A stretch of 64,000 nucleotides of DNA. Source: Amycolatopsis alba DSM 44262 (GTDB lineage Bacteria > Actinomycetota > Actinomycetes > Mycobacteriales > Pseudonocardiaceae). The notes beneath the pieces were generated by a model, which was given only the letters and a program-made list of their open reading frames with translations, had not been told where the DNA came from and did not search any database. This document shows positions 1 through 64,000 of the stretch, piece by piece. The stretch's first letter is position 1, and each line of letters opens with the position of its first letter. The translations under genes were made by a program, and so were the position numbers. The stretch spans positions 3,179,665-3,243,664 of the forward strand of contig NZ_KB913032.1 in assembly GCF_000384215.1 (NCBI RefSeq), in the 5' to 3' direction.

Positions 1-564
1 GAGATCGTCGAGGTGCGGGACTGGCGGCGTGATCAGCTCTTCGACCGCACCGGGCTGACCTGGGTCCCGCCGAGCCCGAACATGCCGACGCCGGACACCG
101 CGCTCCTCTATCCCGGCACCGGGATGTTCGAGGGCACCGTGTTCTCCGAAGGCCGCGGCACCACCAGGCCGTTCGAGATCATCGGCGCACCGGGCCTCGA
201 TTGGCGCTGGCGCGAGAAGCTCGGCGAGCTACGGCTTCCCGGTGTGAAGTTCCGTGAGGCGTACTTCGTGCCGACGTTCGGCAAGTTCGTCAACGAGCCT
301 TGCGGCGGCGTGCAGGTGACGATCACGGACGCGCGGGCCTTCGACGCCATCCGCACCGCGGTCACCATGTTCGTCACCGCGAAACAGGTGCATCCGGACA
401 AGTTCAAGTGGCGGCCCGACAACTTCCTCGACAAGCTCTCGGGCTCCGACAGGCTGCGCACGATGATCGACAAGGGCGCCGGGGTGGACGAGATCGTCGG
501 GTCCTGGCAGGCCGAGCTGGCCGAGTTCGACCGGAAACGCCGTCGCCATCTTCTTTACCGCTGA
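1..564 (+). CDS. namZ: Exo-beta-N-acetylmuramidase NamZ (DUF1343), C-terminal part, cut by window start
   Basis: Frame 1 is open from the first base to the stop at 564, so the gene begins upstream of the window; about 187 residues are present. The pattern PSPNMPTPDTALLYPGTGMF, then SEGRGTT and FEIIGAPG, is the signature of the DUF1343 family. Characterised members (NamZ) remove MurNAc from the non-reducing ends of peptidoglycan fragments outside the cell. The next gene starts 11 bases downstream and murR/murQ follow, which fits a MurNAc recycling operon. The signal peptide and N-terminal catalytic residues lie outside the window. Confidence 0.9.
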   Translation, partial: EIVEVRDWRRDQLFDRTGLTWVPPSPNMPTPDTALLYPGTGMFEGTVFSEGRGTTRPFEIIGAPGLDWRWREKLGELRLPGVKFREAYFVPTFGKFVNEPCGGVQVTITDARAFDAIRTAVTMFVTAKQVHPDKFKWRPDNFLDKLSGSDRLRTMIDKGAGVDEIVGSWQAELAEFDRKRRRHLLYR

Positions 565-575
565 AGGGAACGACC

Positions 576-2351
576 TTGCATGCTAGGAAGATCCTGATCG
601 CGGCTGTTTCCGTCCTGGTCGCGGCGACCACGCTGTCGACGGCGGGAGCACAGGCGATTCCGGGTACCGGACAACAGGAAGACCGCGCGGCGGGCCGGTT
701 CGACAGGCCGCGCGAAGGTTTCGCGCCCGCCTCCACCGTCCTGCGTGACGGCGCGCCCTCCGACGTCGGCCTCGACCCTGAGCCGATCAAAGCGGCCGAA
801 CGGTTCGTCGAGAGCTGGACGAAGCCGGACGCCACCGGGCATCCGCACTTCTCCGGGGCGGTCGGCCTGCTCGCGCACGACGGTGTGGTCGTCGAGCGTC
901 AGGCCGTCGGCGGCGCCGTCCGCTACGCCGACGCGAACGGTACGGAACTGCCGCCGGAGCAGCAGGTGCCGATGCGCGCGAACACCATCTTCGACATGGC
1001 CTCGATCTCGAAGCTGTTCACCTCCATCGCGGTGATGCAGCTGGCGGAGACGGGCAAGCTGGACATCTCGGCGCCGGTGGTGCGATACCTGCCGGAGTTC
1101 GGGGTGAACGGCAAGGAAGCCGTCACCGTCCAGCAGCTGCTCACCCACGTCTCGGGTTTCGCCGCGACACCGCTCCCGTCGCTGTGGGAGGGCTACCCGG
1201 ACATCCCGTCGCGCCGGAAGGCCGTCCTCGACAGCCCGCTGAAGAACCCGCCGGGCAGTACGTACCTCTACTCCGACATCAACCTGCTGACGCTCGGCTT
1301 CCTGGTCGAGAAGCTGGCCGGAGCACCGCTGGACAAGGTCGTCCAGGATCGCATCGCCGGTCCGCTCGGCCTGGTCGACACCGGGTACAACCCGCCGGTC
1401 TCGAAGCTCGCCAGGGTCGCGGCGACCGAGTACGCCGTGAAGCCACCGCGAGGGCTCGTACGCGGCGAAGTCCACGACGAGAACGCTTGGTCACTGGGCG
1501 GCGTCGCCGGGCACGCGGGCGTGTTCTCCACCGCCACCGACATGGCCGTGCTGGCGCAGACGATCCTCAACGGCGGCGCGTACCGCGGTCACCGGATCCT
1601 GCGCCAGGAGACCGTGCGGGCGATGCTCACGAACTACAACCAGAAGTTCCCCGACAACGCCCACGGGCTCGGTTTCGAGCTCGACCAGCCCTGGTACATG
1701 GGCGCGTTGTCGGCGCCCTCGACGGCCGGGCACACCGGGTTCACCGGGACCTCGCTGGTGATCGACCCGCTGTCGAGGTCGTTCGCGATCCTGCTCACCA
1801 ACCGCGTGCACCCGACGCGGAACTGGGGCTCGATCAACCTCGCCAGGGAGACGTGGGCGAGCTCGCTCGCGAAGGCGATGGCCGTCCGTCCGGTGCACGG
1901 CCGCGACGCGTGGTTCAGCGGTGTCGGGGACGTCTCCACGGCCACGCTCACGACGCCGCCGTTACAGAGCCGTGGTGGTCCGCTGAAGGTCTCCTTCGAC
2001 ACCTTCGTGGACACCGAAGGCCCCTCTGATTCGCTCTTCCTGGAAATAAGTACCGACGCCGGCGCCACCTGGAAAACGATTACTCTGCGTGCAAGCGGAC
2101 CAGGCGCACCTGTTGGGGACCTGACCGGCCTCGGCGGTCACGGCCACCGGGCTTGGTGGCGGGCCGCCGCCGAGGTATCGCAAAGCTCACAAATCACCCT
2201 CCGGTGGCGTTACACGACCGACGCCCGTTACACGGGGCGCGGAATTTCCTTGGACGGTGTGAAAGTCACTGAACGGGGCCGCATACTGCTGGACAGTGAG
2301 CATAATCCCCCTACTTTCGCAGCTACCGGGTGGAAGTTGAGCGCTAGGTAG
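576..2351 (+). CDS. Secreted serine hydrolase of the beta-lactamase/AmiE class with C-terminal beta-sandwich
   Basis: A TTG start at 576 follows a good ribosome site (GAAGGGA) 11 bases after namZ and opens a signal peptide ending near AGAQA; 591 residues. Penicillin-binding-type motifs are in place: S143-I-S-K146, Y232-S-D, and H386-T-G. In B. subtilis the homologue beside namZ (AmiE) cleaves the MurNAc-L-Ala amide, so the likely role is stripping peptides from muropeptides before NamZ acts. From about residue 465 an extra region (EISTDAGATWKTIT, ISLDGVKV) resembles the beta-sandwich appended to M6/immune-inhibitor-type secreted enzymes; I read it as a binding module. An esterase or D-peptidase role is possible. 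Confidence 0.8.
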   Translation: MHARKILIAAVSVLVAATTLSTAGAQAIPGTGQQEDRAAGRFDRPREGFAPASTVLRDGAPSDVGLDPEPIKAAERFVESWTKPDATGHPHFSGAVGLLAHDGVVVERQAVGGAVRYADANGTELPPEQQVPMRANTIFDMASISKLFTSIAVMQLAETGKLDISAPVVRYLPEFGVNGKEAVTVQQLLTHVSGFAATPLPSLWEGYPDIPSRRKAVLDSPLKNPPGSTYLYSDINLLTLGFLVEKLAGAPLDKVVQDRIAGPLGLVDTGYNPPVSKLARVAATEYAVKPPRGLVRGEVHDENAWSLGGVAGHAGVFSTATDMAVLAQTILNGGAYRGHRILRQETVRAMLTNYNQKFPDNAHGLGFELDQPWYMGALSAPSTAGHTGFTGTSLVIDPLSRSFAILLTNRVHPTRNWGSINLARETWASSLAKAMAVRPVHGRDAWFSGVGDVSTATLTTPPLQSRGGPLKVSFDTFVDTEGPSDSLFLEISTDAGATWKTITLRASGPGAPVGDLTGLGGHGHRAWWRAAAEVSQSSQITLRWRYTTDARYTGRGISLDGVKVTERGRILLDSEHNPPTFAATGWKLSAR

Positions 2352-2547
2352 TCAGGCGGTTTCATATCGCTGACCAAACTGCCCCGTTGACCGGGACACA
2401 GCCCCTTGCATCGCGACACTAAGTTGCCAAGTCGTTAGCTCGACCTCGTTAACGGCTGCGACCTGGTTAGCGACTTTCTGGTCAACGATTAATCGCAAAT
2501 CGAATCCGCAGACACGGATAGGTTGCGATCTTCCCGAAGGGTGTGGG
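2352..2547 (+). promoter_or_regulatory. Promoter/operator region of the murR-murQ pair
   Basis: About 200 bases without a gene, lower in GC than the flanks. Several spaced GTTAGC/GTTAAC/GGTTAGC elements occur at about 2434-2475, a possible operator for the RpiR-type regulator downstream. This is an inference from repetition; no binding site is known to me. Confidence 0.35.
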
Positions 2548-2553
2548 TAGCCT
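2548..2553 (+). promoter_or_regulatory. -10 element TAGCCT for leaderless murR transcript
   Basis: TAGCCT lies 8 bases before the ATG at 2562, the spacing expected if transcription starts at or next to the start codon. Confidence 0.4.
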
Positions 2554-2561
2554 TGTCGCAG

Positions 2562-3560
2562 ATGCCAACGGTTAGTAACTTTCCCACGGTGGGCGATACC
2601 GAATCCGTAATCGCGGCCGCACCGTCCGAGGCCGTGCCGGCGCAGCCGACACGGGACGCTGACGCGAGCCCGCTGGTCCGGATTCGCTCCCTCCTGCCTG
2701 GGCTCGCACGGGCCGAGCAGCGCGTCGCGAAGGTCGTCCTCGACGACCCCGCGCAGGTCGCGCGGCGCAGCATCACCGAGGTCGCGCTCGCGGCCAACAC
2801 CAGCGAAACCACCGTCACGCGGTTCTGCAAGGCGGTCGGCGTCGGTGGATATCCGCAGCTCAGGATCGCCCTGGCGGCCGACACCGCCCGGTCCGAGGCG
2901 CGGTCGAGCCGCAACCTCGGTGGCGAGATCGGGCCGGAGGACGACCTGGCCGCGGTCATCGGCAAGGTCAGCTTCGCGGACGCACGTGCCGTGGAGGAGA
3001 CCGCTGACCAGCTTGACGTCCCGTCGCTACAGCGCGTGATCGACATCGTGGCGGGCGCGGGCCGCGTGGACGTCTACGGCGTCGGCGCGAGCGCGTTCGT
3101 GGCCGCGGATCTGCAGCAGAAGCTGCACCGCATCGGGCGGGTCAGCTTCGCCTGGTCGGACACGCACATCATGCTCACCTCGGCCGCCGTGCTGAGCCCC
3201 GGAGACGTCGCGATCGGCATCTCGCACACGGGCGCGACCACGGACACCGTCGAGGCGCTGCGTGTGGCCCGTGAACACGGCGCGATCACCGTCGCCGTGA
3301 CGAACTTCCCGCGTTCGCCGATCACCGAGGTCGCCGACCACGTGCTGACCACGGCCGCGCGGGAGACGACGTTCCGTTCCGGTGCGACCGCCAGTCGCAT
3401 CGCGCAGCTGACCGTCATCGACTGCCTGTTCATCGGTGTCGCGCAGCGGCACATGGACGCGTCGGTCAACGCACTCGACGCGACCAGGGACGCGGTTGGC
3501 TCGCACCGGCTGGGCGTACGGCCCGACGGCAGGCGGCGGCCGCGGGAAACCGGCAAATGA
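2562..3560 (+). CDS. murR: RpiR/MurR-family transcriptional regulator
   Basis: 332 residues with an N-terminal helix-turn-helix of RpiR type (about residues 35-90; ANTSETTVTRFCKAVG is the recognition region) and a C-terminal SIS sugar-isomerase fold (about 125-260; VYGVGASAFVAADL, SHTGATTDTV). RpiR regulators of this kind bind phosphorylated sugars; next to murQ the expected effector is MurNAc-6-phosphate and the expected targets are this cluster. The ATG at 2562 is chosen because of the -10 element 8 bases upstream; TTG 2523 or 2553 and GTG 2541 are in-frame alternatives. The stop overlaps the murQ start by 4 bases. Confidence 0.8.
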   Translation: MPTVSNFPTVGDTESVIAAAPSEAVPAQPTRDADASPLVRIRSLLPGLARAEQRVAKVVLDDPAQVARRSITEVALAANTSETTVTRFCKAVGVGGYPQLRIALAADTARSEARSSRNLGGEIGPEDDLAAVIGKVSFADARAVEETADQLDVPSLQRVIDIVAGAGRVDVYGVGASAFVAADLQQKLHRIGRVSFAWSDTHIMLTSAAVLSPGDVAIGISHTGATTDTVEALRVAREHGAITVAVTNFPRSPITEVADHVLTTAARETTFRSGATASRIAQLTVIDCLFIGVAQRHMDASVNALDATRDAVGSHRLGVRPDGRRRPRETGK

Positions 3561-4507
3561 GCGAAAAAGTGAGGCGCATGATGACCGTCCCACGCCAGGT
3601 GGTGCACGTCGATTCGCCAACCGAACAGCGCAATCCACGGACGACCGACATCGACCTGATGTCGACCATGGGCATCCTCGGCGCGATCAACGCCGAGGAC
3701 CGCCGGGTCCCCGAAGCCGTCGCCGCGGTCCTGCCGCAGGTGGCGCGGGCGGTCGACTTCGCCGTGGAAGCGCTGCGGTCGGGACACCGCGTGCACTACT
3801 TCGGGGCCGGTACCTCCGGCAGGCTGGCGACGTTGGACGCGGCGGAGCTCGTGCCGACGTTCAACGTGCCCTCCGACTGGTTCATCGCGCATCACGCGGG
3901 CGGCGCGCGCGCTCTGCGCCAAGCCGTCGAAGACGCCGAGGACAACGCGAAGGCAGGCGCCGCCGAGGTGGCCGAGTCCGTCGCGCCCGGCGACTTCGTG
4001 CTCGGGCTGACGGCTTCCGGCCGGACGCCCTACGTGCTCGGCGCGCTGGCGGCGGCCAGCCGTCTCGGTGCCAGGACCGCTTTGGTCTCGGGCAATCCGG
4101 CCGCGGTGACGCCGCCGGGTGTCGATGTCCTCATCGCGGTGGACACCGGCCCCGAGGCGATCGCCGGTTCGACGCGGATGAAGGCGGGCACGGCGCAGAA
4201 GATCATCCTCACCGCGTTTTCCACGGCGACGATGATCAAGCTCGGCCGCACGTACTCGAACCTGATGGTCAGCATGCGCGCGACCAACGCGAAGCTGCGC
4301 GGGCGGACCATCCGGATCCTGCGTGAGGCCACGGGGATGAGCATGGCGGACTGCTCCGACGCGCTCACCGAGGCCGACGGCGACCTCAAGGTGGCGCTGG
4401 TCCATCTGCTGTCCGGCGAGGACGTCGCGAATGCGGCGAAGGCGCTGACGGCCAACGACGGCCACGTACGGAAGGCTCTCGACTCCCTGCGGGTGCGCGC
4501 GAGCTGA
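3557..4507 (+). CDS. murQ: N-acetylmuramic acid 6-phosphate etherase MurQ
   Basis: 316 residues. Converts MurNAc-6-P to GlcNAc-6-P and D-lactate in the cytoplasm, the committed step of MurNAc recycling. Family hallmarks are present: the N-terminal EQRNPRTTDIDLMST, the SIS phosphate loop GAGTSGRLATLDAAE, TASGRTPYV, and GSTRMKAGTAQK near residue 215, followed by a small C-terminal helical domain. ATG 3557 overlaps murR (ATGA); ATG 3581 is an alternative. No MurP-type PTS gene or AnmK is visible here, so the source of MurNAc-6-P lies elsewhere. Confidence 0.95.
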   Translation: MSEKVRRMMTVPRQVVHVDSPTEQRNPRTTDIDLMSTMGILGAINAEDRRVPEAVAAVLPQVARAVDFAVEALRSGHRVHYFGAGTSGRLATLDAAELVPTFNVPSDWFIAHHAGGARALRQAVEDAEDNAKAGAAEVAESVAPGDFVLGLTASGRTPYVLGALAAASRLGARTALVSGNPAAVTPPGVDVLIAVDTGPEAIAGSTRMKAGTAQKIILTAFSTATMIKLGRTYSNLMVSMRATNAKLRGRTIRILREATGMSMADCSDALTEADGDLKVALVHLLSGEDVANAAKALTANDGHVRKALDSLRVRAS

Positions 4508-4546
4508 AAGATCACTTATTGCCCATCACCTGCTCATCTCCCTAGG

Positions 4547-4570
4547 CTCTCGGATATTCGCGACCGAGAG
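4547..4570. promoter_or_regulatory. Inverted repeat CTCTCGG-N10-CCGAGAG upstream of the NiCoT gene
   Basis: Perfect 7-bp arms (4547-4553, 4564-4570) end 11 bases before the permease start and overlap the leader. It could be a metalloregulator operator or a hairpin that controls ribosome access. The match to a known Nur or NikR site was not established. Confidence 0.4.
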
Positions 4571-4581
4571 ACCGGGGGGCC

Positions 4582-5685
4582 ATGAACATCGGCGGACGAC
4601 CCCGTTCATCCCGACGCCTCGCGCTCACGCGACGCGAACGGGTGTCCGTCGCCGGGATGGCCGGATTCATCCTGTTCCTCAATGTCGTGGGCTGGGGGGT
4701 CCTGACGCTTTTCGTGGCGCCGCGCCAGTACGAGCTCGGCGCCACGGGTGTGTTCGGGGTCGGCCTGGGCGTCACGGCCTTCGTGCTCGGGATGCGGCAC
4801 GCGTTCGACGCGGACCACATCGCCGCGATCGACAACACCACCCGCAAGCTGATGGCCGACGGGCAACGGCCGCTTTCGGTCGGGTTCTGGTTCTCCCTCG
4901 GGCATTCGACGATCGTCTTCGTGTTGTGCCTGCTGCTGTCGCTCGGCGTGCGGGCGCTCGCCGGCGCCGTCGAGGACGACACGTCGGCGTTGCACGAAGC
5001 GACCGGGCTGATCGGGACGTCCGTTTCGGCGGTGTTCCTGTACCTCATCGGGATCATGAATCTCGTGGTGCTGGTGGGCATCGTGAAGGTGTTCCGGCGG
5101 ATGCGGCGGGGTGAGTTCGACGAAGCGGCGCTGGAGCGGCAGCTCGACAATCGCGGCTTCATGAACCGCCTGCTCCGCGGCGCCACCAAGGCGGTGCGCA
5201 AGCCTTGGCACATCTACCCGATCGGCGTGCTGTTCGGCCTCGGCTTCGACACCGCGACCGAGATCAGCCTGCTGGTGCTCGCCGGCGGCGCGGCCGCGTT
5301 CTCCCTGCCCTGGTACGCGATCCTGGTGCTGCCGATCCTGTTCGCCGCCGGGATGACGCTGTTCGACACCGCCGACGGCTGCTTCATGAACTACGCGTAC
5401 GGCTGGGCCTTCGCGAAGCCGGTACGGAAGATCTACTACAACTTGACGGTGACGGCGCTTTCCGTCGCGGTCGCGCTGCTCATCGGGACGATCGAGGTGA
5501 TCTCGATCGTCACCGAACGGTTCGGCATCACGAGCGGTCCGCTCGCCGCGATCGGGTCGCTTAGCCTGGACTACGTCGGCTACGCGGTCGTAGCGCTCTT
5601 CGTGCTTACGTGGCTCTTCGCGCTCCTCGTATGGCGCTTCGGGCGTATCGAGGAGCGTTGGTCGGCCCGATTCCCCGCGAAATAG
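4582..5685 (+). CDS. HoxN/NixA-type nickel/cobalt permease (NiCoT)
   Basis: 367 residues, eight or so membrane segments. The NiCoT signature RHAFDADHIAAIDN around residues 72-85 (H-x4-D-H) in the second helix binds the metal; GFDTATEIS and a second motif GMTLFDTADG are also typical. Secondary transport of Ni2+ and/or Co2+ across the inner membrane. ATG with a G-rich ribosome site. The partner enzyme (urease, hydrogenase, Ni-SOD, B12) is not in the window, so nickel cannot be told from cobalt. Confidence 0.92.
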   Translation: MNIGGRPRSSRRLALTRRERVSVAGMAGFILFLNVVGWGVLTLFVAPRQYELGATGVFGVGLGVTAFVLGMRHAFDADHIAAIDNTTRKLMADGQRPLSVGFWFSLGHSTIVFVLCLLLSLGVRALAGAVEDDTSALHEATGLIGTSVSAVFLYLIGIMNLVVLVGIVKVFRRMRRGEFDEAALERQLDNRGFMNRLLRGATKAVRKPWHIYPIGVLFGLGFDTATEISLLVLAGGAAAFSLPWYAILVLPILFAAGMTLFDTADGCFMNYAYGWAFAKPVRKIYYNLTVTALSVAVALLIGTIEVISIVTERFGITSGPLAAIGSLSLDYVGYAVVALFVLTWLFALLVWRFGRIEERWSARFPAK

Positions 5686-5702
5686 CCCCTGACCTGCGAA
5701 AA

Positions 5703-5772
5703 GAGAGTAAGGGACCTTTGCTGCCACTTCTCTCAACGTTAAGAGAGGCGATAGCAAAGGTCCCTTGCTCTC
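5703..5772. terminator. Convergent hairpin between the NiCoT and MFS genes
   Basis: Arms 5703-5722 and 5753-5772 pair at 19 of 20 positions; inside is a second stem built on CTCTCAACGTTAAGAG. It lies between two converging genes and probably ends both transcripts. Part of it recurs inside the coding sequence at 30418-30442. Confidence 0.65.
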
Positions 5773-5779
5773 ACTTTGG

Positions 5780-6949
5780 TCAGGCGGGCTGGGGCACTCG
5801 CGTCCGCGAAAGGACCGAAAGCGCGAAGCCCAGCAGAGCGACGAAGGCGGCAACAGGGCCAACCCACCAGACCCCCGCCGACGACAGGACGACGCCACCC
5901 AGCGCGGCACCGAGGGCACCACCGCCGTAGATCGCGGATCCGTTGAGTCCCAGCGCGACCGTCGGCGCGTCAGGCGCCAGCGAGAACAGCCGGTGCTGCT
6001 GCGGCACCATCAGCATCCCGCCGAACACCCCCGAAGCCAGCGCGAGAACCACCGCGCCGGGCAGGCTCAGCACGGCGACGTCCAGCAGCGCCAGCGTCAC
6101 GACCGTGCCGATGAGCGAGAGGGACCGGACACGCGCGGGGCCGAGCGAGTCGGTCGCCCGGCCCGCGAAGGAGTTACCCGCGATCTGCCCGATCCCGAAC
6201 CCGACGAGCAGCCACGAGATCATCGCGCCCGCCGCCACCGGAGCCACGAGCACCGGCAAGTACACGAAGGCCGCGAAGCCCGCGGCGGTGCCGAGAACGC
6301 TGACGCCGAGCACGCGCGCGATCGGCGGCCGCACGACGACGGCGAGCCTGTCGCGCAAGGACACCGTCGGAACCCGAAGGCCCGGCAGCAGTGGCACGAG
6401 CAGCGCCACGACAACCGCGACCGCGCCGATCCCCCACATCACCGCGCGCCAGCCGAACCAGGTGCCCGCCAGCACCCCGATCGGCACGCCGAGCACCATC
6501 GACACGCTCATCCCCAACGAAACCGTGGCCAACGCACGGCCGCGCCGTTCGTCGGACGCCAGCGCGCCGGCGAGCACGTAGGCGTTGGACTGGAACGCGG
6601 CGGCGCCCAGGGCGGCCAGCACGCGAGCGACGGCGACCACGGCGAAGGACTCGCCGATCGCCTGACCGGCCATGCCGATCGTGAACAGCACCATCCCCGC
6701 GCCGAGCACCCAGCGCCGGTCGAGCCGTCCGGTGAAAGCCGCGATGAGCGGCGAAGAGATCGCGTAGGTCACCGCGAAGACCGTGGTCAGCTGGCCCGCG
6801 ACGGCTTCGGAAACGCGCAGGTCGGCGGCGATGGTGGGCAGCAGCCCGTTCAGGACGAACCCGTCGGTGCCGACGGTGAACGTCCCGACGGCGAGTACCA
6901 GCAGAGCCCCCAAGGCGAGCCGATCATTAGATGATCGTCGAATCGTCAT
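5780..6949 (-). CDS. MFS transporter, DHA1 drug/sugar-efflux type
   Basis: 389 residues, about 12 hydrophobic helices. The first half carries TGRLDRRWVLGAGM, the loop 2-3 motif of the major facilitator family. Arabinose-efflux/multidrug-like members of this size export small hydrophobic compounds by proton antiport; the substrate here cannot be read. It is divergent from an ArsR-type regulator, whose likely operators lie at its own start codon, so regulation by that protein is expected. Confidence 0.8.
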   Translation of the reverse strand: MTIRRSSNDRLALGALLVLAVGTFTVGTDGFVLNGLLPTIAADLRVSEAVAGQLTTVFAVTYAISSPLIAAFTGRLDRRWVLGAGMVLFTIGMAGQAIGESFAVVAVARVLAALGAAAFQSNAYVLAGALASDERRGRALATVSLGMSVSMVLGVPIGVLAGTWFGWRAVMWGIGAVAVVVALLVPLLPGLRVPTVSLRDRLAVVVRPPIARVLGVSVLGTAAGFAAFVYLPVLVAPVAAGAMISWLLVGFGIGQIAGNSFAGRATDSLGPARVRSLSLIGTVVTLALLDVAVLSLPGAVVLALASGVFGGMLMVPQQHRLFSLAPDAPTVALGLNGSAIYGGGALGAALGGVVLSSAGVWWVGPVAAFVALLGFALSVLSRTRVPQPA

Positions 6950-6972
6950 GGGAGGTATAGTGGCCGGACTAT
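6921..6972. promoter_or_regulatory. Two inverted repeats between the divergent MFS and ArsR genes
   Basis: CGATCAT-TAG-ATGATCG (6921-6937) is a perfect palindrome just inside the MFS coding start, and ATAGT-N6-ACTAT (6957-6972) lies in the spacer, overlapping a TATAGT -10-like element for the regulator. Positions fit ArsR-type operators that would silence both genes. Confidence 0.5.
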
Positions 6973-7000
6973 TCGATGCCTGTCAAACAGTTGGAGCGAA

Positions 7001-7306
7001 GTGAGCAGCACGCTGCCGCAACCGGCGACCGAGGACATCGAGATCGTGCCGGTCCTCCAGGCGCTCGCGGACCCCGTACGCCTGGAGCTGATCCGCGCCC
7101 TGCGAAGCAACCCTTCGCCGCGAAGCTGCGCCATCACCGAGTACGACGTCGAGATCAGCGCGCCGACGCTCTCCCACCACTGGAAGGTCCTTCGCGAGGC
7201 CGGCCTCACGACGACGTTCGTCGAGGGCCGGACCCGCTGGGTCGAACTACGGATCGAGGACATCCACAAGCGGTTCCCCGGCCTACTGGACGCCGTCCTC
7301 GCCTAG
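7001..7306 (+). CDS. ArsR-family winged-helix regulator
   Basis: 101 residues. The core EISAPTLSHHWKVLREAGL is the DNA-recognition region of ArsR proteins, followed by the beta-wing EGRTRWVELR. No cysteine cluster of the metal-sensing type is seen (one Cys near residue 43), so the ligand is probably not arsenic. GTG start after GGAGCGA. It probably represses itself and the divergent MFS exporter. The 3' end overlaps the convergent esterase by 24 bases. Confidence 0.85.
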   Translation: MSSTLPQPATEDIEIVPVLQALADPVRLELIRALRSNPSPRSCAITEYDVEISAPTLSHHWKVLREAGLTTTFVEGRTRWVELRIEDIHKRFPGLLDAVLA

Positions 7307-8137
7307 CCGCCACTTCGCCGCGAGTTCCGCAGCGGCGCACACGCCGACGTCGAGCAGATACGGCCCCGCCTGCCCGCAACCGGACCCTGGCGCGATCGGC
7401 TGACCGTGTCCCATCCCGGTGACGGCGTGCGTGTCGACGGCGGCGCCGACATCCGTCCACTGCTCGGAAAGCTCACGCAGGTTCATCGGAGCGACCGTGT
7501 AATCCGCGGTGCCGTGCCACACGCTGACCGGCGACCGCGAACCCGTACTCGCGGCCCGAACCTTGTCGCCCCACTGCTTCGGGGTCAGATCCTTGCCGGG
7601 ATTCATGCAGGAGTACGCGTCGATCATCGAGGTCGCGCAGGCGTAGGGCAGTCCCGCCACGACACCACCGCCCGAGAACAGGTCCGGATACGCCGCCAGC
7701 ATCACCGACGTCATCGCGCCGCCCGCCGACAAACCGGTCACGTACGTCCGGCTCCCGGCCGAGAACCGCGCCATCTGCGCGATCGATTCGGCCTCACCGG
7801 ATCCGCGTTTGATGTCGCCCGCCTGGAACCAGTTGAAGCATTTGTTGAAGTTGTTCGCCGAAACCTGTTGCGGCAGAACGAGTTTGAATCGCAACTTGTC
7901 CGCGAGCCCGACCCAGCCGGAGCCACGCGCGTACACGGCGGCGTCCTGAGTGCAGCCGTGCAGCACGACCACCGCCGGACGTCCGGACGGCAGCCCGTCG
8001 GGAACGTATTCGAACATCTGCAAAGCACCGGGATTGCTCCCGAACCCGGTCACCGGGCGGATCGTCGCCGCCTGTGCCGGAGTCGCGAAGAGAAGGGCCA
8101 ATGTCGAAACCACCGCGCCGATGAGGAGTTTTCGCAT
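7283..8137 (-). CDS. Secreted PHB-depolymerase-family esterase
   Basis: 284 residues with signal peptide (cleavage near ATPAQA-A). Alpha/beta hydrolase of the polyhydroxybutyrate depolymerase/feruloyl esterase class: oxyanion region VVLHGCTQDA, nucleophile Ser137 in GLSAGG, acid in HGTADYTV, histidine in GMGHGQP, and the FNKCFNWFQ segment typical of the family. It hydrolyses polyester or aromatic esters outside the cell. A 3-hydroxybutyrate dehydrogenase operon lies 5 kb away, which favours a polyester role, but substrate cannot be fixed. A GTG one codon upstream (8140) is an alternative start. Confidence 0.8.
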   Translation of the reverse strand: MRKLLIGAVVSTLALLFATPAQAATIRPVTGFGSNPGALQMFEYVPDGLPSGRPAVVVLHGCTQDAAVYARGSGWVGLADKLRFKLVLPQQVSANNFNKCFNWFQAGDIKRGSGEAESIAQMARFSAGSRTYVTGLSAGGAMTSVMLAAYPDLFSGGGVVAGLPYACATSMIDAYSCMNPGKDLTPKQWGDKVRAASTGSRSPVSVWHGTADYTVAPMNLRELSEQWTDVGAAVDTHAVTGMGHGQPIAPGSGCGQAGPYLLDVGVCAAAELAAKWRLGEDGVQ

Positions 8138-8255
8138 CACCTCAGGCTAAAACCGCAGAAGCCCGGTTCCCACGTGGACGACCACCACAGCGGCGGCCCG
8201 TTTTGTGTGGTCACGCCGGGTACCGGCACACGCGAACCGCGCTTACCGTCGGCCG

Positions 8256-9527
8256 ATGCGGCTCATTCTGGTCCTCGCGATGATGCTGGCCCTGGCCACG
8301 CCCGCCCAGGCGGCGAGCGGTTGCGGGAACGTGCGCGTTCCCGGCGCCTCGAAACAAGAACTGTCCTGTTTGGACGATCTGACGACCACCGGCACGCTCG
8401 TCACCGGCCACACCGTCCAGGCCGACTGGGCCGGGCTGACCTCGGCAGGCCTCCCCGCCCCCAAGGGTGTCCCCGGTATCCAGATCGACGGCTACTTCCC
8501 GGACACCTCGACCGCCAACACCGCGCACGGCTGGAACCACGACGCGCAGTTCGTGCTGCGGCTGCCTGATCGCTGGAACGGCGGGCTCGTGGTCACGGGT
8601 TCCCCCGGCGTGCGGCGCCAGTACGCGAACGACCGCGCGATCGGCGACCAGGTCCTCGCCGCCGGTTACGCGTTCGCCGCCACCGACAAGGGCAACACCG
8701 GCGCGGACTTCCACACCGACGGACGACGGCCCGGCGACGCGCTCGCCGAGTGGAATTCGCGGGTCACGCAGCTGACCATCGCCGCGAAGGCCGCCGTGGC
8801 GCACCGCTACGGACGTCTGCCGAGCCGCACGCTCGCGGCCGGGATGTCGAACGGCGGCTACCTCGTCCGCTGGCAGCTGGAGAACCGGCCGTGGCTCTAC
8901 GACGGCGGCATCGACTGGGAGGGCACGCTTTGGCGTGCGGACGGCCCGAACCTGTTCACCTTCCTGCCGCCCGCGATCAAGGCCTACCCCGCGTACGTCG
9001 CCGGTTCACCGCAAGCGCACCAGCGGATTCTCGACGCCGGTTTCGCGCCGGGCTCGGAATTCCTCTGGCAGTACCACAACGACGTCTACTGGGGACTGAC
9101 CCAGCGCATCTACCAGGCCGAATTCGATCCAGCGTTCACCGGGACCGACTACGACTACGCCACTCGCCCGCCGTCGGCGCGCCGCGCGGTCGAACGGATC
9201 TCGCTGACCGGCCGGATCGGCAAACCGCTGATCACCCTGCACGGCACCCTCGACACCCTCCTGCCGATCACCCGCGATTCCGACGTCTACCAGCGGATGA
9301 TCGCCGAGCAGGGCCGCGCCGGGCTGCAGCGCTACTACCGGATCGTCGACGGCAACCACGTCGACGGCCTGTACGACGCTTTCCCGGACAAACTGCGGCC
9401 CATCGGCCCGTGTTTCCGGACGGCCTTCACCGCTCTCGAAGGCTGGATCGACGGCGTTCGCCCGCCGGTCTCCGCGACCATCCCCCGCGGAGACGGTGAT
9501 CTCGCGACCAGTTGCGCACTAAACTGA
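8256..9527 (+). CDS. Secreted alpha/beta hydrolase, tannase/feruloyl-esterase-like
   Basis: 423 residues; ATG 8256 opens a clear signal peptide (LVLAMMLALATPAQAA). The nucleophile elbow is GMSNGGY near residue 198; the acid is probably in LHGTLDTLLPI and the histidine in DGNHVDGLYDAF. The order and the long lid after the nucleophile resemble tannase/feruloyl esterases; the 3-hydroxybutyrate-oligomer hydrolase family is the other candidate. Divergent from the PHB-depolymerase-like gene. Confidence 0.65.
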   Translation: MRLILVLAMMLALATPAQAASGCGNVRVPGASKQELSCLDDLTTTGTLVTGHTVQADWAGLTSAGLPAPKGVPGIQIDGYFPDTSTANTAHGWNHDAQFVLRLPDRWNGGLVVTGSPGVRRQYANDRAIGDQVLAAGYAFAATDKGNTGADFHTDGRRPGDALAEWNSRVTQLTIAAKAAVAHRYGRLPSRTLAAGMSNGGYLVRWQLENRPWLYDGGIDWEGTLWRADGPNLFTFLPPAIKAYPAYVAGSPQAHQRILDAGFAPGSEFLWQYHNDVYWGLTQRIYQAEFDPAFTGTDYDYATRPPSARRAVERISLTGRIGKPLITLHGTLDTLLPITRDSDVYQRMIAEQGRAGLQRYYRIVDGNHVDGLYDAFPDKLRPIGPCFRTAFTALEGWIDGVRPPVSATIPRGDGDLATSCALN

Positions 9528-9531
9528 TCGT

Positions 9532-10116
9532 ATGGAATTCCAGGACGTCGTACGACGCCGTCGCATGGTCCGGAAGTTCACCGACGAGCCCGTCGACGAG
9601 GCGAGCCTTCAGCGCATCCTGCGCAACGCGCTGAAGGGTCCCTCGGCCGGTTTCTCACAAGGACAAGGATTTCTCGTCCTCACCGGCGAAGAACTCGCGA
9701 AGTTCTGGGAGTTCGGAGCGAGCTGGGCGCCGGAAACCGTGACCACCGCACCGGTCGCGATCGTGCCGCTCTCGGTCAAGAACGCCTATCTCGACCGCTA
9801 CGCCAAGCCGGACAAGGGTTTCGCCGAAGGTGACGACTCGTGGTGGCGCGTTCCGTACTGGGACGTCGACACCGGGATGGCGACGCTGCTGATCCTCCAG
9901 ACGGCCGTCGACGAGGATCTCGGCGCGGTGTTCTTCGGGCTCGCGCCGGAAAGCGTGGAGCGCCTCCACAGCGAGTTCGGCGTGCCGGAGGATCACGACC
10001 CGATCGGCGTCGTGGCGCTCGGGCACGGCGCCGAAACCGGCCCCTCCCCCGGATCTTCGGCGACGAAGATCGCTCGACGCGGCTTCGAGGACGTCATCCG
10101 TTTCGGTCGCTGGTGA
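9532..10116 (+). CDS. Nitroreductase-family FMN oxidoreductase
   Basis: 194 residues. The N-terminus VVRRRRMVRKFTDEPVD with RILRNALKGPSAG is the flavin-binding start of the nitroreductase fold; the C-terminus ends DVIRFGRW. NAD(P)H-dependent reduction of nitro, quinone or related substrates is the family activity. It starts 5 bases after the upstream hydrolase stop, so they may be co-transcribed. The 3' end overlaps the convergent PucR gene by 23 bases. Confidence 0.8.
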   Translation: MEFQDVVRRRRMVRKFTDEPVDEASLQRILRNALKGPSAGFSQGQGFLVLTGEELAKFWEFGASWAPETVTTAPVAIVPLSVKNAYLDRYAKPDKGFAEGDDSWWRVPYWDVDTGMATLLILQTAVDEDLGAVFFGLAPESVERLHSEFGVPEDHDPIGVVALGHGAETGPSPGSSATKIARRGFEDVIRFGRW

Positions 10117-11929
10117 GGCGGTGCAGCCTGAGCGCGAGCTGAAGTTCCAGCGCGCGCTCGGGCGACTGCCACTCGTCGCCCAGCAGTGACGCGATGCGGT
10201 CCAGCCGCTGCACGACGGTGTTGACGTGCACGTGAAGCCGTTCCTTCGCTCGCGTCAGGTTGCCGCCACAGGCGAAATACGCGCGGAGGGTGCCGATCAG
10301 ATCCGTGCCGCGGCGTTCGTCGTAGTCGAGCACCGGGCCGATCGTCGCCGTCACGTACGCGTCGAGATCGGCGTGCTCGCCCAGGAGCAGCCCGACGAAA
10401 CCGAGGTCGGCCATGCTCGCGCCTTCGCCCGCCCGGCCCAGCGCCAGCAGCGACGCGACGCACCGCGCGGCTTCGGCGTGTGCCACGGCCAGCTCCTGCG
10501 GGGAGGTGGCCGGGCCTGCCGCGCCCACCGTCACCGGACAGTCCATTGTGGACGCAAGCTCGGCCGCGACGGATCGGGCCAGCACGCCGGCGTCCGCGCC
10601 GTGGACCAGCAGGACGACCTCGTCCGCGTGCACACCGACCAGCGCCGCGTGCCGGGCCGCCGCCGCGGCCAGCCGCCGCCGGGAGACGTCGTCGGAGTGC
10701 GCGATCAGCACGGCATGCGATGTCGACAAATCGACCCCGAGTCGACGTCCTCGTGCCATCAAGGCCGCGGGATTGCGGCCCGGCGCGGTGAGCAGGTCCG
10801 ACAGCAGCTCCCCGCGCACCTCGTCCTCGGCCCGCGCGACGGAACGCCGTTGCATCAGCAGGACCGCGGTGACCACGCCCGCCCGCTCGAACAGCCGCCG
10901 GTCCGCTTCGCCGAGCGACCGGCCGCCGCCCAGCACCAGGCTGCCGAGGAACTCCTGCCCCGCCTGGACGGCGCACAACCAACCGTCCTCAGTGGACACC
11001 GCCCGCCCGCTCGCCCGTGACGCCGACACCGCGGCGCGCGAGAGGCGCAGCTCCCCGCCGGTCTGGGCCAGCACCACACCGTCGGTGTCGTAGACGGCGA
11101 TGGCGCCACCGAGCACGTCCGCGACCGCGGCGGCGACCTCGGCCAGGTCACCGCCGCGCAGCACGAGATCCATCAGCCGGTCGTGCGCGTCCTCGGCGCG
11201 GCGCATCGCGTCGTTGTGCGCGCTGATCGTCGCGTTGGCGTCGTTCAGCTCGGCGACCGCGCGGCGCGTCTCGTCGAGCAGATGCGCGTTGTCCAGCGCG
11301 ATCGCCGCGTGGTCGGCCAGCGACGACAGCAGCGCGACCTCCTCCGCGCTGAACTCCCGCGCGGTCCGGTCCGAGGCGAACAGCACTCCGATGACCTTGC
11401 TGCCGATCGCCAGCGGCACCCCGAGGATCGCGGTCAGCCCCTCGTCGAGCACGCCGGTGTCGATCGACGAGGTGTGATGGAACCGCTCGTCGTGGAAGTA
11501 GTCCGCCGTCGCGTACGGGCGCGCGGTCTGCGCGACCAGCCCGCCGAGCCCCTCACCCATCCCCAGCACGATGTCCTGGAACAGCGCGGAAACCGAACCG
11601 TCGGTGACCCGGACATAGGTGTTGCCCTCGGCCTCGTTCTTCAGGCTGAGGTACGAGACGTCCACGCCGAGCAGCGCCCGCGCCCGGCGCACGATCGACC
11701 GCAGGACGGCGTCCGGATCGTCGAGCCGGGCGAGGTCGCTGGCGGTGTCGAACAACGCGGCCAGCTCCGCCTCCCGCCGCCGGTGCTCGGCGACGGTGTC
11801 CCGGATCCGCAGCGCCAGCTCGGTGGCCTTCGGATCGACGGGGACGTGCGCCAGCTGCTCGCTGCCCGCCCCGGAGGCGAGCAGTTCGAGCAGCCGGCGT
11901 AGCTGTTCCGCACTGTCCACAACGGTCAT
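10094..11929 (-). CDS. GAF domain plus PucR-type helix-turn-helix regulator
   Basis: 611 residues. A GAF sensor domain lies at about residues 60-205 (LARLDDPDAVLRSIVRRARA through ALLSSLADHAAIALDNA). A C-terminal PucR/CdaR helix-turn-helix is at about 545-600 (RLHVHVNTVVQRLDRIASLL). It is the last gene of an overlapping operon (ATGA) behind an MHS transporter and a 3-hydroxybutyrate dehydrogenase, so it probably senses a metabolite of that pathway and controls the operon. Confidence 0.85.
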   Translation of the reverse strand: MTVVDSAEQLRRLLELLASGAGSEQLAHVPVDPKATELALRIRDTVAEHRRREAELAALFDTASDLARLDDPDAVLRSIVRRARALLGVDVSYLSLKNEAEGNTYVRVTDGSVSALFQDIVLGMGEGLGGLVAQTARPYATADYFHDERFHHTSSIDTGVLDEGLTAILGVPLAIGSKVIGVLFASDRTAREFSAEEVALLSSLADHAAIALDNAHLLDETRRAVAELNDANATISAHNDAMRRAEDAHDRLMDLVLRGGDLAEVAAAVADVLGGAIAVYDTDGVVLAQTGGELRLSRAAVSASRASGRAVSTEDGWLCAVQAGQEFLGSLVLGGGRSLGEADRRLFERAGVVTAVLLMQRRSVARAEDEVRGELLSDLLTAPGRNPAALMARGRRLGVDLSTSHAVLIAHSDDVSRRRLAAAAARHAALVGVHADEVVLLVHGADAGVLARSVAAELASTMDCPVTVGAAGPATSPQELAVAHAEAARCVASLLALGRAGEGASMADLGFVGLLLGEHADLDAYVTATIGPVLDYDERRGTDLIGTLRAYFACGGNLTRAKERLHVHVNTVVQRLDRIASLLGDEWQSPERALELQLALRLHRLTSDRNG

Positions 11930-13242
11930 GCTGACACGTGACCGCGCTCCGCGAGAACTTCGGAGTGCAGGGACCGCCCCTTGGTCTCACGCGCGGCGAG
12001 CAGCGCGATCACGGTCAGCGCGCACATCGCGACGACGTAGAGCGAGACCGGGACCGTGCTGCCGAACTCCTTGAACAGCGCGACGGCGATGAGCGGCGCC
12101 ACCGCGCCCGCCGCGATCGACGACAGCTGCCCGCCGACCGAAAGGCCCGTGTAGCGCACCCGCGTCGGGAACTGTTCGGAGAAGAACGCGGCCTGCGGCC
12201 CGTACATCGCGCCGTGCAGCACCAGCCCGACGGTCGCCGCGAGAATGATGACGCCGGAATTCTTCGTGTCGAGCATCGCGAAGAACACGAAACTCCACAC
12301 CGCCATGCCGATCGCGCCGAACAGATAGACCGGGCGACGGCCGATCCGGTCGGAAAGAATGCCCCACAAGGGAATGGTCACGAAATGCACGGCCGAACCG
12401 ATCAGCACCGCGTTGAGTCCCATCGATTTCGGCAGGCTCAATCCGGTGGTGACGTAAACGAGAATGAACGCGGTGATCACGTAGTACGAAACGTTCTCCG
12501 CCATCCGCGAGCCGATCGTGATCAGCACCGCGCGCCAATTGCTCCGGAACACCTCGACGACCGGGGCGTGCTCGGGCTTGCTCTTTTCCTGTGCCGCCAG
12601 GAAGACCGGCGATTCGCTGACCGCGAGCCGGATCCACAGCCCGATCACCACGAGCACACCGGAAAGCAGGAACGGGATCCGCCAGCCCCAGCTGAGGAAG
12701 GCTTCGTCCGACTGCGTCGCGGCGAGGATCGCCAGCACCGCCGTCGCGAGCAGGTTCCCGCCCGGAGCACCGCATTGCGGCCACGACGCCCAGAAACCGC
12801 GTCGTTCGTCGTCGCCGTGTTCGGAGACGATCAGCACCGCGCCGCCCCATTCGCCGCCGAGCGCGAAACCCTGCACCAGCCGCAGCAGCGTGAGCAGGAT
12901 CGGCGCCAGGACACCGACGGTCGCGTAGGTCGGGAGGACACCCATCAAGCAGGTCGAGCCGCCCATCAGCAGCAGGCTCAGCACCAGCAGTTTCTTGCGG
13001 CCGACCCGGTCGCCGAAGTGCCCGAACACCAGCCCGCCGATCGGCCGCGCGAGGAAACCGACGGCGTAGGTCAGGAACGCGAGCAGCGTGCCGGTCAGCG
13101 GATCGTTGGTGGGGAAGAACAATTTGCCGAACACCAGCGCCGCGGCGGAGGTGTAGAGGAAGAAGTCGTACCACTCGATCGTCGTTCCGATCAGGCTGGC
13201 GCTGACGACTTTCGCGATCGAGCCGCGGTTCTGGGTGGTCAC
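11926..13242 (-). CDS. MHS-family (metabolite:H+ symporter) MFS transporter
   Basis: 438 residues, 12 helices. SLIGTTIEWYDFFLY at the first helix and GHFGDRVGRKKLL in loop 2-3 are typical of the MHS branch (shikimate, alpha-ketoglutarate, proline/betaine uptake). GTG 13242 is preferred because AGGAAAGGA lies before it; ATG 13269, which overlaps the upstream stop, is the alternative. Between a 3-hydroxybutyrate dehydrogenase and a regulator, it most likely imports 3-hydroxybutyrate or a similar short acid. It is related to the MHS gene at 20337-21641. Confidence 0.85.
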   Translation of the reverse strand: MTTQNRGSIAKVVSASLIGTTIEWYDFFLYTSAAALVFGKLFFPTNDPLTGTLLAFLTYAVGFLARPIGGLVFGHFGDRVGRKKLLVLSLLLMGGSTCLMGVLPTYATVGVLAPILLTLLRLVQGFALGGEWGGAVLIVSEHGDDERRGFWASWPQCGAPGGNLLATAVLAILAATQSDEAFLSWGWRIPFLLSGVLVVIGLWIRLAVSESPVFLAAQEKSKPEHAPVVEVFRSNWRAVLITIGSRMAENVSYYVITAFILVYVTTGLSLPKSMGLNAVLIGSAVHFVTIPLWGILSDRIGRRPVYLFGAIGMAVWSFVFFAMLDTKNSGVIILAATVGLVLHGAMYGPQAAFFSEQFPTRVRYTGLSVGGQLSSIAAGAVAPLIAVALFKEFGSTVPVSLYVVAMCALTVIALLAARETKGRSLHSEVLAERGHVSA

Positions 13243-13265
13243 CGGGGAGGTCCTTTCCTGGGGGT

Positions 13266-14024
13266 TCATGCGGCGGTCCAGCCGCCGTCGAGGGGGATCG
13301 AGGTACCGGTGACATGGGCGGCGTGATCGCCGGACAGCCAGAGCACGCACGCGGCGACGTCTTCGGGTTCGATGAGCCGCTTGATCGCCGAACGCCGCAG
13401 CAGGACCTGTTCGATGACGGCGTCACGTTCGAGTCCGTGTTCTTCGGCCTGCGCCTCGAGCTGCCCGGTGACGAGCGGGGTCCGGACGTAGCCGGGATTG
13501 ACGCAGTTGCTGGTCACGCCGTGTTCCGCGCCTTCGAGCGCGGTGACCTTGGAGAGCCCTTCGAGCGCGTGCTTCGCGGTGACGTACGCGGATTTGAACG
13601 GGCTCGCGCGGAGGCCGTGGACACTGGACATGTTGACCACGCGGCCCCGGCCGTGGTCGTACATCCACGGCAGCACACGGCGGATGAGCAGGAACGGGGC
13701 GGTGACCATGAGCGCCTGGATCCGCGCGAAGGTCTCCGGCGGGAACTCGTGGATCGGCGCGATGTGCTGGAAGCCCGCGTTGTTGACGAGGATGTCGATC
13801 TCGGCCGGGAGGGTTTCGATGGCCTGGGCGTCGGTGAGGTCGGCGACGTGCGCGATGCCGTTGACGTCGGCCGCCGCCCGCTCGACGGCGTCGTCGATGT
13901 CGACGAGGTGGACCGTGGCCCCGGCCCCGGCCAGGGCCTCGGCGCAGGCCAGGCCGATCCCGCTCGCCGCACCCGTGACCAGCGCGGACTTACCGGCCAG
14001 ATCGCTGTGATACGCACCACTCAT
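13266..14024 (-). CDS. bdhA: 3-Hydroxybutyrate dehydrogenase (SDR family)
   Basis: 252 residues. The Rossmann glycine motif TGAASGIG is near residue 17, NNAG at about 85, and the catalytic Ser-Tyr-Lys is in SSVHGLRASPFKSAYVTAKH. VNNAGFQHIAPI and HGLRASPFKSAY are characteristic of D-3-hydroxybutyrate dehydrogenase (3-hydroxybutyrate + NAD+ to acetoacetate). First gene of a three-gene operon with transporter and regulator. No acetoacetyl-CoA synthetase or transferase follows directly; acs is 2 kb away. Confidence 0.88.
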   Translation of the reverse strand: MSGAYHSDLAGKSALVTGAASGIGLACAEALAGAGATVHLVDIDDAVERAAADVNGIAHVADLTDAQAIETLPAEIDILVNNAGFQHIAPIHEFPPETFARIQALMVTAPFLLIRRVLPWMYDHGRGRVVNMSSVHGLRASPFKSAYVTAKHALEGLSKVTALEGAEHGVTSNCVNPGYVRTPLVTGQLEAQAEEHGLERDAVIEQVLLRRSAIKRLIEPEDVAACVLWLSGDHAAHVTGTSIPLDGGWTAA

Positions 14025-14061
14025 GCCGGACGACGTTAGGTCGCCCGGCCCGCTTAAGCCA

Positions 14062-14078
14062 TGTGGTCAATCACCACA
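14062..14078. promoter_or_regulatory. Operator-like inverted repeat TGTGGT-N5-ACCACA
   Basis: Perfect 6-bp arms lie 38 bases upstream of the 3-hydroxybutyrate dehydrogenase start, where a repressor or activator of that operon would bind. Confidence 0.45.
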
Positions 14079-14112
14079 CCTGAGCAAGATCCCATGTGTG
14101 ATCTCGCCAGGT

Positions 14113-14844
14113 TCAGCCGGCCGCGTCCGAGATGGACTTCGCCTCGCGGGCGCCCGCCTCGAAGGCTTCACACGAGAAGAGCAGCCAGGCCCGGACGCCC
14201 TCGGCAGTCCCGCCAGAGAAGCTTTCGGACGCTTCGAGGTACTTCGGCACCCGCCGGAAGTACGCGACCTCCGGCACCGTCAGCGCCTTCGGGTCGAGCC
14301 CGGTCGCCACCGCCGAAAGCCGTGCCGCGGCCCGCGCGACGACACCGTCCGCGGAGCCGAAAGGCTTCAGCGCCAACAGCTCCCCGTGCACGACGGCGGT
14401 CAGCACCGGCCCCGGCACCGACGTCGCGCCGGTGACCAGTTGCGCCAGCATCTCCAACCGCGGCCCGACGTCACCGGCAGCCCTCGGCCGTCCGAGCGCG
14501 TCGAGATCCTTCACCAGGTCCGACGCGGCGAGAACGTGCAACCGCGCCAACGCCTGCAACGGCGCGCGCCGCCAAGTCGGGAGCAGCCCTTCGAGCGCTT
14601 CCGCGACGCGCAGCGCACCCGCCAGCACCGGATCGGTCACCTCACCGGATTCGGGCAGTTCGGGCGCGGCGCCTTCGATCCCGGCCGACGCCCGCGCCGA
14701 CCGCACGGACGCTTCGGCGGCCGTCGCCGCGCCTCCGCGCAGGTTGGCGGGCAGCCGGTGGACGGCGAACACCGCGTCCTGCGCCGATTTCGCGGCCGCC
14801 GCGACCCCTTCGAGGTCCAGCAGCGGCTTCAGCGGATCCGTCAC
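14113..14844 (-). CDS. Fic-like helical protein with degenerate Fic motif
   Basis: 243 residues, nearly all helical. GTG 14844 overlaps the phosphoribosyltransferase stop (GTGA). VRSARASAGIEGA at the front and KPFGSADGVVARAAARL near residue 180 occupy the places of the Fic inhibitory/helical region and the HPFxxGNGR active-site loop. The histidine is a lysine and the GNGR core is not kept, so AMP transfer is unlikely. Streptomyces relatives are often called oxidoreductases without support. Function unknown; tight coupling to the transferase suggests a joint role. Confidence 0.55.
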   Translation of the reverse strand: MTDPLKPLLDLEGVAAAAKSAQDAVFAVHRLPANLRGGAATAAEASVRSARASAGIEGAAPELPESGEVTDPVLAGALRVAEALEGLLPTWRRAPLQALARLHVLAASDLVKDLDALGRPRAAGDVGPRLEMLAQLVTGATSVPGPVLTAVVHGELLALKPFGSADGVVARAAARLSAVATGLDPKALTVPEVAYFRRVPKYLEASESFSGGTAEGVRAWLLFSCEAFEAGAREAKSISDAAG

Positions 14845-15338
14845 GCGTCCAGCACCTGCCCCGCGCGCCGCACCACCGGCGCCTGCACCGACCACGGGAA
14901 GTTGATCCACCGGTCCGTGTGCTTCCAGACGTACTCGCATTTGACCTCGGAGCGCGGCTTCTCGTAGACGACCGCGCAGCGCACCTCGGCGACGTGGTCG
15001 GCGCAGAAGTCGCGGACCAGCTTCAAGGTCGCGCCGGTGTCCGCGACGTCGTCGGCGACGAGCACCTTCTTCTTCGTCAGGTCGACGACGTTCGGCACCG
15101 GCGGCAACATCACGGGCAGGTCGAGGCGCTGGTCCACCCCGGTATAGAACTCGACGTTCATCACGTGCAGGTTCTTGACGTCCAGCGCGTAGCCGAGGGC
15201 GCCGGCGACGAACAGCCCGCCGCGCGCGATCGACAGGATCAGATCCGGCTCGAAGCCGTCGTCGGCGACGGCCTGCGCCAGATCCCTGCTGGCCGTCCCG
15301 AACAACTCCCAGGTGAGCTCTTCCCGCTCCTCGGCCAT
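14841..15338 (-). CDS. Phosphoribosyltransferase, xanthine/guanine type
   Basis: 165 residues. The PRPP-binding loop VLVADDVADTGATLK around residues 90-104 marks a type I phosphoribosyltransferase. SIARGGLFVAG near residue 36 and the length resemble Gpt-like purine salvage enzymes. It would attach ribose-5-phosphate to a 6-oxopurine, but the base specificity cannot be read. First gene of a two-gene overlapping unit. Confidence 0.85.
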   Translation of the reverse strand: MAEEREELTWELFGTASRDLAQAVADDGFEPDLILSIARGGLFVAGALGYALDVKNLHVMNVEFYTGVDQRLDLPVMLPPVPNVVDLTKKKVLVADDVADTGATLKLVRDFCADHVAEVRCAVVYEKPRSEVKCEYVWKHTDRWINFPWSVQAPVVRRAGQVLDA

Positions 15339-15440
15339 GCTGCCTCGCCTCCGTCGATCGTTCCCGCGAGCATAGGCAACGCCCTAGTGGCCTTCTCGAA
15401 TGCTTCGAAACTGGCTATCCAGCAAGGCCATTGCCGTCCG

Positions 15441-15446
15441 TAGCGT
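15441..15446 (+). promoter_or_regulatory. -10 element TAGCGT for leaderless acetyltransferase gene
   Basis: TAGCGT lies 7 bases before GTG 15454, with no ribosome site between. Confidence 0.45.
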
Positions 15447-15453
15447 CAAGATC

Positions 15454-16032
15454 GTGACCGACTGGAACATCCATGCGACCTTGACCGGCGAACGCGTCCG
15501 CCTCGAACCCCTCACCCGTGACCACGCCAAAGGCCTGTTCGAAGCCGGATCCGACCCCGCGATCTGGACCTGGCTCAGCCTCCGGCAGCCGGAAGACCTC
15601 GCCGCCGCCGAAGCCATGGTCGACGCCATCCTCGCCGACCCGGACCGCCGCGCCTGGGCGCAGATCGACGCGCGCACCGGCGAGGTCGCGGGCACGACGT
15701 CGTTCTACGCGATGAACGCGCGCCACAAGATCCTTTCCGTTGGCTACACCTGGATCGGTTCCGAATGGCAGCGGACCGGCCTCAACCGCGAGTCGAAACT
15801 CCTGTTGCTGCGACACGCTTTCGACGACCTCGGCGCGAACCGCGTCTCATGGGAGACCGACATCCGCAACCAGAAGTCGCAGAAGGCGATCGAACGCCTC
15901 GGCGCGCGACGGGAAGGGGTGCTGCGCGCGCATCGCGTCCGGCCCGACGGAAGCATCCGTGACACCGTTGTCTACTCCCTCACCGGACCAGAATGGCCGG
16001 CGGTCCGTACCGCCTTGTCCTCAAGCGTGTGA
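15454..16032 (+). CDS. GNAT acetyltransferase, RimJ/RimL type
   Basis: 192 residues. LTGERVRLEPLTRDHAKGL at the start and a SVGYTWIGSEWQRTGLN segment match the RimJ/RimL acyl-CoA acetyltransferases that act on protein N-termini or small molecules. IRNQKSQKAIERLGARREG is the conserved late helix. GTG 15454 fits a leaderless start; the frame is open back to TTG 15400. No partner gene indicates a substrate. Confidence 0.8.
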   Translation: MTDWNIHATLTGERVRLEPLTRDHAKGLFEAGSDPAIWTWLSLRQPEDLAAAEAMVDAILADPDRRAWAQIDARTGEVAGTTSFYAMNARHKILSVGYTWIGSEWQRTGLNRESKLLLLRHAFDDLGANRVSWETDIRNQKSQKAIERLGARREGVLRAHRVRPDGSIRDTVVYSLTGPEWPAVRTALSSSV

Positions 16033-16132
16033 ATGCGGACCGCAACCACGATGCAACCTTTTACTTCGCGTCGTAACGTCGATAGCGTGCCAACGGGCGT
16101 GAAGACACGCGAAACACAGGAGGCATCGCACC

Positions 16133-18127
<1,995 letters not shown>

Positions 18128-18171
18128 CCGCTCCACGTTCCGTGAAGGCCGCCTGACTGCCTGGTAGCCGT

Positions 18172-18224
18172 GTCGCGAAAGCCACTTTCGAGACGTCTGA
18201 TGTCTCGAAAGTGGCTTTCGCGAC
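18172..18224. repeat. Dispersed 53-bp hairpin element, copy 1
   Basis: 23-bp arms (18172-18194, 18202-18224) are perfectly complementary around a 7-base loop. The core GCGAAAGCCACTTTCG recurs at 36143, 53904 and 54178. It sits between converging acs and an F420-type oxidoreductase gene and may also stop transcription. Confidence 0.85.
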
Positions 18225-18290
18225 GTCCTGACTGGCGGGGCTACGCGACGGCGGACGGTCCGCGCGGCTGCGCGCCTTCACGAACCTCGC

Positions 18291-18731
18291 TTACGCGGCT
18301 TCGATCCTGAAAGCGGTCAGCCGGTCCGCCGCCGCCTCGAACTCCTCCGGTGTCCCGTCGCGCACGACACCGGCTTTGACCACCATCTCGACCCCTTTGG
18401 GCCGCTGGACCGCGAACTCCCGCAGGATCGGCCCGCGCTCGTCCTCGGGCACCTCGATCAGCCGCACCCGCCGGACTCGCTTGCCCTGCCTCAGCGTTCC
18501 CTCACCCGCGGCACGGGCATTACGCACCCAGTCCGCGCCCGGAATCCCGCCGAGCACGTACTGCCTTCCCGCCACCTCGTACGGCGCGACCGGAGTGTTC
18601 CTGGGTTGCCCGCTCTTCCGGCCCCGCACGGTCAGCACGGACACTGGCCCCAAGTCCAGTCCCAGCCGCTGCAATAGCCGCACCATGCGGTTCATGGTCT
18701 TCAGCCCTGGCGGCAACGACACTTCGCTCAT
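18291..18731 (-). CDS. Deazaflavin (F420)-dependent nitroreductase-family protein
   Basis: 146 residues. VLTVRGRKSGQPRNTPVAPY is the phosphate-contact region of the split-barrel F420H2-dependent reductases of actinobacteria, followed by GGIPGADWVRNARAAGEG. Substrate unknown. ATG 18731 overlaps the stop of the PadR gene (ATGA), so the two form an operon and the regulator probably controls it. Confidence 0.82.
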   Translation of the reverse strand: MSEVSLPPGLKTMNRMVRLLQRLGLDLGPVSVLTVRGRKSGQPRNTPVAPYEVAGRQYVLGGIPGADWVRNARAAGEGTLRQGKRVRRVRLIEVPEDERGPILREFAVQRPKGVEMVVKAGVVRDGTPEEFEAAADRLTAFRIEAA

Positions 18732-19330
18732 GCTTCCTCCAGTTCGACCCACTCCAGTTCGACCCACTCCAGATCGCCGGTCTCCAGATCGGCGAGAACT
18801 CCCCGCAGCCAGCCCAGCTCTGCCCGGCGCAGGACCTGCGCGTACTCGGTCTCCAGCAGCACCGCTCGCGGCACCGCGGCCTCCCGCGCCGATCGCAGGT
18901 CCTCCTCGACCTTGTCGATCAGCACCGCCAGCTCGGCGGCCCGCTCCCGCAGGAGGCCGCCCGCCTCCGCTCGCCCGAGCTGATGGGCGTGCGCCAGCGC
19001 CGCCGGGAAAACCGGATATTCGTCGGCCCGTTCGCCCAGGTATTCGCTCAGCAGCGAGCGCAACTCGGCACGCCCCTTTTCGGTTATGCCGTACACGGTC
19101 CGTTCGGGACGGGCGCCGTCCCGGCTCGTCCCGGCCACCTCGGCCAGGCCGAGCTTTTCCAGCCGGACGACCGCGTCGTAGAGCGACCCGCCCCGCATCC
19201 GCACGACATCGCCGATCCGGCGCTGCCTGATCAGCGACTGCATTTCGTAGGGATGCCGCGGGGCTTCGTTGAGCAGGCTCAACACGGCCAGCACGAGGGG
19301 AGTGCGGGCGGCACGGGATCGCGATGTCAT
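18728..19330 (-). CDS. PadR-family transcriptional regulator
   Basis: 200 residues. The PadR winged helix covers about residues 8-95 (VLAVLSLLNEAPRHPYEMQ, VRMRGGSLYDAVVRLEKLGL) with a C-terminal helical dimerisation domain. The end carries a short tandem repeat, LEWVE twice. The effector is unknown. A perfect 16-bp palindrome lies 25 bases upstream of the start and is its likely self-operator. Confidence 0.88.
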   Translation of the reverse strand: MTSRSRAARTPLVLAVLSLLNEAPRHPYEMQSLIRQRRIGDVVRMRGGSLYDAVVRLEKLGLAEVAGTSRDGARPERTVYGITEKGRAELRSLLSEYLGERADEYPVFPAALAHAHQLGRAEAGGLLRERAAELAVLIDKVEEDLRSAREAAVPRAVLLETEYAQVLRRAELGWLRGVLADLETGDLEWVELEWVELEEA

Positions 19331-19354
19331 GAGTGAAGCATAGCCGAACTCGAC

Positions 19355-19370
19355 TAGTCGACGTCGACTA
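19355..19370. promoter_or_regulatory. 16-bp perfect palindrome upstream of padR
   Basis: TAGTCGACGTCGACTA is perfectly symmetrical and lies between the divergent PadR gene and the gene at 19453. Probably the PadR operator; it could affect both genes. Confidence 0.6.
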
Positions 19371-19452
19371 TAGGCCCGGATGGCCATGGTCGAACGCCTG
19401 TTCTAGGATGTGCCGGGTACCACCCCATACCGGGCAAGGAGCGACACCGACG

Positions 19453-19947
19453 ATGACCGTGGATGCCTTGACACGCACTGACGCCGTGTCCGAAGAAGCG
19501 GCTACCGAAGCGCCCGTCGACTCGACGCCGCAGGCGGAGACCACCTCGGAGAACACCGAGGCCAAGACCGAGGCCCCCGAGGCTTCGGAAACCCCGGAGG
19601 CCCCCGCCGAAGAGGCAGCGGCGGAGTCCCCCAAGCCCAAGCGTGGCCGCCCGAAGGTCGCCACCACCGCGAAGAAGACCCGCACCGTCGAGCTGACCCT
19701 CACGGTCACCGGCACCGCCGACGGCGAGTGGCAGGCCGAGCTCAAGAACGGCGCCAAGTGGGTCGCGAAGGGCCTGGAGATCCCGGCCGCCGCCGTGTCC
19801 CGCGCCGCCAAGGAGCTGCACGCGGACCTGTCGGGCCCGATCGACGAGGTCATCAACGCCGCCCGCGAGCTGCAGGCCGCGAAGGTGGCCCAGCTCGAAG
19901 CCGAGCTGGAGAAGGCGAAGCTGGCACTGGCCGAGCTGGACGCGTAA
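19453..19947 (+). CDS. Acidic DUF6319-like protein with AT-hook-like motif
   Basis: 164 residues. Residues 1-58 are low-complexity and acidic (Ala, Glu, Thr, Pro), followed by a basic patch SPKPKRGRPKVATTAKK whose RGRP core is that of an AT-hook. After this come a small beta region (TVELTLTVTGTADGEWQAEL) and a C-terminal coiled coil (AKVAQLEAELEKAKLALAEL). Resembles Pseudonocardiaceae proteins labelled DUF6319, function unknown. The architecture suggests a nucleoid-associated or DNA-tethering protein. ATG 19453 follows AAGGAGCGA. Confidence 0.6.
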   Translation: MTVDALTRTDAVSEEAATEAPVDSTPQAETTSENTEAKTEAPEASETPEAPAEEAAAESPKPKRGRPKVATTAKKTRTVELTLTVTGTADGEWQAELKNGAKWVAKGLEIPAAAVSRAAKELHADLSGPIDEVINAARELQAAKVAQLEAELEKAKLALAELDA

Positions 19948-19960
19948 GACTTTCCTCCTG

Positions 19961-20005
19961 ACCGGGGCGGACGCTGGAACCTTCAGTGCCCGCCCCGGTT
20001 CTTTT
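19961..20005 (+). terminator. Rho-independent-type terminator
   Basis: ACCGGGGCGG (19961-19970) pairs with CCGCCCCGGT (19990-19999), followed by TCTTTT. It ends the gene at 19453 and lies against the 3' end of the convergent cupin gene. Confidence 0.75.
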
Positions 20006-20340
20006 CATCCGTCGATCGGCGGCCGCGCGGGCAGTGGTGTCTTGAACTCGACCCACTGACTGTCCACAATGGCCTCGACGCTGTGCGGGACGCCGCGCGG
20101 GTGCACGATCGTGCCGCCCGCCTCCAGCGTCACTTCCCGGCCGTCGAGCGTGCCGCGCAGCGAGCCCGTGTGCAGATACACGATGCTGTCGTGATCGTGG
20201 CTGTGCACCGGGGAAGCGACGCCTGCCGGATAGAAGATCTCGTACGCCAGACCGCCTTCCGCCGTCGCGAGCGTCCGGAACCGGCCCTGCCCGCCGATCA
20301 GTGGCAGACCCTCCACAATGGACATCGGCTGCCAGGTCAT
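20005..20340 (-). CDS. Small single-domain cupin protein
   Basis: 111 residues, one cupin barrel. PVHSHDHDSIVYLHTGSL carries the metal-binding histidines of cupin motif 1, and GGTIVHPRGVPHSVEA those of motif 2. Likely a metal-dependent enzyme or sensor for a small acid. It overlaps the MHS transporter stop by 4 bases and is translated with it, so it probably acts on the imported compound. Confidence 0.8.
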   Translation of the reverse strand: MTWQPMSIVEGLPLIGGQGRFRTLATAEGGLAYEIFYPAGVASPVHSHDHDSIVYLHTGSLRGTLDGREVTLEAGGTIVHPRGVPHSVEAIVDSQWVEFKTPLPARPPIDG

Positions 20341-21641
20341 CGCACGGACTCCATGGCCGTCGTCTCCTCGCGGTCGGGGTCACGGGCGAGCAGGACACCG
20401 ATGATGGTCACCACCGCGGTCGCGAGCAAGTAGATCCCGATCGCGAGCCAGCTGTCGAAGCCGGCGAGCAGCGCCGTGAACAGCAACGGCGCGGGCGCCC
20501 CGCCGATCACCCCGGCGAGGGTGTAGGCCAGCGAACTGCCGGTGTAGCGCAGGCGCGGCGAGAACTGCTCGGTGACGAGCGCGGCCTGCGGACCGTAGAG
20601 CGCGGCGTGGATGACGAGCGCGAACACGATCCCGATCGCCAGCATGGCGAACGAGCCGCCGCTGACCATCGGGAAGAACACGAACGGCCAGATCCCGGCG
20701 GCGATGGTCGCGAACAGGTACATCTTGCGCCGCGAAATCCGGTCCGAGAGCGCGCCGAACAGCGGCATCAGCACCAGCTGGAACGCCGAACCGATCATCA
20801 CCGCGGCCAGCCCGGCACCACGCGAGAGTCCGGTGTGCGTGGTGACGTAGGTGAGGACGAAGACGGTGAACAGCGCGTAGAGCACGTCCGGGCAGACCCG
20901 GATCAGGACGGCCGCGACGAGCGCGCGGCGTTCGGTGCGGAAGACCTCGGAGATCGGCGCCGACGAGCGTTCGCCGCGCTCCTGGATCTGCTTGAAGACC
21001 GGCGTCTCCTCCAGTTTGAGCCGGATCCACAGGCCGAACCCGACCAGCGCGCCCGACAGCAGGAACGCGATCCGCCAGCCCCAGCTGTTGAACTGGTCTT
21101 CGGTGAGCAGCCCGGCCAGGACGGCGAGGACACCGTTCGCGAGCAGGTTGCCCGCAGGCGGGCCGATCTGCGCGGCCGATGCCCAGAAGCCGCGTTTGCC
21201 CGGATCCCCGAACTCACTCGACAGCAGGACGGCGCCACCCCATTCGCCGCCGATGCCGACACCCTGCGCGAATCGCAGCGCCACGAGCAGGACCGCCGCG
21301 AAGCCGCCGATGCTCTCGTACGTGGGCAGGACGCCGATGAGGAACGTCGCGACGCCGGTGAGCACGAGGGTCATGACCAGGATGCGCTTGCGGCCGAGCA
21401 CGTCGCCGAGGCGGCCGAAGAGGAACCCGCCGATCGGCCGGGCGAGGTAGCCGACAGCGTAGGTCGAGAACGCCGCCATCGTGCTCGCGAGCTGGTCTTC
21501 CGAGGGGAAGAAGAGATGCCCGAAGATCGTCGCGGCCGCCACCGAGTAGGCCGCGAAGTCGTACCACTCGAGCGCTGTCCCCGAGAGGCTGGCCGCGAAG
21601 GCCTTGCGCAGCGAGCGCCGGTCACCGGCTGGTGAGGTCAT
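20337..21641 (-). CDS. MHS-family MFS transporter
   Basis: 434 residues, 12 helices. AASLSGTALEWYDFAAYSVA and GRLGDVLGRKRILV are MHS hallmarks. Close relative of the transporter at 11926-13242. ATG 21641 is the real start; the open frame runs on to 22799 only by chance. Forms an operon with the cupin gene and is divergent from a DUF2848 gene across a palindromic operator, so the three are probably co-regulated for uptake and breakdown of one organic acid. Confidence 0.85.
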   Translation of the reverse strand: MTSPAGDRRSLRKAFAASLSGTALEWYDFAAYSVAAATIFGHLFFPSEDQLASTMAAFSTYAVGYLARPIGGFLFGRLGDVLGRKRILVMTLVLTGVATFLIGVLPTYESIGGFAAVLLVALRFAQGVGIGGEWGGAVLLSSEFGDPGKRGFWASAAQIGPPAGNLLANGVLAVLAGLLTEDQFNSWGWRIAFLLSGALVGFGLWIRLKLEETPVFKQIQERGERSSAPISEVFRTERRALVAAVLIRVCPDVLYALFTVFVLTYVTTHTGLSRGAGLAAVMIGSAFQLVLMPLFGALSDRISRRKMYLFATIAAGIWPFVFFPMVSGGSFAMLAIGIVFALVIHAALYGPQAALVTEQFSPRLRYTGSSLAYTLAGVIGGAPAPLLFTALLAGFDSWLAIGIYLLATAVVTIIGVLLARDPDREETTAMESVR

Positions 21642-21705
21642 GTCCACATCCCGTCCGCAGTAGGTCCGCAACCCCGCCGGGAGGGGTTGAATTGCGGATA
21701 TACTC

Positions 21706-21717
21706 CTTGTATACAAG
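21706..21717. promoter_or_regulatory. GntR-type palindromic operator CTTGTATACAAG
   Basis: A perfect 12-bp palindrome flanked by further TATAC and GTATG half-sites (21699-21725) lies between the divergent transporter and DUF2848 genes. GTATAC-type sites are bound by GntR-family regulators of acid catabolism. No GntR gene is adjacent. Confidence 0.6.
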
Positions 21718-21749
21718 CTGTATGCGCAACCCCCAATCTCGGAGGACAG

Positions 21750-22430
21750 ATGCCTGAGCTGCGTTTCACCCTTCCCGACGGCCAGGAGCGGCGGACCGAG
21801 GTCCACACGCTGCTGAACGCCGGATACGCCGGTCGCAGCCAGGAGGACGTCGCCGCCCACGTGGCCGAACTGGCCGAACTCGGCGTCCCCGCGCCCTCGG
21901 TGATCCCGGCGCTCTACCCGGTCGCGCCGTACCTGGCGAGCCAGACCGAAGAGGTCCCGGTGCAGCACGAGAAGACCTCCGGCGAGGCCGAGTGGGCCAT
22001 CGTCATCACCGGTCCCGCACCCGAGGACGTCCTCCTGACCGCCGCCTGCGACCACACCGACCGCGCGCTCGAAGCGCACGGCGTCGCGTGGAGCAAGAAC
22101 GCCGGCCCCGACGTCCTCGCCGCCAAGGCCTGGCGTCTCGTCGACGTCCAGGACCGGCTCGACGAGCTCACGCTGTCCGCCTGGGCAGGGGAAACCCTGA
22201 TCCAGCAAGGGAAACTCGCCGAGCTGCTGCCGCCGTCGTACTGGCTGGACGTGCTGCGCGAACGCGACCTGTACGCCACGGGCACCGTGCTGATCTCCGG
22301 CACGATCCCGATGGTGCACGGCGTCGACCAGTTCGCCGACTCCTGGCGCGTGGAACTGGGCGACCCGGCGACCGGCGAAACGATCGCACTCTCCTACCGC
22401 GTGCGGCGGCTGCCCGAACCGATCGGCTAG
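21750..22430 (+). CDS. DUF2848-family protein (fumarylacetoacetate-hydrolase-like)
   Basis: 226 residues. The C-terminal pattern VLISGTIPMVHGVDQFADSW, then GDPATGETIALSYRVRRLP, is that of DUF2848, whose fold recalls fumarylacetoacetate hydrolase/AraD-type hydratases. Residues AIVITGPAPEDVLLTAACDH form the central strand. No reaction is established to my knowledge. ATG 21750 follows GGAGGA. The shared operator with the MHS transporter suggests breakdown of an imported acid. Confidence 0.75.
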   Translation: MPELRFTLPDGQERRTEVHTLLNAGYAGRSQEDVAAHVAELAELGVPAPSVIPALYPVAPYLASQTEEVPVQHEKTSGEAEWAIVITGPAPEDVLLTAACDHTDRALEAHGVAWSKNAGPDVLAAKAWRLVDVQDRLDELTLSAWAGETLIQQGKLAELLPPSYWLDVLRERDLYATGTVLISGTIPMVHGVDQFADSWRVELGDPATGETIALSYRVRRLPEPIG

Positions 22431-22799
22431 AGCCCGAAAGCCTCGAACACCTCGGGGTCCTGGAACACGACGTTGTGGGAGATCCCCGACGGCGTGACCG
22501 TGAAGACCTGCAAGGTGTGCAAGCGGAGCACGCCCGCCTCGTCCGGGCAGTAGGCGGCGAGCGCGGGCTGCCCGTTGGCCTCCGCGGGCTCCATCCGCCA
22601 GCCGGTGCCCCGCATCGCGAAGACCCTGGCGATGGAACCGGCCGTAGCCGTCCCGACCGGAGTACCAGAGCGGCACGGGCGGCATTTCGAGGACGGCGTC
22701 TTCGGTGAGCAGGGTGACGAGAGTGCCGACGTCGGCGGCGCCGCCGCGCTGCTGCGTTATCGGACCGGCTGAAGACGACTTAGGTAAGGCAATAGTCAA
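22427..22799 (-). pseudogene. Remnant of an ECF sigma factor with SnoaL-like C-terminus, truncated and frameshifted
   Basis: The 3' part (22427-22615 and upstream) reads ARVFAMRGTGWRMEPAEANG through HNVVFQDPEVFEAFGL, the C-terminal SnoaL-like domain of ECF sigma factors of the SigJ/ECF41 kind. The preceding piece, VGTLVTLLTEDAVLEMPP and YSGRDGYGRF, is in another frame; deleting one C near 22641 joins them. The sigma-2 and sigma-4 regions are absent upstream. The 3' end overlaps the DUF2848 stop by 4 bases. Confidence 0.75.
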
Positions 22800-22810
22800 T
22801 AAGGATTGCC
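22780..22810. promoter_or_regulatory. Iron-box-like sequence upstream of the VIT-family gene
   Basis: TTAGGTAAGGCAATAGTCA (22780-22798) matches the DtxR/IdeR 19-mer at about 13 positions, the left half almost perfectly. GGCAAT (22788-22793) and ATTGCC (22805-22810) add an inverted repeat. Placement fits metal-dependent control of the transporter downstream. Confidence 0.45.
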
Positions 22811-22869
22811 TGCATTGACCGAAACTGTTCCCTGTCGCCGATTACCGTTCTTTGTGTTTCACTGAAACG

Positions 22870-23589
22870 GTGACCGAAACCGTGTCGACAGCACATCCCC
22901 ACGAACCGCACGCGGATCTGAGCGGCAAACTGAACTGGCTGCGCGCCGGTGTCCTCGGCGCCAACGACGGGATCGTGTCGGTGGCGGGCATCGTGGTCGG
23001 CGTCGCGGGCGCGACCACCGATTCCACCGCGATCGCGACGGCGGGAATCGCGGGACTGGTCGCCGGCGCGCTTTCCATGGCGGGCGGCGAATACGTCTCG
23101 GTGAGCACACAGCGCGACACCGAACGCGCGCAGTTACGGCTCGAAAAGCGCGAACTGAAGGAGATGCCCGAGGCCGAAGAACGGGAACTCGCGGAAATCT
23201 ACGAGGCGAAGGGCCTTTCCCCGGAACTCGCCGCCCAGGTCGCCCGTGAACTGACCGAAAAGGACGCGCTGCAGGCGCACGCGGAGGCCGAACTCGGCAT
23301 CGATCCGGACAATCTGACCAGCCCGTGGCAGGCGGCGTGGGCGTCACTGGTGGCGTTCACCGTCGGCGCGCTGCTGCCGTTGCTGTCGATCGCGTGGACG
23401 TCGACCTCGGCGCGGGTCTGGGCGTGCGCGGCGGCGGTCGTGGTCGGCCTGGTGCTGACCGGGTTCATCAGCGCGAAACTCGGCGACGCCCGCGTCGGCC
23501 GGGCGATCGCGCGGAACGTCGGCGTGGGCGCGCTGACGATGCTGGTGACGTACTACGTCGGCGTGCTGTTCGGGACGACCGTCGGGTAG
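22870..23589 (+). CDS. VIT1/CCC1-family iron/manganese transporter
   Basis: 239 residues, five membrane segments. LRAGVLGANDGIVSVAGIVV and GAATDS-like residues form the first membrane pair; SMAGGEYVSVSTQRDTERAQ starts the soluble metal-binding loop (about residues 75-135, rich in Glu). The family exports Fe2+/Mn2+ from the cytoplasm or into stores. GTG 22870 is chosen; GTG 22852 is in frame. An iron-box-like site upstream supports iron control. Confidence 0.88.
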   Translation: MTETVSTAHPHEPHADLSGKLNWLRAGVLGANDGIVSVAGIVVGVAGATTDSTAIATAGIAGLVAGALSMAGGEYVSVSTQRDTERAQLRLEKRELKEMPEAEERELAEIYEAKGLSPELAAQVARELTEKDALQAHAEAELGIDPDNLTSPWQAAWASLVAFTVGALLPLLSIAWTSTSARVWACAAAVVVGLVLTGFISAKLGDARVGRAIARNVGVGALTMLVTYYVGVLFGTTVG

Positions 23590-23590
23590 C

Positions 23591-23633
23591 GAAAGGGCCC
23601 TTCACCGCGTCCTACGCGGTGAAGGGCCCTTTC
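23591..23633. terminator. Convergent terminator hairpin
   Basis: 19-bp perfect arms (23591-23609, 23615-23633) with a 5-base loop between two converging genes. The arm core AGGGCCCTTCAC recurs in shorter form at 33131-33145 and 44290-44302. Confidence 0.8.
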
Positions 23634-23675
23634 AGCACTTCCGAGGGTCGCCCGGCGGCGCGGGAAGAAGAGCGT

Positions 23676-25136
23676 CTAGTGGACGCCCTTCATCAGCTTG
23701 CGGATCATCGGCGTCGCCACCAGAAGCGCGACACCGACGACAACGGCCACACCGCCGACGATGCTGAAGTACGGCGCTTCGTCTTCCACGGTGTAGTACT
23801 CGGCCAGCTTCCCGGACATCGCCGTGCCCAGCGAAATGGACAGGAAGTTCAGCGCCACCATCTGCGTCCGGAAGGCCTCCGGCGCGAGTTTCGTCGACAG
23901 CGAGAGGCCGACCGGCGAAAGCATCAGTTCCGCCATGGTGAACACGAACAGGATGCCCGCCAGCGCGAGCAGCGGGCTGGCGTTCTTGCCGCTGCCGACC
24001 ATCGGGAGGAAAAGCAGGAACGCCACGCCCATGGTCACCGTGCCGAGCACGAACTTGACCGGCGATGACGGCTGCCGCGAACCGAGTTTCGTCCAGATCG
24101 CGGCGATCACCGGCGCGAACAGGATGATGAACACCGGGTTGATCGAGTTGACCCACGCCACCGGCATCTCCCAGCCGAAGATCGTCCGGTTCAGCCGTTC
24201 GTCTGTGTAGGCCGCGACCACGGTGAACTGCTGCTGGTACAGCGAGAAGAACGCGGCGCTCGCGATGAACATCGGGATGAACGAGTACACCCGGCTGCGC
24301 TCTTCGGAGGTGATCTTCTTGCTGGTGATGATCACCACGAAGTAGATCACCGAGATGATCGCGACGGCCCAGACGACGACGTCGACCAGGTTCTCCGGGT
24401 TGATCACGCCGAAGACCACGAGCAGCACGATCGCCGCGACACCCACCACGGTGCCGCCGAAGACCAGCGAACGCTTCGAGGCGGGCAGCGGGTTCGGGAC
24501 CTCGCTCGCCTTCTCGCCGAGGTTCTTGCGGCCGATCGTGTACTGGATCAGGCCGAGCGCCATACCGAACGCGGCGAGCCCGAAGCCGACGTGGAAGCCG
24601 ATCTCGCTCTGCGCGAGCCCGGTCAGCAGCGGCCCGACGAAGCCACCGAGGTTGATGCCCATGTAGAAGATCGTGAAACCGCCGTCACGGCGCTCGTCGC
24701 CTTTCGCGTACAGCGTCCCGACGATGGTGGTGGCATTGGACTTCAGCCCGCCACTGCCGATGGCCACGCACGCGAGACCGACGCCGATGCCCGCCAATCC
24801 CGGCAGCACGGCCAGGCTGATGTGGCCGATCATGATCAGGATCGCGCTGTAGAACAGCGTCCGTTCGGAGCCGAGCACGCGGTCCGCGACCCAGGCTCCG
24901 ATCACCGCCGACAGGTAGACCATGCCGCCGTACGCGCCGACGATGCCGAGTGCGGAGGCCTTCGGCAGCGCGAGGCCGCCCTGACTGACTTCGTAGTAAA
25001 GGTAGATCGGGAGGATGCCGAGCATCCCGTAGTACGAGAACCGCTCCCACATCTCGACGCCGAAGAGGTTCGCCAGCCCTCGTGGGTGCCCGAAGAACCT
25101 CGTGTCTTGTTGGACCTCGGTAGAGGTACTCACCAT
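23676..25136 (-). CDS. POT/PTR-family proton-dependent oligopeptide transporter
   Basis: 486 residues, 12-14 helices. WERFSYYGMLGILPIYLYY is the ExxER-like first helix of POT transporters, and FYMGINLGGFVGPLLTG matches the fifth-helix signature. Imports di- and tripeptides with protons. ATG 25136 with a GTG next to it. Stands alone, convergent to the VIT gene. Confidence 0.92.
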   Translation of the reverse strand: MVSTSTEVQQDTRFFGHPRGLANLFGVEMWERFSYYGMLGILPIYLYYEVSQGGLALPKASALGIVGAYGGMVYLSAVIGAWVADRVLGSERTLFYSAILIMIGHISLAVLPGLAGIGVGLACVAIGSGGLKSNATTIVGTLYAKGDERRDGGFTIFYMGINLGGFVGPLLTGLAQSEIGFHVGFGLAAFGMALGLIQYTIGRKNLGEKASEVPNPLPASKRSLVFGGTVVGVAAIVLLVVFGVINPENLVDVVVWAVAIISVIYFVVIITSKKITSEERSRVYSFIPMFIASAAFFSLYQQQFTVVAAYTDERLNRTIFGWEMPVAWVNSINPVFIILFAPVIAAIWTKLGSRQPSSPVKFVLGTVTMGVAFLLFLPMVGSGKNASPLLALAGILFVFTMAELMLSPVGLSLSTKLAPEAFRTQMVALNFLSISLGTAMSGKLAEYYTVEDEAPYFSIVGGVAVVVGVALLVATPMIRKLMKGVH

Positions 25137-25281
25137 GCCGTCCTTATCGAAGACATCGTTGTCGTTTTCCGCTCACATGCTAGAAGTCCACCATGTGGAA
25201 CTGACACCGACATCCGGATGGACCTTGTGGCCGCCGTCATGAAGGGGCGAAATCCGCAGCTCCAGACGTTAAAATGACGTC

Positions 25282-25343
25282 AAGGTGCGCCGGGAAGTCT
25301 GGTCGGCAACAGTATTCGTGTCGCCGAAAACCCGGAGGATGCC
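25282..25343 (+). promoter_or_regulatory. Structured 5' leader of nhaA, riboswitch-like
   Basis: A TAAAAT -10 element at 25270-25275 predicts a start near 25282, so the RNA begins with this element. CCGGG (25290-25294) can pair with CCCGG (25331-25335), which abuts the ribosome site GGAGGA. Inside, UCGGC-A-ACA (25303-25311) pairs with UGU-C-GCCGA (25319-25327). Closing the outer stem would hide the ribosome site. The conserved-looking GGGAAGTCTGGTCGGC core suggests a ligand pocket; ion sensing is inference. Confidence 0.5.
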
Positions 25344-26543
25344 GTGTCCGGCCCCCATCGCCCTGCAAAAGCCGTCGTCGCCGACTTCGCCCGCTATCTC
25401 CGCACCGAAACCACCGGCGGGCTGATCCTGCTGGGCGCCACCGCGATAGCCCTGCTCTGGGCGAATTCACCCATTGACGACATTTACCGCGCCATCCGCG
25501 ATTTCCGACTCGGTCCCGAATTCCTCCACCTGAATCTGACGATCGGCGACTGGGCGAAGGACGGCTTGCTCGCGCTGTTCTTCTTCGTCGCGGGACTCGA
25601 ACTCAAACGCGAACTCGTGGTCGGCGAGCTCTCCCGGTTCAAGCAGGCGATCCTGCCGGTGGTCGCCGCGATCGGCGGCATGATCGTCCCGGCGCTGGTC
25701 GCGCTCTACGTCGGCTGGGGAACGCCGGGCATCGAACGCGCGTGGGCCATCCCGGTCGCCACGGACATCGCGTTCGCGCTCGGCGTCCTCGCCCTGACCG
25801 CGTCGAACCTGCCGAGCAGCGCCCGCGTATTCCTGCTCTCGCTGGCCGTGGTCGACGACCTCGGCGCGATCCTCGTCATCGCGATCCTGTTCACCGCGAA
25901 GTTCGACCTCGTCGCCGCGGGCGTCGCCGTCGCCGCCCTCGCGCTGTACGCCTACCTGCAGCACCGTCGCGTCCGCAGCGCCTGGATCTACGTGCCGCTG
26001 GCCCTGATCACCTGGGTCGCGGTGCACTCGGCGGGTATCCACGCCACCATCGCCGGCGTTGCGCTCGGCCTGCTGACCCGCGTTCGCGCCGACTCCGGCG
26101 AGGAGCATTCGCCCGCGGTCCGGCTCGAACACCGGCTCCAGCCGTGGTCCGCCGCGGTCGCGGTGCCGCTGTTCGCGCTGTTCGCGGCCGGGATCAAAGT
26201 GGACGGCGAGTCGCTCGGCACGGTGTTCACCACGGCGCTGCCGCTGGCCGTGCTGATCGGGCTGGTCGGCGGGAAACTGGTCGGGATCTTCGGTGCCAGC
26301 CTGCTCGCGGTGAAGTTCAAACTCGCGGAAAAACCCAGGGGAATGGGCTGGCGGGACATCGGCGCGCTGTCGATGCTCGGCGGTGTCGGGTTCACCGTGA
26401 GCCTGCTGATCGCCGATCTCGCGCTCGACGGGGAGGCCGTCGAACTGGCGAAGACGGCGGTGCTGATCGCCTCGGCCATCGCCTCGCTTTCGGCCGCCGC
26501 GATGCTGCTGCACCGCAGCCGCGTACACGCGCGGGAGGATTGA
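25344..26543 (+). CDS. nhaA: Na+/H+ antiporter NhaA
   Basis: 399 residues, about 12 helices. ETTGGLILLGATAIALLWAN starts helix 1, LALFFFVAGLELKRE follows, and the ion-binding aspartates are in LAVVDDLGAI (about residues 166-175). LGGVGFTVSLLIADLA marks the late helices. Exports Na+ or Li+ for protons at the inner membrane. GTG start after GGAGGA, which the leader upstream can mask. Confidence 0.95.
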   Translation: MSGPHRPAKAVVADFARYLRTETTGGLILLGATAIALLWANSPIDDIYRAIRDFRLGPEFLHLNLTIGDWAKDGLLALFFFVAGLELKRELVVGELSRFKQAILPVVAAIGGMIVPALVALYVGWGTPGIERAWAIPVATDIAFALGVLALTASNLPSSARVFLLSLAVVDDLGAILVIAILFTAKFDLVAAGVAVAALALYAYLQHRRVRSAWIYVPLALITWVAVHSAGIHATIAGVALGLLTRVRADSGEEHSPAVRLEHRLQPWSAAVAVPLFALFAAGIKVDGESLGTVFTTALPLAVLIGLVGGKLVGIFGASLLAVKFKLAEKPRGMGWRDIGALSMLGGVGFTVSLLIADLALDGEAVELAKTAVLIASAIASLSAAAMLLHRSRVHARED

Positions 26544-26603
26544 GCGCGCGACACTCGCCGGTCCGCCGCGCCCGTGATGAGGGCACGTGGCACGATGGCC
26601 GGT

Positions 26604-27083
26604 GTGAGCAGCCCCAAGCACGAACGTACCGGCCCCGACGGCGTGGGGGCCGTGCCCTACCTCCCCCTGTCGAGCGATGACGACGTGGTAGCGAGCGAGC
26701 AGTCCCTCGGGAAACTCGTCGGCGATGCCACACAGCATGTCTCGACGCTGATCCGCGCCGAGGTCGAGCTGGCCAAGTCCGAGGTCGTCGCGGAGGCGAA
26801 GAAGGGCCTCAAGGGCGCCATCTTCTTCCTGGTCGCGCTGGTCGTCGGGCTGTACAGCTCGTTCTTCTTCTTTTTCTTCCTCGGCGAGCTGCTGTCGGAG
26901 TGGCTGATGCGCTGGGCGGCGTTCGCGATCGTGTTCGGGCTGATGCTCGCCACGACGGCGGTCGCGGGCTTCCTCGGCTACCGCAAGGTGAAGAAGATCA
27001 AGGCGCCGGAGCGCACGATCAACAGCTTCAAGGACACCGCCGCCGCGTTCAAACCGCGGCACGACGCCGACGAACAAGACTGA
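26604..27083 (+). CDS. Holin-X-like membrane protein (phage holin superfamily III fold), Rv3669 position
   Basis: 159 residues. A disordered N-terminus, an amphipathic helix (STLIRAEVELAKSEVVAEAK) and two membrane segments (about residues 70-95 with a run of Phe, and 105-130) match the actinobacterial Holin-X family. The name reflects fold only; there is no phage context. It precedes ephE as Rv3669 does in M. tuberculosis. GTG 26604 and ATG 26595 are both possible starts. Confidence 0.75.
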   Translation: MSSPKHERTGPDGVGAVPYLPLSSDDDVVASEQSLGKLVGDATQHVSTLIRAEVELAKSEVVAEAKKGLKGAIFFLVALVVGLYSSFFFFFFLGELLSEWLMRWAAFAIVFGLMLATTAVAGFLGYRKVKKIKAPERTINSFKDTAAAFKPRHDADEQD

Positions 27084-27094
27084 GTCTTCGGGCG

Positions 27095-28018
27095 GTGCAG
27101 GCGACACCGGACCCGTCGATCGTCCGGATCGACGGTCCGTGGACCCATCGCGACGTCTCGGCGAACGGCATCCGGCTGCACGTCGCCGAACTCGGCGACG
27201 GGCCGATGGTCCTGCTGCTGCACGGGTTCGCCGAGTTCTGGTGGACCTGGCACCACCAGCTGAGTGCGCTCGCCGACGCCGGTTTCCGCGCGGTCGCGGT
27301 GGATCTGCGCGGCTACGGCGACTCGGACAAACCCCCGCGTGGTTACGACGCCTGGACTCTCGCGGGCGACGTCGGCGGGCTGGTCAAGTCACTCGGCGCG
27401 CGCAAGGCGCACCTCGTCGGACATGCCTGGGGCGGCATGCTCGCGTGGACGGTCGGCGCACTGCACCCCAGGCTGGTCTCGTCGGTCACGGTGCTGGGCG
27501 GCGCGCATCCACTGGCGTTGCGCCGGGCCGTCCGGCGGCCGGGGCAGCTGCGCGCTTCGGGGCATCTGTTCCGCTTCCAGGTGCCGATGGCGCCGGAAAA
27601 ATGGCTGGTCAAGAACGACGCGCTCGCCGTCGAGGAGCTGTTCCGGGACTGGTCAGGTCCACAATGGACGGACACTTCGGACTTCGACGAGACCGTGCGG
27701 GCGTTCCGGCAGGCGATGCTCGTGCCGGGAGTGCCGCACAGCGCGCTCGAGTACTACCGATGGGCGTTCCGCGCGCAGTTCCGAGGCGAAGGCCGCCGGT
27801 TCAGCGAAGCGCTGCGAGGCCGCTTCGCTCCACAGGTGCTGCAACTGCACGGTGAGGAAGATCGATGCGTCCTGCCCGAGACCGCGGCGGCGTCGCGTCG
27901 CTGGGCCCCGGACGCGCGTCTTGAGCGCTGGCCCGGCATCGGGCACTTCCCGCATCTGGAGGCCCCGGAGCGCACTTCGGCCGCCCTGGTGGAGTTCTTC
28001 CGTATCCTGGGGGCATGA
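27095..28018 (+). CDS. ephE: EphE-like alpha/beta hydrolase lacking the usual nucleophile
   Basis: 307 residues. GTG 27095 gives a start ending in PDPSIVRIDGPW, which agrees with my memory of M. tuberculosis EphE. LLLHGFAEFWWTWHHQLSAL and DLRGYGDSDKPPRGYD are epoxide-hydrolase-like, and GIGHFPHLEAPE supplies the histidine. The nucleophile elbow reads LVGHAWGGM, with Ala where Asp or Ser should be, so classical hydrolysis is doubtful. It lies 11 bases after the holin-like gene and overlaps the DUF1992 gene by 4 bases. Confidence 0.8.
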   Translation: MQATPDPSIVRIDGPWTHRDVSANGIRLHVAELGDGPMVLLLHGFAEFWWTWHHQLSALADAGFRAVAVDLRGYGDSDKPPRGYDAWTLAGDVGGLVKSLGARKAHLVGHAWGGMLAWTVGALHPRLVSSVTVLGGAHPLALRRAVRRPGQLRASGHLFRFQVPMAPEKWLVKNDALAVEELFRDWSGPQWTDTSDFDETVRAFRQAMLVPGVPHSALEYYRWAFRAQFRGEGRRFSEALRGRFAPQVLQLHGEEDRCVLPETAAASRRWAPDARLERWPGIGHFPHLEAPERTSAALVEFFRILGA

Positions 28019-28422
28019 CCGAGCGCAAACCGACGGGCGTGTCGTTCGAGTCCTGGGTGGATCGGCAGATCAGCGCCGCGGAGGCGAAGGGCGAGTTCGA
28101 CGACCTTCCCGGCGCGGGGAAGCCGCTGCCGAAGACGGACGGCAAGGACACGGCCCTGGCCTGGGTGGTGAACAAGGTCCGCACGGAGGGACACGACGTT
28201 TCGGCTCTCCTGCCGCCTTCGCTGGCGATCGCGAAGGAACTCGACGACCTGCCGGACACGCTCGCGCGTGTGCGCCGGGAGGCACGGGTGAGGGAGATCG
28301 TCGAGGACCTGAACGAACGGATCCGCGAGGAGCACCGGCGTCCCACGGGCGGTCCGGTGCTGCGGGCCCGCCCGCTGGACGTCGAGGAGACCGTCGCCTC
28401 TTGGCGCGAAGCCGCTAGTTAG
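28015..28422 (+). CDS. DUF1992 (DnaJ-C28-like) protein
   Basis: 135 residues. FESWVDRQISAAEAKGEFDD, then LPGAGKPLP, is the signature of DUF1992, the conserved domain of DNAJC28. No J-domain is present. Highly charged and helical; function unknown. ATGA overlap with ephE implies co-translation. The 3' end overlaps the convergent marP by 8 bases. Confidence 0.85.
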   Translation: MTERKPTGVSFESWVDRQISAAEAKGEFDDLPGAGKPLPKTDGKDTALAWVVNKVRTEGHDVSALLPPSLAIAKELDDLPDTLARVRREARVREIVEDLNERIREEHRRPTGGPVLRARPLDVEETVASWREAAS

Positions 28423-29599
28423 CGCAGGGACCGGTCGAAGTGTTCGCGCTCAGCGCCGGAGCCGTCTCCACCACCGGCCGCACCTGTTCGGACGTCAGCG
28501 TGAAGCCGGTCTCCGGATCCTCCACGGCCGCGCCGAAGACGACCCCGATGACCTCGCCGTCCGGGTTGATCATCGGCCCGCCCGAGTTACCGCTGCGGAC
28601 CTGCCCGCGCACGGTGAACACGTCGCGCTGCACGGTGTTGGACTCGTAGATGTCCGGTCCGCGCAGGTTGATCCGGCCGCGCACTCTGGCGGGCGACGCG
28701 GTGTACGGACCGTCGAGCGGGTAGCCGAGCACGATCGCGTTGTCGCCCGCCCGCGCGACCCGCGGCGTGAACGGCAGCACCGGCGCCTGCAGCCTCGGCA
28801 CCGCGAGCACGGCGACGTCGGCCTCGGGGTCGAAGTAGACGACCCTGGCCGGGAACTTGCCCGAGGTCGACTCGATGGCGACCTCGTCGGTACCGGCGAC
28901 GACGTGCGCGTTCGTCATCACGCGCTGCGGCGCGATGACGAATCCGCTGCCCTCCAGCGCCCGCGAGCACGAAGTCGCGTTGCCGCGGATCTTCACGACA
29001 CTGCCGTGCACCTGTTTGACGATCGCGCTCGCCTGCAGCGCGGTGTCCGGCGGGCTGGTGTCCGGGACGTTCGGCTTCTGGAACGGGTCCACAATGGACG
29101 GGAAGCCCGACGCGTCCAGCAGTTTGCGCAGTTCGCTCGGGAAACCCTGCGCCGCTTCCGGCATGACGTCGTTGACGCCGCCGAGCACGACCGAGCTGTT
29201 GATCGACTTCGCCAGCCCCGGCACTCCCGAGACGGCCGTGAGCGGCGTCGCGATCAGCCACGCGACCACGAACACGACGGCGGCCTGCACCACCGCGCCG
29301 AGGGTCTTGTCGACCCCGGAAAGCTTGTCCGGGTTGATCTTCTGCCGAAGTCTCCGGCCTGCCCAGACGCCGAGGGTCTCGCCGAGCGCGACCAGGAACA
29401 CCACGGTCGCCACCGCGAAGGCGACCTTCGCCGCTGGATGCTCGAAGAGTTCGACGACCAGCGGCGCGATCTTGATCCCCGCCAGGGCACCCAGCACCAC
29501 CCCGACCAGCGAAGGCAGCGCGATGATCACCCCCTGGAACGCCCCGGACACGCCCGCCAGCAACGCGAGCAGGATCACCAGTACGTCAACCCAGTTCAC
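28415..29599 (-). CDS. marP: MarP-type membrane serine protease
   Basis: 394 residues. Residues 1-165 hold four membrane segments of CvpA type; the rest is a periplasmic chymotrypsin-like protease with His in MTNAHVVAGTD, Asp in DPEADVAVLAV and Ser in GNSGGPMINPDG. A cysteine near SCSRALEGSG and one in the terminal GPCAN could form the stabilising disulfide known from MarP (Rv3671c), which is needed for acid resistance and activates the RipA hydrolase in mycobacteria. Confidence 0.93.
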   Translation of the reverse strand: MNWVDVLVILLALLAGVSGAFQGVIIALPSLVGVVLGALAGIKIAPLVVELFEHPAAKVAFAVATVVFLVALGETLGVWAGRRLRQKINPDKLSGVDKTLGAVVQAAVVFVVAWLIATPLTAVSGVPGLAKSINSSVVLGGVNDVMPEAAQGFPSELRKLLDASGFPSIVDPFQKPNVPDTSPPDTALQASAIVKQVHGSVVKIRGNATSCSRALEGSGFVIAPQRVMTNAHVVAGTDEVAIESTSGKFPARVVYFDPEADVAVLAVPRLQAPVLPFTPRVARAGDNAIVLGYPLDGPYTASPARVRGRINLRGPDIYESNTVQRDVFTVRGQVRSGNSGGPMINPDGEVIGVVFGAAVEDPETGFTLTSEQVRPVVETAPALSANTSTGPCAN

Positions 29600-29605
29600 C
29601 GGCGC

Positions 29606-30313
29606 CTACTCCTTCTCCGGCACTTGCCGCCCGTCGACCCGCGCCTGATGTTCGGCCAACGCTACGTCAAGCTCCCGGACATCGCCGTGGTCCCAGTCCC
29701 GTTCCCAGCCGCCGAGCGACAACGTCATCGCCAGCAGGCCGCCCGTGAAACCCCAGACGAACATCCCGCCGACGTCGAACGCCGGTCCCTTCCAGCCGAA
29801 ACCCTTGCGCACGACCTGGAACCGGTTGGCCGGGTCGGCCAGTTCGGCGATCGGCACCCTGGCCACCGCCGCCGTCTCGCCGGGGTCGACGGCGTGCACC
29901 GGGGACGGCGTCCGCCAGTGGGCGAGCACGGGCGTCACGGCGAATCCGGACACCGGCACGAACAGTTCGGGGAAGACGGCCACCGGCTGCACACCGGAAG
30001 GCACGAGGCCGGTCTCCTCCTCCGCCTCGCGCAACGCGGTCCCGACCGGCCCGCCGTCACCCGGCTCGGCGCCGCCGCCGGGGAAGGCGACCTGGCCCGC
30101 GTGCGCGCCGAGGGTGTCGGCACGGCGCTGGAGCAGGACGTCCGGCCCCTGCGGGCCCTCGCCGAAAAGCATCAGGACGGCCGCGGGCCGGTAGCTCGCG
30201 TCGGCGGGCACGCTGAACCGGCTGAAGGTGTCCGCGCCGACGTCGCCACTGATCTTGACCAGCGGCTGCAGCCAGGCGGGCACGTCCTCCGGGTCCACGA
30301 GAGGGCCGGTCAT
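29606..30313 (-). CDS. NUDIX hydrolase, CoA-diphosphatase type (Rv3672c position)
   Basis: 235 residues. The Nudix box is GGGAEPGDGGPVGTALREAE followed by EETGLV (about residues 77-102), with LLQRRADTLGAHAGQVAFPG before it, the arrangement of CoA pyrophosphatases. Cleaves CoA or other nucleoside diphosphate derivatives. The stop-start overlap with the thioredoxin-like gene and a 6-base gap to marP indicate one operon running nth, thioredoxin-like, nudix, marP. Confidence 0.88.
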   Translation of the reverse strand: MTGPLVDPEDVPAWLQPLVKISGDVGADTFSRFSVPADASYRPAAVLMLFGEGPQGPDVLLQRRADTLGAHAGQVAFPGGGAEPGDGGPVGTALREAEEETGLVPSGVQPVAVFPELFVPVSGFAVTPVLAHWRTPSPVHAVDPGETAAVARVPIAELADPANRFQVVRKGFGWKGPAFDVGGMFVWGFTGGLLAMTLSLGGWERDWDHGDVRELDVALAEHQARVDGRQVPEKE

Positions 30314-30906
30314 GGTGTCCCTTCCACAGCGGCGCGCACCTGGTCAGTGTTCAGGAAAACGCGTGGGTTCTCGATGAGCCGGACCTCGCCCGCCGCCGTG
30401 ACCAGGTACGTCGCCGGAAGAGAGGAAGGGACCTTTAGTGCCGTCCTCGCGGGCCCTGACTGACCGTCACCGTCGAACACGGACGGCAGCCGCACCCCGA
30501 GTTCGGCCAGCATCGCCAGACCGTCGGCCCCGGAGCTCGCGACCTGGACGAGGAGCACCCGAGCGGCCCCCGGCTGCGCGGCGTACTCCTGGAGCAGCGG
30601 CAGCTCGGCGCGGCACGGCTGGCACCACGACGCCCAGAGGTTGACCACCACGGGGCCGCCCGAGAGCACTTTGGCGAGGTCGACCCTGGAGCCGTCGCCG
30701 AGGCATTCGACGTCGACCCCGCGCAGCTTCGCCACCTCGCCAGGCCCAGGCGGCGGGCACGCGGCGAGCCCGGCCTTCGCGCGGGCGGCGGTCAGGTCAC
30801 CGGAGGTCTTCGCCGGCCCTTGACCGTCACGGGTCGTGAGCAACGCGACAATCAAGGCCACCACCAGCACGGCGGCGCCGAGGGCGATCTTGGTGACTCT
30901 CGTCAC
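30310..30906 (-). CDS. Membrane-anchored TlpA-type thioredoxin-like protein (Rv3673c position)
   Basis: 198 residues. One N-terminal membrane helix ([15 protein letters not shown]), then an extracytoplasmic thioredoxin fold with [15 protein letters not shown]. Cys pairs at about 45 and 63 may form a further disulfide. GTG 30906 overlaps the nth stop (GTGA). Likely reduces or oxidises disulfides outside the membrane, perhaps in MarP. The region encoding LKVPSS carries a copy of an intergenic repeat (30418-30442). Confidence 0.85.
30418..30442. repeat. Copy of an intergenic hairpin arm inside a coding sequence
   Basis: 25 bases match the left arm of the hairpin at 5702-5726 at 22 positions (shared core AAGGGACCTTT). 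Here it lies inside the thioredoxin-like gene in frame. Confidence 0.6.
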
Positions 30907-31667
30907 CGGCGGGCCGCCAGCTCGAGGATGTGATCGCGTTCTTCGCCCTTGACCAGCTTCGCGGCCTCCTCGAAGCCCGTCGGGCCGGTTCCGTACGAGG
31001 GGCACATCCTGGCCAGCGGACAGGCGCCACAGGCGGGTTTACGGGCGTGGCAGACGCGGCGGCCGTGGAAGATCGTCCGATGCGAGAGGAGCGTCCACTC
31101 CTTGCGCGGGATGAGCTCGCCGACTACCTGCTCGACCTTGACCGGGTCCTCCTCCTCGGTCCAGCCCCAGCGGCGGACCAGGCGGCCGAAGTGGGTGTCG
31201 ACGGTGATCCCCGGAACCCCGAAGGCGTCACCGAGCACGACGTTGGCCGTCTTGCGGCCGACACCGGGCAGCGTGACGAGGTCCTTCAGCTTTCCGGGCA
31301 CTTCGCCGTCGTAGCGCTCCACCAGCGCGGCGCCCAGGCCCAGTACCGAGTTCGCCTTGGCGCGGAAGAAACCCGTCGGCCGGAGGTACTCCTCGAGTTC
31401 GGCGCGGTCGGCGCCGGCGTAGTCGGCGGCGCTCCGGTAGCGCGCGAAGAGCGCGGGGGTGACCTGATTCACGCGGACGTCGGTGGTCTGCGCCGAAAGC
31501 ACGACCGCGACCAGCAATTCGAGCGGGTTGGTGAAGTCAAGCTCACAGTGGGCGTCCGGGAACTCGTCGTCGAGGCAACGCTTCATCCGCCTGGCGCGTC
31601 TCACCAATGCGAGCCGGCTTTCACCCGCACCCCCCGCGCGGGGGGCATTGGTGAGGGCAGGAGGCAC
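30903..31667 (-). CDS. nth: Endonuclease III
   Basis: 254 residues. DNA glycosylase/AP-lyase of base excision repair. Helix-hairpin-helix [12 protein letters not shown] with the catalytic lysine, aspartate in [12 protein letters not shown], and the 4Fe-4S motif C-x6-C-x2-C-x5-C ([17 protein letters not shown]) near the C-terminus. GTG 31667 lies 6 bases after a TAGGCT -10 element, so probably leaderless. First gene of the operon leading to marP. Confidence 0.95.
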
Positions 31668-31673
31668 CCCGAT

Positions 31674-31679
31674 AGCCTA
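31674..31679 (-). promoter_or_regulatory. -10 element TAGGCT for leaderless nth operon
   Basis: TAGGCT on the minus strand ends 6 bases before the nth GTG start. Confidence 0.45.
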
Positions 31680-31823
31680 CGGGCGCCATCGGACGAGCCA
31701 GTGGGAGCACCCGCCGGTCGTCGTCCGACACGCCAGAGCACCACCTCGGCGCTTCGATCGAGGACGCCATGAGCGAGGATCTGGAGTAATGCACAAACTT
31801 TCGGAATTCCCAGGGCAGGGCTC

Positions 31824-32075
31824 ATGACAGTCTGGTTCGTCATCCTCGTCCCCTTGGTGATCATGTTCTTCGCGCTGTTCATGGAACGCGTGGAGACCAG
31901 GCTCAAGCACGTCGCGGTGCAGGAGAACGAAGTCGAGGAGTTCCTCGAGCAGGCGCAGCCCAACGAGGTCAGGGCCCTTTACGGGCACGGCATCGGGCGC
32001 GCGCTCGAGCTGTTCCGGCTGCGCAGGCTGGGCGGGAAGGCGGCCAGGCTTCGCGCGCGGCGCGTGCGGAGTTAG
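31824..32075 (+). CDS. Small single-pass membrane protein (Rv3675 position)
   Basis: 83 residues. One membrane helix (FVILVPLVIMFFALFM) at residues 5-20, then a charged cytoplasmic segment (MERVETRLKHVAVQ) and an Arg-rich tail. Lies between nth and crp as Rv3675 does in M. tuberculosis. Function unknown; the position suggests a conserved link to the crp locus. Confidence 0.75.
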   Translation: MTVWFVILVPLVIMFFALFMERVETRLKHVAVQENEVEEFLEQAQPNEVRALYGHGIGRALELFRLRRLGGKAARLRARRVRS

Positions 32076-32152
32076 GCTCCACGTTCGAGCGAGATCGTTC
32101 ACGGCCCGCGCGCGCCTGCGGCGTGCCGACGAGCGAACTCGCCCGCACGACC

Positions 32153-32234
32153 TAGACTGACGCGAAAAGTGATCGACGACACGATCCTCGACCGATGAGG
32201 ATCGACGTCGTATCTCGATGAGGAGGCACCCGAG
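32153..32234 (+). promoter_or_regulatory. crp promoter and 5' leader with possible CRP half-sites and hairpin
   Basis: A TAGACT element near 32153 predicts a start near 32165 and a 70-base leader. It holds GTGA-N6-ACAC (about 32169-32182), a weak CRP-like site that could serve autoregulation. A perfect hairpin GATCCTC-N7-GAGGATC (32183-32203) is flanked by ACGAC/GTCGT. GAGGAGG-type ribosome site before GTG 32235. Confidence 0.4.
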
Positions 32235-32909
32235 GTGGACGAAACCCTGGCCCGAGCGGGCATTTTCCAGGGTGTTGAGCCGGCAGCCGCCGAGGCGCTG
32301 GCACAGACCTTGGAATCCGTGGAGTTCCCTCGCGGGCATGTCATCTTCAACGAGGGCGAACCCGGCGACAAGCTTTACATCATCCAGTCCGGCAAGGTGA
32401 AGATCGGCCGCAAGTCACCCGACGGCCGCGAGAACCTGCTCGGCATCTTCGGACCGTCCGACATGTTCGGCGAACTGTCTATTTTCGACCCCGGCCCGCG
32501 GACGTCCAGCGCGACGACCGTGACCGAGGTCCGCGCGGTGACGATGGACCGCCCGGCGCTGCGGCAGTGGATCTCCACCCGCCCGGAGATCGCCGAGCAG
32601 TTACTGCGCGTGGTCGCCCGCAGGCTGCGCCGGACGAACAACATGGTCGCCGAGCTGATCTTCACCGACGTCCCCGGACGGGTGGCGCGCGCGCTGCTGC
32701 AGCTCGCGCAGCGTTTCGGCAGCCAGGAAGCCGGCCTGCTGCGGGTCACGCACGACCTGACGCAGGAAGAGATCGCCCAGTACGTCGGCGCTTCGCGCGA
32801 GACCGTGAACAAGGCTCTCGCCGACTTCGCGCACCGTGGCTGGCTGCGGCTCGAGGGCAAGAGCGTCCTGATCCTGGACCCGGAGCGCCTGGCCCGCCGC
32901 GCCCGCTAG
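32235..32909 (+). CDS. crp: Crp/Fnr-family cAMP receptor protein (Rv3676 orthologue)
   Basis: 224 residues. N-terminal cyclic-nucleotide domain ([34 protein letters not shown], the phosphate cassette) and C-terminal helix-turn-helix ([20 protein letters not shown]). As I recall the M. tuberculosis CRP sequence, identity is very high over its whole length. Global cAMP-dependent regulator. GTG start after GAGG. A strong hairpin follows the stop. Confidence 0.97.
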
Positions 32910-32928
32910 GTCACCAAGCCGAACTGCC

Positions 32929-32961
32929 AACTGCCGCAAGTAGCCCCTACTTGCGGCAGTT
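32929..32961 (+). terminator. crp terminator hairpin
   Basis: 15-bp perfect arms (32929-32943, 32947-32961) with a 3-base loop. The sequence just after it (AGTTGCGCGTTCAAGCACCG) resembles that at 38117-38137, so it belongs to a dispersed element. Confidence 0.75.
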
Positions 32962-33118
32962 GCGCGTTCAAGCACCGTCCCCAGATACGAAAACGCGCCC
33001 GGCAAGGTGACCGAACGCGCCCGCCCTAGAAGGTGACCGGCGGACCGTCTCCCCGGAAGCGCGCCAGCGCGACGGGGAGACTTCACCCCGCGCGCCCTCT
33101 TTCGGGCCGAAGGCCCAC

Positions 33119-33196
33119 GGAAACATTTTGTAGGGCGCCCTTCACGCTGACGGAAGCATTTCGCATGGCTGCGCCCTGCGAAATGTTTCCGTCAGC
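33119..33196. repeat. Nested repeat able to form two mutually exclusive hairpins
   Basis: 33119-33138 pairs with 33171-33190 (18 of 20), and 33146-33165 pairs with 33177-33196 (19 of 20). The right-hand arms share 33177-33190, so only one stem can form. The two left arms are imperfect copies (GGAARCATTTYG). Confidence 0.65.
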
Positions 33197-33199
33197 GCG

Positions 33200-33330
33200 C
33201 GGGCAGCAGAAGAGCCGGGCGCCACCCCCGACGTGGCGCACCGGCTCTTCGCTGTGCGCGGACCATCCCCCGACGATCCGCGCTCCCCGCCCTCCGGAAC
33301 AAGGCCCCGACCCGTACGCCGGAGGGAGCT
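33200..33330 (+). ncRNA. 6C-like structured RNA downstream of crp
   Basis: Two consecutive stems expose C-rich loops sharing CCCCCGACG. Stem 1 is at 33209-33250 (AGAGCCGG and GCGCCA arms, one bulge); stem 2 is GCGCGGA/TCCGCGC at 33256-33283. A third stem, CCCTCCGG/CCGGAGGG (33290-33326), could end the RNA. Paired hairpins with C-run loops define the actinobacterial 6C RNA (B11 in mycobacteria), which from memory lies not far from acs and crp in other genomes. C-runs are five, not six. Ends and promoter not fixed. Confidence 0.5.
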
Positions 33331-33534
33331 GGAGACTGTGTGTTTGTCGTACAACCATCCACGGCCGTCGGCCGTGGATTCAAGTTCTTTCACTCTCAAG
33401 GACGCCATCTGCGTCGATTTGTTGCCCCGAACGACTCAAAATCGACTGACTGTTACCCGATCGTGACGAACCTGCGTGCTTCCGGGCCCGTACTACCCGA
33501 AAGCGGGGGGTGACAAACCTTACCGGGACAGATC

Positions 33535-33572
33535 TGGTACTCGCGTACCAAAGTGGTTCATACTGGTACGCG
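33535..33572. promoter_or_regulatory. Operator-like TGGTAC/GTACCA repeats at the MFS start
   Basis: TGGTAC (33535), GTACCA (33545) and TGGTAC (33564) alternate; CGCGTACCA (33542-33550) and TGGTACGCG (33564-33572) form a 9-bp inverted repeat spanning the CATACT -10 element (33559-33564). The arrangement would let a repressor block the promoter. Confidence 0.55.
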
Positions 33573-34846
33573 TGTCCCAGTCTGTGTCCGCTTCCGCCGA
33601 GAGTCACCGCACCTCCCTCGCCGACTACAAAGCCGCGCTGACCGCGCCCGGATCCCGCGGCGCGGTCGTCGCGTCCCTGCTCGCCCGCCTGCCGATCGCG
33701 ATGATCGGCATTTCCGCGCTGCTCTACGTCCAGCGCGAGACGGGCTCCTTCGCCTCGGCCGGACTGGTGTCGGCCGGGTCGCTGGTAGGCGTTTCGGTCG
33801 GCGCTGTCGTGCAAGGGCGGCTCATCGACCGCTTCGGGCCGACAAGGCCGCTGCTGACCACCACGGTGCTCTTCGCGCTGGCGATGACCGGGCTGGTGTT
33901 CGCGATCGAGGCGCACGCGCCGACGCTCGTGCTGGTCCCGCTCGCCTTCGGCACCGGCATCACGGAACCGATGGTCGGTTCGGCCTCGCGGGCGCTGTGG
34001 ACCCGTCTGCTGCCCGCCGGGCCGACGCGGAACGCCGCGTTCTCCTACGAGGCGATCAGCATGGAGGTCTTCTTCATCCTCGGCCCCGGTTTCGCCGGGC
34101 TGCTGATCGCCGCGCCGTGGGCGGGCACCGGCATCGTGGCCGGTGCGCTGACGATGATCGCGGGCGCGGTGCTGTTCGCGCTGAGCCCGACGGTGCGCGC
34201 CTGGGGACCGGCGCCGTCGTCGGGCGGCAAACTGCTCGGCGCGCTGGCCAGCCCTGGGATGCGCACGCTCGCGATCGCCGCGCTGGGCTTCGGTGCCGTG
34301 ATCGGCTTCGTCGAGGTCGCCGTCCCGGCGGCCGCCACCGAGGCGGGGAACACCTCCATCGGCGGGCTGCTGCTCTCGGCGTGGTCGGTCAGCTCGGTCG
34401 CGTTCGGGGTCGCGTACAGCCTGCGCCCGTGGCCGCGCCAGATGGGCCTGCGGCTGCCGGTGCTGCTGGCCGGGTTCGGCGCGCTGGTGGCGCTGCTCGC
34501 GCTGCCGGGTTCGCTCTGGGGCCTCGCGCTCGCCATGCTCGCCGCGGGCGCGCTCATAACGCCGCAGTCGACGACGCATTCGGCGGCCATCGAGATCGCC
34601 GCGCCGAAGGGCACGGCGGCCGAGGCGTTCGGCTGGGTGCTGACCGCGGTGACCCTCGGTCTCGCGTTCGGGCAGTCGATCAGCGGCTACCTCGTCGAGC
34701 ACGCGGGGCACGAAGCGGCGTTCCTCGCCGCCGGCGCCGTCGGGTTCGCGCTCGCCGCGGTGGTGTGGCTGCTGCGCGGCACCTTCCGCCCGAAGCCGTC
34801 CGGAGCCGTCACCGACGCCCCCGAACTTGTCGGTGCCTCCCGCTAG
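33572..34846 (+). CDS. MFS transporter
   Basis: 424 residues, 12 helices; RLIDRFGPTRPLL is the loop 2-3 motif. LLARLPIAMIGISALLYVQ at helix 1 resembles the transporter at 60071 (ARLPMTAMGVTMTLYVV), so these are paralogues of one subfamily, substrate unknown. GTG 33572 lies 7 bases after the -10 CATACT and is probably leaderless; the frame is open to 33476. The operator-like repeats point to a TetR/GntR-type repressor encoded elsewhere. Confidence 0.82.
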   Translation: MSQSVSASAESHRTSLADYKAALTAPGSRGAVVASLLARLPIAMIGISALLYVQRETGSFASAGLVSAGSLVGVSVGAVVQGRLIDRFGPTRPLLTTTVLFALAMTGLVFAIEAHAPTLVLVPLAFGTGITEPMVGSASRALWTRLLPAGPTRNAAFSYEAISMEVFFILGPGFAGLLIAAPWAGTGIVAGALTMIAGAVLFALSPTVRAWGPAPSSGGKLLGALASPGMRTLAIAALGFGAVIGFVEVAVPAAATEAGNTSIGGLLLSAWSVSSVAFGVAYSLRPWPRQMGLRLPVLLAGFGALVALLALPGSLWGLALAMLAAGALITPQSTTHSAAIEIAAPKGTAAEAFGWVLTAVTLGLAFGQSISGYLVEHAGHEAAFLAAGAVGFALAAVVWLLRGTFRPKPSGAVTDAPELVGASR

Positions 34847-34855
34847 CTTGCGGGC

Positions 34856-35920
34856 ATGGACCTGACTGCTCCCACCCGCTCCCTCTCGGCCGCCGTTTCC
34901 GCCGCCGCGAGGCTGCTCACGGCCCGTTCCGGCCTGCTCCTGCGAGCCGGGCGCGACGGCCTGACCGTCGGCGGCAACGACAGCGAACGAGCGGTCCGCC
35001 TGACGTGTGACGCCGTCACGCACACCGACGGCGAAGTCCTCGTCCCGGCCGGGCCGCTCGCGGAGACGTTGCGCATGCTCGAAGACGATCTGGTGCGCCT
35101 GGTCGTCGAGGGATCGCGGCTGGCCGTGCGGGTGGAGGGCGGCCGGTTCGCGCTGCCGTTGCTGAGCCGCGAGCTGCGGCTGCAGGAGATGCCACCCAAG
35201 GTGTCCGAAGTGGACGGTCCAGCGCTCGCGACGGCGCTGCGGACGGTCGCGGGCACGGCGGCCAAGGACGACGCGCTGCCGATGTTCACCGGCGTCCGCG
35301 TGCAGAGCTTCAGCCGTGAGCTGCGGCTGACGGCGTCCGACAGGTACCGGATGGCCGTGGCCACCCTCCCGCTGCGCGCCGAAGGCGAGCCGATCGACGC
35401 GCTCGTCCCGGCGGGCCTGCTCGCCGAGACGGCGAAGCAGGCGCGCGGCACCGTCGGCCTGCACGGCGACGGGACCCGGTTCGGGCTGAGCTGGGCGGGC
35501 GTCACCGTCACCACCGCCGTACTCGACGCGGGATTCCTGTCGGAGAAGCTGATCGAGTCGTCCACTGTGGACACTTCGGTCGAGATCGCCGCCGACGCGC
35601 TGGCCGCCGCCGTGCGCCGGGTGGGCGTCTACGCGGACGATCGCCGGGTGCTGACGCTGGAGGTCGGCGACTCTCAGCTACGGCTGGCCAGTTCGAAGCA
35701 GGACACCGGGGAAGCCGAGGAGACCCTGAAGGCCGAGGTGTCCGGCGGCCGGACGTCACCCTCGTTCCAGGCGCGCTACCTGCTGGACGCGTTGCAGGGG
35801 TTCGCCGGGGAACGGGTGCGGCTCGACATCCAGCCAGGGATGCGGGCCTGCGTCATCCGCGCGGTCGAGCCGGGCGACGTGGAACTCACGTACTACGTGA
35901 TGCCGATGCTGCCGCGCTGA
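34856..35920 (+). CDS. DNA polymerase III beta sliding-clamp paralogue
   Basis: 354 residues, a little shorter than DnaN. Three clamp-fold domains can be traced: N-terminal region to about 115, the middle with LPMFTGVRVQSFSRELRLTA and SDRYRMAVATLPL (about 140-185), and the C-terminal third ending VELTYYVMPMLPR, matching the DnaN ending. It lies 9 bases after the MFS gene and far from a dnaA-recF context, so it is a second clamp. It could serve a repair polymerase or be a non-ring DNA-binding derivative. Confidence 0.8.
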   Translation: MDLTAPTRSLSAAVSAAARLLTARSGLLLRAGRDGLTVGGNDSERAVRLTCDAVTHTDGEVLVPAGPLAETLRMLEDDLVRLVVEGSRLAVRVEGGRFALPLLSRELRLQEMPPKVSEVDGPALATALRTVAGTAAKDDALPMFTGVRVQSFSRELRLTASDRYRMAVATLPLRAEGEPIDALVPAGLLAETAKQARGTVGLHGDGTRFGLSWAGVTVTTAVLDAGFLSEKLIESSTVDTSVEIAADALAAAVRRVGVYADDRRVLTLEVGDSQLRLASSKQDTGEAEETLKAEVSGGRTSPSFQARYLLDALQGFAGERVRLDIQPGMRACVIRAVEPGDVELTYYVMPMLPR

Positions 35921-35937
35921 CACCGGTCCCGAGCGGC

Positions 35938-36033
35938 GATCTCGCGTGATCAGAGACGGAACTCGCGTGATCAGGCGGCGTTCACAGTGTTCGCCGTCTG
36001 ATCACGCGAGTTCCGTTCCTGATCACGCGAGTC
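35938..36033. repeat. Large inverted repeat built of four CTCGCGTGATCA units
   Basis: Each arm (35938-35980, 35992-36033) carries two copies of the 12-mer (or complement) with an 11-base centre; arms match apart from a few bases. Related units lie at 41690-41826 and 54102-54137. Confidence 0.8.
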
Positions 36034-36142
36034 ACGCCTTCGCACACCGCGGGCTCAGACCCGGCGCCACCTTCGCCTTGTCCCTCGCGACCCCTTGACC
36101 CTCGCGACCCTTTGGCCCAGCGCGGTCTGGTGGGACGGCGGT

Positions 36143-36195
36143 GTTGCGAAAGCCACTTTCGCAACCTTCAACGTTGCGAAAGTGGCTTTCGCAAC
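36143..36195. repeat. Dispersed 53-bp hairpin element, copy 2
   Basis: 23-bp perfect arms (36143-36165, 36173-36195), 7-base loop, core GCGAAAGCCACTTTCG as in copy 1. The outer pairs are changed on both sides (GTTGCG with CGCAAC instead of GTCGCG with CGCGAC). The rest of 36034-36249 holds no gene. Confidence 0.85.
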
Positions 36196-36249
36196 CTTCG
36201 AAGCCGGCTTACCCCTCGAACAGAACCGTCCGGCCACTCACGGGGAAAG

Positions 36250-36501
36250 TCAGGCGGAAGCGGCCTTCACGGCAGCCTCGATCTCGCCGAACGACGGGTT
36301 CACCATCGCCGTCGAGCCCACGAACACCGTCGGCACGACCTCGTTCCCGTCCGCCACCGAACGCACACGCGCGGCGGCGTCCGGGTCCTCCCAGATGTTG
36401 ACCCGCTTCACCTTGAAGCCGCTCTTCTCCAGCGGCCGCTCCAGCGCGGCGCAGAACCCGCATCCGGGGCGCCAGTAGAACTCGACCTCGACGTCACTCA
36501 T
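36250..36501 (-). CDS. Glutaredoxin-like (mycoredoxin-type) protein
   Basis: 83 residues, a bare thioredoxin fold with active site WRPGCGFCAALERPL near residues 10-24 and cis-Pro in NEVVPTVFVG. Actinobacteria use mycothiol, so it probably reduces mycothiol mixed disulfides. ATG 36501 overlaps the stop of the MBL gene (ATGA), so the nudix, MBL and mycoredoxin genes form one unit. Confidence 0.85.
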   Translation of the reverse strand: MSDVEVEFYWRPGCGFCAALERPLEKSGFKVKRVNIWEDPDAAARVRSVADGNEVVPTVFVGSTAMVNPSFGEIEAAVKAASA

Positions 36502-37268
36502 TCGCCGTCCTCCGACCTCAGGTAGTCCAACTGTGCCCGCACGCTCCACTCGGCGGGCGCCCACAAAGCCTTGTCGACGTCGGCGTAGACGACCTCGACC
36601 ACCTGGCGCGGGGTGGCATCCGCGCCGAGTGTCTCCAATGCCGAACGCACCTGGCCCAGCCGTTCTTCCCGGTGCGCCAGGTACTCGCGCGCGGTCGCGG
36701 CCAGGTCCGGCAGTTCGGGGCCGTGCCCCGGCAGGCCGGTGGTGCCCTCGGGCAGTTCGATGAGCTTGCGCAGCGAGCGCAGGTAATCGCCGAGGTCGTG
36801 CAGCACGGTGGTGCCGCGGCCGAGGATGGTGTCACCGGTCAGGATCTGCCCGTCGGACACCAGGCAGATCGAGTCGCCGGTGTGTCCCGGCGTGTGCAGC
36901 ACCGAGAGCCGCACGCCGCCCGCCTCGATCACGTCACCGTCCACAAGGGACTTCCCGCCGATGCAGAGCGACTCGTCGAAGGCCCGCACCGGGGCGCCGA
37001 CCCGCTCGGCGAACCAGGGCGCGCCCTCGGCGTGGTCCGGATGGTGGTGGGTCAGGACGATCAGCTCGACGGCGCCGGTTTCCGCCAGCAGGGTCAGATG
37101 CTCGACGTCCTCGTGACCGGGGTCGACGACCACGGAACCGGACGCGCCCGGCCCGCGCAGCACCCAGGAATTGGTGCCTTCCAACGTCATCGATGACGGG
37201 TTGTGCTCCAGCAGCACGGAAGCCGTCGGCGTCACCTGGCGCAGTACGCCGTACGCGGGGGCGCTCAT
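36498..37268 (-). CDS. MBL-fold metallo-hydrolase (Rv3677c orthologue)
   Basis: 256 residues. The zinc site LTHHHPDHAEGAPW near residue 75, then HTPGHTGDSIC and GHGPEL, form a complete HxHxDH metallo-beta-lactamase site with a LACTB2-like C-terminal helix-rich region. Substrate unknown; LACTB2 relatives are endoribonucleases or thioesterases. ATGA overlap with the nudix gene upstream. Confidence 0.88.
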   Translation of the reverse strand: MSAPAYGVLRQVTPTASVLLEHNPSSMTLEGTNSWVLRGPGASGSVVVDPGHEDVEHLTLLAETGAVELIVLTHHHPDHAEGAPWFAERVGAPVRAFDESLCIGGKSLVDGDVIEAGGVRLSVLHTPGHTGDSICLVSDGQILTGDTILGRGTTVLHDLGDYLRSLRKLIELPEGTTGLPGHGPELPDLAATAREYLAHREERLGQVRSALETLGADATPRQVVEVVYADVDKALWAPAEWSVRAQLDYLRSEDGE

Positions 37269-38077
37269 GCCGGGTCCATGACGACGCGGACCTTGTCACC
37301 GTCGCGCACCAGCGTCGGCATGATCTTCACGATCTCGCGTTCGACGGCTTGCACCGTGGCCGCCGAGTCGAACTCGCCCAGTTCGGCGAGGGTGATCCAG
37401 GTCGGTGGCATGAGCATGCGGCGCCCTTCCTTGGCGTCGGCGATGGCCTCTTCCGGGCGCTGCCAGCCGGTGCTGACGGCCTCGGAGGTGGCGCTGTCCG
37501 CCTCCTGCCCCTCGGGCAGCACGGCGACGAAGAAGCAGGTGTCGTAGCGGCGCGGTTCCTGGGGCGGCGTGAGCCAGTTCGCCCACGGGCGCAGGAGATC
37601 CGCGCGCAGCGTCAGGCCGTTCGCCTCGAGGAACGCGGCGAGCGAGAGTTCGCGGGAGACCAGCTTTTCGCGGGCGTCCTGGTACGGCGTCGTGTCGGTG
37701 ACGACGGCGTCCCCGATGCTCGCGAGCAGCACGCCCGACTCTTCGAACATCTCCCGCACGGCCGCGCACACCAGCGCGCGGGCGAGCGGTTCCCCGCAGC
37801 CGAAGCGTTCCGCCCACCAGGCGGGCTCCGGGCCCGCCCAGCTCACCGAAGCGTCGACATCGCGGTCATCCACGCCGCCGCCGGGGAAGACGGTCATCCC
37901 GCCCGCGAACGGCATGCCCTTCACCCGATGCTGCAGGAAGACCTCGACGCCTCGCGCGCCGTCACGGAGGAGGATCACGGTCGCCGCGTCCTTGGGCGTC
38001 ACCGGCTCGCCGCCGGCGTTGGCGCGGGTGCCCACCCCGGCCCCCACCGGGATGTCGAATGTCAGTTCTTCAGCCAC
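37265..38077 (-). CDS. NUDIX hydrolase family protein
   Basis: 270 residues. AGGMTVFPGGGVDDRDVD and AAVREMFEESGVLLAS give the Nudix box with an insertion between the glycine and REx2EE parts, as in the NUDT19-like group. Hydrolyses a nucleoside or CoA diphosphate. First gene of the unit with the MBL hydrolase and mycoredoxin. Confidence 0.8.
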   Translation of the reverse strand: MAEELTFDIPVGAGVGTRANAGGEPVTPKDAATVILLRDGARGVEVFLQHRVKGMPFAGGMTVFPGGGVDDRDVDASVSWAGPEPAWWAERFGCGEPLARALVCAAVREMFEESGVLLASIGDAVVTDTTPYQDAREKLVSRELSLAAFLEANGLTLRADLLRPWANWLTPPQEPRRYDTCFFVAVLPEGQEADSATSEAVSTGWQRPEEAIADAKEGRRMLMPPTWITLAELGEFDSAATVQAVEREIVKIMPTLVRDGDKVRVVMDPA

Positions 38078-38094
38078 ACCCGCAACCTAACATC

Positions 38095-38156
38095 GCAATT
38101 CGTCCTCCAGTTGCGATAGTTGCGCGTGCAACCACCGCATCCAGAGGACGAATCGC
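38095..38156. repeat. Hairpin element between two minus-strand genes
   Basis: Arms 38095-38107 and 38144-38156 (12 of 13) enclose a small stem GTTGC-GCGT-GCAAC (38119-38132). The inner sequence resembles the tail of the crp terminator at 32957-32990. Probable terminator of the gene pair upstream. Confidence 0.6.
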
Positions 38157-38166
38157 GTGGGACTTG

Positions 38167-39312
38167 CTAGGACCAGCTGCTCCCGCTGCTGCGCGAAGCG
38201 CCGTTCAGCCTGATCTTCGCCGCTTCGGCGCGCTCCCGTTCGGCGAGCTCGGCGTGCAGCTCGCGCAGGAGCGCGCGGTCGCGCTCGCTCAGGCTGGGAT
38301 CGTCGAGGTCGAGAGCGGGCAGCTCGACGACCTCGTGCATGCTCGGCTTGCCCGAGGCGATCTCGCGACCCTTTTCGGGGTCCTCCTTGAGCGCCTGGCG
38401 CAGCTGCGCCACCTCGGCCGGGGTCAGGTCGGCCGTGCGCTCGGCGCGGGTCTCCGCCCGCGACTTGCGCGGCAGCGCCGGCTCCTGGGACGACAGCGGT
38501 GCGGCGGGCGCGGGCGCCTGCTGCACGATCGGCACCACCGGAGCGATCGGCTCGACCGGTTCGTGGCCACCACTGCCCACCGGCCGCAACCCGTGCCTGC
38601 TCGGCTGCTCCTTGGCAGGCTCGGGAGCCGGGGCGGGCGCGGCAGGCGGAGTCACCGGCTCGGACCGAAAGTCACTGGAGTGGGTACTCCCGGTGACCCA
38701 GACAGGACTCGCGGCCGACGAAGCGGCCTGGTGATAGGCGGACCGGGCGACGCCGGGTCCCGCGACCTCGACGACCGAGCGGATGCCCGCGCGGCGAAGC
38801 GCGGTGTCCACGCGGAACGCGACCGCGGGCGGGTTGCCCTCCGGGCCGATCTCGACCAGGACGACCCGCTGCGGCAACGCGCCGGGCACGCTGCCCGCGG
38901 GTGTGTTCCGCCACACCGCGTGCACCGACCGGACGTCCGGCAGCACCTGCAGGGTGCGGTCGAGCGCCTCGGCGAGGCCGAATTCGGGGGTGTTCTCACC
39001 GGTGAACCGGTGGGTGAGCACCGACTCGTCCTCCTCGACGAGCAGGTCGTTCGCCAGGGTGGCGTCGGACCGGCTCATTTCGAGGACGAGCGCGAGTTCA
39101 CGCTGTTCGGACGAGCTCACCGGGATCTTCCCCGCGATCAGGGTGCCGGTGGTGAGCTCCACCGCTTCGTCGATGTGCGCACGCGCGATCAGCTCACGCG
39201 CTTCGGTCAAAGCACTGTCGTCGATTCGACCCGCCAGGGCCAGTAACAGGTTGTGCAGGCGCAGGGGCACCGAGAACCCGTCCATGGGCGGGCCGTCGTG
39301 GACCTCCACCAT
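38167..39312 (-). CDS. Unknown protein with helical N-domain and Pro-rich linker, tandem paralogue A
   Basis: 381 residues, not recognised. Residues 15-75 are helical (LHNLLLALAGRIDDSALTEA); 75-185 look like an alternating alpha/beta domain (SVHAVWRNTP, RVVLVEIGP, RRAGIRSVVEVAG). About 190-300 is a Pro/Ala/Ser-rich linker, and the last 80 are charged helices (AEVAQLRQALKEDPEKG; RDRALLRELHAELAERERA). The N-terminal 180 residues share layout and some sequence with the next gene upstream. ATG 39312 follows GGGAG. Confidence 0.6.
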   Translation of the reverse strand: MVEVHDGPPMDGFSVPLRLHNLLLALAGRIDDSALTEARELIARAHIDEAVELTTGTLIAGKIPVSSSEQRELALVLEMSRSDATLANDLLVEEDESVLTHRFTGENTPEFGLAEALDRTLQVLPDVRSVHAVWRNTPAGSVPGALPQRVVLVEIGPEGNPPAVAFRVDTALRRAGIRSVVEVAGPGVARSAYHQAASSAASPVWVTGSTHSSDFRSEPVTPPAAPAPAPEPAKEQPSRHGLRPVGSGGHEPVEPIAPVVPIVQQAPAPAAPLSSQEPALPRKSRAETRAERTADLTPAEVAQLRQALKEDPEKGREIASGKPSMHEVVELPALDLDDPSLSERDRALLRELHAELAERERAEAAKIRLNGASRSSGSSWS

Positions 39313-39350
39313 TGCTCTGCTCCCTCCCGGCTCGCCTGGTGGTGCGAGCG

Positions 39351-39980
39351 TTAAGCGGCGACCAGCCGACTTCCGGTGTCCACCGCGCCCACGCAGACCA
39401 GTTCGGAGCTGGCGAGCGCGGTGCGGTGATAGCCGGTGAGATCGATGCTCGGCGGGAGAACCTCGACGCCGGGCTCCTCGTCACCGAGCACGCGCAGGAC
39501 GCGCTGCAGTTCGCCCGTCAGCCTCGGCAGACCGTTGAGCGCCGTGACCAGGAGGACTCGTTTCGCCCCACCCTCGCCGACCACACCGAGGTGTCGCCAG
39601 CTTTGCCGCACTTCACCCACGTCCGGCCGCCCCCGCAACGTTGCGTGGATCAATACGGACACAGAGTCGACGGAGTTCACCCATTCGGGCGCACTCTGCG
39701 TGAATGTGTACCTGGTCTCGGTGACGTCGTCTACCCCCAGGGTGGAACTCACCTGATGCCAGTCGGCCCCGTGAGGAATAAGCCCGGCGACTAGCAGGCG
39801 ATACTCGGTTTGGTCCAGATCGATCCTGTGCTTAAGCAAAGACCGGGGAAGGGTCCGCGCGAGCGTGCCCATCGCGCCCTCGCCCAGCCAGTCGCGGAAC
39901 CGCCACAGGAGCTGGTCCGGCAGCCGTCCGGCCAGCCGGAGCAGGAGCTCGTGCGAGGACCTCTCGATGTCCGGGTCCAT
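39351..39980 (-). CDS. Unknown protein, tandem paralogue B
   Basis: 209 residues, not recognised. The helical N-domain (ELLLRLAGRLPDQLLWRFRD) aligns by eye with that of the downstream neighbour, and SVDSVSVLIHATLRGR and KRVLLVTALNGLPRLTG correspond to its beta strands. No signal peptide or membrane helix. Start ATG 39980 overlaps the ridA stop by one base, so it is co-translated with ridA. Confidence 0.6.
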   Translation of the reverse strand: MDPDIERSSHELLLRLAGRLPDQLLWRFRDWLGEGAMGTLARTLPRSLLKHRIDLDQTEYRLLVAGLIPHGADWHQVSSTLGVDDVTETRYTFTQSAPEWVNSVDSVSVLIHATLRGRPDVGEVRQSWRHLGVVGEGGAKRVLLVTALNGLPRLTGELQRVLRVLGDEEPGVEVLPPSIDLTGYHRTALASSELVCVGAVDTGSRLVAA

Positions 39981-40435
39981 CACTTCACCTCCACGATCAG
40001 TTCGATCTCGACCGGCGCCCCGATCGGCAGCTCGGCGACGCCGACGGCCGAACGGGCGTGGATACCCGCCTCACCGAAGATCTCGCCGAGCAGCTCGGAC
40101 GCCCCGTTGATCACCGCGGGCTGGCCGGTGAAGCCCTCCGCGGACGCCACGAACCCGACGACCTTGACCACCCGCGCGATGTTGTCGATCCCGGCGACCG
40201 AGTCGACCGCGGCGAGGGCGTTGAGGATCGACGTCCGCGCGTACTGCTTCGCCTCTTCGGGGCTGACCTCGGCGCCGACCTTGCCGGTCGCTTCGAGCTC
40301 GCCCTTGACGAAGGGCAGCTGCCCGGACGTGTAGACGTACGAACCGGTGCGGACGGCGGGCACGTAGGCCGCCAGCGGCGCGGCGACGCCGGGCAGTTCG
40401 ATACCGAGCTCGGCGAGTCGATCGCTCCAGGTCAT
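39980..40435 (-). CDS. RidA-family protein (Rv3678c orthologue)
   Basis: 151 residues. YVYTSGQLPFVKGELEATG and the C-terminal ARSAVGVAELPIGAPVEIEL are typical of the RidA/YjgF family; the family arginine is in ARSAVGV. RidA deaminates reactive enamine/imine intermediates made by PLP enzymes, but many members have other roles. It heads a unit with two unknown proteins and follows a DUF4177 gene. Confidence 0.88.
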   Translation of the reverse strand: MTWSDRLAELGIELPGVAAPLAAYVPAVRTGSYVYTSGQLPFVKGELEATGKVGAEVSPEEAKQYARTSILNALAAVDSVAGIDNIARVVKVVGFVASAEGFTGQPAVINGASELLGEIFGEAGIHARSAVGVAELPIGAPVEIELIVEVK

Positions 40436-40447
40436 GGCTTCAATCCC

Positions 40448-40609
40448 TCAGTTCTTGGCTCGTTTGAGGTAGGCGACGTGCTGCTCCCCGGTCGGGTTCG
40501 GGAGCACGGTGACGAGCTCCCAGCCGTCCTCGCCCCACTGGTCGAGGATCTGCTTGGTGGCATGGATCAACAGGGGGACGGTCGCGTACTCCCACTTGGC
40601 GTCGCTCAT
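40448..40609 (-). CDS. DUF4177 small protein (Rv3678A-like)
   Basis: 53 residues. KWEYATVPLLIHATKQILDQ and WGEDGWELVTVLPN is the DUF4177 pattern. ATG 40609. Lies 12 bases before ridA and is the first gene of that unit, as the small Rv3678A is next to Rv3678c. Function unknown. Confidence 0.85.
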   Translation of the reverse strand: MSDAKWEYATVPLLIHATKQILDQWGEDGWELVTVLPNPTGEQHVAYLKRAKN

Positions 40610-40738
40610 GTCCGGGAGCGTAGCCAAACCGGCAAGGGCGCCCGACACACATGCGGAAAACCCTCTCGCGACCGGCTCGCCGATTTCCCGTCGATGTGTT
40701 TCACTTCACACTTACTCGGGAGTAGATAGGACGTTGAC

Positions 40739-41683
40739 ATGCGGACGACGAAGTCCCTTGCCGTCGCCTTCCTGGCCGCGGCCCTTGCCCTGATCTGCGC
40801 TTCACCGGCGGGCGCCGACGGGAAACTTCCCGTTCCGTGGACCCTCGCGGCGGCACTGCCCGCGCAGGCGGCGAACCCCGGCGGCCCGCCACCCGGCGCG
40901 AACGACTTCGGCTGCCGTCCCGGCGACGCCCATCCGAACCCGGTCGTGCTCGCCCACGGCCTCGGCGCCAACCAGACGGTGAACTGGCAGACGTTCGGCC
41001 CCCTGCTCAAGAACAACGGGTACTGCGTCTTCTCCCTGACCTACGGGGTCCCCGGCGAGCCGCTGCCGATCTATCAGCCCGGCGGACTCCTTCCGATGGA
41101 ACAGAGCGCGAAGGAGCTCTCGGCGTTCGTCGACAAGGTGCTCGGCGCGACCGGCGCGTCCAAGGTGGACCTCCTCGGACATTCCGAGGGCACGCTGATG
41201 CCTTCCTATTACGTGAAGTTCCTCGGCGGAGCGTCCAAAGTGGACAAGTACGTCAGCCTGACCCCGCTTTGGGACGGCACGACACTGTTCGGCGCGTCGC
41301 AGCTGTACGCGCTCGCCGGCGTGCTGGGGCTGGCGCCAGGGTTCAACGGCATCCTCGACCCGGTCTGCGGATCGTGCCGCCCGTTCCTGCGCGGCTCGGA
41401 ATTCCTCACGAACCTGCGCTCCGGCAACGGGATCTTCCAGCCCGGCGTGACGTACACGAACATCATGACCCGCTACGACGAAGCCGTCGTGCCGTACACG
41501 AGCGGGATGGGCAAGGGCGCCAACGTCAAGAACATCGTCCTCCAGGACAGCTGCCTGCTGGACCTGGCGGAGCACGCCGGGGTCGCCGCCGACCGCAACG
41601 CGGCCGGGCACGTCCTCAACGCGCTCGACCCCACGCACGCGAAGCCCGTGCCGTGCGTGCCCGCGACCCCCATCGGAAGCTGA
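40739..41683 (+). CDS. Secreted class-2 lipase/esterase
   Basis: 314 residues with signal peptide (AVAFLAAALALICASPAGA). VVLAHGLGANQTVNWQTFGP forms the oxyanion strand, the nucleophile is in LLGHSEGTLMPSYYV (about residue 145), and the acid and His lie after VLQDSCLLDLAEHAG. Matches lipase class 2 of actinomycetes, which cleaves triacylglycerols or short esters outside the cell. Two GTCCA-N3-TGGAC palindromes lie inside it (41158, 41233). Confidence 0.82.
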   Translation: MRTTKSLAVAFLAAALALICASPAGADGKLPVPWTLAAALPAQAANPGGPPPGANDFGCRPGDAHPNPVVLAHGLGANQTVNWQTFGPLLKNNGYCVFSLTYGVPGEPLPIYQPGGLLPMEQSAKELSAFVDKVLGATGASKVDLLGHSEGTLMPSYYVKFLGGASKVDKYVSLTPLWDGTTLFGASQLYALAGVLGLAPGFNGILDPVCGSCRPFLRGSEFLTNLRSGNGIFQPGVTYTNIMTRYDEAVVPYTSGMGKGANVKNIVLQDSCLLDLAEHAGVAADRNAAGHVLNALDPTHAKPVPCVPATPIGS

Positions 41684-41689
41684 CCCGCT

Positions 41690-41826
41690 CCCACGTGATC
41701 AGACGCCGATCTCACGTGATTGAAGACGGAACTCGCGTGCTTGAAGGCGGAACTCGCGTGATCCGGCCCCAAGCACGCGAGATCGGTGCTCAAGCACGTG
41801 AGATCGGTGCCCGATCACGCGCATGA
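41690..41826. repeat. Array of diverged CTCGCGTGATC-type units in both orientations
   Basis: Six to seven units such as CTCACGTGATT, CTCGCGTGCTT, CTCGCGTGATC and, inverted, AAGCACGCGAGATC and AAGCACGTGAGATC fill this gap between the lipase and a small membrane gene. Same family as 35938-36033. Confidence 0.75.
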
Positions 41827-41833
41827 CGGGCGC

Positions 41834-41839
41834 TACGGT
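41834..41839 (+). promoter_or_regulatory. -10 element TACGGT for leaderless small membrane gene
   Basis: Lies 6 bases before GTG 41846. Confidence 0.4.
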
Positions 41840-41845
41840 GGGCCT

Positions 41846-42094
41846 GTGGAGACCTGGCGTGTGGTCGCGACCGTCCTGCTCGCCGCGGCCGGGCTGCCGC
41901 TGGTGCTGGTCCTGATGGCCAAGGCACGGGACCGCCGGAACAGCTCGGGAACGGTCGCGATCACCGGCGCGGTGACCCTCGTCGTCCTCCTGCTGCTCGG
42001 TGTGGTGATGCTCACGGTGCTGCCCGGCGTCCTGACCTGGGGCATCGTCGCCGTGGTCACGGCCGCGCTCGGCGTCATGATGCTGGCAAGCTGA
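41846..42094 (+). CDS. Small three-helix membrane protein
   Basis: 82 residues. Three hydrophobic stretches (residues 4-20, 35-55 and 57-80) with one charged loop (KARDRRNSSG). Not recognised. GTG 41846 fits a leaderless start; it lies 22 bases before the first Get3-like ATPase and may be functionally tied to it. Confidence 0.6.
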   Translation: METWRVVATVLLAAAGLPLVLVLMAKARDRRNSSGTVAITGAVTLVVLLLLGVVMLTVLPGVLTWGIVAVVTAALGVMMLAS

Positions 42095-42103
42095 CCACTC
42101 AAT

Positions 42104-42109
42104 TAGGGT
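42104..42109 (+). promoter_or_regulatory. -10 element TAGGGT for leaderless Get3-like operon
   Basis: Lies 7 bases before GTG 42117. Confidence 0.45.
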
Positions 42110-42116
42110 GGGACCG

Positions 42117-43121
42117 GTGAGCACACCCCTTGCCGGCTGGACCGACGAACTCGCGAGAGCCAGGCTGCATTTCGTCACCGGCAAGGGCGGGACGGGCAAG
42201 ACCACGCTCGCCGCCTCGCTGGGCCTCGCGCTCGCCAAGGGCGGGCGCCGGGTCCTGCTGATCGAGGTCGAAGGCCGCCAGGGCATCGCCCAGCTCTTCG
42301 ACACCGAGCCGCTGCCGTACGCCGAGCAGCGCATCGCGGCCGTCCCCGGCGGCGGTGAGCTGCGCGCACTGCACATCGACGTCGAAGCCGCGCTCCTCGA
42401 GTACTTCGAGATGTTCTACAACCTCGGCTTCGCGGGGCGGACGCTGCGGCGGATGGGCGCGATCGAGTTCGCGACCACACTCGCGCCGGGTCTGCGCGAC
42501 GTCCTGCTCACCGGGAAGATCAAGGAATGCGTCGGCCGCACCGAATCGGACGGCCGCCACACCTATGACGCCGTCGTCGTCGACTCGCCGCCCACCGGCC
42601 GGGTCGTGAAGTTCCTCGACGTCACCAAGGCGCTGACCGATCTCGCCAAGACCGGCCCGATCCGCGGCCAGGCCGACGGCGTCGTCCGGCTGCTGCACTC
42701 CGGCGAGACCGCCGTCCACCTGGTGACGCTGCTGGAAGAGATGCCCGTGCGGGAGACCGTCGAAGCGGTCGCCGAACTCGACGGCGCCGATCTGCGTCCC
42801 GGCGCGGTGCTGGTCAACCGGGTCCGCCCGCCGCGGCTGCCCGCCCGTTCGGTGACGGCCGCCGCGGACGGCCGTGTCGACGCCTCACGCGTCCGCGCCG
42901 GGCTCGTGTCGGCCGGGCTGGACCTGCCCGAAAGCACCCTCGACGCGCTGGTCGAAGAGACCGTCGAGCACGCCGTCCGGGTCGCCGCGGAGCAGCGCGC
43001 CCGCGAGCAGCTGTCCGAAGCGGATCTGCCGGGTCTCGAACTGCCGGAGCTGACCGGCGGCGTCGACGTCGCGGCGCTCTACGACCTCGCCGAAGCGCTG
43101 ACCGAGCAGGGAGTGCGCTGA
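42117..43121 (+). CDS. Get3/ArsA-like ATPase, first of pair (Rv3679 orthologue)
   Basis: 334 residues. Deviant Walker [21 protein letters not shown] near residue 20, switch [14 protein letters not shown], and switch [18 protein letters not shown] near residue 155. The family couples ATP hydrolysis to client binding; the bacterial pair forms a complex reported to matter for redox and metabolic stress in mycobacteria. GTG 42117 chosen from the promoter spacing; GTG 42108 is in frame. Overlaps its partner by one base. Confidence 0.9.
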
Positions 43122-44251
43122 TGTCGGACATCCTGGAGATCGACAAGCTGATCGACGATCCCGAAAGCCGGGTCATCGTCTGCTGCGGATCCGGCGGGGT
43201 CGGCAAGACGACCACCGCGGCGGCGCTGGCGTTGCGCGCGGCCGAACGCGGACGGCAGACGGTGGTCCTCACCATCGACCCGGCACGGCGGCTGGCGCAG
43301 GCGCTCGGCCTGCGCGAACTGGGCAATCACCCGAAGCAGGTGCAGGTCGAGGGCTTCGAACCCAAGGGCGAACTCTGGGCGATGATGCTCGACATGCGCC
43401 GCACCTTCGACGACATGGTGCGCGTGCACGCCGGCCCGGAACGCGCCGAGCAGCTGCTGCAGAACCCCTTCTACCAGACCATTTCCACGTCGTTCTCCGG
43501 CACGCAGGAGTACATGGCGATGGAGAAACTCGGTCAGCTCGCGGCGACCGACGAGTGGGATCTGATCATCGTCGACACGCCGCCGAGCCGGTCCGCGCTG
43601 GACTTCCTCGACGCGCCGACGCGGCTTTCCAGCGCGCTCGACGGCCGGATGATCCGGCTGCTCACCGGTCCGGCCAAGGCGGGCGGCTGGGGTCTGCGCA
43701 AGGTCGTCAACGCCGGGTTCTCGATGTTCGCGAAGGCCGTCTCGACGATCATCGGCGGCCAGTTGCTGACCGACGCTTCGGCGTTCATGCAGGCCTTCGA
43801 CAGCATGTTCGGGGGCTTCCGCGAACGCGCGCGCAAGACCTCCGAACTGCTGCGGTCCGGCGGCACTTCTTTCCTCGTGGTGGCCGCGCCGGAGCCCGAC
43901 GCGCTGCGCGAGGCGTCCTACTTCGTGGAGCGGCTTTCGGAAGAGAGCATGCCGCTGGCCGGACTGGTCGCGAACCGGACGCATCCCGTGCTCGCCCCGC
44001 TGTCCAGCGCGGAGGCGGTCGCGGCCGCCGAGCAGCTGGCGAAGGGCGAGACCAGCGCACCGCTGGCCGAAGCCGTCCTCCGCCTGCACGCGGACCGGGT
44101 CGCGCTGGCCGAACGAGAGACGCGGCTGCTCGCCAGGTTCACGCGGGCGCATCCCGAGGTCCCGCTGGTGCGGGTGCCCGCGCTCGCCGGTGACGTGCAC
44201 GATCTCGAAGGCCTGCGCGACATCGGCACCAGGTTCGCCACCCAGTCCTGA
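43121..44251 (+). CDS. Get3/ArsA-like ATPase, second of pair (Rv3680 orthologue)
   Basis: 376 residues. Walker [21 protein letters not shown], switch [14 protein letters not shown], switch [20 protein letters not shown]. Longer than its partner by a helical insert (residues about 85-130, [19 protein letters not shown]) that may form the client site. The TGATG overlap ensures joint translation. No arsenite-pump gene is nearby, so an anion-pump role is unlikely. Confidence 0.9.
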
Positions 44252-44256
44252 TCTTC

Positions 44257-44304
44257 CGCGAAGGGCACCTTCCCTGCCTTGGACTCAGAGAAGGGCCCTT
44301 CACG
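44257..44304. terminator. Convergent hairpin between the ATPase pair and whiB4
   Basis: CGCGAAGGGCACCTTC (44257-44272) pairs with GAAGGGCCCTTCACG (44290-44304) with one unpaired base. Core shared with the hairpin at 23591. Confidence 0.6.
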
Positions 44305-44313
44305 GAATCATGA

Positions 44314-44631
44314 TCACGAGACTCGGACGCGTACGTCTTCCTCTTCGTCAATCCCGGTGAAACTGCGCTTCGCCGCTTCGAGCAGATCCGCCCAGCTGGT
44401 CACATCCGGCCGCCGCCGCAGCAGCGCCCGCCGTTCCCGTTCGGTCATACCTCCCCAGATGCCGAAGTTGATCCGGCCATCGAGCGCTTCGGCGAGGCAT
44501 TCCGTCCTGACCGGGCAACCGAGGCAGACCGCCTTGGCCCGGTTCTGTTCCGCCCCCCGGACGAACAGGCCGTCCGGATCGGTGTCGCGGCACGACGCAT
44601 TGACTCGCCAGCTCGACTGGTTGGTTTCCAT
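44314..44631 (-). CDS. whiB4: WhiB-family iron-sulfur regulator, WhiB4 type
   Basis: 105 residues. Four cluster ligands, Cys14 and the triad in AVCLGCPVRTEC (C-x2-C-x5-C), bind 4Fe-4S; GIWGGMTERERRALLRRRP is the beta-turn and DNA-binding end. WhiB proteins contact the principal sigma factor. Position between the Get3-like pair and ponA2 matches Rv3681c (whiB4), a redox regulator. ATG 44631 after GGAGCTGGGGG. Confidence 0.95.
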   Translation of the reverse strand: METNQSSWRVNASCRDTDPDGLFVRGAEQNRAKAVCLGCPVRTECLAEALDGRINFGIWGGMTERERRALLRRRPDVTSWADLLEAAKRSFTGIDEEEDVRVRVS

Positions 44632-44981
44632 ACCCCCAGCTCCCTACCCTGGTGTTCGACACACCACGGGGGGACGAAAAGCCTGCGCTCCTGCCCCCAT
44701 GAGCGTGTCTCCCTTGTGCTCACGTCGGTTGAGCCGGCACCTCCCCGGTGCCGGGTGCCTCCGTTCGGTCGAATGCGACTGCCGCTCGCACTCACCCGTC
44801 TGTCGGCTTTTTCATACGTGAGACGTTGACGGACTGTAAGGGCCCTCGGTTCCCTCCGCCAAGCCCTAGAATGCCTGCCGTCACCATCCGTCACCTCATG
44901 GGGTCGTTTTCGTGACCGGATCCACACCGACAGCTAGGTGACGTCACGGTGGGCTAACGGGATCCGCGTACCCTGGTCCGC
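44632..44981. promoter_or_regulatory. Divergent control region of whiB4 and ponA2
   Basis: 350 bases without a gene. Contains a perfect palindrome GTGACGTCAC (44938-44947), 35 bases before ponA2, and the ponA2 -10 element TACCCT (44969-44974) 7 bases before its GTG. I see no RNA gene. A CRP-type role for the palindrome was considered; spacing is wrong for a CRP box. Confidence 0.5.
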
Positions 44982-47159
44982 GTGCGCAAAACGGACGGTC
45001 TGCTGAAGCTCATTGGCCTGTGTGTGCTCGCGGGGGTGCTGGTCGCGGGGATGTTGTTCCCGGTGGCGGGCGCCGCCGGGGTGCTTTCCAACCAGGCGAG
45101 CGAGACCGTCGACAAGACATCTTCGGACCTCGCGGACATTCCGCCGCCACTGGTGACGACGATCACCGACAACACCGGCAAGCAGATCGCGACGCTGTAC
45201 AAGCAGTTCCGCATCCCGACCAACGAGACGCAGATCAACGACGCCATGAAGTGGGCGCTGATCTCGGTCGAGGACAAGCGCTTCTACGAGCACAACGGGG
45301 TGGACTGGAAGGGCACGCTGCGCGCGGCGGTCAGCAACACCACCGGCGGGGACACGCAGGGCGCGTCGACGCTGACCCAGCAGTACGTCAAGAACTACCT
45401 GATCAACGTCGTCTACCGGGACGACAAGCCGGGCCAGAAGCGCGCACAGGAGCAGTCGGTCGCCCGGAAGCTGAAGGAAGCCCGGATCGCGATCCAGCTG
45501 GAAACCAAGCTGAACAAGATGCAGATCCTGACCGGCTACCTGAACGTCGTCGAGTTCTCGCGTGAGATCTTCGGCGTCGGCGCGGCCGCGAACGCGTACT
45601 TCAACACGCCCGTCGAGAAGCTCACGGTGCCGCAGGCCGCGTTGCTGGCCGGTCTGGTGAACAACCCGATCGTCAACGACCCGTGGAAGAACCCGGCGAA
45701 GGCGACCGAACGCCGCAATCTGGTGCTGGACCGCATGGTCGACAACCAGAAGCTCGCGAAGGCGGACGCGGAACGGTTCAAGGCCGAGCCGCTCGGCGTC
45801 GTCGAGGGCGGCCCGCAGAAACCCGCGTCGAACTGCACCGGCGCCGGCACGGAAAACGGCTTCTTCTGCCAGTACGTCGAGGACTATCTCCTCAAGAACG
45901 GCATGACGAAGGACGATCTCTACACCGGCGGCTACCAGATCAAGACCACTTTGGACGAACGGGCGAACCACGAAGCCAAGATGTCGGCCGAAGCCCAGGT
46001 CAAGAAGACGCAGGACAACGTCGCGAACACGCTCTCGCTGGTGAAGCCGGGCAAGAACCGGCACGAAGTCGTGGCGCTCGCGGCGAACCGTGACTACGGG
46101 CTGCACGAAGACCAGGGCCAGACGACGTTCGCGTTGCCTTCCGGCGTCTACAACACCGCCGGCGCGGGCTCGGCCTACAAGGTCTTCACCGCCGCCGCGG
46201 CGATGGAGGCGGGCGTGGCCGGGATCAACAGCTCACTCCCGGTGCCCGATCTCTACACCTCCAACGTGTTCGCCGGTGGCCCGAAGAAATGCCCCGTGGC
46301 TCCCCGGCCCCCTGCCGGGCCGGGCGGTAACTGGTACTGCGTCGGCAACGCGGGTGACTACAACCCCGCCGGTGGCGCCATGTCGATGCAGCAGGCGCTG
46401 GCGACCTCGCCGAACACCGCGTTCGTGGCCCTGGAGGACAGGCTCGGGAGCACCGGGCCGGTCGTGGAGATGGCGCGCAAGCTCGGCATGCGCGACACCA
46501 TGGCCAGCAACCGGGGCGGCGGCGCCGTCGACCCGAACTCCAAGGACGACGGCGTCAACGTCAATCAGCTCCAGGCGTACGGCCCGAAGCCGGGCTGGAA
46601 CGGATCCGGTGCGTTCACCCTCGGCGTGAGCCCGCTGTCCGGTCTGGAACTGGCGAACGTCGGTGCCACGATCATGAGCGGCGGCGTCTGGTGCCCGCCG
46701 ACCCCGCTCGCGGGTGTCACCGACCGGGACGGAAAGCCTGTTCCCGTCAAGGAAGCCGCTTGCGAGCAGGTGGTGCCCGAAGGTCTCGCCAACACCCTCG
46801 CGGTCGGGATGAGCAGGGACAGCGCGCCCGGTGGGACGTCGTTCGGCGCCGCGAACGGCGCCAGGTGGACCCGGCCGGTGATCGGCAAGACCGGGACCAC
46901 ACAGAGCAACGGCGCGGGTTCGTACCTCGGGGCCACCCCGCAGCTCGCGGGCGCGGCGATGGTGTTCCGCCCGAAGGGTGGAAGTGGCGGCCTCTGCTAC
47001 CTCGGTCCGGGTAACGTGTCCGCTCGCGGCTGCGAAAACATGTGGGGCGGCAAGACGCCGGCGCAGACCTGGTTCGGGGCGATGTCGAAGATCCTCGAAG
47101 GCCAGGAAGCGTTGCCGTTGCCGCAGCCGGACCCGAAGTACATGGGCGGCGGACGCTGA
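44982..47159 (+). CDS. ponA2: Class A penicillin-binding protein PonA2 without PASTA domain
   Basis: 725 residues. One signal-anchor helix (residues 8-32); glycosyltransferase 51 domain with ISVEDKRFYEHNGVDW, GASTLTQQYVKNYL and ARKLKEARIAIQLE; transpeptidase with S-A-Y-K in GAGSAYKVFTAAAA, S-P-N in ATSPNTAFVALED, and IGKTGTTQSNGAGS. Builds peptidoglycan glycan and cross-links. The protein ends soon after the transpeptidase (LPLPQPDPKYMGGGR), with no C-terminal PASTA repeat as I recall for mycobacterial PonA2. GTG is leaderless by promoter spacing. Confidence 0.95.
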   Translation: MRKTDGLLKLIGLCVLAGVLVAGMLFPVAGAAGVLSNQASETVDKTSSDLADIPPPLVTTITDNTGKQIATLYKQFRIPTNETQINDAMKWALISVEDKRFYEHNGVDWKGTLRAAVSNTTGGDTQGASTLTQQYVKNYLINVVYRDDKPGQKRAQEQSVARKLKEARIAIQLETKLNKMQILTGYLNVVEFSREIFGVGAAANAYFNTPVEKLTVPQAALLAGLVNNPIVNDPWKNPAKATERRNLVLDRMVDNQKLAKADAERFKAEPLGVVEGGPQKPASNCTGAGTENGFFCQYVEDYLLKNGMTKDDLYTGGYQIKTTLDERANHEAKMSAEAQVKKTQDNVANTLSLVKPGKNRHEVVALAANRDYGLHEDQGQTTFALPSGVYNTAGAGSAYKVFTAAAAMEAGVAGINSSLPVPDLYTSNVFAGGPKKCPVAPRPPAGPGGNWYCVGNAGDYNPAGGAMSMQQALATSPNTAFVALEDRLGSTGPVVEMARKLGMRDTMASNRGGGAVDPNSKDDGVNVNQLQAYGPKPGWNGSGAFTLGVSPLSGLELANVGATIMSGGVWCPPTPLAGVTDRDGKPVPVKEAACEQVVPEGLANTLAVGMSRDSAPGGTSFGAANGARWTRPVIGKTGTTQSNGAGSYLGATPQLAGAAMVFRPKGGSGGLCYLGPGNVSARGCENMWGGKTPAQTWFGAMSKILEGQEALPLPQPDPKYMGGGR

Positions 47160-47377
47160 TCGTCCAGGGCCGTATTCACCAGCGCAAATCACGATGAGTC
47201 ACACGAATCTAACTTTGAGTGAGCGCCTGGCGGCCTAACGGGGAACAGTGGTCGACGGGATCATGTCAACTGATCACGACATCCCGAGCCGACCACGGAA
47301 AGTGAAGAAAAGAGGCCATTCCAGCGATTCTGCGGCTTCGCCGAAATGGGGGCGGACGATCACCCTGGATGAGCACG

Positions 47378-47383
47378 TAAACT
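47378..47383 (+). promoter_or_regulatory. -10 element TAAACT for leaderless phosphoesterase gene
   Basis: Lies 7 bases before GTG 47391. The rest of 47160-47377 holds no gene or strong repeat. Confidence 0.45.
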
Positions 47384-47390
47384 GGACATT

Positions 47391-48371
47391 GTGAGCACGC
47401 TCAGTAACAACAGTACTTCGGGGGCGACGGTACGGCGCTTGGCCGTGGGAACCGTCGTCCTGGGAGCCGCGACCCTCGGTTACGCGGTCGGCATCGAAAG
47501 GCGCCGGTGGACGCTACGCACCGCGGAACTCCCTGTCCTCGCCGCAGGGGCGAAACCCTTCACGATCCTCCACATCTCGGATCTGCACATGCTCCCCGGT
47601 CACGTGAGCAAGCAACGCTGGGTAGCCGCGCTCGACGAGCTCGCTCCGGATCTCGTGGTCAACACCGGTGACAACCTGTCACATCAGCAGGCCGTGCCGT
47701 CCGTGCTGCGCGCGCTCGGCCCCCTGCTCGACAGGCCCGGCGTGTTCATCTTCGGCAGCAACGACTACTACGCACCGAAGCCGAAGAACCCCGCGCGCTA
47801 CCTCATGCCGAAGGGCAAGAAGAAGCGGATCCACGGCGAGCACCTGCCCTGGCGCGACCTGCGCGCGGCCTTCGTCGAACACGGCTGGGACGACCTCACT
47901 CACGTCCGGCGCACCATCGAGGTCGCCGACCAGTACGTGTTCACCGCCGGCGTCGACGACGCCCACCTCCGCCGAGACCGCTACGCCGACATCGCCGGCC
48001 CGGCGGACCGGGGCGCCGCCGTCCGCATCGGGGTCACGCACTCCCCGGAGCCCCGCGTCCTCGACGAGTTCGCCGGCGACGGCTACGACCTCGTCCTCGC
48101 GGGTCACACCCACGGCGGACAGCTCCGCGTGCCCGGCTACGGCGCGCTCGTCACCAACTGCGAACTCGACCGGACCCGTGCCCGCGGCGCGTCCCGCTGG
48201 GGCGCCCAGATGTGGCTGCACGTCTCCGCCGGCCTGGGAACCTCGCCGTACGCTCCGGCCCGCTTCGCGTGCCCGCCCGAGGCGAGCCTGCTGACCCTCG
48301 TCCCACGGGGCACGACCAGCGACAATCACCGGAAAGCAGCCCCCCGCAAAGCCCGAAACACCGTCCGCTAA
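47391..48371 (+). CDS. Membrane-associated metallophosphoesterase (Rv3683 orthologue)
   Basis: 326 residues. N-terminal membrane helix (AVGTVVLGAATLGYAVG) then a calcineurin-like core: LHISDLHMLPGH, VNTGDNLSH, FGSNDYYAP (GNHD position), and LAGHTHGGQLRVPG. Related to YkuE/LpxH-like two-metal phosphoesterases. Substrate unknown, perhaps a cell-wall lipid phosphate since ponA2 precedes it. Confidence 0.9.
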   Translation: MSTLSNNSTSGATVRRLAVGTVVLGAATLGYAVGIERRRWTLRTAELPVLAAGAKPFTILHISDLHMLPGHVSKQRWVAALDELAPDLVVNTGDNLSHQQAVPSVLRALGPLLDRPGVFIFGSNDYYAPKPKNPARYLMPKGKKKRIHGEHLPWRDLRAAFVEHGWDDLTHVRRTIEVADQYVFTAGVDDAHLRRDRYADIAGPADRGAAVRIGVTHSPEPRVLDEFAGDGYDLVLAGHTHGGQLRVPGYGALVTNCELDRTRARGASRWGAQMWLHVSAGLGTSPYAPARFACPPEASLLTLVPRGTTSDNHRKAAPRKARNTVR

Positions 48372-48399
48372 ACTTCTCCTCGACCCGCTAAGAAGTATC

Positions 48400-48473
48400 C
48401 GGGGTGTGGCGCAGCTTGGTAGCGTGCCTCGTTCGGGTCGAGGAGGTCGTGGGTTCGAATCCCGCCACCCCGA
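48400..48473 (+). tRNA. tRNA-Pro(CGG)
   Basis: 74 bases fold as a tRNA. Acceptor stem CGGGGTG (48400-48406) pairs with CACCCCG (48466-48472) and the discriminator is A48473. The anticodon stem CCTCG/CGAGG encloses TTCGGGT, giving anticodon CGG. The T-loop region GGGTTCGAATCCC is canonical. CCA is not encoded. A terminator follows. Confidence 0.97.
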
Positions 48474-48482
48474 CGCTAGATC

Positions 48483-48523
48483 AAGAAGGCCCTTCTCGCA
48501 GAACACGCGAGCAGGGCCTTCTT
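48483..48523 (+). terminator. Terminator of tRNA-Pro
   Basis: Arms 48483-48499 and 48507-48523 pair at 16 of 17 positions, followed by GCTTTGCT. Confidence 0.75.
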
Positions 48524-48666
48524 GCTTTGCTCTGCAGCTATGGCGAAGCCCCCTTCAGTCCCCACACAGCCGCCCCCACACAGCCCCCGCCGCTCCCAGG
48601 GGGGCGACCCCGTGCCCAGCGTATCGCCCAGGGCTGTCGGAACTGGGGAAAGCAGGGGTCACGGGG

Positions 48667-48703
48667 GCCGGTTGTCCACAACGGCGGCTGAGTGTGGACA
48701 ACC
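48667..48703. repeat. Hairpin of two convergent TTGTCCACA sites, copy 1
   Basis: GGTTGTCCACA (48670-48680) and TGTGGACAACC (48693-48703) are separated by 12 bases. Each arm holds the actinobacterial DnaA-box consensus TTGTCCACA. The same design with longer arms is at 51375-51416. The rest of 48524-48773 holds no gene; it is C-rich with no other structure I can defend. Confidence 0.7.
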
Positions 48704-48773
48704 TGGACCAGCGCGCCTCATCTGGGACGCTGAGCGTCTCCAATGGGGCATTGGGAACACTCGAGCAGCCCCG

Positions 48774-49466
48774 TCAGCGAGTGGCGAGGAGCTCGGTCCA
48801 GCATTGGGCGAAATCGCCATCCCCCGAACGCGCCCAAGACCACGCCGAGCGCGCGGCCGAAGCGAGCTGGTCGCGGTCCGGGGTCGTCGCGGTTTCCAGC
48901 GCCGTCACCAGCCGCGCCTCCACATAGGTCGCCAGCGCCCGGTACGTCGCGTCCGTGCGGTAGCGGGTTTTCGTTCGCACGTCGACGAAACCGGCGGCCG
49001 TGACCGCGGCGGAGATCGAGCGTCCGGCGAACGGGTCGCCGCCCGCGCGGCGGCACAGCAGATAGTGACCACGGAGGGCGGCGTCGACGTTCGCCGTCTT
49101 CGGCCGGAGCCTCGCCCGACTCCAGTCCGATGTGGACAGTGCGAGCGCTCCGCCCGGTTTGAGCACCCGCCGGAGCTCCGCCAGCGCGGCATCCGGTTCC
49201 CGCAGATGCTCGAAGACCTCGTGCGCGAAGACCACATCCACCGAAGCCTCGGCGAACGGCAACGCGCACGCCTCCGCCACCAAGAAGTCCACTGTGGACT
49301 TTCTGTGTCCGTCGCCGATACCGAGGGTGATCGAACCCGGCCCGCAGCCGACGTCGACGAACCCCATCCCCGGTCCGAACAGGGGTTGCGCGAACACGGC
49401 CCGTTCGACCGTCTGGCGCGCGGACCGCGCGGACACCGCGGCGCGCGGCGCGTTTCCCTCCAGCAC
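48774..49466 (-). CDS. Class I SAM-dependent methyltransferase
   Basis: 230 residues. Motif I FVDVGCGPGSITLGIGDG near residue 38, then the acidic strand STVDFLVAEACALPF and motif FAHEVFEHLREPDAALAELR with LKPGGALALSTSDW. Methyltransferase-11/25 type; small-molecule substrate unknown. GTG 49466 is preferred; GTG 49475 is in frame. Divergent from the S9 peptidase with only 39 bases between starts. Confidence 0.82.
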   Translation of the reverse strand: MLEGNAPRAAVSARSARQTVERAVFAQPLFGPGMGFVDVGCGPGSITLGIGDGHRKSTVDFLVAEACALPFAEASVDVVFAHEVFEHLREPDAALAELRRVLKPGGALALSTSDWSRARLRPKTANVDAALRGHYLLCRRAGGDPFAGRSISAAVTAAGFVDVRTKTRYRTDATYRALATYVEARLVTALETATTPDRDQLASAARSAWSWARSGDGDFAQCWTELLATR

Positions 49467-49505
49467 CCCGCACACAGTACGGCTCCGGGGTGGCAGGATC
49501 GAGGG

Positions 49506-51350
49506 GTGAGCACGCAGCCAGGCAACAAATATCCGTCCGCGGCGGTCCCGGACCGTCTGTTCGACGACGCCGAAGCCGAGGCCAGGTGGCGGGCCCGCTT
49601 CCACGCGCCGCGCATCTCGGTGCCCGAGTGGGCCATCGACGCCCCCGACGCGAACGTCTACGTCTCCAACGCCAGCGGCGTCTGGGAGGTCTACTCCTGG
49701 GACCGGTCGACCGGCGAGCACCGCCGCGTCACCGACCGGCCCAACGGCACCCTGCACGCGACCCCGTCCCCCGACGGCCGCTGGATCTGGTGGTTCAACG
49801 ACACCGACGGCGACGAGTTCGGTTCCTGGGTCCGCGAACCGTTCGCCGCGGGAGCCGCCGCCGAGCGCGCGGTGCCGGACGTCCACGACGGCTACCCCGC
49901 CGGGCTCGAGATCGGCACCCGCGTGACCGCCGTCGGCGTCTCGACCGACGACGGCAGCGAACTCTTCGCCACCATCGGCGGCGAGACCACGAGCTTCTAC
50001 CGGCACGAGGACGACGCCGGGATCGCCTCGCTTTCCCGCGACGAGTCGCTGCTCGCGATCTCCCATTCCGAACACGGTGATTCGCGACACCCCGCGCTGC
50101 GCGTCCTGTCGACCGACGGCTTCACCACGGTTGCCGACAAATGGGACGGTGACGGCAAGGGCCTCGGCGCGCTGGAGTTCTCACCGGTCGCGGGCGACCA
50201 GCGGCTGCTGGTGCTGCACGAGCGGCGTGGCCGTGAAGAGCTGCTGATCTGGGACACGGCCGAGGACACCGAGCGGGAGATCGAACTCGACCTGCCCGGC
50301 GAAGTGGTCGCGGGCTGGTACCCGGACGCGCGAGCATTGCTGGTCGTCCAGTTCCACCAGGGCCGCAGTTCCCTTCACCGGTACGACCTCGCGAGTGGCG
50401 AGCTGTCCTCTTTGGACACTCCGCCCGGCCGGATCGGCGGCGCCGGGGTGCGGCCCGACGGCACCGTCGAGTACTCGTGGTCCAGTGCCGCGCAGCCGAC
50501 GGCGGTGCGTGCGCGGGCGACCGGCGGCACCGACTCGGTCCTCCTCGAACCGCCGGGTGAGCGGGCTCCGGAATCCGCGCCCGTCACCGACGCGTTCGTC
50601 GACGGGATCGGCGGGCAGATCCACGCACTCGTCTCACGTCCGGCAGACGCTCCCGAAGGCCCGCTTCCGACGGTCTTCTCCTTGCACGGCGGACCGCATT
50701 CAGCCGACGAAGACCGGTTCTCCGCGTACCGCGCGGTCTGGCTCGACGCCGGATTCGCCGTCGTCGAGGTCAACTACCGCGGCTCGACCGGCTACGGCTC
50801 GGCATGGCGCGACGCCATCGAAGGACGTCCCGGCCTGACCGAACTCGAAGACGTCGCCGCAGTGCACGACTGGGCCGTCCAAAGTGGACTCGCGGATCCG
50901 GAAAAGTGCGTGGTGAACGGGGCTTCGTGGGGTGGCTACCTGAGCCTGCTGGCGCTGGGCACCCAGCCCGCGCGGTGGGCGGCGGGGGTCGCCGGGGTTC
51001 CCGTCGCGGACTATGTCGCCGCGTACGAGGACGAGATGGAGCAGCTGCGCTCGTTCGACAGGGCACTGTTCGGCGGTTCGCCGGAGACAGTGCCGGCGGT
51101 GTACGGGGAATGCTCGCCGATCACCTACGTCGAGGCCGTGACGGCGCCGGTGCTGGTGCTCGCCGGGGACAACGACCCGCGCTGCCCGATCCGGCAGGTC
51201 GAGAACTACCTCGACAGGCTCGCGAAGCGCGACATCCCGTTCGAGTTCTACCGTTTCGACGCGGGCCACGGGTCGCTGGTGATCGCCGAGACGATCAAGC
51301 AGACGGCGATCGAGGTGTTCTTCGCACTGCGGGCCGTCGGCCTTCGCTGA
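49506..51350 (+). CDS. S9-family serine peptidase (acylaminoacyl/prolyl oligopeptidase type)
   Basis: 614 residues. A beta-propeller occupies about 45-350 (repeats such as LHATPSPDGRWIWWFND); the hydrolase domain follows with VFSLHGGPHSADEDRFSAYR, nucleophile in VNGASWGGYLSLLAL (about Ser474), acid in LAGDNDPRCPI and His in FDAGHGSLV. Cytoplasmic; trims short peptides or acylated residues. GTG 49506 gives the expected N-terminus; the frame is open far upstream by chance. Confidence 0.9.
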   Translation: MSTQPGNKYPSAAVPDRLFDDAEAEARWRARFHAPRISVPEWAIDAPDANVYVSNASGVWEVYSWDRSTGEHRRVTDRPNGTLHATPSPDGRWIWWFNDTDGDEFGSWVREPFAAGAAAERAVPDVHDGYPAGLEIGTRVTAVGVSTDDGSELFATIGGETTSFYRHEDDAGIASLSRDESLLAISHSEHGDSRHPALRVLSTDGFTTVADKWDGDGKGLGALEFSPVAGDQRLLVLHERRGREELLIWDTAEDTEREIELDLPGEVVAGWYPDARALLVVQFHQGRSSLHRYDLASGELSSLDTPPGRIGGAGVRPDGTVEYSWSSAAQPTAVRARATGGTDSVLLEPPGERAPESAPVTDAFVDGIGGQIHALVSRPADAPEGPLPTVFSLHGGPHSADEDRFSAYRAVWLDAGFAVVEVNYRGSTGYGSAWRDAIEGRPGLTELEDVAAVHDWAVQSGLADPEKCVVNGASWGGYLSLLALGTQPARWAAGVAGVPVADYVAAYEDEMEQLRSFDRALFGGSPETVPAVYGECSPITYVEAVTAPVLVLAGDNDPRCPIRQVENYLDRLAKRDIPFEFYRFDAGHGSLVIAETIKQTAIEVFFALRAVGLR

Positions 51351-51374
51351 CCTTCGCAGCTTCGCTGACCTTCG

Positions 51375-51416
51375 GGCCGGTTGTCCACAGCGGGACCCCG
51401 TTGTGGACAACCGGCC
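51375..51416. terminator. Hairpin of two convergent TTGTCCACA sites, copy 2; likely terminator
   Basis: GGCCGGTTGTCCACA (51375-51389) and its complement (51402-51416) flank a 12-base loop that itself contains CGGG/CCCG. It follows the S9 peptidase stop by 24 bases. Same TTGTCCACA arms and loop length as 48667-48703. Confidence 0.7.
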
Positions 51417-51492
51417 CCTCCCAGCCCACGATCGACCGGAAAAGTCCTACCCCCTCGATACGCTGGGTGCGGGGCCGTCCCCCAGGGAGGGC

Positions 51493-51517
51493 GGGGGGCT
51501 GGGGTGGGGTGGGGTGG
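51493..51517 (+). other. G-quadruplex-type run
   Basis: Four G-tracts of at least four (G6, G4, G4, G4) with loops CT, T and T, between the S9 peptidase and tautomerase 3' ends. Loops this short favour a parallel quadruplex in plus-strand DNA or RNA. Confidence 0.55.
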
Positions 51518-51539
51518 TTTGGCGGCGAGGTGTGGGGGG

Positions 51540-51725
51540 TCAGCGGTCTGAGAAGAGGGTGCCGCCGGAAGCCCAGTGTTCGGCGGGGATCTCGTTGATG
51601 GTCACCCAGACGCCGTCGGGGTTGCCGCCGCAGGTGCGGACGAAGGCGTCGGTCACCTCGCGGACGAGGGCCTGCTTCTGTTCGGCCGTCCGGCCGGGGA
51701 ACATCGAAACATTGATCATCGGCAT
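51540..51725 (-). CDS. 4-Oxalocrotonate tautomerase-family protein
   Basis: 61 residues. Begins M-P-M-I-N-V, so Pro2 becomes the catalytic N-terminal proline after Met removal. FPGRTAEQKQALVREVTDAF is the family helix, and TINEIPAEHWASGG the substrate-side end. Acts on enolisable acids; substrate unknown. It starts 11 bases after the TIGR03085 gene stop, so they may be one transcript. Confidence 0.85.
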   Translation of the reverse strand: MPMINVSMFPGRTAEQKQALVREVTDAFVRTCGGNPDGVWVTINEIPAEHWASGGTLFSDR

Positions 51726-51735
51726 GACCCGGATT

Positions 51736-52362
51736 TTAGAGTCCGCGGTCGTGCTTCCGGAGCTTGTCCACCGCGTAGGCGTCACCTTCGAAGGTGATCC
51801 GGGCCGCGTCGCGGCCGAAGACGAACAGCAGCAGCTCGATCGGCGCACCGACCACGGTCACCGTGTCCGGGCCTTCCTTCACCCGCGCTTCGCGGCCTTC
51901 GGGAGTCTTCAGGACCACGCCGACCGGTGACTTCCGCAGGTTCAGCTTCGACGCCTGCTTCGCCGACTTCCACGCCGCCGCGTCCCGCGAGGACTCCGCC
52001 GGACGAGGCTCCCAGCCAGGCTGACCCCGGCGGACATCCTCGTGATGCACCAGGAACTCCGCACTGTTCGTCAGCTCGTCGAGCGCGCCGATCGACGTCG
52101 GCCAGAACCACGCCGGACCCGACCGCACCTTCCCGACCACCTCGGACCACGGCCGCGCCGCATAGGAGTCCTGCACCCGCTGCGTGTACGACGCCAAAGC
52201 GGGCACCAGGATCCCCGGCGCCGCGTCCGGCCGCCGCTCACGCACCAGCAGATGCGCCGCGAGATCCCGCGTCTTCCAGCCCGCGCACAAGGTCGGCGCG
52301 TCCGGGCCGACCTCTTCGAAAAGCTCGCTCAACGCACGACGTTCGTCTCCGGCGACTCCCAT
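51736..52362 (-). CDS. TIGR03085-family metal-binding (DinB/MDMPI-like) protein
   Basis: 208 residues. LSELFEEVGPDAPTLCAGWK and TRDLAAHLLVRERRPDA is the N-terminal four-helix region of the mycothiol-dependent maleylpyruvate isomerase/DinB group. FLVHHEDVRRGQPGWEPR supplies a metal-binding His pair, and the C-terminal domain starts at TVTVVGAPIELLLFVFGR. Perhaps a mycothiol-dependent enzyme. ATG 52362 chosen; the frame is open upstream by chance. Confidence 0.82.
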   Translation of the reverse strand: MGVAGDERRALSELFEEVGPDAPTLCAGWKTRDLAAHLLVRERRPDAAPGILVPALASYTQRVQDSYAARPWSEVVGKVRSGPAWFWPTSIGALDELTNSAEFLVHHEDVRRGQPGWEPRPAESSRDAAAWKSAKQASKLNLRKSPVGVVLKTPEGREARVKEGPDTVTVVGAPIELLLFVFGRDAARITFEGDAYAVDKLRKHDRGL

Positions 52363-52424
52363 ACCCCCCGACGTTACGCGCCAGTAGGGCCGGGGGAAAT
52401 CCGGCGTGACGCAGGGCACCCGGC

Positions 52425-53798
52425 TCAGTGATGGAACGCGGTCCGCCGTCCAGGGCGATGATCGAGCTCCGGCAACAGCCGACGGAGGTCGTCGAGCAGC
52501 AGATCCGCGAGGTCGTGCGTGAACCCGTTGCGCACCACGATCCTCAGCACCGCGAGATCCGTCCGGTGCTCCGGGAACGTGTACGCCGGGACAAGCCACC
52601 CACGCTCCCGAAGCCGCCGTGACACGTCGAAGACATCGAAGCCCTCGACATCCGCCTTCGTCGTGAAGGCGAACACGGGCAGCTGATCGCCGCGCGTCAG
52701 CAGTTCGAACGGGCCCAGCCCGGCGATCCCGTCCGCCAGCTGCGTCGCCACATCACGTGAAGCCTGTTGCACCGCACGGAAACCTTCACGCCCGAGCCGC
52801 ACGAACGTGTAGTACTGCGCGGCCACCTCGGCACCGGGACGCGAAAAGTTCAGCGCGAAAGTCGGCATGTCGCCACCGAGATAGTTGACGTTGAAGACGA
52901 GCTCATCGGGCAACGCCGCCTTGTCACGCCACAACACCCAGCCGACACCGGGATAGACCAGCCCGTACTTGTGCCCGGAGGTGTTGATCGACGCCACCCG
53001 CGCCAGGCGGAAGTCCCAGACCAGATCCGGATCGAGGAACGGCGCGATCATCGCGCCCGAAGCACCGTCGACATGCACCGGGATGTCCCAGCCGGACCGA
53101 TCCTTCAGCCCGTCGAGCGCGGCCGCGATCTCGGCGACCGGCTCGTAGCTGCCGTCGAAAGTGGACCCGAGGATCGCGACGACACCGATGGTGTTCTCGT
53201 CGCACCGGGCGATCGCCTCGTCCGCGGTGAGATGGAAACGGTCACCGTCCATCGGCACCAGCCGCGGCTCGACCTCCCAGTACTCGCAGAACTTCTCCCA
53301 GCACACCTGGACGTTCGCGCCCATCACCAGATTCGGCTTCCCGGTGCGCCCCAGCTTCGACCAGCGGCGCTTCAACGCCATCCCGGCGAGCATGCAGGCC
53401 TCGGACGACCCGGTGGTGGAACAGCCCATGACCTCGGTGGGCTCCGGCGCGTGCCACAGATCGGCGAGGATGTTCACGCAGCGCCGTTCGAGTTCCGCGG
53501 TCTGCGGGTACTCGTCCTTGTCGATCATGTTCTTGTCGACGCATTCGGCCATCAGCTCACGCGCCTGCGGCTCCATCCACGTGGTGACGAACGTGGCGAG
53601 ATTGAGCCGGGCGTTGCCGTCGAGCATCAGCTCGTCGCGCACCAGCTGGAGCGCGGTGTCGGGCGGAAGCGGATCCTCGGCGAGGCGTTCGTGCGGGAGG
53701 CGGATGCCCGCGGCGAGCGCGGGATACGCGCCGACGTACATCGGGTTGGCCCCGCTCTTGCGGTCCGGGTCGGTCGAGGTTCCCTTGTGCAGCACCAT
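52425..53798 (-). CDS. gad: Glutamate decarboxylase (PLP-dependent)
   Basis: 457 residues. GCSTTGSSEACMLAGMALKR, HVDGASGAMIAPF and the PLP lysine in SINTSGHKYGLVYPGVGW are GadB hallmarks; length fits. Converts glutamate to GABA and CO2, consuming a proton. No GadC antiporter is adjacent. ATG 53798 lies 7 bases after a TACTTT -10 element (leaderless), and a perfect hairpin begins 17 bases upstream of the start, over the -35 region. Confidence 0.93.
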   Translation of the reverse strand: MVLHKGTSTDPDRKSGANPMYVGAYPALAAGIRLPHERLAEDPLPPDTALQLVRDELMLDGNARLNLATFVTTWMEPQARELMAECVDKNMIDKDEYPQTAELERRCVNILADLWHAPEPTEVMGCSTTGSSEACMLAGMALKRRWSKLGRTGKPNLVMGANVQVCWEKFCEYWEVEPRLVPMDGDRFHLTADEAIARCDENTIGVVAILGSTFDGSYEPVAEIAAALDGLKDRSGWDIPVHVDGASGAMIAPFLDPDLVWDFRLARVASINTSGHKYGLVYPGVGWVLWRDKAALPDELVFNVNYLGGDMPTFALNFSRPGAEVAAQYYTFVRLGREGFRAVQQASRDVATQLADGIAGLGPFELLTRGDQLPVFAFTTKADVEGFDVFDVSRRLRERGWLVPAYTFPEHRTDLAVLRIVVRNGFTHDLADLLLDDLRRLLPELDHRPGRRTAFHH

Positions 53799-53805
53799 GG
53801 GTTGA

Positions 53806-53811
53806 AAAGTA
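53806..53811 (-). promoter_or_regulatory. -10 element TACTTT for leaderless gad
   Basis: On the minus strand, 7 bases before ATG 53798; the adjoining 53815-53862 hairpin would cover the -35 region. Confidence 0.45.
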
Positions 53812-53814
53812 GCG

Positions 53815-53862
53815 CCTCGTGCGTGGTGAGGACGGTCAGAACCGTCCTCACCACGCACGAGG
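53815..53862. repeat. Hairpin with 22-bp perfect arms, AGGACGG family, copy 1
   Basis: Arms 53815-53836 and 53841-53862 with loop CAGA. The core GGACGGTCAGAACCGTCC recurs at 54504-54521, and its half (GTGAGTGGCAAGGACGG) at 54005 and 54495. Confidence 0.85.
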
Positions 53863-53903
53863 AGACCTACCGACGGTCACCAAGCACGCGCCCCGCTGGT
53901 CGC

Positions 53904-53956
53904 GTTGCGAAAGCCACGTTCGCAACGTTGAAAGTTGCGAAAGTGGCTTTCGCAAC
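53904..53956. repeat. Dispersed 53-bp hairpin element, copy 3
   Basis: 23-base arms (53904-53926, 53934-53956) with one mismatch, 7-base loop. Same GTTGCG/CGCAAC ends as copy 2. Confidence 0.85.
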
Positions 53957-54002
53957 ACGCACTCCCCGCCAGACCGCACTGGACCCCAGGGGATCGCGGG
54001 TC

Positions 54003-54077
54003 TCGTGAGTGGCAAGGACGGTGAGAGCCAAGGGGTGTTTCAGGTACCTACTTGTGGTGCGCAGGTGGCGGTGTCGC
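54003..54077 (+). repeat. 75-bp direct repeat, copy A
   Basis: Runs from TCGTGAGTGGCAAGGACGG through AGGTACCT to GGTGGCGGTGTCGC. Matches 54268-54340 with scattered changes and a few indels. Gene-free. Confidence 0.7.
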
Positions 54078-54101
54078 GTTCGGGTGAGGTGGGCGATCGT
54101 G

Positions 54102-54137
54102 CGTGATCAGAGACGGATCACGCGAGTCACGCCTTAG
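54102..54137. repeat. CTCGCGTGATCA-family fragment
   Basis: GTGATCAGAGACGGA (54102-54116) equals 35946-35960, and ATCACGCGAGTCACGCCTT equals the right end of the large repeat at 36022-36040: a deletion derivative of that element. Confidence 0.7.
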
Positions 54138-54177
54138 ACGCCTGCCCTGTGTGCCCTGGGCGCTACCCGGCGATGGT

Positions 54178-54230
54178 GTCGCGAAAGCCACTTTCGGGAC
54201 ATCAGACGTCGCGAAAGTGGCTTTCGCGAC
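54178..54230. repeat. Dispersed 53-bp hairpin element, copy 4
   Basis: 23-base arms (54178-54200, 54208-54230) with one mismatch, 7-base loop, GTCGCG/CGCGAC ends as in copy 1. Confidence 0.85.
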
Positions 54231-54267
54231 ACGCGGCCTCTATCCGGGCCGCGCAGTCTCTCGGCGG

Positions 54268-54340
54268 TCGTGAGCGGTCAGGACGGCTAAGACCAAGGAT
54301 GTCTTAGGTACCTGCCGTGGTGCGCGGATGGCGGTGTCGT
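54268..54340 (+). repeat. 75-bp direct repeat, copy B
   Basis: Partner of 54003-54077; both contain the palindrome AGGTACCT and TGGTGCGC. Confidence 0.7.
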
Positions 54341-54350
54341 GTGTCCAGCA

Positions 54351-54454
54351 GGACGACACGCGTGACGGGATGGACGACACGCGTGTCTGGTGGGACGTCT
54401 CGTGAGTCGTCCGTTGGCTCACGCGTGTCGTCCGTTCAATCACGCGTGTCGTCC
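54351..54454. repeat. GGACGACACGCGTG unit array
   Basis: Two direct units (54351-54364, 54372-54385) and two inverted units (54420-54433, 54441-54454), with degenerate ones between, form a large imperfect inverted repeat. Confidence 0.75.
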
Positions 54455-54494
54455 GGGCAGTCACGTGAGACAGCCAGCCTCACATTGGGGTCAT

Positions 54495-54530
54495 GAGTGG
54501 CAAGGACGGCCAGAACCGTCCTTGCCACTC
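54495..54530. terminator. dps 3' hairpin, AGGACGG family, copy 2
   Basis: GAGTGGCAAGGACGG (54495-54509) pairs perfectly with 54516-54530. It ends 14 bases after the dps stop and shares its core with 53815-53862. Confidence 0.8.
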
Positions 54531-54544
54531 ACGAGGAGACAGCG

Positions 54545-55021
54545 TCAGGCCTGCTGCGCCTGCCACATCCAGTGCGCCTTTTCGAGCTCCTGGGTGATCG
54601 CGATCAGCAGGTCCTGGGTGACCAGGTCACTCTTGTCGGTCTCGTCGATACGCTTGCGCAGGCGCTCGATCAGCGCCGCGAGGATGTCGACGATCGCCGC
54701 CACCGTGGACTCGACGGACTGCCAGTTGTCGGGATAGCCCGGCAGCCCGGAGCTCTCTACGACGGCCTTCGCCTGGCCGTTCGGTGAGACACCGATGGCG
54801 TTGGCGCGCTCGGCGACCTCGTCGGTGTACTGGCGCGCGGTGTCGACCAGCTCGTCGAGCTGGAGGTGCACACTGCGGAAGTTCGCGCCGACGACGTTCC
54901 AGTGGGCCTGCTTCGCGATCAGCGACAGATCCACCAGATCGACCAGCGTGGCCTGCAAGGCGTTACCGGTGATCTCCTTGTCGGCTTCGCTCAGCGGACT
55001 CTTGATCGGGGACTTGCCCAT
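54545..55021 (-). CDS. dps: Dps-family ferritin-like DNA-protection protein
   Basis: 158 residues. QAHWNVVGANFRSVHLQLDE supplies the inter-subunit ferroxidase ligands (His, His, Asp, Glu) of Dps dodecamers. It oxidises Fe2+ with peroxide, stores iron and may coat DNA; no Lys-rich tail is seen. Ribosome site GAAAGGAAG. Next to ohr on the same strand with a 55-base gap, probably one stress operon. Confidence 0.93.
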   Translation of the reverse strand: MGKSPIKSPLSEADKEITGNALQATLVDLVDLSLIAKQAHWNVVGANFRSVHLQLDELVDTARQYTDEVAERANAIGVSPNGQAKAVVESSGLPGYPDNWQSVESTVAAIVDILAALIERLRKRIDETDKSDLVTQDLLIAITQELEKAHWMWQAQQA

Positions 55022-55076
55022 CTTCGGTCTTCCTTTCAGAAATTGCCGGTACGAGTGGAGCTGCCGCGCGAGAGGA

Positions 55077-55499
55077 TCAGACCGTCGCCGACAGGGCGAC
55101 TTCGATGTTCCCTCGGGTCGCGTTCGAGTAGGGGCACACCTGGTGCGCCTGCTCGACGAGCTGATCGGCCTGCGCCTGCTCCAGACCGGGCAGCGAAACC
55201 TTGAGCGCCACGGCGAGACCGAAACCCTCGCCCTGCTTGAGCACGCTGACCTCGGCCGAGACGGTGGAACCCTCCAGCTTCACCTTGGCCGCGCGTGCGA
55301 CGACCTGGAGCGCGGAGTGGAAACAGGCGGAATAGCCGGCGGCGAAGAGCTGCTCGGGGTTCGTCTTGTCCCCGCCCGGTCCGCCCATCTCCTTCGGGAT
55401 CGCCAGCGACTCGTCGATGACGCCGTCAGAGGACGTGACCTCACCGTTGCGGCCGTCGCCGCGAGCGGTGGCAACAGCGGTGTAGAGAGCCTCAGCCAT
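55077..55499 (-). CDS. ohr: Organic hydroperoxide resistance protein Ohr
   Basis: 140 residues. LYTAVATARGDGRNGEVTSS is the N-terminus typical of Ohr; the peroxidatic Cys is in GYSACFHSAL and the resolving Cys in VCPYSNATRGN. A thiol peroxidase for organic and lipid hydroperoxides. The usual MarR-type repressor OhrR is not adjacent. ATG 55499. Confidence 0.94.
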   Translation of the reverse strand: MAEALYTAVATARGDGRNGEVTSSDGVIDESLAIPKEMGGPGGDKTNPEQLFAAGYSACFHSALQVVARAAKVKLEGSTVSAEVSVLKQGEGFGLAVALKVSLPGLEQAQADQLVEQAHQVCPYSNATRGNIEVALSATV

Positions 55500-55635
55500 T
55501 CTTCGCCTACCTCCTGGTTTCAAGACACGCCCCAGTGAGCGTCTCTGTGGTGCCAACGTCCCGCAACCGCGAAACCTTGCCACCCCATGGCAGGCATCAC
55601 GTCCGGGAATACCCGGACGACGACGAGGCAAACCC

Positions 55636-56211
55636 CTAACGGCCCGCCCGGCTGATCGCGAACTCGGCGACCTGGCTCCCGATCAGGCGAAGTGTGCGGA
55701 CGGTCTTGTCATCGGAGGCGCCGCCGGCTTCGTCGAACTTCGTTTCCGCGCTGTTGATCGAACCACCCAATGGGGTGGCCCATCCCCGCAACGCGTGCGT
55801 GATCGTGCGCAGCTGGTCCAGCGTCGTGACGGCGGCCTGCCAGCCGAACGCGACGGCGGCGAGACCGACCGCGCGGCCGTCGAGGTACGGACGGGCGTCG
55901 TCACGCAGGTCCTCGACGTAGTCCAGGGCGTTCTTGACCAGACCCGACAACGCTCCGTGGTAGCCGGGCGAGACCACGATGATCCCGTCGGCGCGGCGGA
56001 TCGCCTCGACGAGACGCTGGGCACGTTCGTGCCGTTCCGCCAACGCGGTGTCATAGAACGGCAGCACCAGCTCGGGTCCGGGGATCAACTCCGTGGTGAC
56101 CCCGGCCTCGGCCGCGCCGCCCAAAGCGATGCGCAGCGCGCGTTCCGACTGCGAGCCCTGTCGAAGTGAGCCGCCGATACCGAGGACATGAACCGCGTTC
56201 GTCGAAGTCAC
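55636..56211 (-). CDS. NADPH-dependent FMN reductase
   Basis: 191 residues. Flavodoxin-like fold with phosphate loop GIGGSLRQGSQSERAL and the isoalloxazine segment VVSPGYHGALSGLVKNALDY. Reduces FMN or quinones/azo compounds. Same strand as ohr and dps and probably part of the redox-defence group. Confidence 0.88.
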   Translation of the reverse strand: MTSTNAVHVLGIGGSLRQGSQSERALRIALGGAAEAGVTTELIPGPELVLPFYDTALAERHERAQRLVEAIRRADGIIVVSPGYHGALSGLVKNALDYVEDLRDDARPYLDGRAVGLAAVAFGWQAAVTTLDQLRTITHALRGWATPLGGSINSAETKFDEAGGASDDKTVRTLRLIGSQVAEFAISRAGR

Positions 56212-56359
56212 GCTTTCGAGGCTAGCCCCTCGACTTAAGTGGAGGACCAGGATCTGGAACGGAGTCCTGTGTCACACCCGTTCGCCGCAACGGCCCCCGT
56301 TCCCGCTGGACGGCTTACCTACTCGCAAGTAACCTGACGTGAAGCCCCCAGGAGGAAGC

Positions 56360-57406
56360 ATGGCGATCCCGCTCCAGATCCGTGCCGAGGCCGCGTTCTC
56401 GCAGCTGGCGTTCTGGCTCCCGAGCCCGCTCAGAAGGGCCATCGCCGGATCGCCGCTCCGCCTGGACGGACAGGAACTCGCCCTCGACGCCCAGCTCCTG
56501 CTTCGCCTGCAGAAGCTGGCGAAGGCATCGCTGGTGCGGGGAAGCGTCGAAGAGTCACGCCGCCTGCTCCTGGCGAGCAGGCATCTGGTCAGCGGACCGA
56601 CGATCGAACCGGTCGCCACCAGGGAGCTGCTGATCCCGACGGGCGACGGCGACGTGCCCGCCACGCTCTACACACCGGCCGGCCTTCCCGACCCGTCCGG
56701 GCTGCTGGTGTTCTTCCACGGCGGCGGCTGGGTGGTCGGCAGCCGCGCCTCCCACGACAACACCGTCCGCTACCTGGCGAAACAGGCGGGCGTGCGGGTT
56801 CTTTCGGTCGAGTACCGGCTCGCGCCGGAGACGCGGTTCCCCGGCGCCACCGAGGACGCGATCGCGGCTTTCGAGTACGCCTTCGCGAAGGCGCGGGATC
56901 TGGGCGCGGACCCGGCCCGTATCGCCGTCGGCGGCGACAGCGCGGGCGGGAACCTGGCGGCGGTGACCGCGCAGCAGGCGGTGAAACGCGGCGGCGGGGT
57001 CCCGGCGTTCCAGCTGCTGTTCTATCCGGCGACGGATTTCACCGTGCGCCGCCGTTCCCGCGAATTGTTCGCCGAGGATCTGTTCCTCACCGATTCGGAT
57101 ATGACCTGGTTCGAAGGCCATTACGTGCCGAAGGGCACCGATCTGTACAACCCGAAACTTTCCCCGCTGCACGGCGACGTTTCCGGATTGCCGCCCGCGT
57201 ATATCGCGACGGCCGGTTTCGATCCGCTACGCGACGAGGGCGAGGCTTACGCGGAGAAATTGCGGAAGGCCGGGGTCCCGGTGGCGCTCAGCCGCCAGCC
57301 CGACCTGATCCACGGGTACATCAACTTCCTCGGCGTCGGCCGCCGGTTCCGTGAGGCGACCGCCGAAGCGGCCGGGGCGCTGCGGCTGGGCCTCGCCCCG
57401 AAGTGA
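56360..57406 (+). CDS. HSL-family alpha/beta hydrolase (esterase)
   Basis: 348 residues. LVFFHGGGWVVGSRASHDN is the HGGG oxyanion motif, GGDSAGGNLAAVTAQQA the nucleophile elbow, ATAGFDPLRDEGEAYAE the acid, and LIHGYINFLG the histidine. The N-terminal 90 residues are a helical cap. Hydrolyses short acyl esters in the cytoplasm; substrate unknown. ATG 56360 follows AGGAGGA; an upstream start at 56339 is possible. Confidence 0.9.
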   Translation: MAIPLQIRAEAAFSQLAFWLPSPLRRAIAGSPLRLDGQELALDAQLLLRLQKLAKASLVRGSVEESRRLLLASRHLVSGPTIEPVATRELLIPTGDGDVPATLYTPAGLPDPSGLLVFFHGGGWVVGSRASHDNTVRYLAKQAGVRVLSVEYRLAPETRFPGATEDAIAAFEYAFAKARDLGADPARIAVGGDSAGGNLAAVTAQQAVKRGGGVPAFQLLFYPATDFTVRRRSRELFAEDLFLTDSDMTWFEGHYVPKGTDLYNPKLSPLHGDVSGLPPAYIATAGFDPLRDEGEAYAEKLRKAGVPVALSRQPDLIHGYINFLGVGRRFREATAEAAGALRLGLAPK

Positions 57407-57407
57407 C

Positions 57408-57453
57408 GGCCAGAGCCCGAGCGGGGAGAAATGTCCCAGCTCGGGCTCCGGCC
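57408..57453 (+). terminator. Terminator of the HSL esterase gene
   Basis: Arms 57408-57422 and 57439-57453 pair at 14 of 15; begins right after the stop. Confidence 0.7.
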
Positions 57454-57509
57454 CCCATATCGTGGCCCGCCGCCCTGCACAGCGGAACCGGATGACTCCT
57501 GTGGTCTCC

Positions 57510-58040
57510 CTAGGGCGTCGGGAGGGGCACCGGCGGGACCGGAAGCGGCGGGACAGGGAGTCCGCCGAGCAGGCCGGCGAGGATGCCGGTCACCGCTGTC
57601 AACAGGGCTTTCACCAGGTCACTGACGATCTTCAGCGGTCCGGGCAGGTCCGGGAGCGACGGGATCGGCACCGGCAGTGGCGGCAGCTGGCGCGCCTTGG
57701 CCGTCGGGTCGGCCAGCAGCCTGCTGGACTCGTCGGAGCGGCCCTTGGCCAGGTCGCCGAGTTTCTGCGTTTCGGTCTGGATCTGATAGCGCTTGCCTGC
57801 GGCGATGTCACCGAGGACGGGGCTCAGCTTGTCCAAGTCCGCCCGCGTCTTGGCGACGTCACCGCCGTAGGCCACCTTGGTGAGACCGTCTCGCATCTGC
57901 AGCACCTGCGCGGCGAGCGCCTGCGTATTCGACGAACCCTTTCCACCATCGGTACTAGCCGTCGCGGCGCCGGCTGAGGCCACCGCCAACAGACTGCCCG
58001 CGGCTACCGCGGCAATCGTCCGGGCAATGTTGCCTTTCAT
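57510..58040 (-). CDS. Secreted Pro-rich protein of unknown function
   Basis: 176 residues with signal peptide (TIAAVAAGSLLAVASAGAA). The middle is helical and charged (LRDGLTKV-like; TRADLDKLSPVLGDIAAGKR). The last 55 residues alternate hydrophobic helix (LVKALLTAVTGILAGLLGGL) and short Pro-rich strings such as PVPPLPVPPVPLPTP. ATG 58040 after GGAGGTAAGGGA. Not recognised; wall association is a guess. Confidence 0.7.
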   Translation of the reverse strand: MKGNIARTIAAVAAGSLLAVASAGAATASTDGGKGSSNTQALAAQVLQMRDGLTKVAYGGDVAKTRADLDKLSPVLGDIAAGKRYQIQTETQKLGDLAKGRSDESSRLLADPTAKARQLPPLPVPIPSLPDLPGPLKIVSDLVKALLTAVTGILAGLLGGLPVPPLPVPPVPLPTP

Positions 58041-58409
58041 TCCCTTACCTCCTGGCCTCTGGGACCTGACGAGGTAATCGATACCCGCCGTATCGGCCGA
58101 ACACCACCCGATCACCGGTTGGAACCGTTTTCCAACCCTTACGTGCCGGATTCATTCCCGGCGAAGACCCCCACAATTGATTAACGTCAAAATCTTGTGC
58201 CTCCCCCTGAAGATCACCCTTTTCCCGCTGTTTTATGACTGGCCGTGACCGGGCGACCCGGCCGTGCGTTTCGTTCACCCACAGCGGTGTAAACGGTGAT
58301 CGTTTGGCTTCATCACTCCGTCGGACAGGCGTGTCGCACTGCTCCACTCGGGGTGTCCCCCACGCACGCCCCGCCGTCTTCTGGTTTCACATGCGAGTGG
58401 GGACATGGA
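58041..58409. other. Gene-free spacer between the secreted protein and catalase genes
   Basis: No gene seen. An inverted repeat GGTTGGAA-N5-TTCCAACC (58117-58137) lies in the promoter region of the secreted-protein gene, about 75 bases upstream of its start, and could be an operator. Confidence 0.4.
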
Positions 58410-58450
58410 AACGCACCCGGTGCGCGGGGATGTCGCGCACCGGGTGCGTT
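58410..58450 (-). terminator. Catalase terminator hairpin
   Basis: 17-bp perfect arms (58410-58426, 58434-58450), 7-base loop, 35 bases after the catalase stop. Confidence 0.8.
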
Positions 58451-58485
58451 CCGGTGGTGGGAGCAGCCTCTGGTGAGAGGTCGTT

Positions 58486-59928
58486 CTACTTGCGGAAGGC
58501 GGCCGCGACCTTGTCGCCGAGGTCCTTGTCGACGTTCCGCCAGTACTCGAAGACGCGCTCCAGCACCGGCTGTGAGACGTCGTTCGAGGCGTGGCCGATG
58601 ATGTTGTTCGCGAGCCGCTCGCGCTGCTCGTCGTCCATCACGTCGCGCACGAGCGTGCCCGGCTGGCCGAAGTCGTCGTCCTCGGCGTGGAGCTTGTACG
58701 CCGACCGGATGACCTCGTCCTCGACGCCGTAGCCCGAAGCGGTCTCGGCGGCGATCTCCGCGTTCGCGTGCGGACCGCCCTTGGAGTTCGGCGCGTACAC
58801 CGGGTCGCCGGGGTTGTTGTAGCGCATCGCGCCGTCGCGCGAGTAGCTGTTCACCGGGGACTTCGGTGCGTTGACCGGCAGCTGCGTGTAGTTCGCGCCG
58901 ATCCGGTAGCGGTGCGCGTCCGGGTACGCGAACAGGCGGCCCTGCAGCATCTTGTCCGGCGACGGGCCGATGCCCGGCACCAGGTTGGACGGCTCGAACG
59001 CGGCCTGCTCGATCTCCGCGAAGTAGTTCGCCGGGTTGCGGTCGAGCACCCAGCGGCCGACCTTGATCAGCGGGTAGTCGCCCTTCGGCCACACCTTGGT
59101 CAGGTCGAACGGGTTGAACCGGTAGTCCGCGGCTTCGGCGTAGGGCATCACCTGGACGTACAGCGTCCAGCTGGGGTGATTGCCCTTCTCGATGTTCTTG
59201 AACAGGTCGCGGATGTAGTAGTCCGAGTCCTCGCCCGCGATGCGGTCCGCGTCGGCCTGGGGCAGGTAGCCGATGCCCTGATCGGTCTTGAAGTGGTACT
59301 TGACCCAGAACTTCTCGCCGCCGGCGTTCTCCCACAGGTAGGTGTGCGAGCCGAAGCCGTCCATCTCGCGCCAGTTCGACGGGATGCCGCGGTCACCCAT
59401 CAGCCAGGTGACCTGGTGCGCGGACTCGGGCCGCAGCGTCCAGAAGTCCCACTGGATGTCGTGGTCGCGCAGGTGGTTGTCGGCGCGGCGCTTCTGCGAG
59501 TGGATGAAGTCCGGGAACTTGATCGGGTCGCGGATGAAGAACACCGGGGTGTTGTTGCCGACGAGGTCGTAGTTGCCCTCGGAGGTGTAGAACTTCACCG
59601 CGAAACCGCGCGGGTCACGCCACGTGTCGGGCGAGCCGTTCTCGCCGGCGACCGACGAGAAGCGGACCAGGCTCTCGGTGCGCACACCCGGCTGGAAGAG
59701 AGCGGCCTTCGTGAACTGGCTGACGTCCTCGGTGACCTCGAGGAAGCCGTGCGCGCCGCCACCCTTGGCGTGGACGACACGCTCCGGGACGCGCTCACGG
59801 TTGAACTGGGCGTTCTTCTCGATCAGGTAGTGGTCCTGGAGCAGGATCGGGCCGTTGGCGCCCACCGTCAGCGAGTCGTTGTCGCTCGCGACGGGGATGC
59901 CCACGTTGTTCGTGGTCGGCAAGGTCAC
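58486..59928 (-). CDS. katA: Monofunctional heme catalase, small-subunit clade
   Basis: 480 residues. Distal His in ERVVHAKGGGAHGFLEVT, Asn in VGNNTPVFFIRDPIKFPDFI, and the heme-ligating Tyr in GRLFAYPDAHRYRIG. Length marks the small-subunit (clade 3) type. Breaks down H2O2. A single gene with its own terminator, divergent from an MFS gene. No Fur/OxyR gene is adjacent. Confidence 0.97.
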   Translation of the reverse strand: MTLPTTNNVGIPVASDNDSLTVGANGPILLQDHYLIEKNAQFNRERVPERVVHAKGGGAHGFLEVTEDVSQFTKAALFQPGVRTESLVRFSSVAGENGSPDTWRDPRGFAVKFYTSEGNYDLVGNNTPVFFIRDPIKFPDFIHSQKRRADNHLRDHDIQWDFWTLRPESAHQVTWLMGDRGIPSNWREMDGFGSHTYLWENAGGEKFWVKYHFKTDQGIGYLPQADADRIAGEDSDYYIRDLFKNIEKGNHPSWTLYVQVMPYAEAADYRFNPFDLTKVWPKGDYPLIKVGRWVLDRNPANYFAEIEQAAFEPSNLVPGIGPSPDKMLQGRLFAYPDAHRYRIGANYTQLPVNAPKSPVNSYSRDGAMRYNNPGDPVYAPNSKGGPHANAEIAAETASGYGVEDEVIRSAYKLHAEDDDFGQPGTLVRDVMDDEQRERLANNIIGHASNDVSQPVLERVFEYWRNVDKDLGDKVAAAFRK

Positions 59929-60070
59929 GCCGGTGCCTCCTGGTTCGTGGTGGTCAAGCGGTCAGCCACACCAGCTTCGCCCGAGTGCGCGCGCTCAGCA
60001 CGTCGTGGACGACCTGGTTCACCCACCCTCTCGCGTAATCTGGAATCAGTCAAGATAACTCTCGGCGCGG

Positions 60071-61348
60071 GTGACCGTCGCGACGTCCGCCGGGCGCGAA
60101 ATAAACTTGCACGCGCGTACCAAGTTGCGTTCTCATCGGATCATGGCCCTGGCTCCGTACCGTCGCGTGTTGGCCGTGCCCGGTGTTCCCAGCTCGATGC
60201 TGCTGATGTTCCTGGCACGGCTCCCGATGACCGCCATGGGCGTGACGATGACGCTGTACGTCGTCAACGACCTGGGCCGCGGCTACGGGGCGGCAGGCCT
60301 GATCGGCGCCGCCACCACGCTCGGCAGCGCCTTCGGGGCACCGCTCGTCGGCCGGTACGTCGACCGCTTCGGGCTGCGGCCGGTGGTCGCGATCTGCGGG
60401 CTGGCCTCGTCGGCGTTCTGGATCAGCGCGCCGCATCTGCCGTATCAGGTGCTGCTGGCGGTCGCGCTCCCCGCGGGCGTGCTGTCGGTGCCCGCCGGGA
60501 CGCTCGCGCGGCTGGTGCTCACCGCGCTCGTGCCGCTGGAGCAGCGGCGGGCGGCCTACTCGCTGGACACGATCCTGGTGGAGGCGTCGTTCATGATCGG
60601 GCCGTCGGCCGGGATCATGGCGATCACGCAGCTGCCCGCGGTCTACGCGCTCACCGGTATCGGAGTCTGCTTCGCGCTTTCGGCGACGTTGATCTACCGG
60701 CAGAACCCGCCGATCCGCGCCGAGGCCGACGCCGAGGTGTTCACCAGCGAACGCCCGACCGTGCGGAGCTGGCTCACCGGACGGCTCGTGATGGCGATGT
60801 TCATCGCCGCCGGCGCGCTGTTCTGCCTGGTCGGCATGGAACTCGCCGCGCTGGCGACGCTGCGCGCGAGCGGCGACATCACCTGGTCGGGGCTGCTGAT
60901 CACGCTGATGTGCGTCGCGTCCGTCCTCGGCGGGGCGATCCACGGCGCCGTCCGGCGATCGCTTTCGCAGGGCACGCTGATGCTGCTGCTCGCGGTGCTC
61001 ACGCTGCCGGTCGGACTGGTCGACCACCCGTGGTGGCTGCTGGCGATCGTGCTCTTCCCGAGCAACGTGCTGTGCGCGCCGACCCTCGCGGCGAGCACGG
61101 AGACGGTCAGCGCGGCCGCTCCCGCGCGGGTGCGCGGCGAGGCGATGGGCCTGCTGGACGCGGCCGGCCGGATCGGGCTGGCGATCGGGAGCCCGATCAT
61201 CGGGTTCGTGATCGACCACTCCAGCCCCGGCTGGGGATTCGCGGCGTCGGCGCTGGGTGCGCTGGCGATCGCTTCGGTCGGCCTGTTCTGGCGGCGGTCC
61301 CGCACCCCGGCCACCCCGGCCCAGGTGCCCGAGCTCACTTCCCCCTGA
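60071..61348 (+). CDS. MFS transporter, paralogue of the one at 33572
   Basis: 425 residues, 12 helices. FLARLPMTAMGVTMTLYVVN and GRYVDRFGLRPVVAI match the subfamily of the 33572 gene. Start uncertain: GTG 60071 lies just after a GATAAC-like -10 element (60054-60059); ATG 60143, giving MALAPYRRVLAVPG, is the common start in relatives. Substrate unknown. Divergent from katA, so shared stress control is possible. Confidence 0.78.
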   Translation: MTVATSAGREINLHARTKLRSHRIMALAPYRRVLAVPGVPSSMLLMFLARLPMTAMGVTMTLYVVNDLGRGYGAAGLIGAATTLGSAFGAPLVGRYVDRFGLRPVVAICGLASSAFWISAPHLPYQVLLAVALPAGVLSVPAGTLARLVLTALVPLEQRRAAYSLDTILVEASFMIGPSAGIMAITQLPAVYALTGIGVCFALSATLIYRQNPPIRAEADAEVFTSERPTVRSWLTGRLVMAMFIAAGALFCLVGMELAALATLRASGDITWSGLLITLMCVASVLGGAIHGAVRRSLSQGTLMLLLAVLTLPVGLVDHPWWLLAIVLFPSNVLCAPTLAASTETVSAAAPARVRGEAMGLLDAAGRIGLAIGSPIIGFVIDHSSPGWGFAASALGALAIASVGLFWRRSRTPATPAQVPELTSP

Positions 61349-61354
61349 CGCGGA

Positions 61355-61726
61355 TCAGGCGCAGACCTTGCGGAGGGCGTCCAGCTTGTCGAGGTTGCGC
61401 TTGGTCCAGTCCGCGATCTTGCCCGCGTCGTGGATGTTCTCCTTCTGGGCCTGCAGATACGAATCGGCCATGCCGGTGAGCGCGCCCGCCACGTCCTTCT
61501 CGCCGACGTTGTTCGCCAGCTCACGCAGGCGCCGCTCCTTGTCCGCGGCCCGCTCCTTGAGCGTCGCCGGGTCCGGGTTGAGATCGGCGAGGCTGAGCGC
61601 CTCGGCGCAGGTGCTGACCTTCGTCGCGGCCTTGTTCGTCTGATCGACCGCGTTCGTGACCTCGGTGCAGCCCGCCAGCGAAAGTCCGGCGACTGCCATG
61701 AGCGCCGCGAATCCCAACCTCTTCAT
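61355..61726 (-). CDS. Small lipoprotein
   Basis: 123 residues. Signal with lipobox LSLAGC (Cys20) for lipid attachment; the mature part is helical and charged (PATLKERAADKERRLRELA), with one later Cys pair (TCAEAL and the terminal KVCA) that may form a disulfide. Not recognised. ATG 61726; convergent to the MFS gene with a 6-base gap. Confidence 0.75.
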   Translation of the reverse strand: MKRLGFAALMAVAGLSLAGCTEVTNAVDQTNKAATKVSTCAEALSLADLNPDPATLKERAADKERRLRELANNVGEKDVAGALTGMADSYLQAQKENIHDAGKIADWTKRNLDKLDALRKVCA

Positions 61727-61798
61727 GCTTTCAGCGTAGCGATTTCGTGGGTGGTATGTCGGGTTCCCCTGACCACCACCCACGAATCACCGGGTAAT

Positions 61799-62989
61799 TC
61801 AGCCCTTCACGCAGACGACCTGCTTGAGGTGCGCGACCACCTCGACGAGATCCGTCTGCGCCTTGATCACCGTTTCGATGTCCTTGTACGCGGCCGGGAT
61901 CTCGTCCACCACACCGGAGTCCTTGCGGCATTCCACCCCGGCGGTCTGCGCGGCGAGGTCTTCGGCGGTGAACAGCTTCTTGGCCTTGTTCCGCGACATC
62001 CGGCGGCCGGCGCCGTGCGACGCGGACTGGAAGGACGACGCGTTCCCGAGACCGCGCACGATGTACGAACCGGTGCCCATGCTGCCGGGAATGATCCCGA
62101 GGTCACCCGAACCCGCGCGGATCGCGCCCTTGCGGGTCACCAGCAGTTCGACGTCGTCGTAGGTCTCTTCGGCTACATAATTATGGTGACAGGAGATGGC
62201 GTCGTCGAACGTCGTCTGCGGGACGACGTCCTTCAGCGCCTGCTTCACGAGCGCGACCATGGTGGCGCGGTTACGCGCCGCGTAGTCCTGCGCCCAGAAC
62301 AGGTCGCGCCGGTACGCCTGCATCTCCGGGGTGCCCGCGACGAACACCGCGAGGTCCGGATCCGGCAGGTCCGCGTTGTGCGGCAGTTTCCGCGCGACGG
62401 CCATATGCCGTTCCGCGAGTTCCTTGCCGATGTTGCGCGAACCCGAATGCAGCATCAGCCACACGCGGCCTTCGTCGTCGCCGCCCTGTTCGAGGCAGAC
62501 CTCGATGAAGTGGTTGCCGCCACCGAGGCTCCCGATCTGCCGCGCCGCGCGGTCGTGCAGGTCCTGGACGCCGGAGTGCAGGTCGCCGAAGGACTTCCAG
62601 AACGCGTCCCAGCCACCGACACCGTGCACCTTCGCCGGGTTCACCGGGGTCTTGTGCAGGCCGAAGCCGACCGGGACGGCAGATTCGATCCGGCGGCGGA
62701 GCTTCAGCAGGTCGTCGGGCAGATCGGCGGCGGTGAGCGAGGTCCGCACCGCGCTCATCCCGCAGCCGATGTCCACGCCGACGGCGGCCGGGGACACGGC
62801 GTCGCGCATCGCGATCACGCTGCCGACGGTCGCACCCTTGCCGTAGTGGACGTCGGGCATGACCGCGACGCCGTGCACCCACGGCAGGTTGGCGACGTTG
62901 TGCAGCTGCCGCATGGCCTGGTCCTCGACCGACGTGGGGTCGGCCCACATCCGGATCGGAACCCGCGAGCCTTCGACCGCCGTGTACAT
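61799..62989 (-). CDS. rtcB: RtcB-type RNA ligase
   Basis: 396 residues. VMPDVHYGKGATVGSVIAMR, GVDIGCGMSAVRTSL with the metal Cys, GGGNHFIEVCLEQG, HSGSRNIGKELAERH and SASHGAGRRMSRNKAK (guanylylated His) are all in place. Joins 2',3'-cyclic phosphate or 3'-phosphate RNA to 5'-OH using GTP and Mn2+, probably in tRNA or rRNA repair. No archease or RtcA gene is next to it. ATG 62989 after GAAAGGAAAG. Confidence 0.95.
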   Translation of the reverse strand: MYTAVEGSRVPIRMWADPTSVEDQAMRQLHNVANLPWVHGVAVMPDVHYGKGATVGSVIAMRDAVSPAAVGVDIGCGMSAVRTSLTAADLPDDLLKLRRRIESAVPVGFGLHKTPVNPAKVHGVGGWDAFWKSFGDLHSGVQDLHDRAARQIGSLGGGNHFIEVCLEQGGDDEGRVWLMLHSGSRNIGKELAERHMAVARKLPHNADLPDPDLAVFVAGTPEMQAYRRDLFWAQDYAARNRATMVALVKQALKDVVPQTTFDDAISCHHNYVAEETYDDVELLVTRKGAIRAGSGDLGIIPGSMGTGSYIVRGLGNASSFQSASHGAGRRMSRNKAKKLFTAEDLAAQTAGVECRKDSGVVDEIPAAYKDIETVIKAQTDLVEVVAHLKQVVCVKG

Positions 62990-63228
62990 GACTTTCCTTT
63001 CGTGGAAAACGTTTTGTCGCTCTCGAGCATGCACTGGCCGGACGGGCCGGACAACGCAATTATCTCGATCCACAGTGGACAGTCCACACGCGACTACCAC
63101 GCGTGAGGTGATGTTCATCGCGAAGTCTTCGATCGTATTCGAAAAGTGATCGGCCGCGGGAGGTGCTTCGGGCACAATGAGCGCTCGGTGTCGGGGGTAC
63201 ACCAACTCTGGGGAAGGTCCGTTTCACA

Positions 63229-64000
63229 GTGAAGTCTTCACGTGGGCTGCTCGCTGCCGTCCTGCTCGCCGGGTTTCCACTGCTCGTGCTGGCGTTCGTG
63301 GGCGGCATCGTCACGCTCGAGGTAGTGGCGCTGCAACACAATGTCTTCACCGCGGTGAAGCTCGGCATCATCACGGTTCCGGTCGGCTGGATCCTGCTCA
63401 AGACCCTGCTCACGGTCGAGCGGGCCACCGACGACGACGTACCCGGTGTCGCGGTGACACCGGAGTCCCAGCCCGCACTGTGGGCGCTGGTCCGGGAGCT
63501 GGCGGACGAGGCGGGCACCCGGCCGCCGGACGAGATCTATCTCGACGCCGACGTCAACGCCGCGGTCACCGAGCGGACCTCGTGGCTCGGCCTGCGGGTG
63601 CTACGGCGGCGCATGATCATCGGGGTCCCGTTGATCATGGGTCTGCGCCAGGACCAGTTCCGCGCGGTGCTCGCGCACGAACTGGGGCACTACAGCAACA
63701 AGGACACCCGGTTCTCCGCGCTGACCTATCGCGGGCGCAAGTCCATCGCGCGGGTGGTCAACGGCCTGGGTCGCGACGGCTACTTCGAGCGCTTCGTCGG
63801 CTGGCTGTTCAAGCAGTACGCGAAGCTGTATTTCATGGTCTCGATGAGCGTCTGCCGGGCGCAGGAACTCGCGGCCGACGCCGTCTCGGCGCGGCTCGCC
63901 GGTACCGACGCGGCGGCTTCGGCGCTGCGTGAGATCGAGGCGCTGGCCGTCACCTGGCGGTTCTTCATGAACAACTACGCCGCGATCGGCTGGGACGCGG
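63229..64000 (+). CDS. M48-family membrane metallopeptidase, N-terminal part
   Basis: The frame from GTG 63229 (after GGGGAAGG) stays open to the window edge; 257 residues are visible. Two membrane helices (LLAAVLLAGFPLLVLAFVGG and the one near residues 45-62), then the zinc motif VLAHELGHYSNKDTRFSA and the glutamate helix QELAADAVSARLAG. HtpX/Ste24-like protease, probably of membrane-protein quality control or peptide processing. Confidence 0.88.
   Translation, partial: MKSSRGLLAAVLLAGFPLLVLAFVGGIVTLEVVALQHNVFTAVKLGIITVPVGWILLKTLLTVERATDDDVPGVAVTPESQPALWALVRELADEAGTRPPDEIYLDADVNAAVTERTSWLGLRVLRRRMIIGVPLIMGLRQDQFRAVLAHELGHYSNKDTRFSALTYRGRKSIARVVNGLGRDGYFERFVGWLFKQYAKLYFMVSMSVCRAQELAADAVSARLAGTDAAASALREIEALAVTWRFFMNNYAAIGWDA

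What the first reader, a model, noticed from the sequence alone, without database searches (positions are those of the whole stretch)
18172..18224. Dispersed 53-bp hairpin family with fixed geometry and compensatory changes
Four copies (18172-18224, 36143-36195, 53904-53956, 54178-54230) all have 23-base arms and a 7-base loop. The core GCGAAAGCCACTTTCG is constant, while both ends of the arms vary in a paired way: GTCGCG/CGCGAC in copies 1 and 4, GTTGCG/CGCAAC in copies 2 and 3, and the inner ends change together too. Paired change means the fold itself is kept. It is too uniform for ordinary terminators and two copies lie 250 bp apart in a gene-free island. It may be a miniature mobile palindrome (REP-like), a RAYT or recombinase target, or a nucleoid-protein site.
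Basis: seen in the sequence. Interest (0 to 1): 0.75.

Follow-up and report, generated by a model that had tools for sequence, protein, structure and literature searches.

The report
Dispersed nested palindromes at gene ends
A soil actinobacterium (Amycolatopsis) carries well over a hundred copies of a rigid 53-base hairpin, itself built of two smaller hairpins, mostly just past the ends of genes; close relatives often carry a differently worded hairpin in the same places, as if gene-end signals were being copied around the genome by an unknown route.

Summary
The four hairpins are real and belong to a large dispersed family: 147 copies with both arms exact in this 9.8-Mb Amycolatopsis genome, 1 to 226 in 20 of 80 genus genomes, none in 40 genomes of other families. 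Spacing is invariant. Each 23-base arm is itself a 10-3-10 palindrome (axes 30 bp apart); ten sub-families share this plan, and a sister clade keeps the frame with the quarter-sites changed in concert. Copies lie at gene 3' ends: of 77 in 1.19 Mb, 50 are convergent, 24 co-directional, 1 divergent, 2 unplaced. At orthologous sites of relatives a hairpin is usually present but often of another family. There is no Y1 transposase (0 of 21 genomes), no neighbour gene recurring above control, no clean empty site and no U-tract. Best reading: REP/REPIN-like dispersed palindromes serving as bidirectional 3'-end (termination) hairpins and spreading over such sites by an unknown, RAYT-independent route. 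Termination and the copying route are inferred, not shown.

The parts
18172..18224 (.). Copy 1, sub-family A: 23-7-23 hairpin, perfect stem; lies 44 bp after the stop of the + gene 16133-18127 and 66 bp before the stop of the - gene 18291-18731 (convergent; own gene calls)
36143..36195 (.). Copy 2, sub-family B: 23-7-23 hairpin, perfect stem and perfect 10-3-10 palindromes within each arm; convergent region between + gene 34856-35920 and - gene 36250-36501 (own gene calls)
53904..53956 (.). Copy 3, sub-family B, one mismatched pair; in the 746-bp region between - gene 54545-55021 (upstream, its stop at 54545) and - gene 52425-53798 (downstream)
54178..54230 (.). Copy 4, sub-family A, one G.G mismatch near the loop; stem extends 2 bp outward; same 746-bp region as copy 3 (A+B pair)
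35956..36016 (.). Another hairpin (stem 25, 1 mismatch, loop 11) of different sequence in the same convergent region as copy 2
53815..53862 (-). Hairpin of the CTCGTGAGTGGC-type family in the same island as copies 3 and 4; on the - strand it is followed by a short T-rich tail and is the only long-stem hit among the 7 hits of the terminator scan
54491..54534 (.). Second hairpin of the same CTCGTGAGTGGC-type family, just beyond the stop of the - gene 54545-55021
23591..23633 (.). Hairpin of a GAAGGGCCCTTCACC-type family in a convergent region; the orthologous site in G008 carries nearly the same hairpin (identity 0.98), in G020 none at the scan's threshold

Best explanation
The finding is one family (sub-families A and B) of a larger set of dispersed nested palindromes in Amycolatopsis. 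The unit is about 53-57 bp: arm (10-3-10 palindrome), 7-bp spacer, inverted arm. It sits just beyond gene stops, above all between convergent genes, where its transcript from either strand folds into the same 23-bp hairpin; I think it acts as a bidirectional transcription terminator or 3'-end barrier. Families multiply within a genome and over time take over such sites from other hairpin families, so that the presence of a hairpin at a site is mostly kept while its sequence is swapped. SHOWN here: copy number, fixed geometry, nested symmetry, 3'-end placement, family turnover at orthologous sites, 100-fold copy-number differences between close species, absence of Y1 transposase. INFERRED: that it terminates transcription, that copying (ectopic conversion or transposition) rather than independent origin spreads it, and that 3'-end placement reflects use rather than only tolerance.
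For: Counts: 147 copies, the same number with spacing allowed to be 10-22 or fixed at 15. Placement: 50 convergent / 24 co-directional / 1 divergent of 75 placed, against 20/50/30% by length (binomial P 3e-18 and 1e-10, copies treated as independent; median 61 bp from the stop). Two thirds of that sequence was chosen for having copies; in the unchosen 400 kb 13 of 15 placed copies are convergent (rows), and gaps of 50 bp or more hold a hairpin in 28 of 38 convergent, 15 of 110 co-directional, 3 of 70 divergent cases. Site kept, sequence swapped: after the stop left of copy 1, 17 of 18 close relatives have a hairpin by scan and the 18th has one broken by an N, none with the main-family cores; in the region of copy 2, 18 of 18 have hairpins of at least four families, sorted by eye. 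Convergent orthologous regions: where the first genome has a hairpin the second has one in 38 of 51, where it has none in 8 of 29 (three pairs summed). Multi-copy hairpins at orthologous sites: 29 same sequence, 60 different hairpin, 12 none (101 directed, non-independent observations). Copy number: G008 141 and its sister G020 55 with the E family 1 and 93; G019 3 and G014 50.
Against: No U-tract follows the stems and the terminator scan misses copies 2-4. No transcript data were available. 13 of 58 occupied regions hold two copies and 2 hold three, more than termination needs. Of 11 more distant relatives at the copy 1 gene, 10 show no hairpin at the scan's threshold; five of those printed show a shorter hairpin by eye. 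At the copy 2 region the 4 more distant relatives with both anchors show none. 13 of 51 convergent orthologous regions lose the hairpin. No empty site was found for this family, so movement is inferred from copy number and site comparison only. Hairpins of one or two copies also turn over (64 same, 31 different, 19 none). In sub-family A the arm palindrome is often imperfect: its fourth pair is Watson-Crick in 43 (left) and 44 (right) of 77 copies.
Confidence: 0.6

Rival explanations
1. Purely selfish REPIN-like element: the palindrome spreads by an unknown enzyme and remains only where it does no harm, which is beyond gene ends; it has no terminator role.
For: 100-fold copy-number differences between close species, A:B mixtures that differ by species in a capped sample, two to three copies in one region, near absence from genes and divergent promoter regions.
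Against: A hairpin of some family is mostly kept at orthologous sites, which tolerance alone does not predict; no Y1 transposase and no empty site found, no neighbour recurring above control.
Confidence: 0.2
2. 3'-end mRNA stabiliser: transcripts end elsewhere (for example by Rho) and the hairpin blocks 3' exonucleases, as proposed for REPs.
For: Very stable stem, near-stop position, no U-tract.
Against: Does not by itself explain the preference for convergent over co-directional gaps.
Confidence: 0.12
3. Double-stranded DNA site for a nucleoid, supercoiling or structure-binding protein between convergent genes; two 15-bp palindromes 30 bp apart would seat two dimers.
For: Exact 30-bp spacing of the arm axes in the nested families.
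Against: Families of different sequence replace each other at one site, so a sequence-specific protein is unlikely; no protein was tested.
Confidence: 0.06

Closest known systems
REPINs (REP doublets forming hairpins), Bertels and Rainey 2011, PMC3116915 (passages read)
   Same: Two inverted palindromes with a short spacer of kept length, forming one long hairpin with compensatory changes, or an alternative 'clover' fold of small hairpins; high copy, intergenic; lone units also occur.
   Different: No Y1 transposase in any of 21 genomes searched; spacer is 7 bp throughout; several co-existing families share one plan; found here in an actinobacterial genus.
GTAG- and CGTC-tagged REP dimers, PMC3733652 (abstract and passages read)
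   Same: Dimers of short palindromes, located mainly between convergent and unidirectional genes; CGTC repeats are reported to lack a dedicated transposase.
   Different: No unpaired GTAG or CGTC tag shared by the family; the held main text has no occurrence of Actinobacteria, Amycolatopsis, Streptomyces or Mycobacterium.
Stable intergenic stem-loops near stop codons / bidirectional terminators, PMC1590033 (passages read)
   Same: 3'-end placement and preference for convergent gaps, reported there for the genomes analysed.
   Different: No U/A tracts; sequences are multi-copy families with fixed length and nested arms; sites swap families between close species.

Membership tests
REPIN | Two inverted REP palindromes with a short spacer forming a hairpin | tested here: met
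   23-7-23 with 10-3-10 arms in 77 own copies; second axis at 15.0 bp
REPIN | Associated RAYT (Y1 transposase) in the genome | tested here: not met
   PF01797: 0 of 21 genomes at E 0.001; control rings in 5 of 14 named genomes
REPIN | RAYT gene or other enzyme gene flanked by the repeats | tested here: not met
   234 flanking proteins of 77 copies: 10 similar pairs, within the range 3-14 of 20 random controls; proteins were not annotated one by one
GTAG/CGTC-tagged REP | Unpaired GTAG or CGTC at one end | tested here: not met
   Neither tag is shared by sub-families A and B (read from the sequences); GTAG occurs in another family, in a paired position
REP (general) | More than 100 short intergenic palindromes with 3'-end preference | tested here: met
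   147 exact copies; 75 of 77 placed in intergenic space, 74 of them next to at least one gene 3' end
MITE-like mobile element | Empty sites or target-site duplication | tested here: inconclusive
   270 joined-flank queries, 8 with any junction match, the 4 of the main family weak; relatives are only about 93% identical and intergenic DNA aligns poorly; duplications were not searched for separately
Intrinsic terminator | Hairpin shortly after a stop codon | tested here: met
   median 61 bp from the stop, 50 of 74 within 100 bp
Intrinsic terminator | U-tract after the stem | tested here: not met
   scan of window 36000-55000 misses copies 2-4; the 12 columns on either side of 77 copies are not T-rich
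Intrinsic terminator | RNA 3' ends at the site | not testable with these tools
   no transcript data held

The most novel reading that the evidence does not exclude
Transcription-end signals in this genus behave as mobile DNA: an unrecognised, RAYT-independent process copies whole nested palindromes into or over existing 3'-end hairpins, so families sweep through a genome's terminators and replace one another between sister species while each site keeps a hairpin; the four quarter-sites of the unit are kept alike together.
Probability: 0.3. Interest if true: 0.85.

Novelty: new variant of a known kind. Interest (0 to 1): 0.6.

Why it matters
If right, it links two things usually treated apart: REP-type repeats and transcription termination in a high-GC group where the hairpins carry no U-tract. 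It offers a genus with many genomes in which repeat families, copy numbers from 0 to 226 and fixed target sites can be compared, so the question of how REP-like palindromes spread without a RAYT becomes directly testable. It also warns that 3'-end hairpins in this group cannot be found by U-tract rules.

Tried and rejected
RAYT-driven REPIN: rejected on 0 of 21 genomes with a Y1 transposase. A linked gene of another kind: similar proteins beside copies are within the random control (10 pairs; 20 controls 3-14). Known RNA family: only a tRNA in the window at gathering thresholds. Spread on plasmids or phages: no match to the 57-bp query of copy 1 in either collection at E 1e-5. Precise empty sites: 270 joined-flank queries against the sequence then held (the long output was cut; one search filtered it) gave 8 with a junction match; the 4 from the main family are weak. 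Two hairpins of another kind (own 896698 and 2072788) are each absent from two other copies of a larger repeat (in L057 and L062). An apparent one-strand run in the list was a listing limit: counts are 193 and 178, and the unit is palindromic. Nested arms are not universal: of 14 sub-families with 3 or more copies in 1.19 Mb, 10 (A and B among them) score 0.59 or more and 4 score 0.13-0.32 (the cut was drawn after seeing the values); G119 shows no axis at 15 in its 15 strong hairpins, G025 has no strong hairpin in 200 kb, G003 shows 0.57 on 6. Literature: the ten searches listed nothing whose title or abstract start points to such repeats in Amycolatopsis or Pseudonocardiaceae; most subscription papers are not held, so this is no proof of absence.

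Full report
What was checked. Copies 1 and 2 are perfect; copy 3 has one changed base in its core and copy 4 a G.G mismatch near the loop. Chance is excluded: 13 core matches at up to 3 mismatches against 0.73 expected; folding energies -39 to -46 kcal/mol.

Size and reach of the family. The window lies in a 9.81-Mb single-contig genome; the scan of named genomes points to Amycolatopsis. The 16-base core occurs 193 + 178 times, the reversed control 0. Requiring both 15-base arm cores exactly gives 147 copies, the same whether the spacing may be 10-22 or must be 15. Of 100 genomes, 17 have copies (own included), all among the 60 of the genus; 0 of 40 from other families of the order. In the fuller genus set 20 of 80 genomes have copies: 226, 147 (own), 141, 109, 105, 86, 82, 72, 55, 50, 50, 40, 38, 34, 31, 17, 6, 3, 1, 1.

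Architecture. I examined 1.19 Mb of own sequence: 20 adjoining stretches not chosen for copies and 40 chosen because earlier lists showed copies there. It holds 83 candidate pairs at up to 6 mismatches, 80 of them with spacing 15, and 77 family copies by a stricter rule. The conserved part runs about 2 bp beyond each arm, after which the flanks lose consensus; 52 of 77 copies still share some flank similarity with another copy, because intergenic regions here are mosaics of repeats. Each arm is itself a 10-3-10 palindrome. A scan of offsets from 8 to 21.5 bp for a second symmetry axis peaks at 15.0 bp from the hairpin centre: mean pairing 0.93 for this family (66 hairpins) and 0.53 for the other strong non-genic hairpins (77), against 0.07-0.47 and 0.16-0.34 at the other offsets. 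The 52 unclustered hairpins average 0.28. Finer clustering gives 14 sub-families with 3 or more copies, 10 of them, A and B included, with nested arms. So the unit is a palindrome of palindromes, imperfect at the fourth arm pair in many A copies; in several sub-families the spacer consensus has TGA or TCA near its middle.

Compensatory change. Within this family the paired change is mainly one two-state difference, C-G versus T-A at four symmetric positions, which separates A from B. Over 25 column pairs, two of them beyond the arms, 92.3% are Watson-Crick against 87.7% after shuffling (maximum 89.1%), and one inner position is paired in only 46 of 77 copies. Between families the evidence is stronger. 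In the E family (pattern) the listed variants within one genome mostly change on both arms together. In species without the core of this family the frame GTCGCGAA-N7-TTCGNGAC-N7-GTCNCGAA-N7-TTCGCGAC still occurs: 24 of 80 genomes have it, 9 of them with no main-family copy. In nearly all listed copies of seven of these nine the quarter-sites carry a different, mutually matching core; the single copy of G004 differs again, and the copies of G058 were not listed.

Where it sits. By my own gene calls (a simple codon-usage caller, not checked against annotation) 50 copies are between convergent genes, 24 between co-directional genes, 1 between divergent genes and 2 at stretch edges. By length one expects 20, 50 and 30%; binomial P is 3e-18 for the convergent excess and 1e-10 for the divergent deficit, copies taken as independent. 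The median distance to the nearest upstream stop is 61 bp, and 19 of 24 co-directional copies are nearer the upstream stop than the downstream start. In the unchosen 400 kb, 13 of 15 placed copies are convergent (rows). Hairpins of any kind (score 14 or more) occupy gaps of 50 bp or more as follows, convergent, co-directional, divergent: own 400 kb 28/38, 15/110, 3/70; G008 30/43, 23/103, 1/72; G020 17/24, 11/48, 1/39; G003 8/15, 6/47, 0/34.

Turnover at fixed sites. After the stop of the gene left of copy 1 (last 150 bp 93-98% identical) 17 of 18 close relatives have a hairpin by scan; the 18th has one interrupted by an N in the held sequence; none has the main-family cores. Of 11 more distant relatives 10 have none at the scan's threshold, though five printed ones show a shorter hairpin by eye. 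In the region of copy 2, 18 of 18 close relatives have hairpins of at least four families, sorted by eye; 4 more distant ones with both anchors have none, and 7 lacked an anchor. In convergent regions shared by G000, G008 and G020 (three pairs summed), the second genome has a hairpin in 38 of 51 cases where the first has one and in 8 of 29 where it has none. Multi-copy hairpins (3 or more in the fetched sequence of their genome) have at the orthologous site the same sequence in 29, a different hairpin in 60 and none in 12 of 101 directed observations; hairpins of one or two copies 64, 31 and 19 of 114. These observations are not independent, and the smaller samples of G008 and G020 under-count copies. 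Copy numbers of three families do not rise and fall together. On a rough tree of 19 species from three gene fragments, G008 (main 141, E 1) and G020 (55, 93) are sisters with support 0.99, G019 (3, 2) and G014 (50, 1) with 0.92; G006 (86, 0) and G015 (6, 6) pair only weakly (0.33) within a supported group. The A:B mixture differs by species in a capped sample (not tested for significance). I read this as amplification and replacement within genomes.

Heterotypic pairs. All 13 intergenic regions with exactly two copies hold one A and one B (permutation P 0.00016, regions taken as independent although some share flanks). I have no tested explanation; instability of two identical nearby palindromes is one.

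Mechanism. Termination is inferred from place, symmetry and stability. Against it stand the missing U-tract and the absence of transcript data. Spreading is inferred from copy number and site comparison. No Y1 transposase (0 of 21), no neighbour recurring above control, no clean empty site and no plasmid or phage match leave the route open; ectopic conversion between hairpins or an unrecognised enzyme are the candidates.

Comparison. It resembles a REPIN in form and a bidirectional terminator in place. It is not filed as a REPIN, because the RAYT and tag tests failed. Passages of PMC3733652 (with its abstract), PMC3116915, PMC6006769 and PMC1590033 were seen; other papers were seen only as listings.

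Noticed in passing
own genome, 13 two-copy intergenic regions including window 53904-54230: Each of the 13 regions with exactly two family copies pairs one sub-family A with one sub-family B, 88-274 bp apart start to start.
   Followed up: partly
window 51374-51417: A convergent-region hairpin (GGTTGTCCACA...TGTGGACAACC) that looks like an inverted pair of DnaA-box-like 9-mers (consensus recalled, not searched); a similar hairpin lies at own 3319842-3319884.
   Followed up: no
window 35921-36060 and 54100-54135: Repeated ATCACGCGAGT-type motifs in direct and inverted order, another intergenic repeat; the first stretch forms its own hairpin.
   Followed up: no
own genome, family GTGAAGGCCTCCTTCCCTAC-N7-inverse (54 exact copies): This nested family carries GTAG, the REP tag, at the inner end of each arm, but in a paired position and without any Y1 transposase.
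   Followed up: partly
own 896574-896752, 2072788, 2113553 and their matches in L057, L062, L053 and L045: A larger composite repeat holding several different non-nested hairpins; the hairpins at 896698 and 2072788 are absent from two other copies of it.
   Followed up: partly
window 48400-48473: A tRNA gene, the only Rfam match in the window at gathering thresholds.
   Followed up: no
L210, L213, L216, L208, L218, within about 120 bases after the orthologue of the gene ending at window 18127: A TCGAAC-N4-GTTCTA motif resembling an SOS/LexA box (recalled) ahead of a co-directional gene in more distant species; L208 has, nearer the stop, a single short palindrome like one arm (by eye).
   Followed up: no
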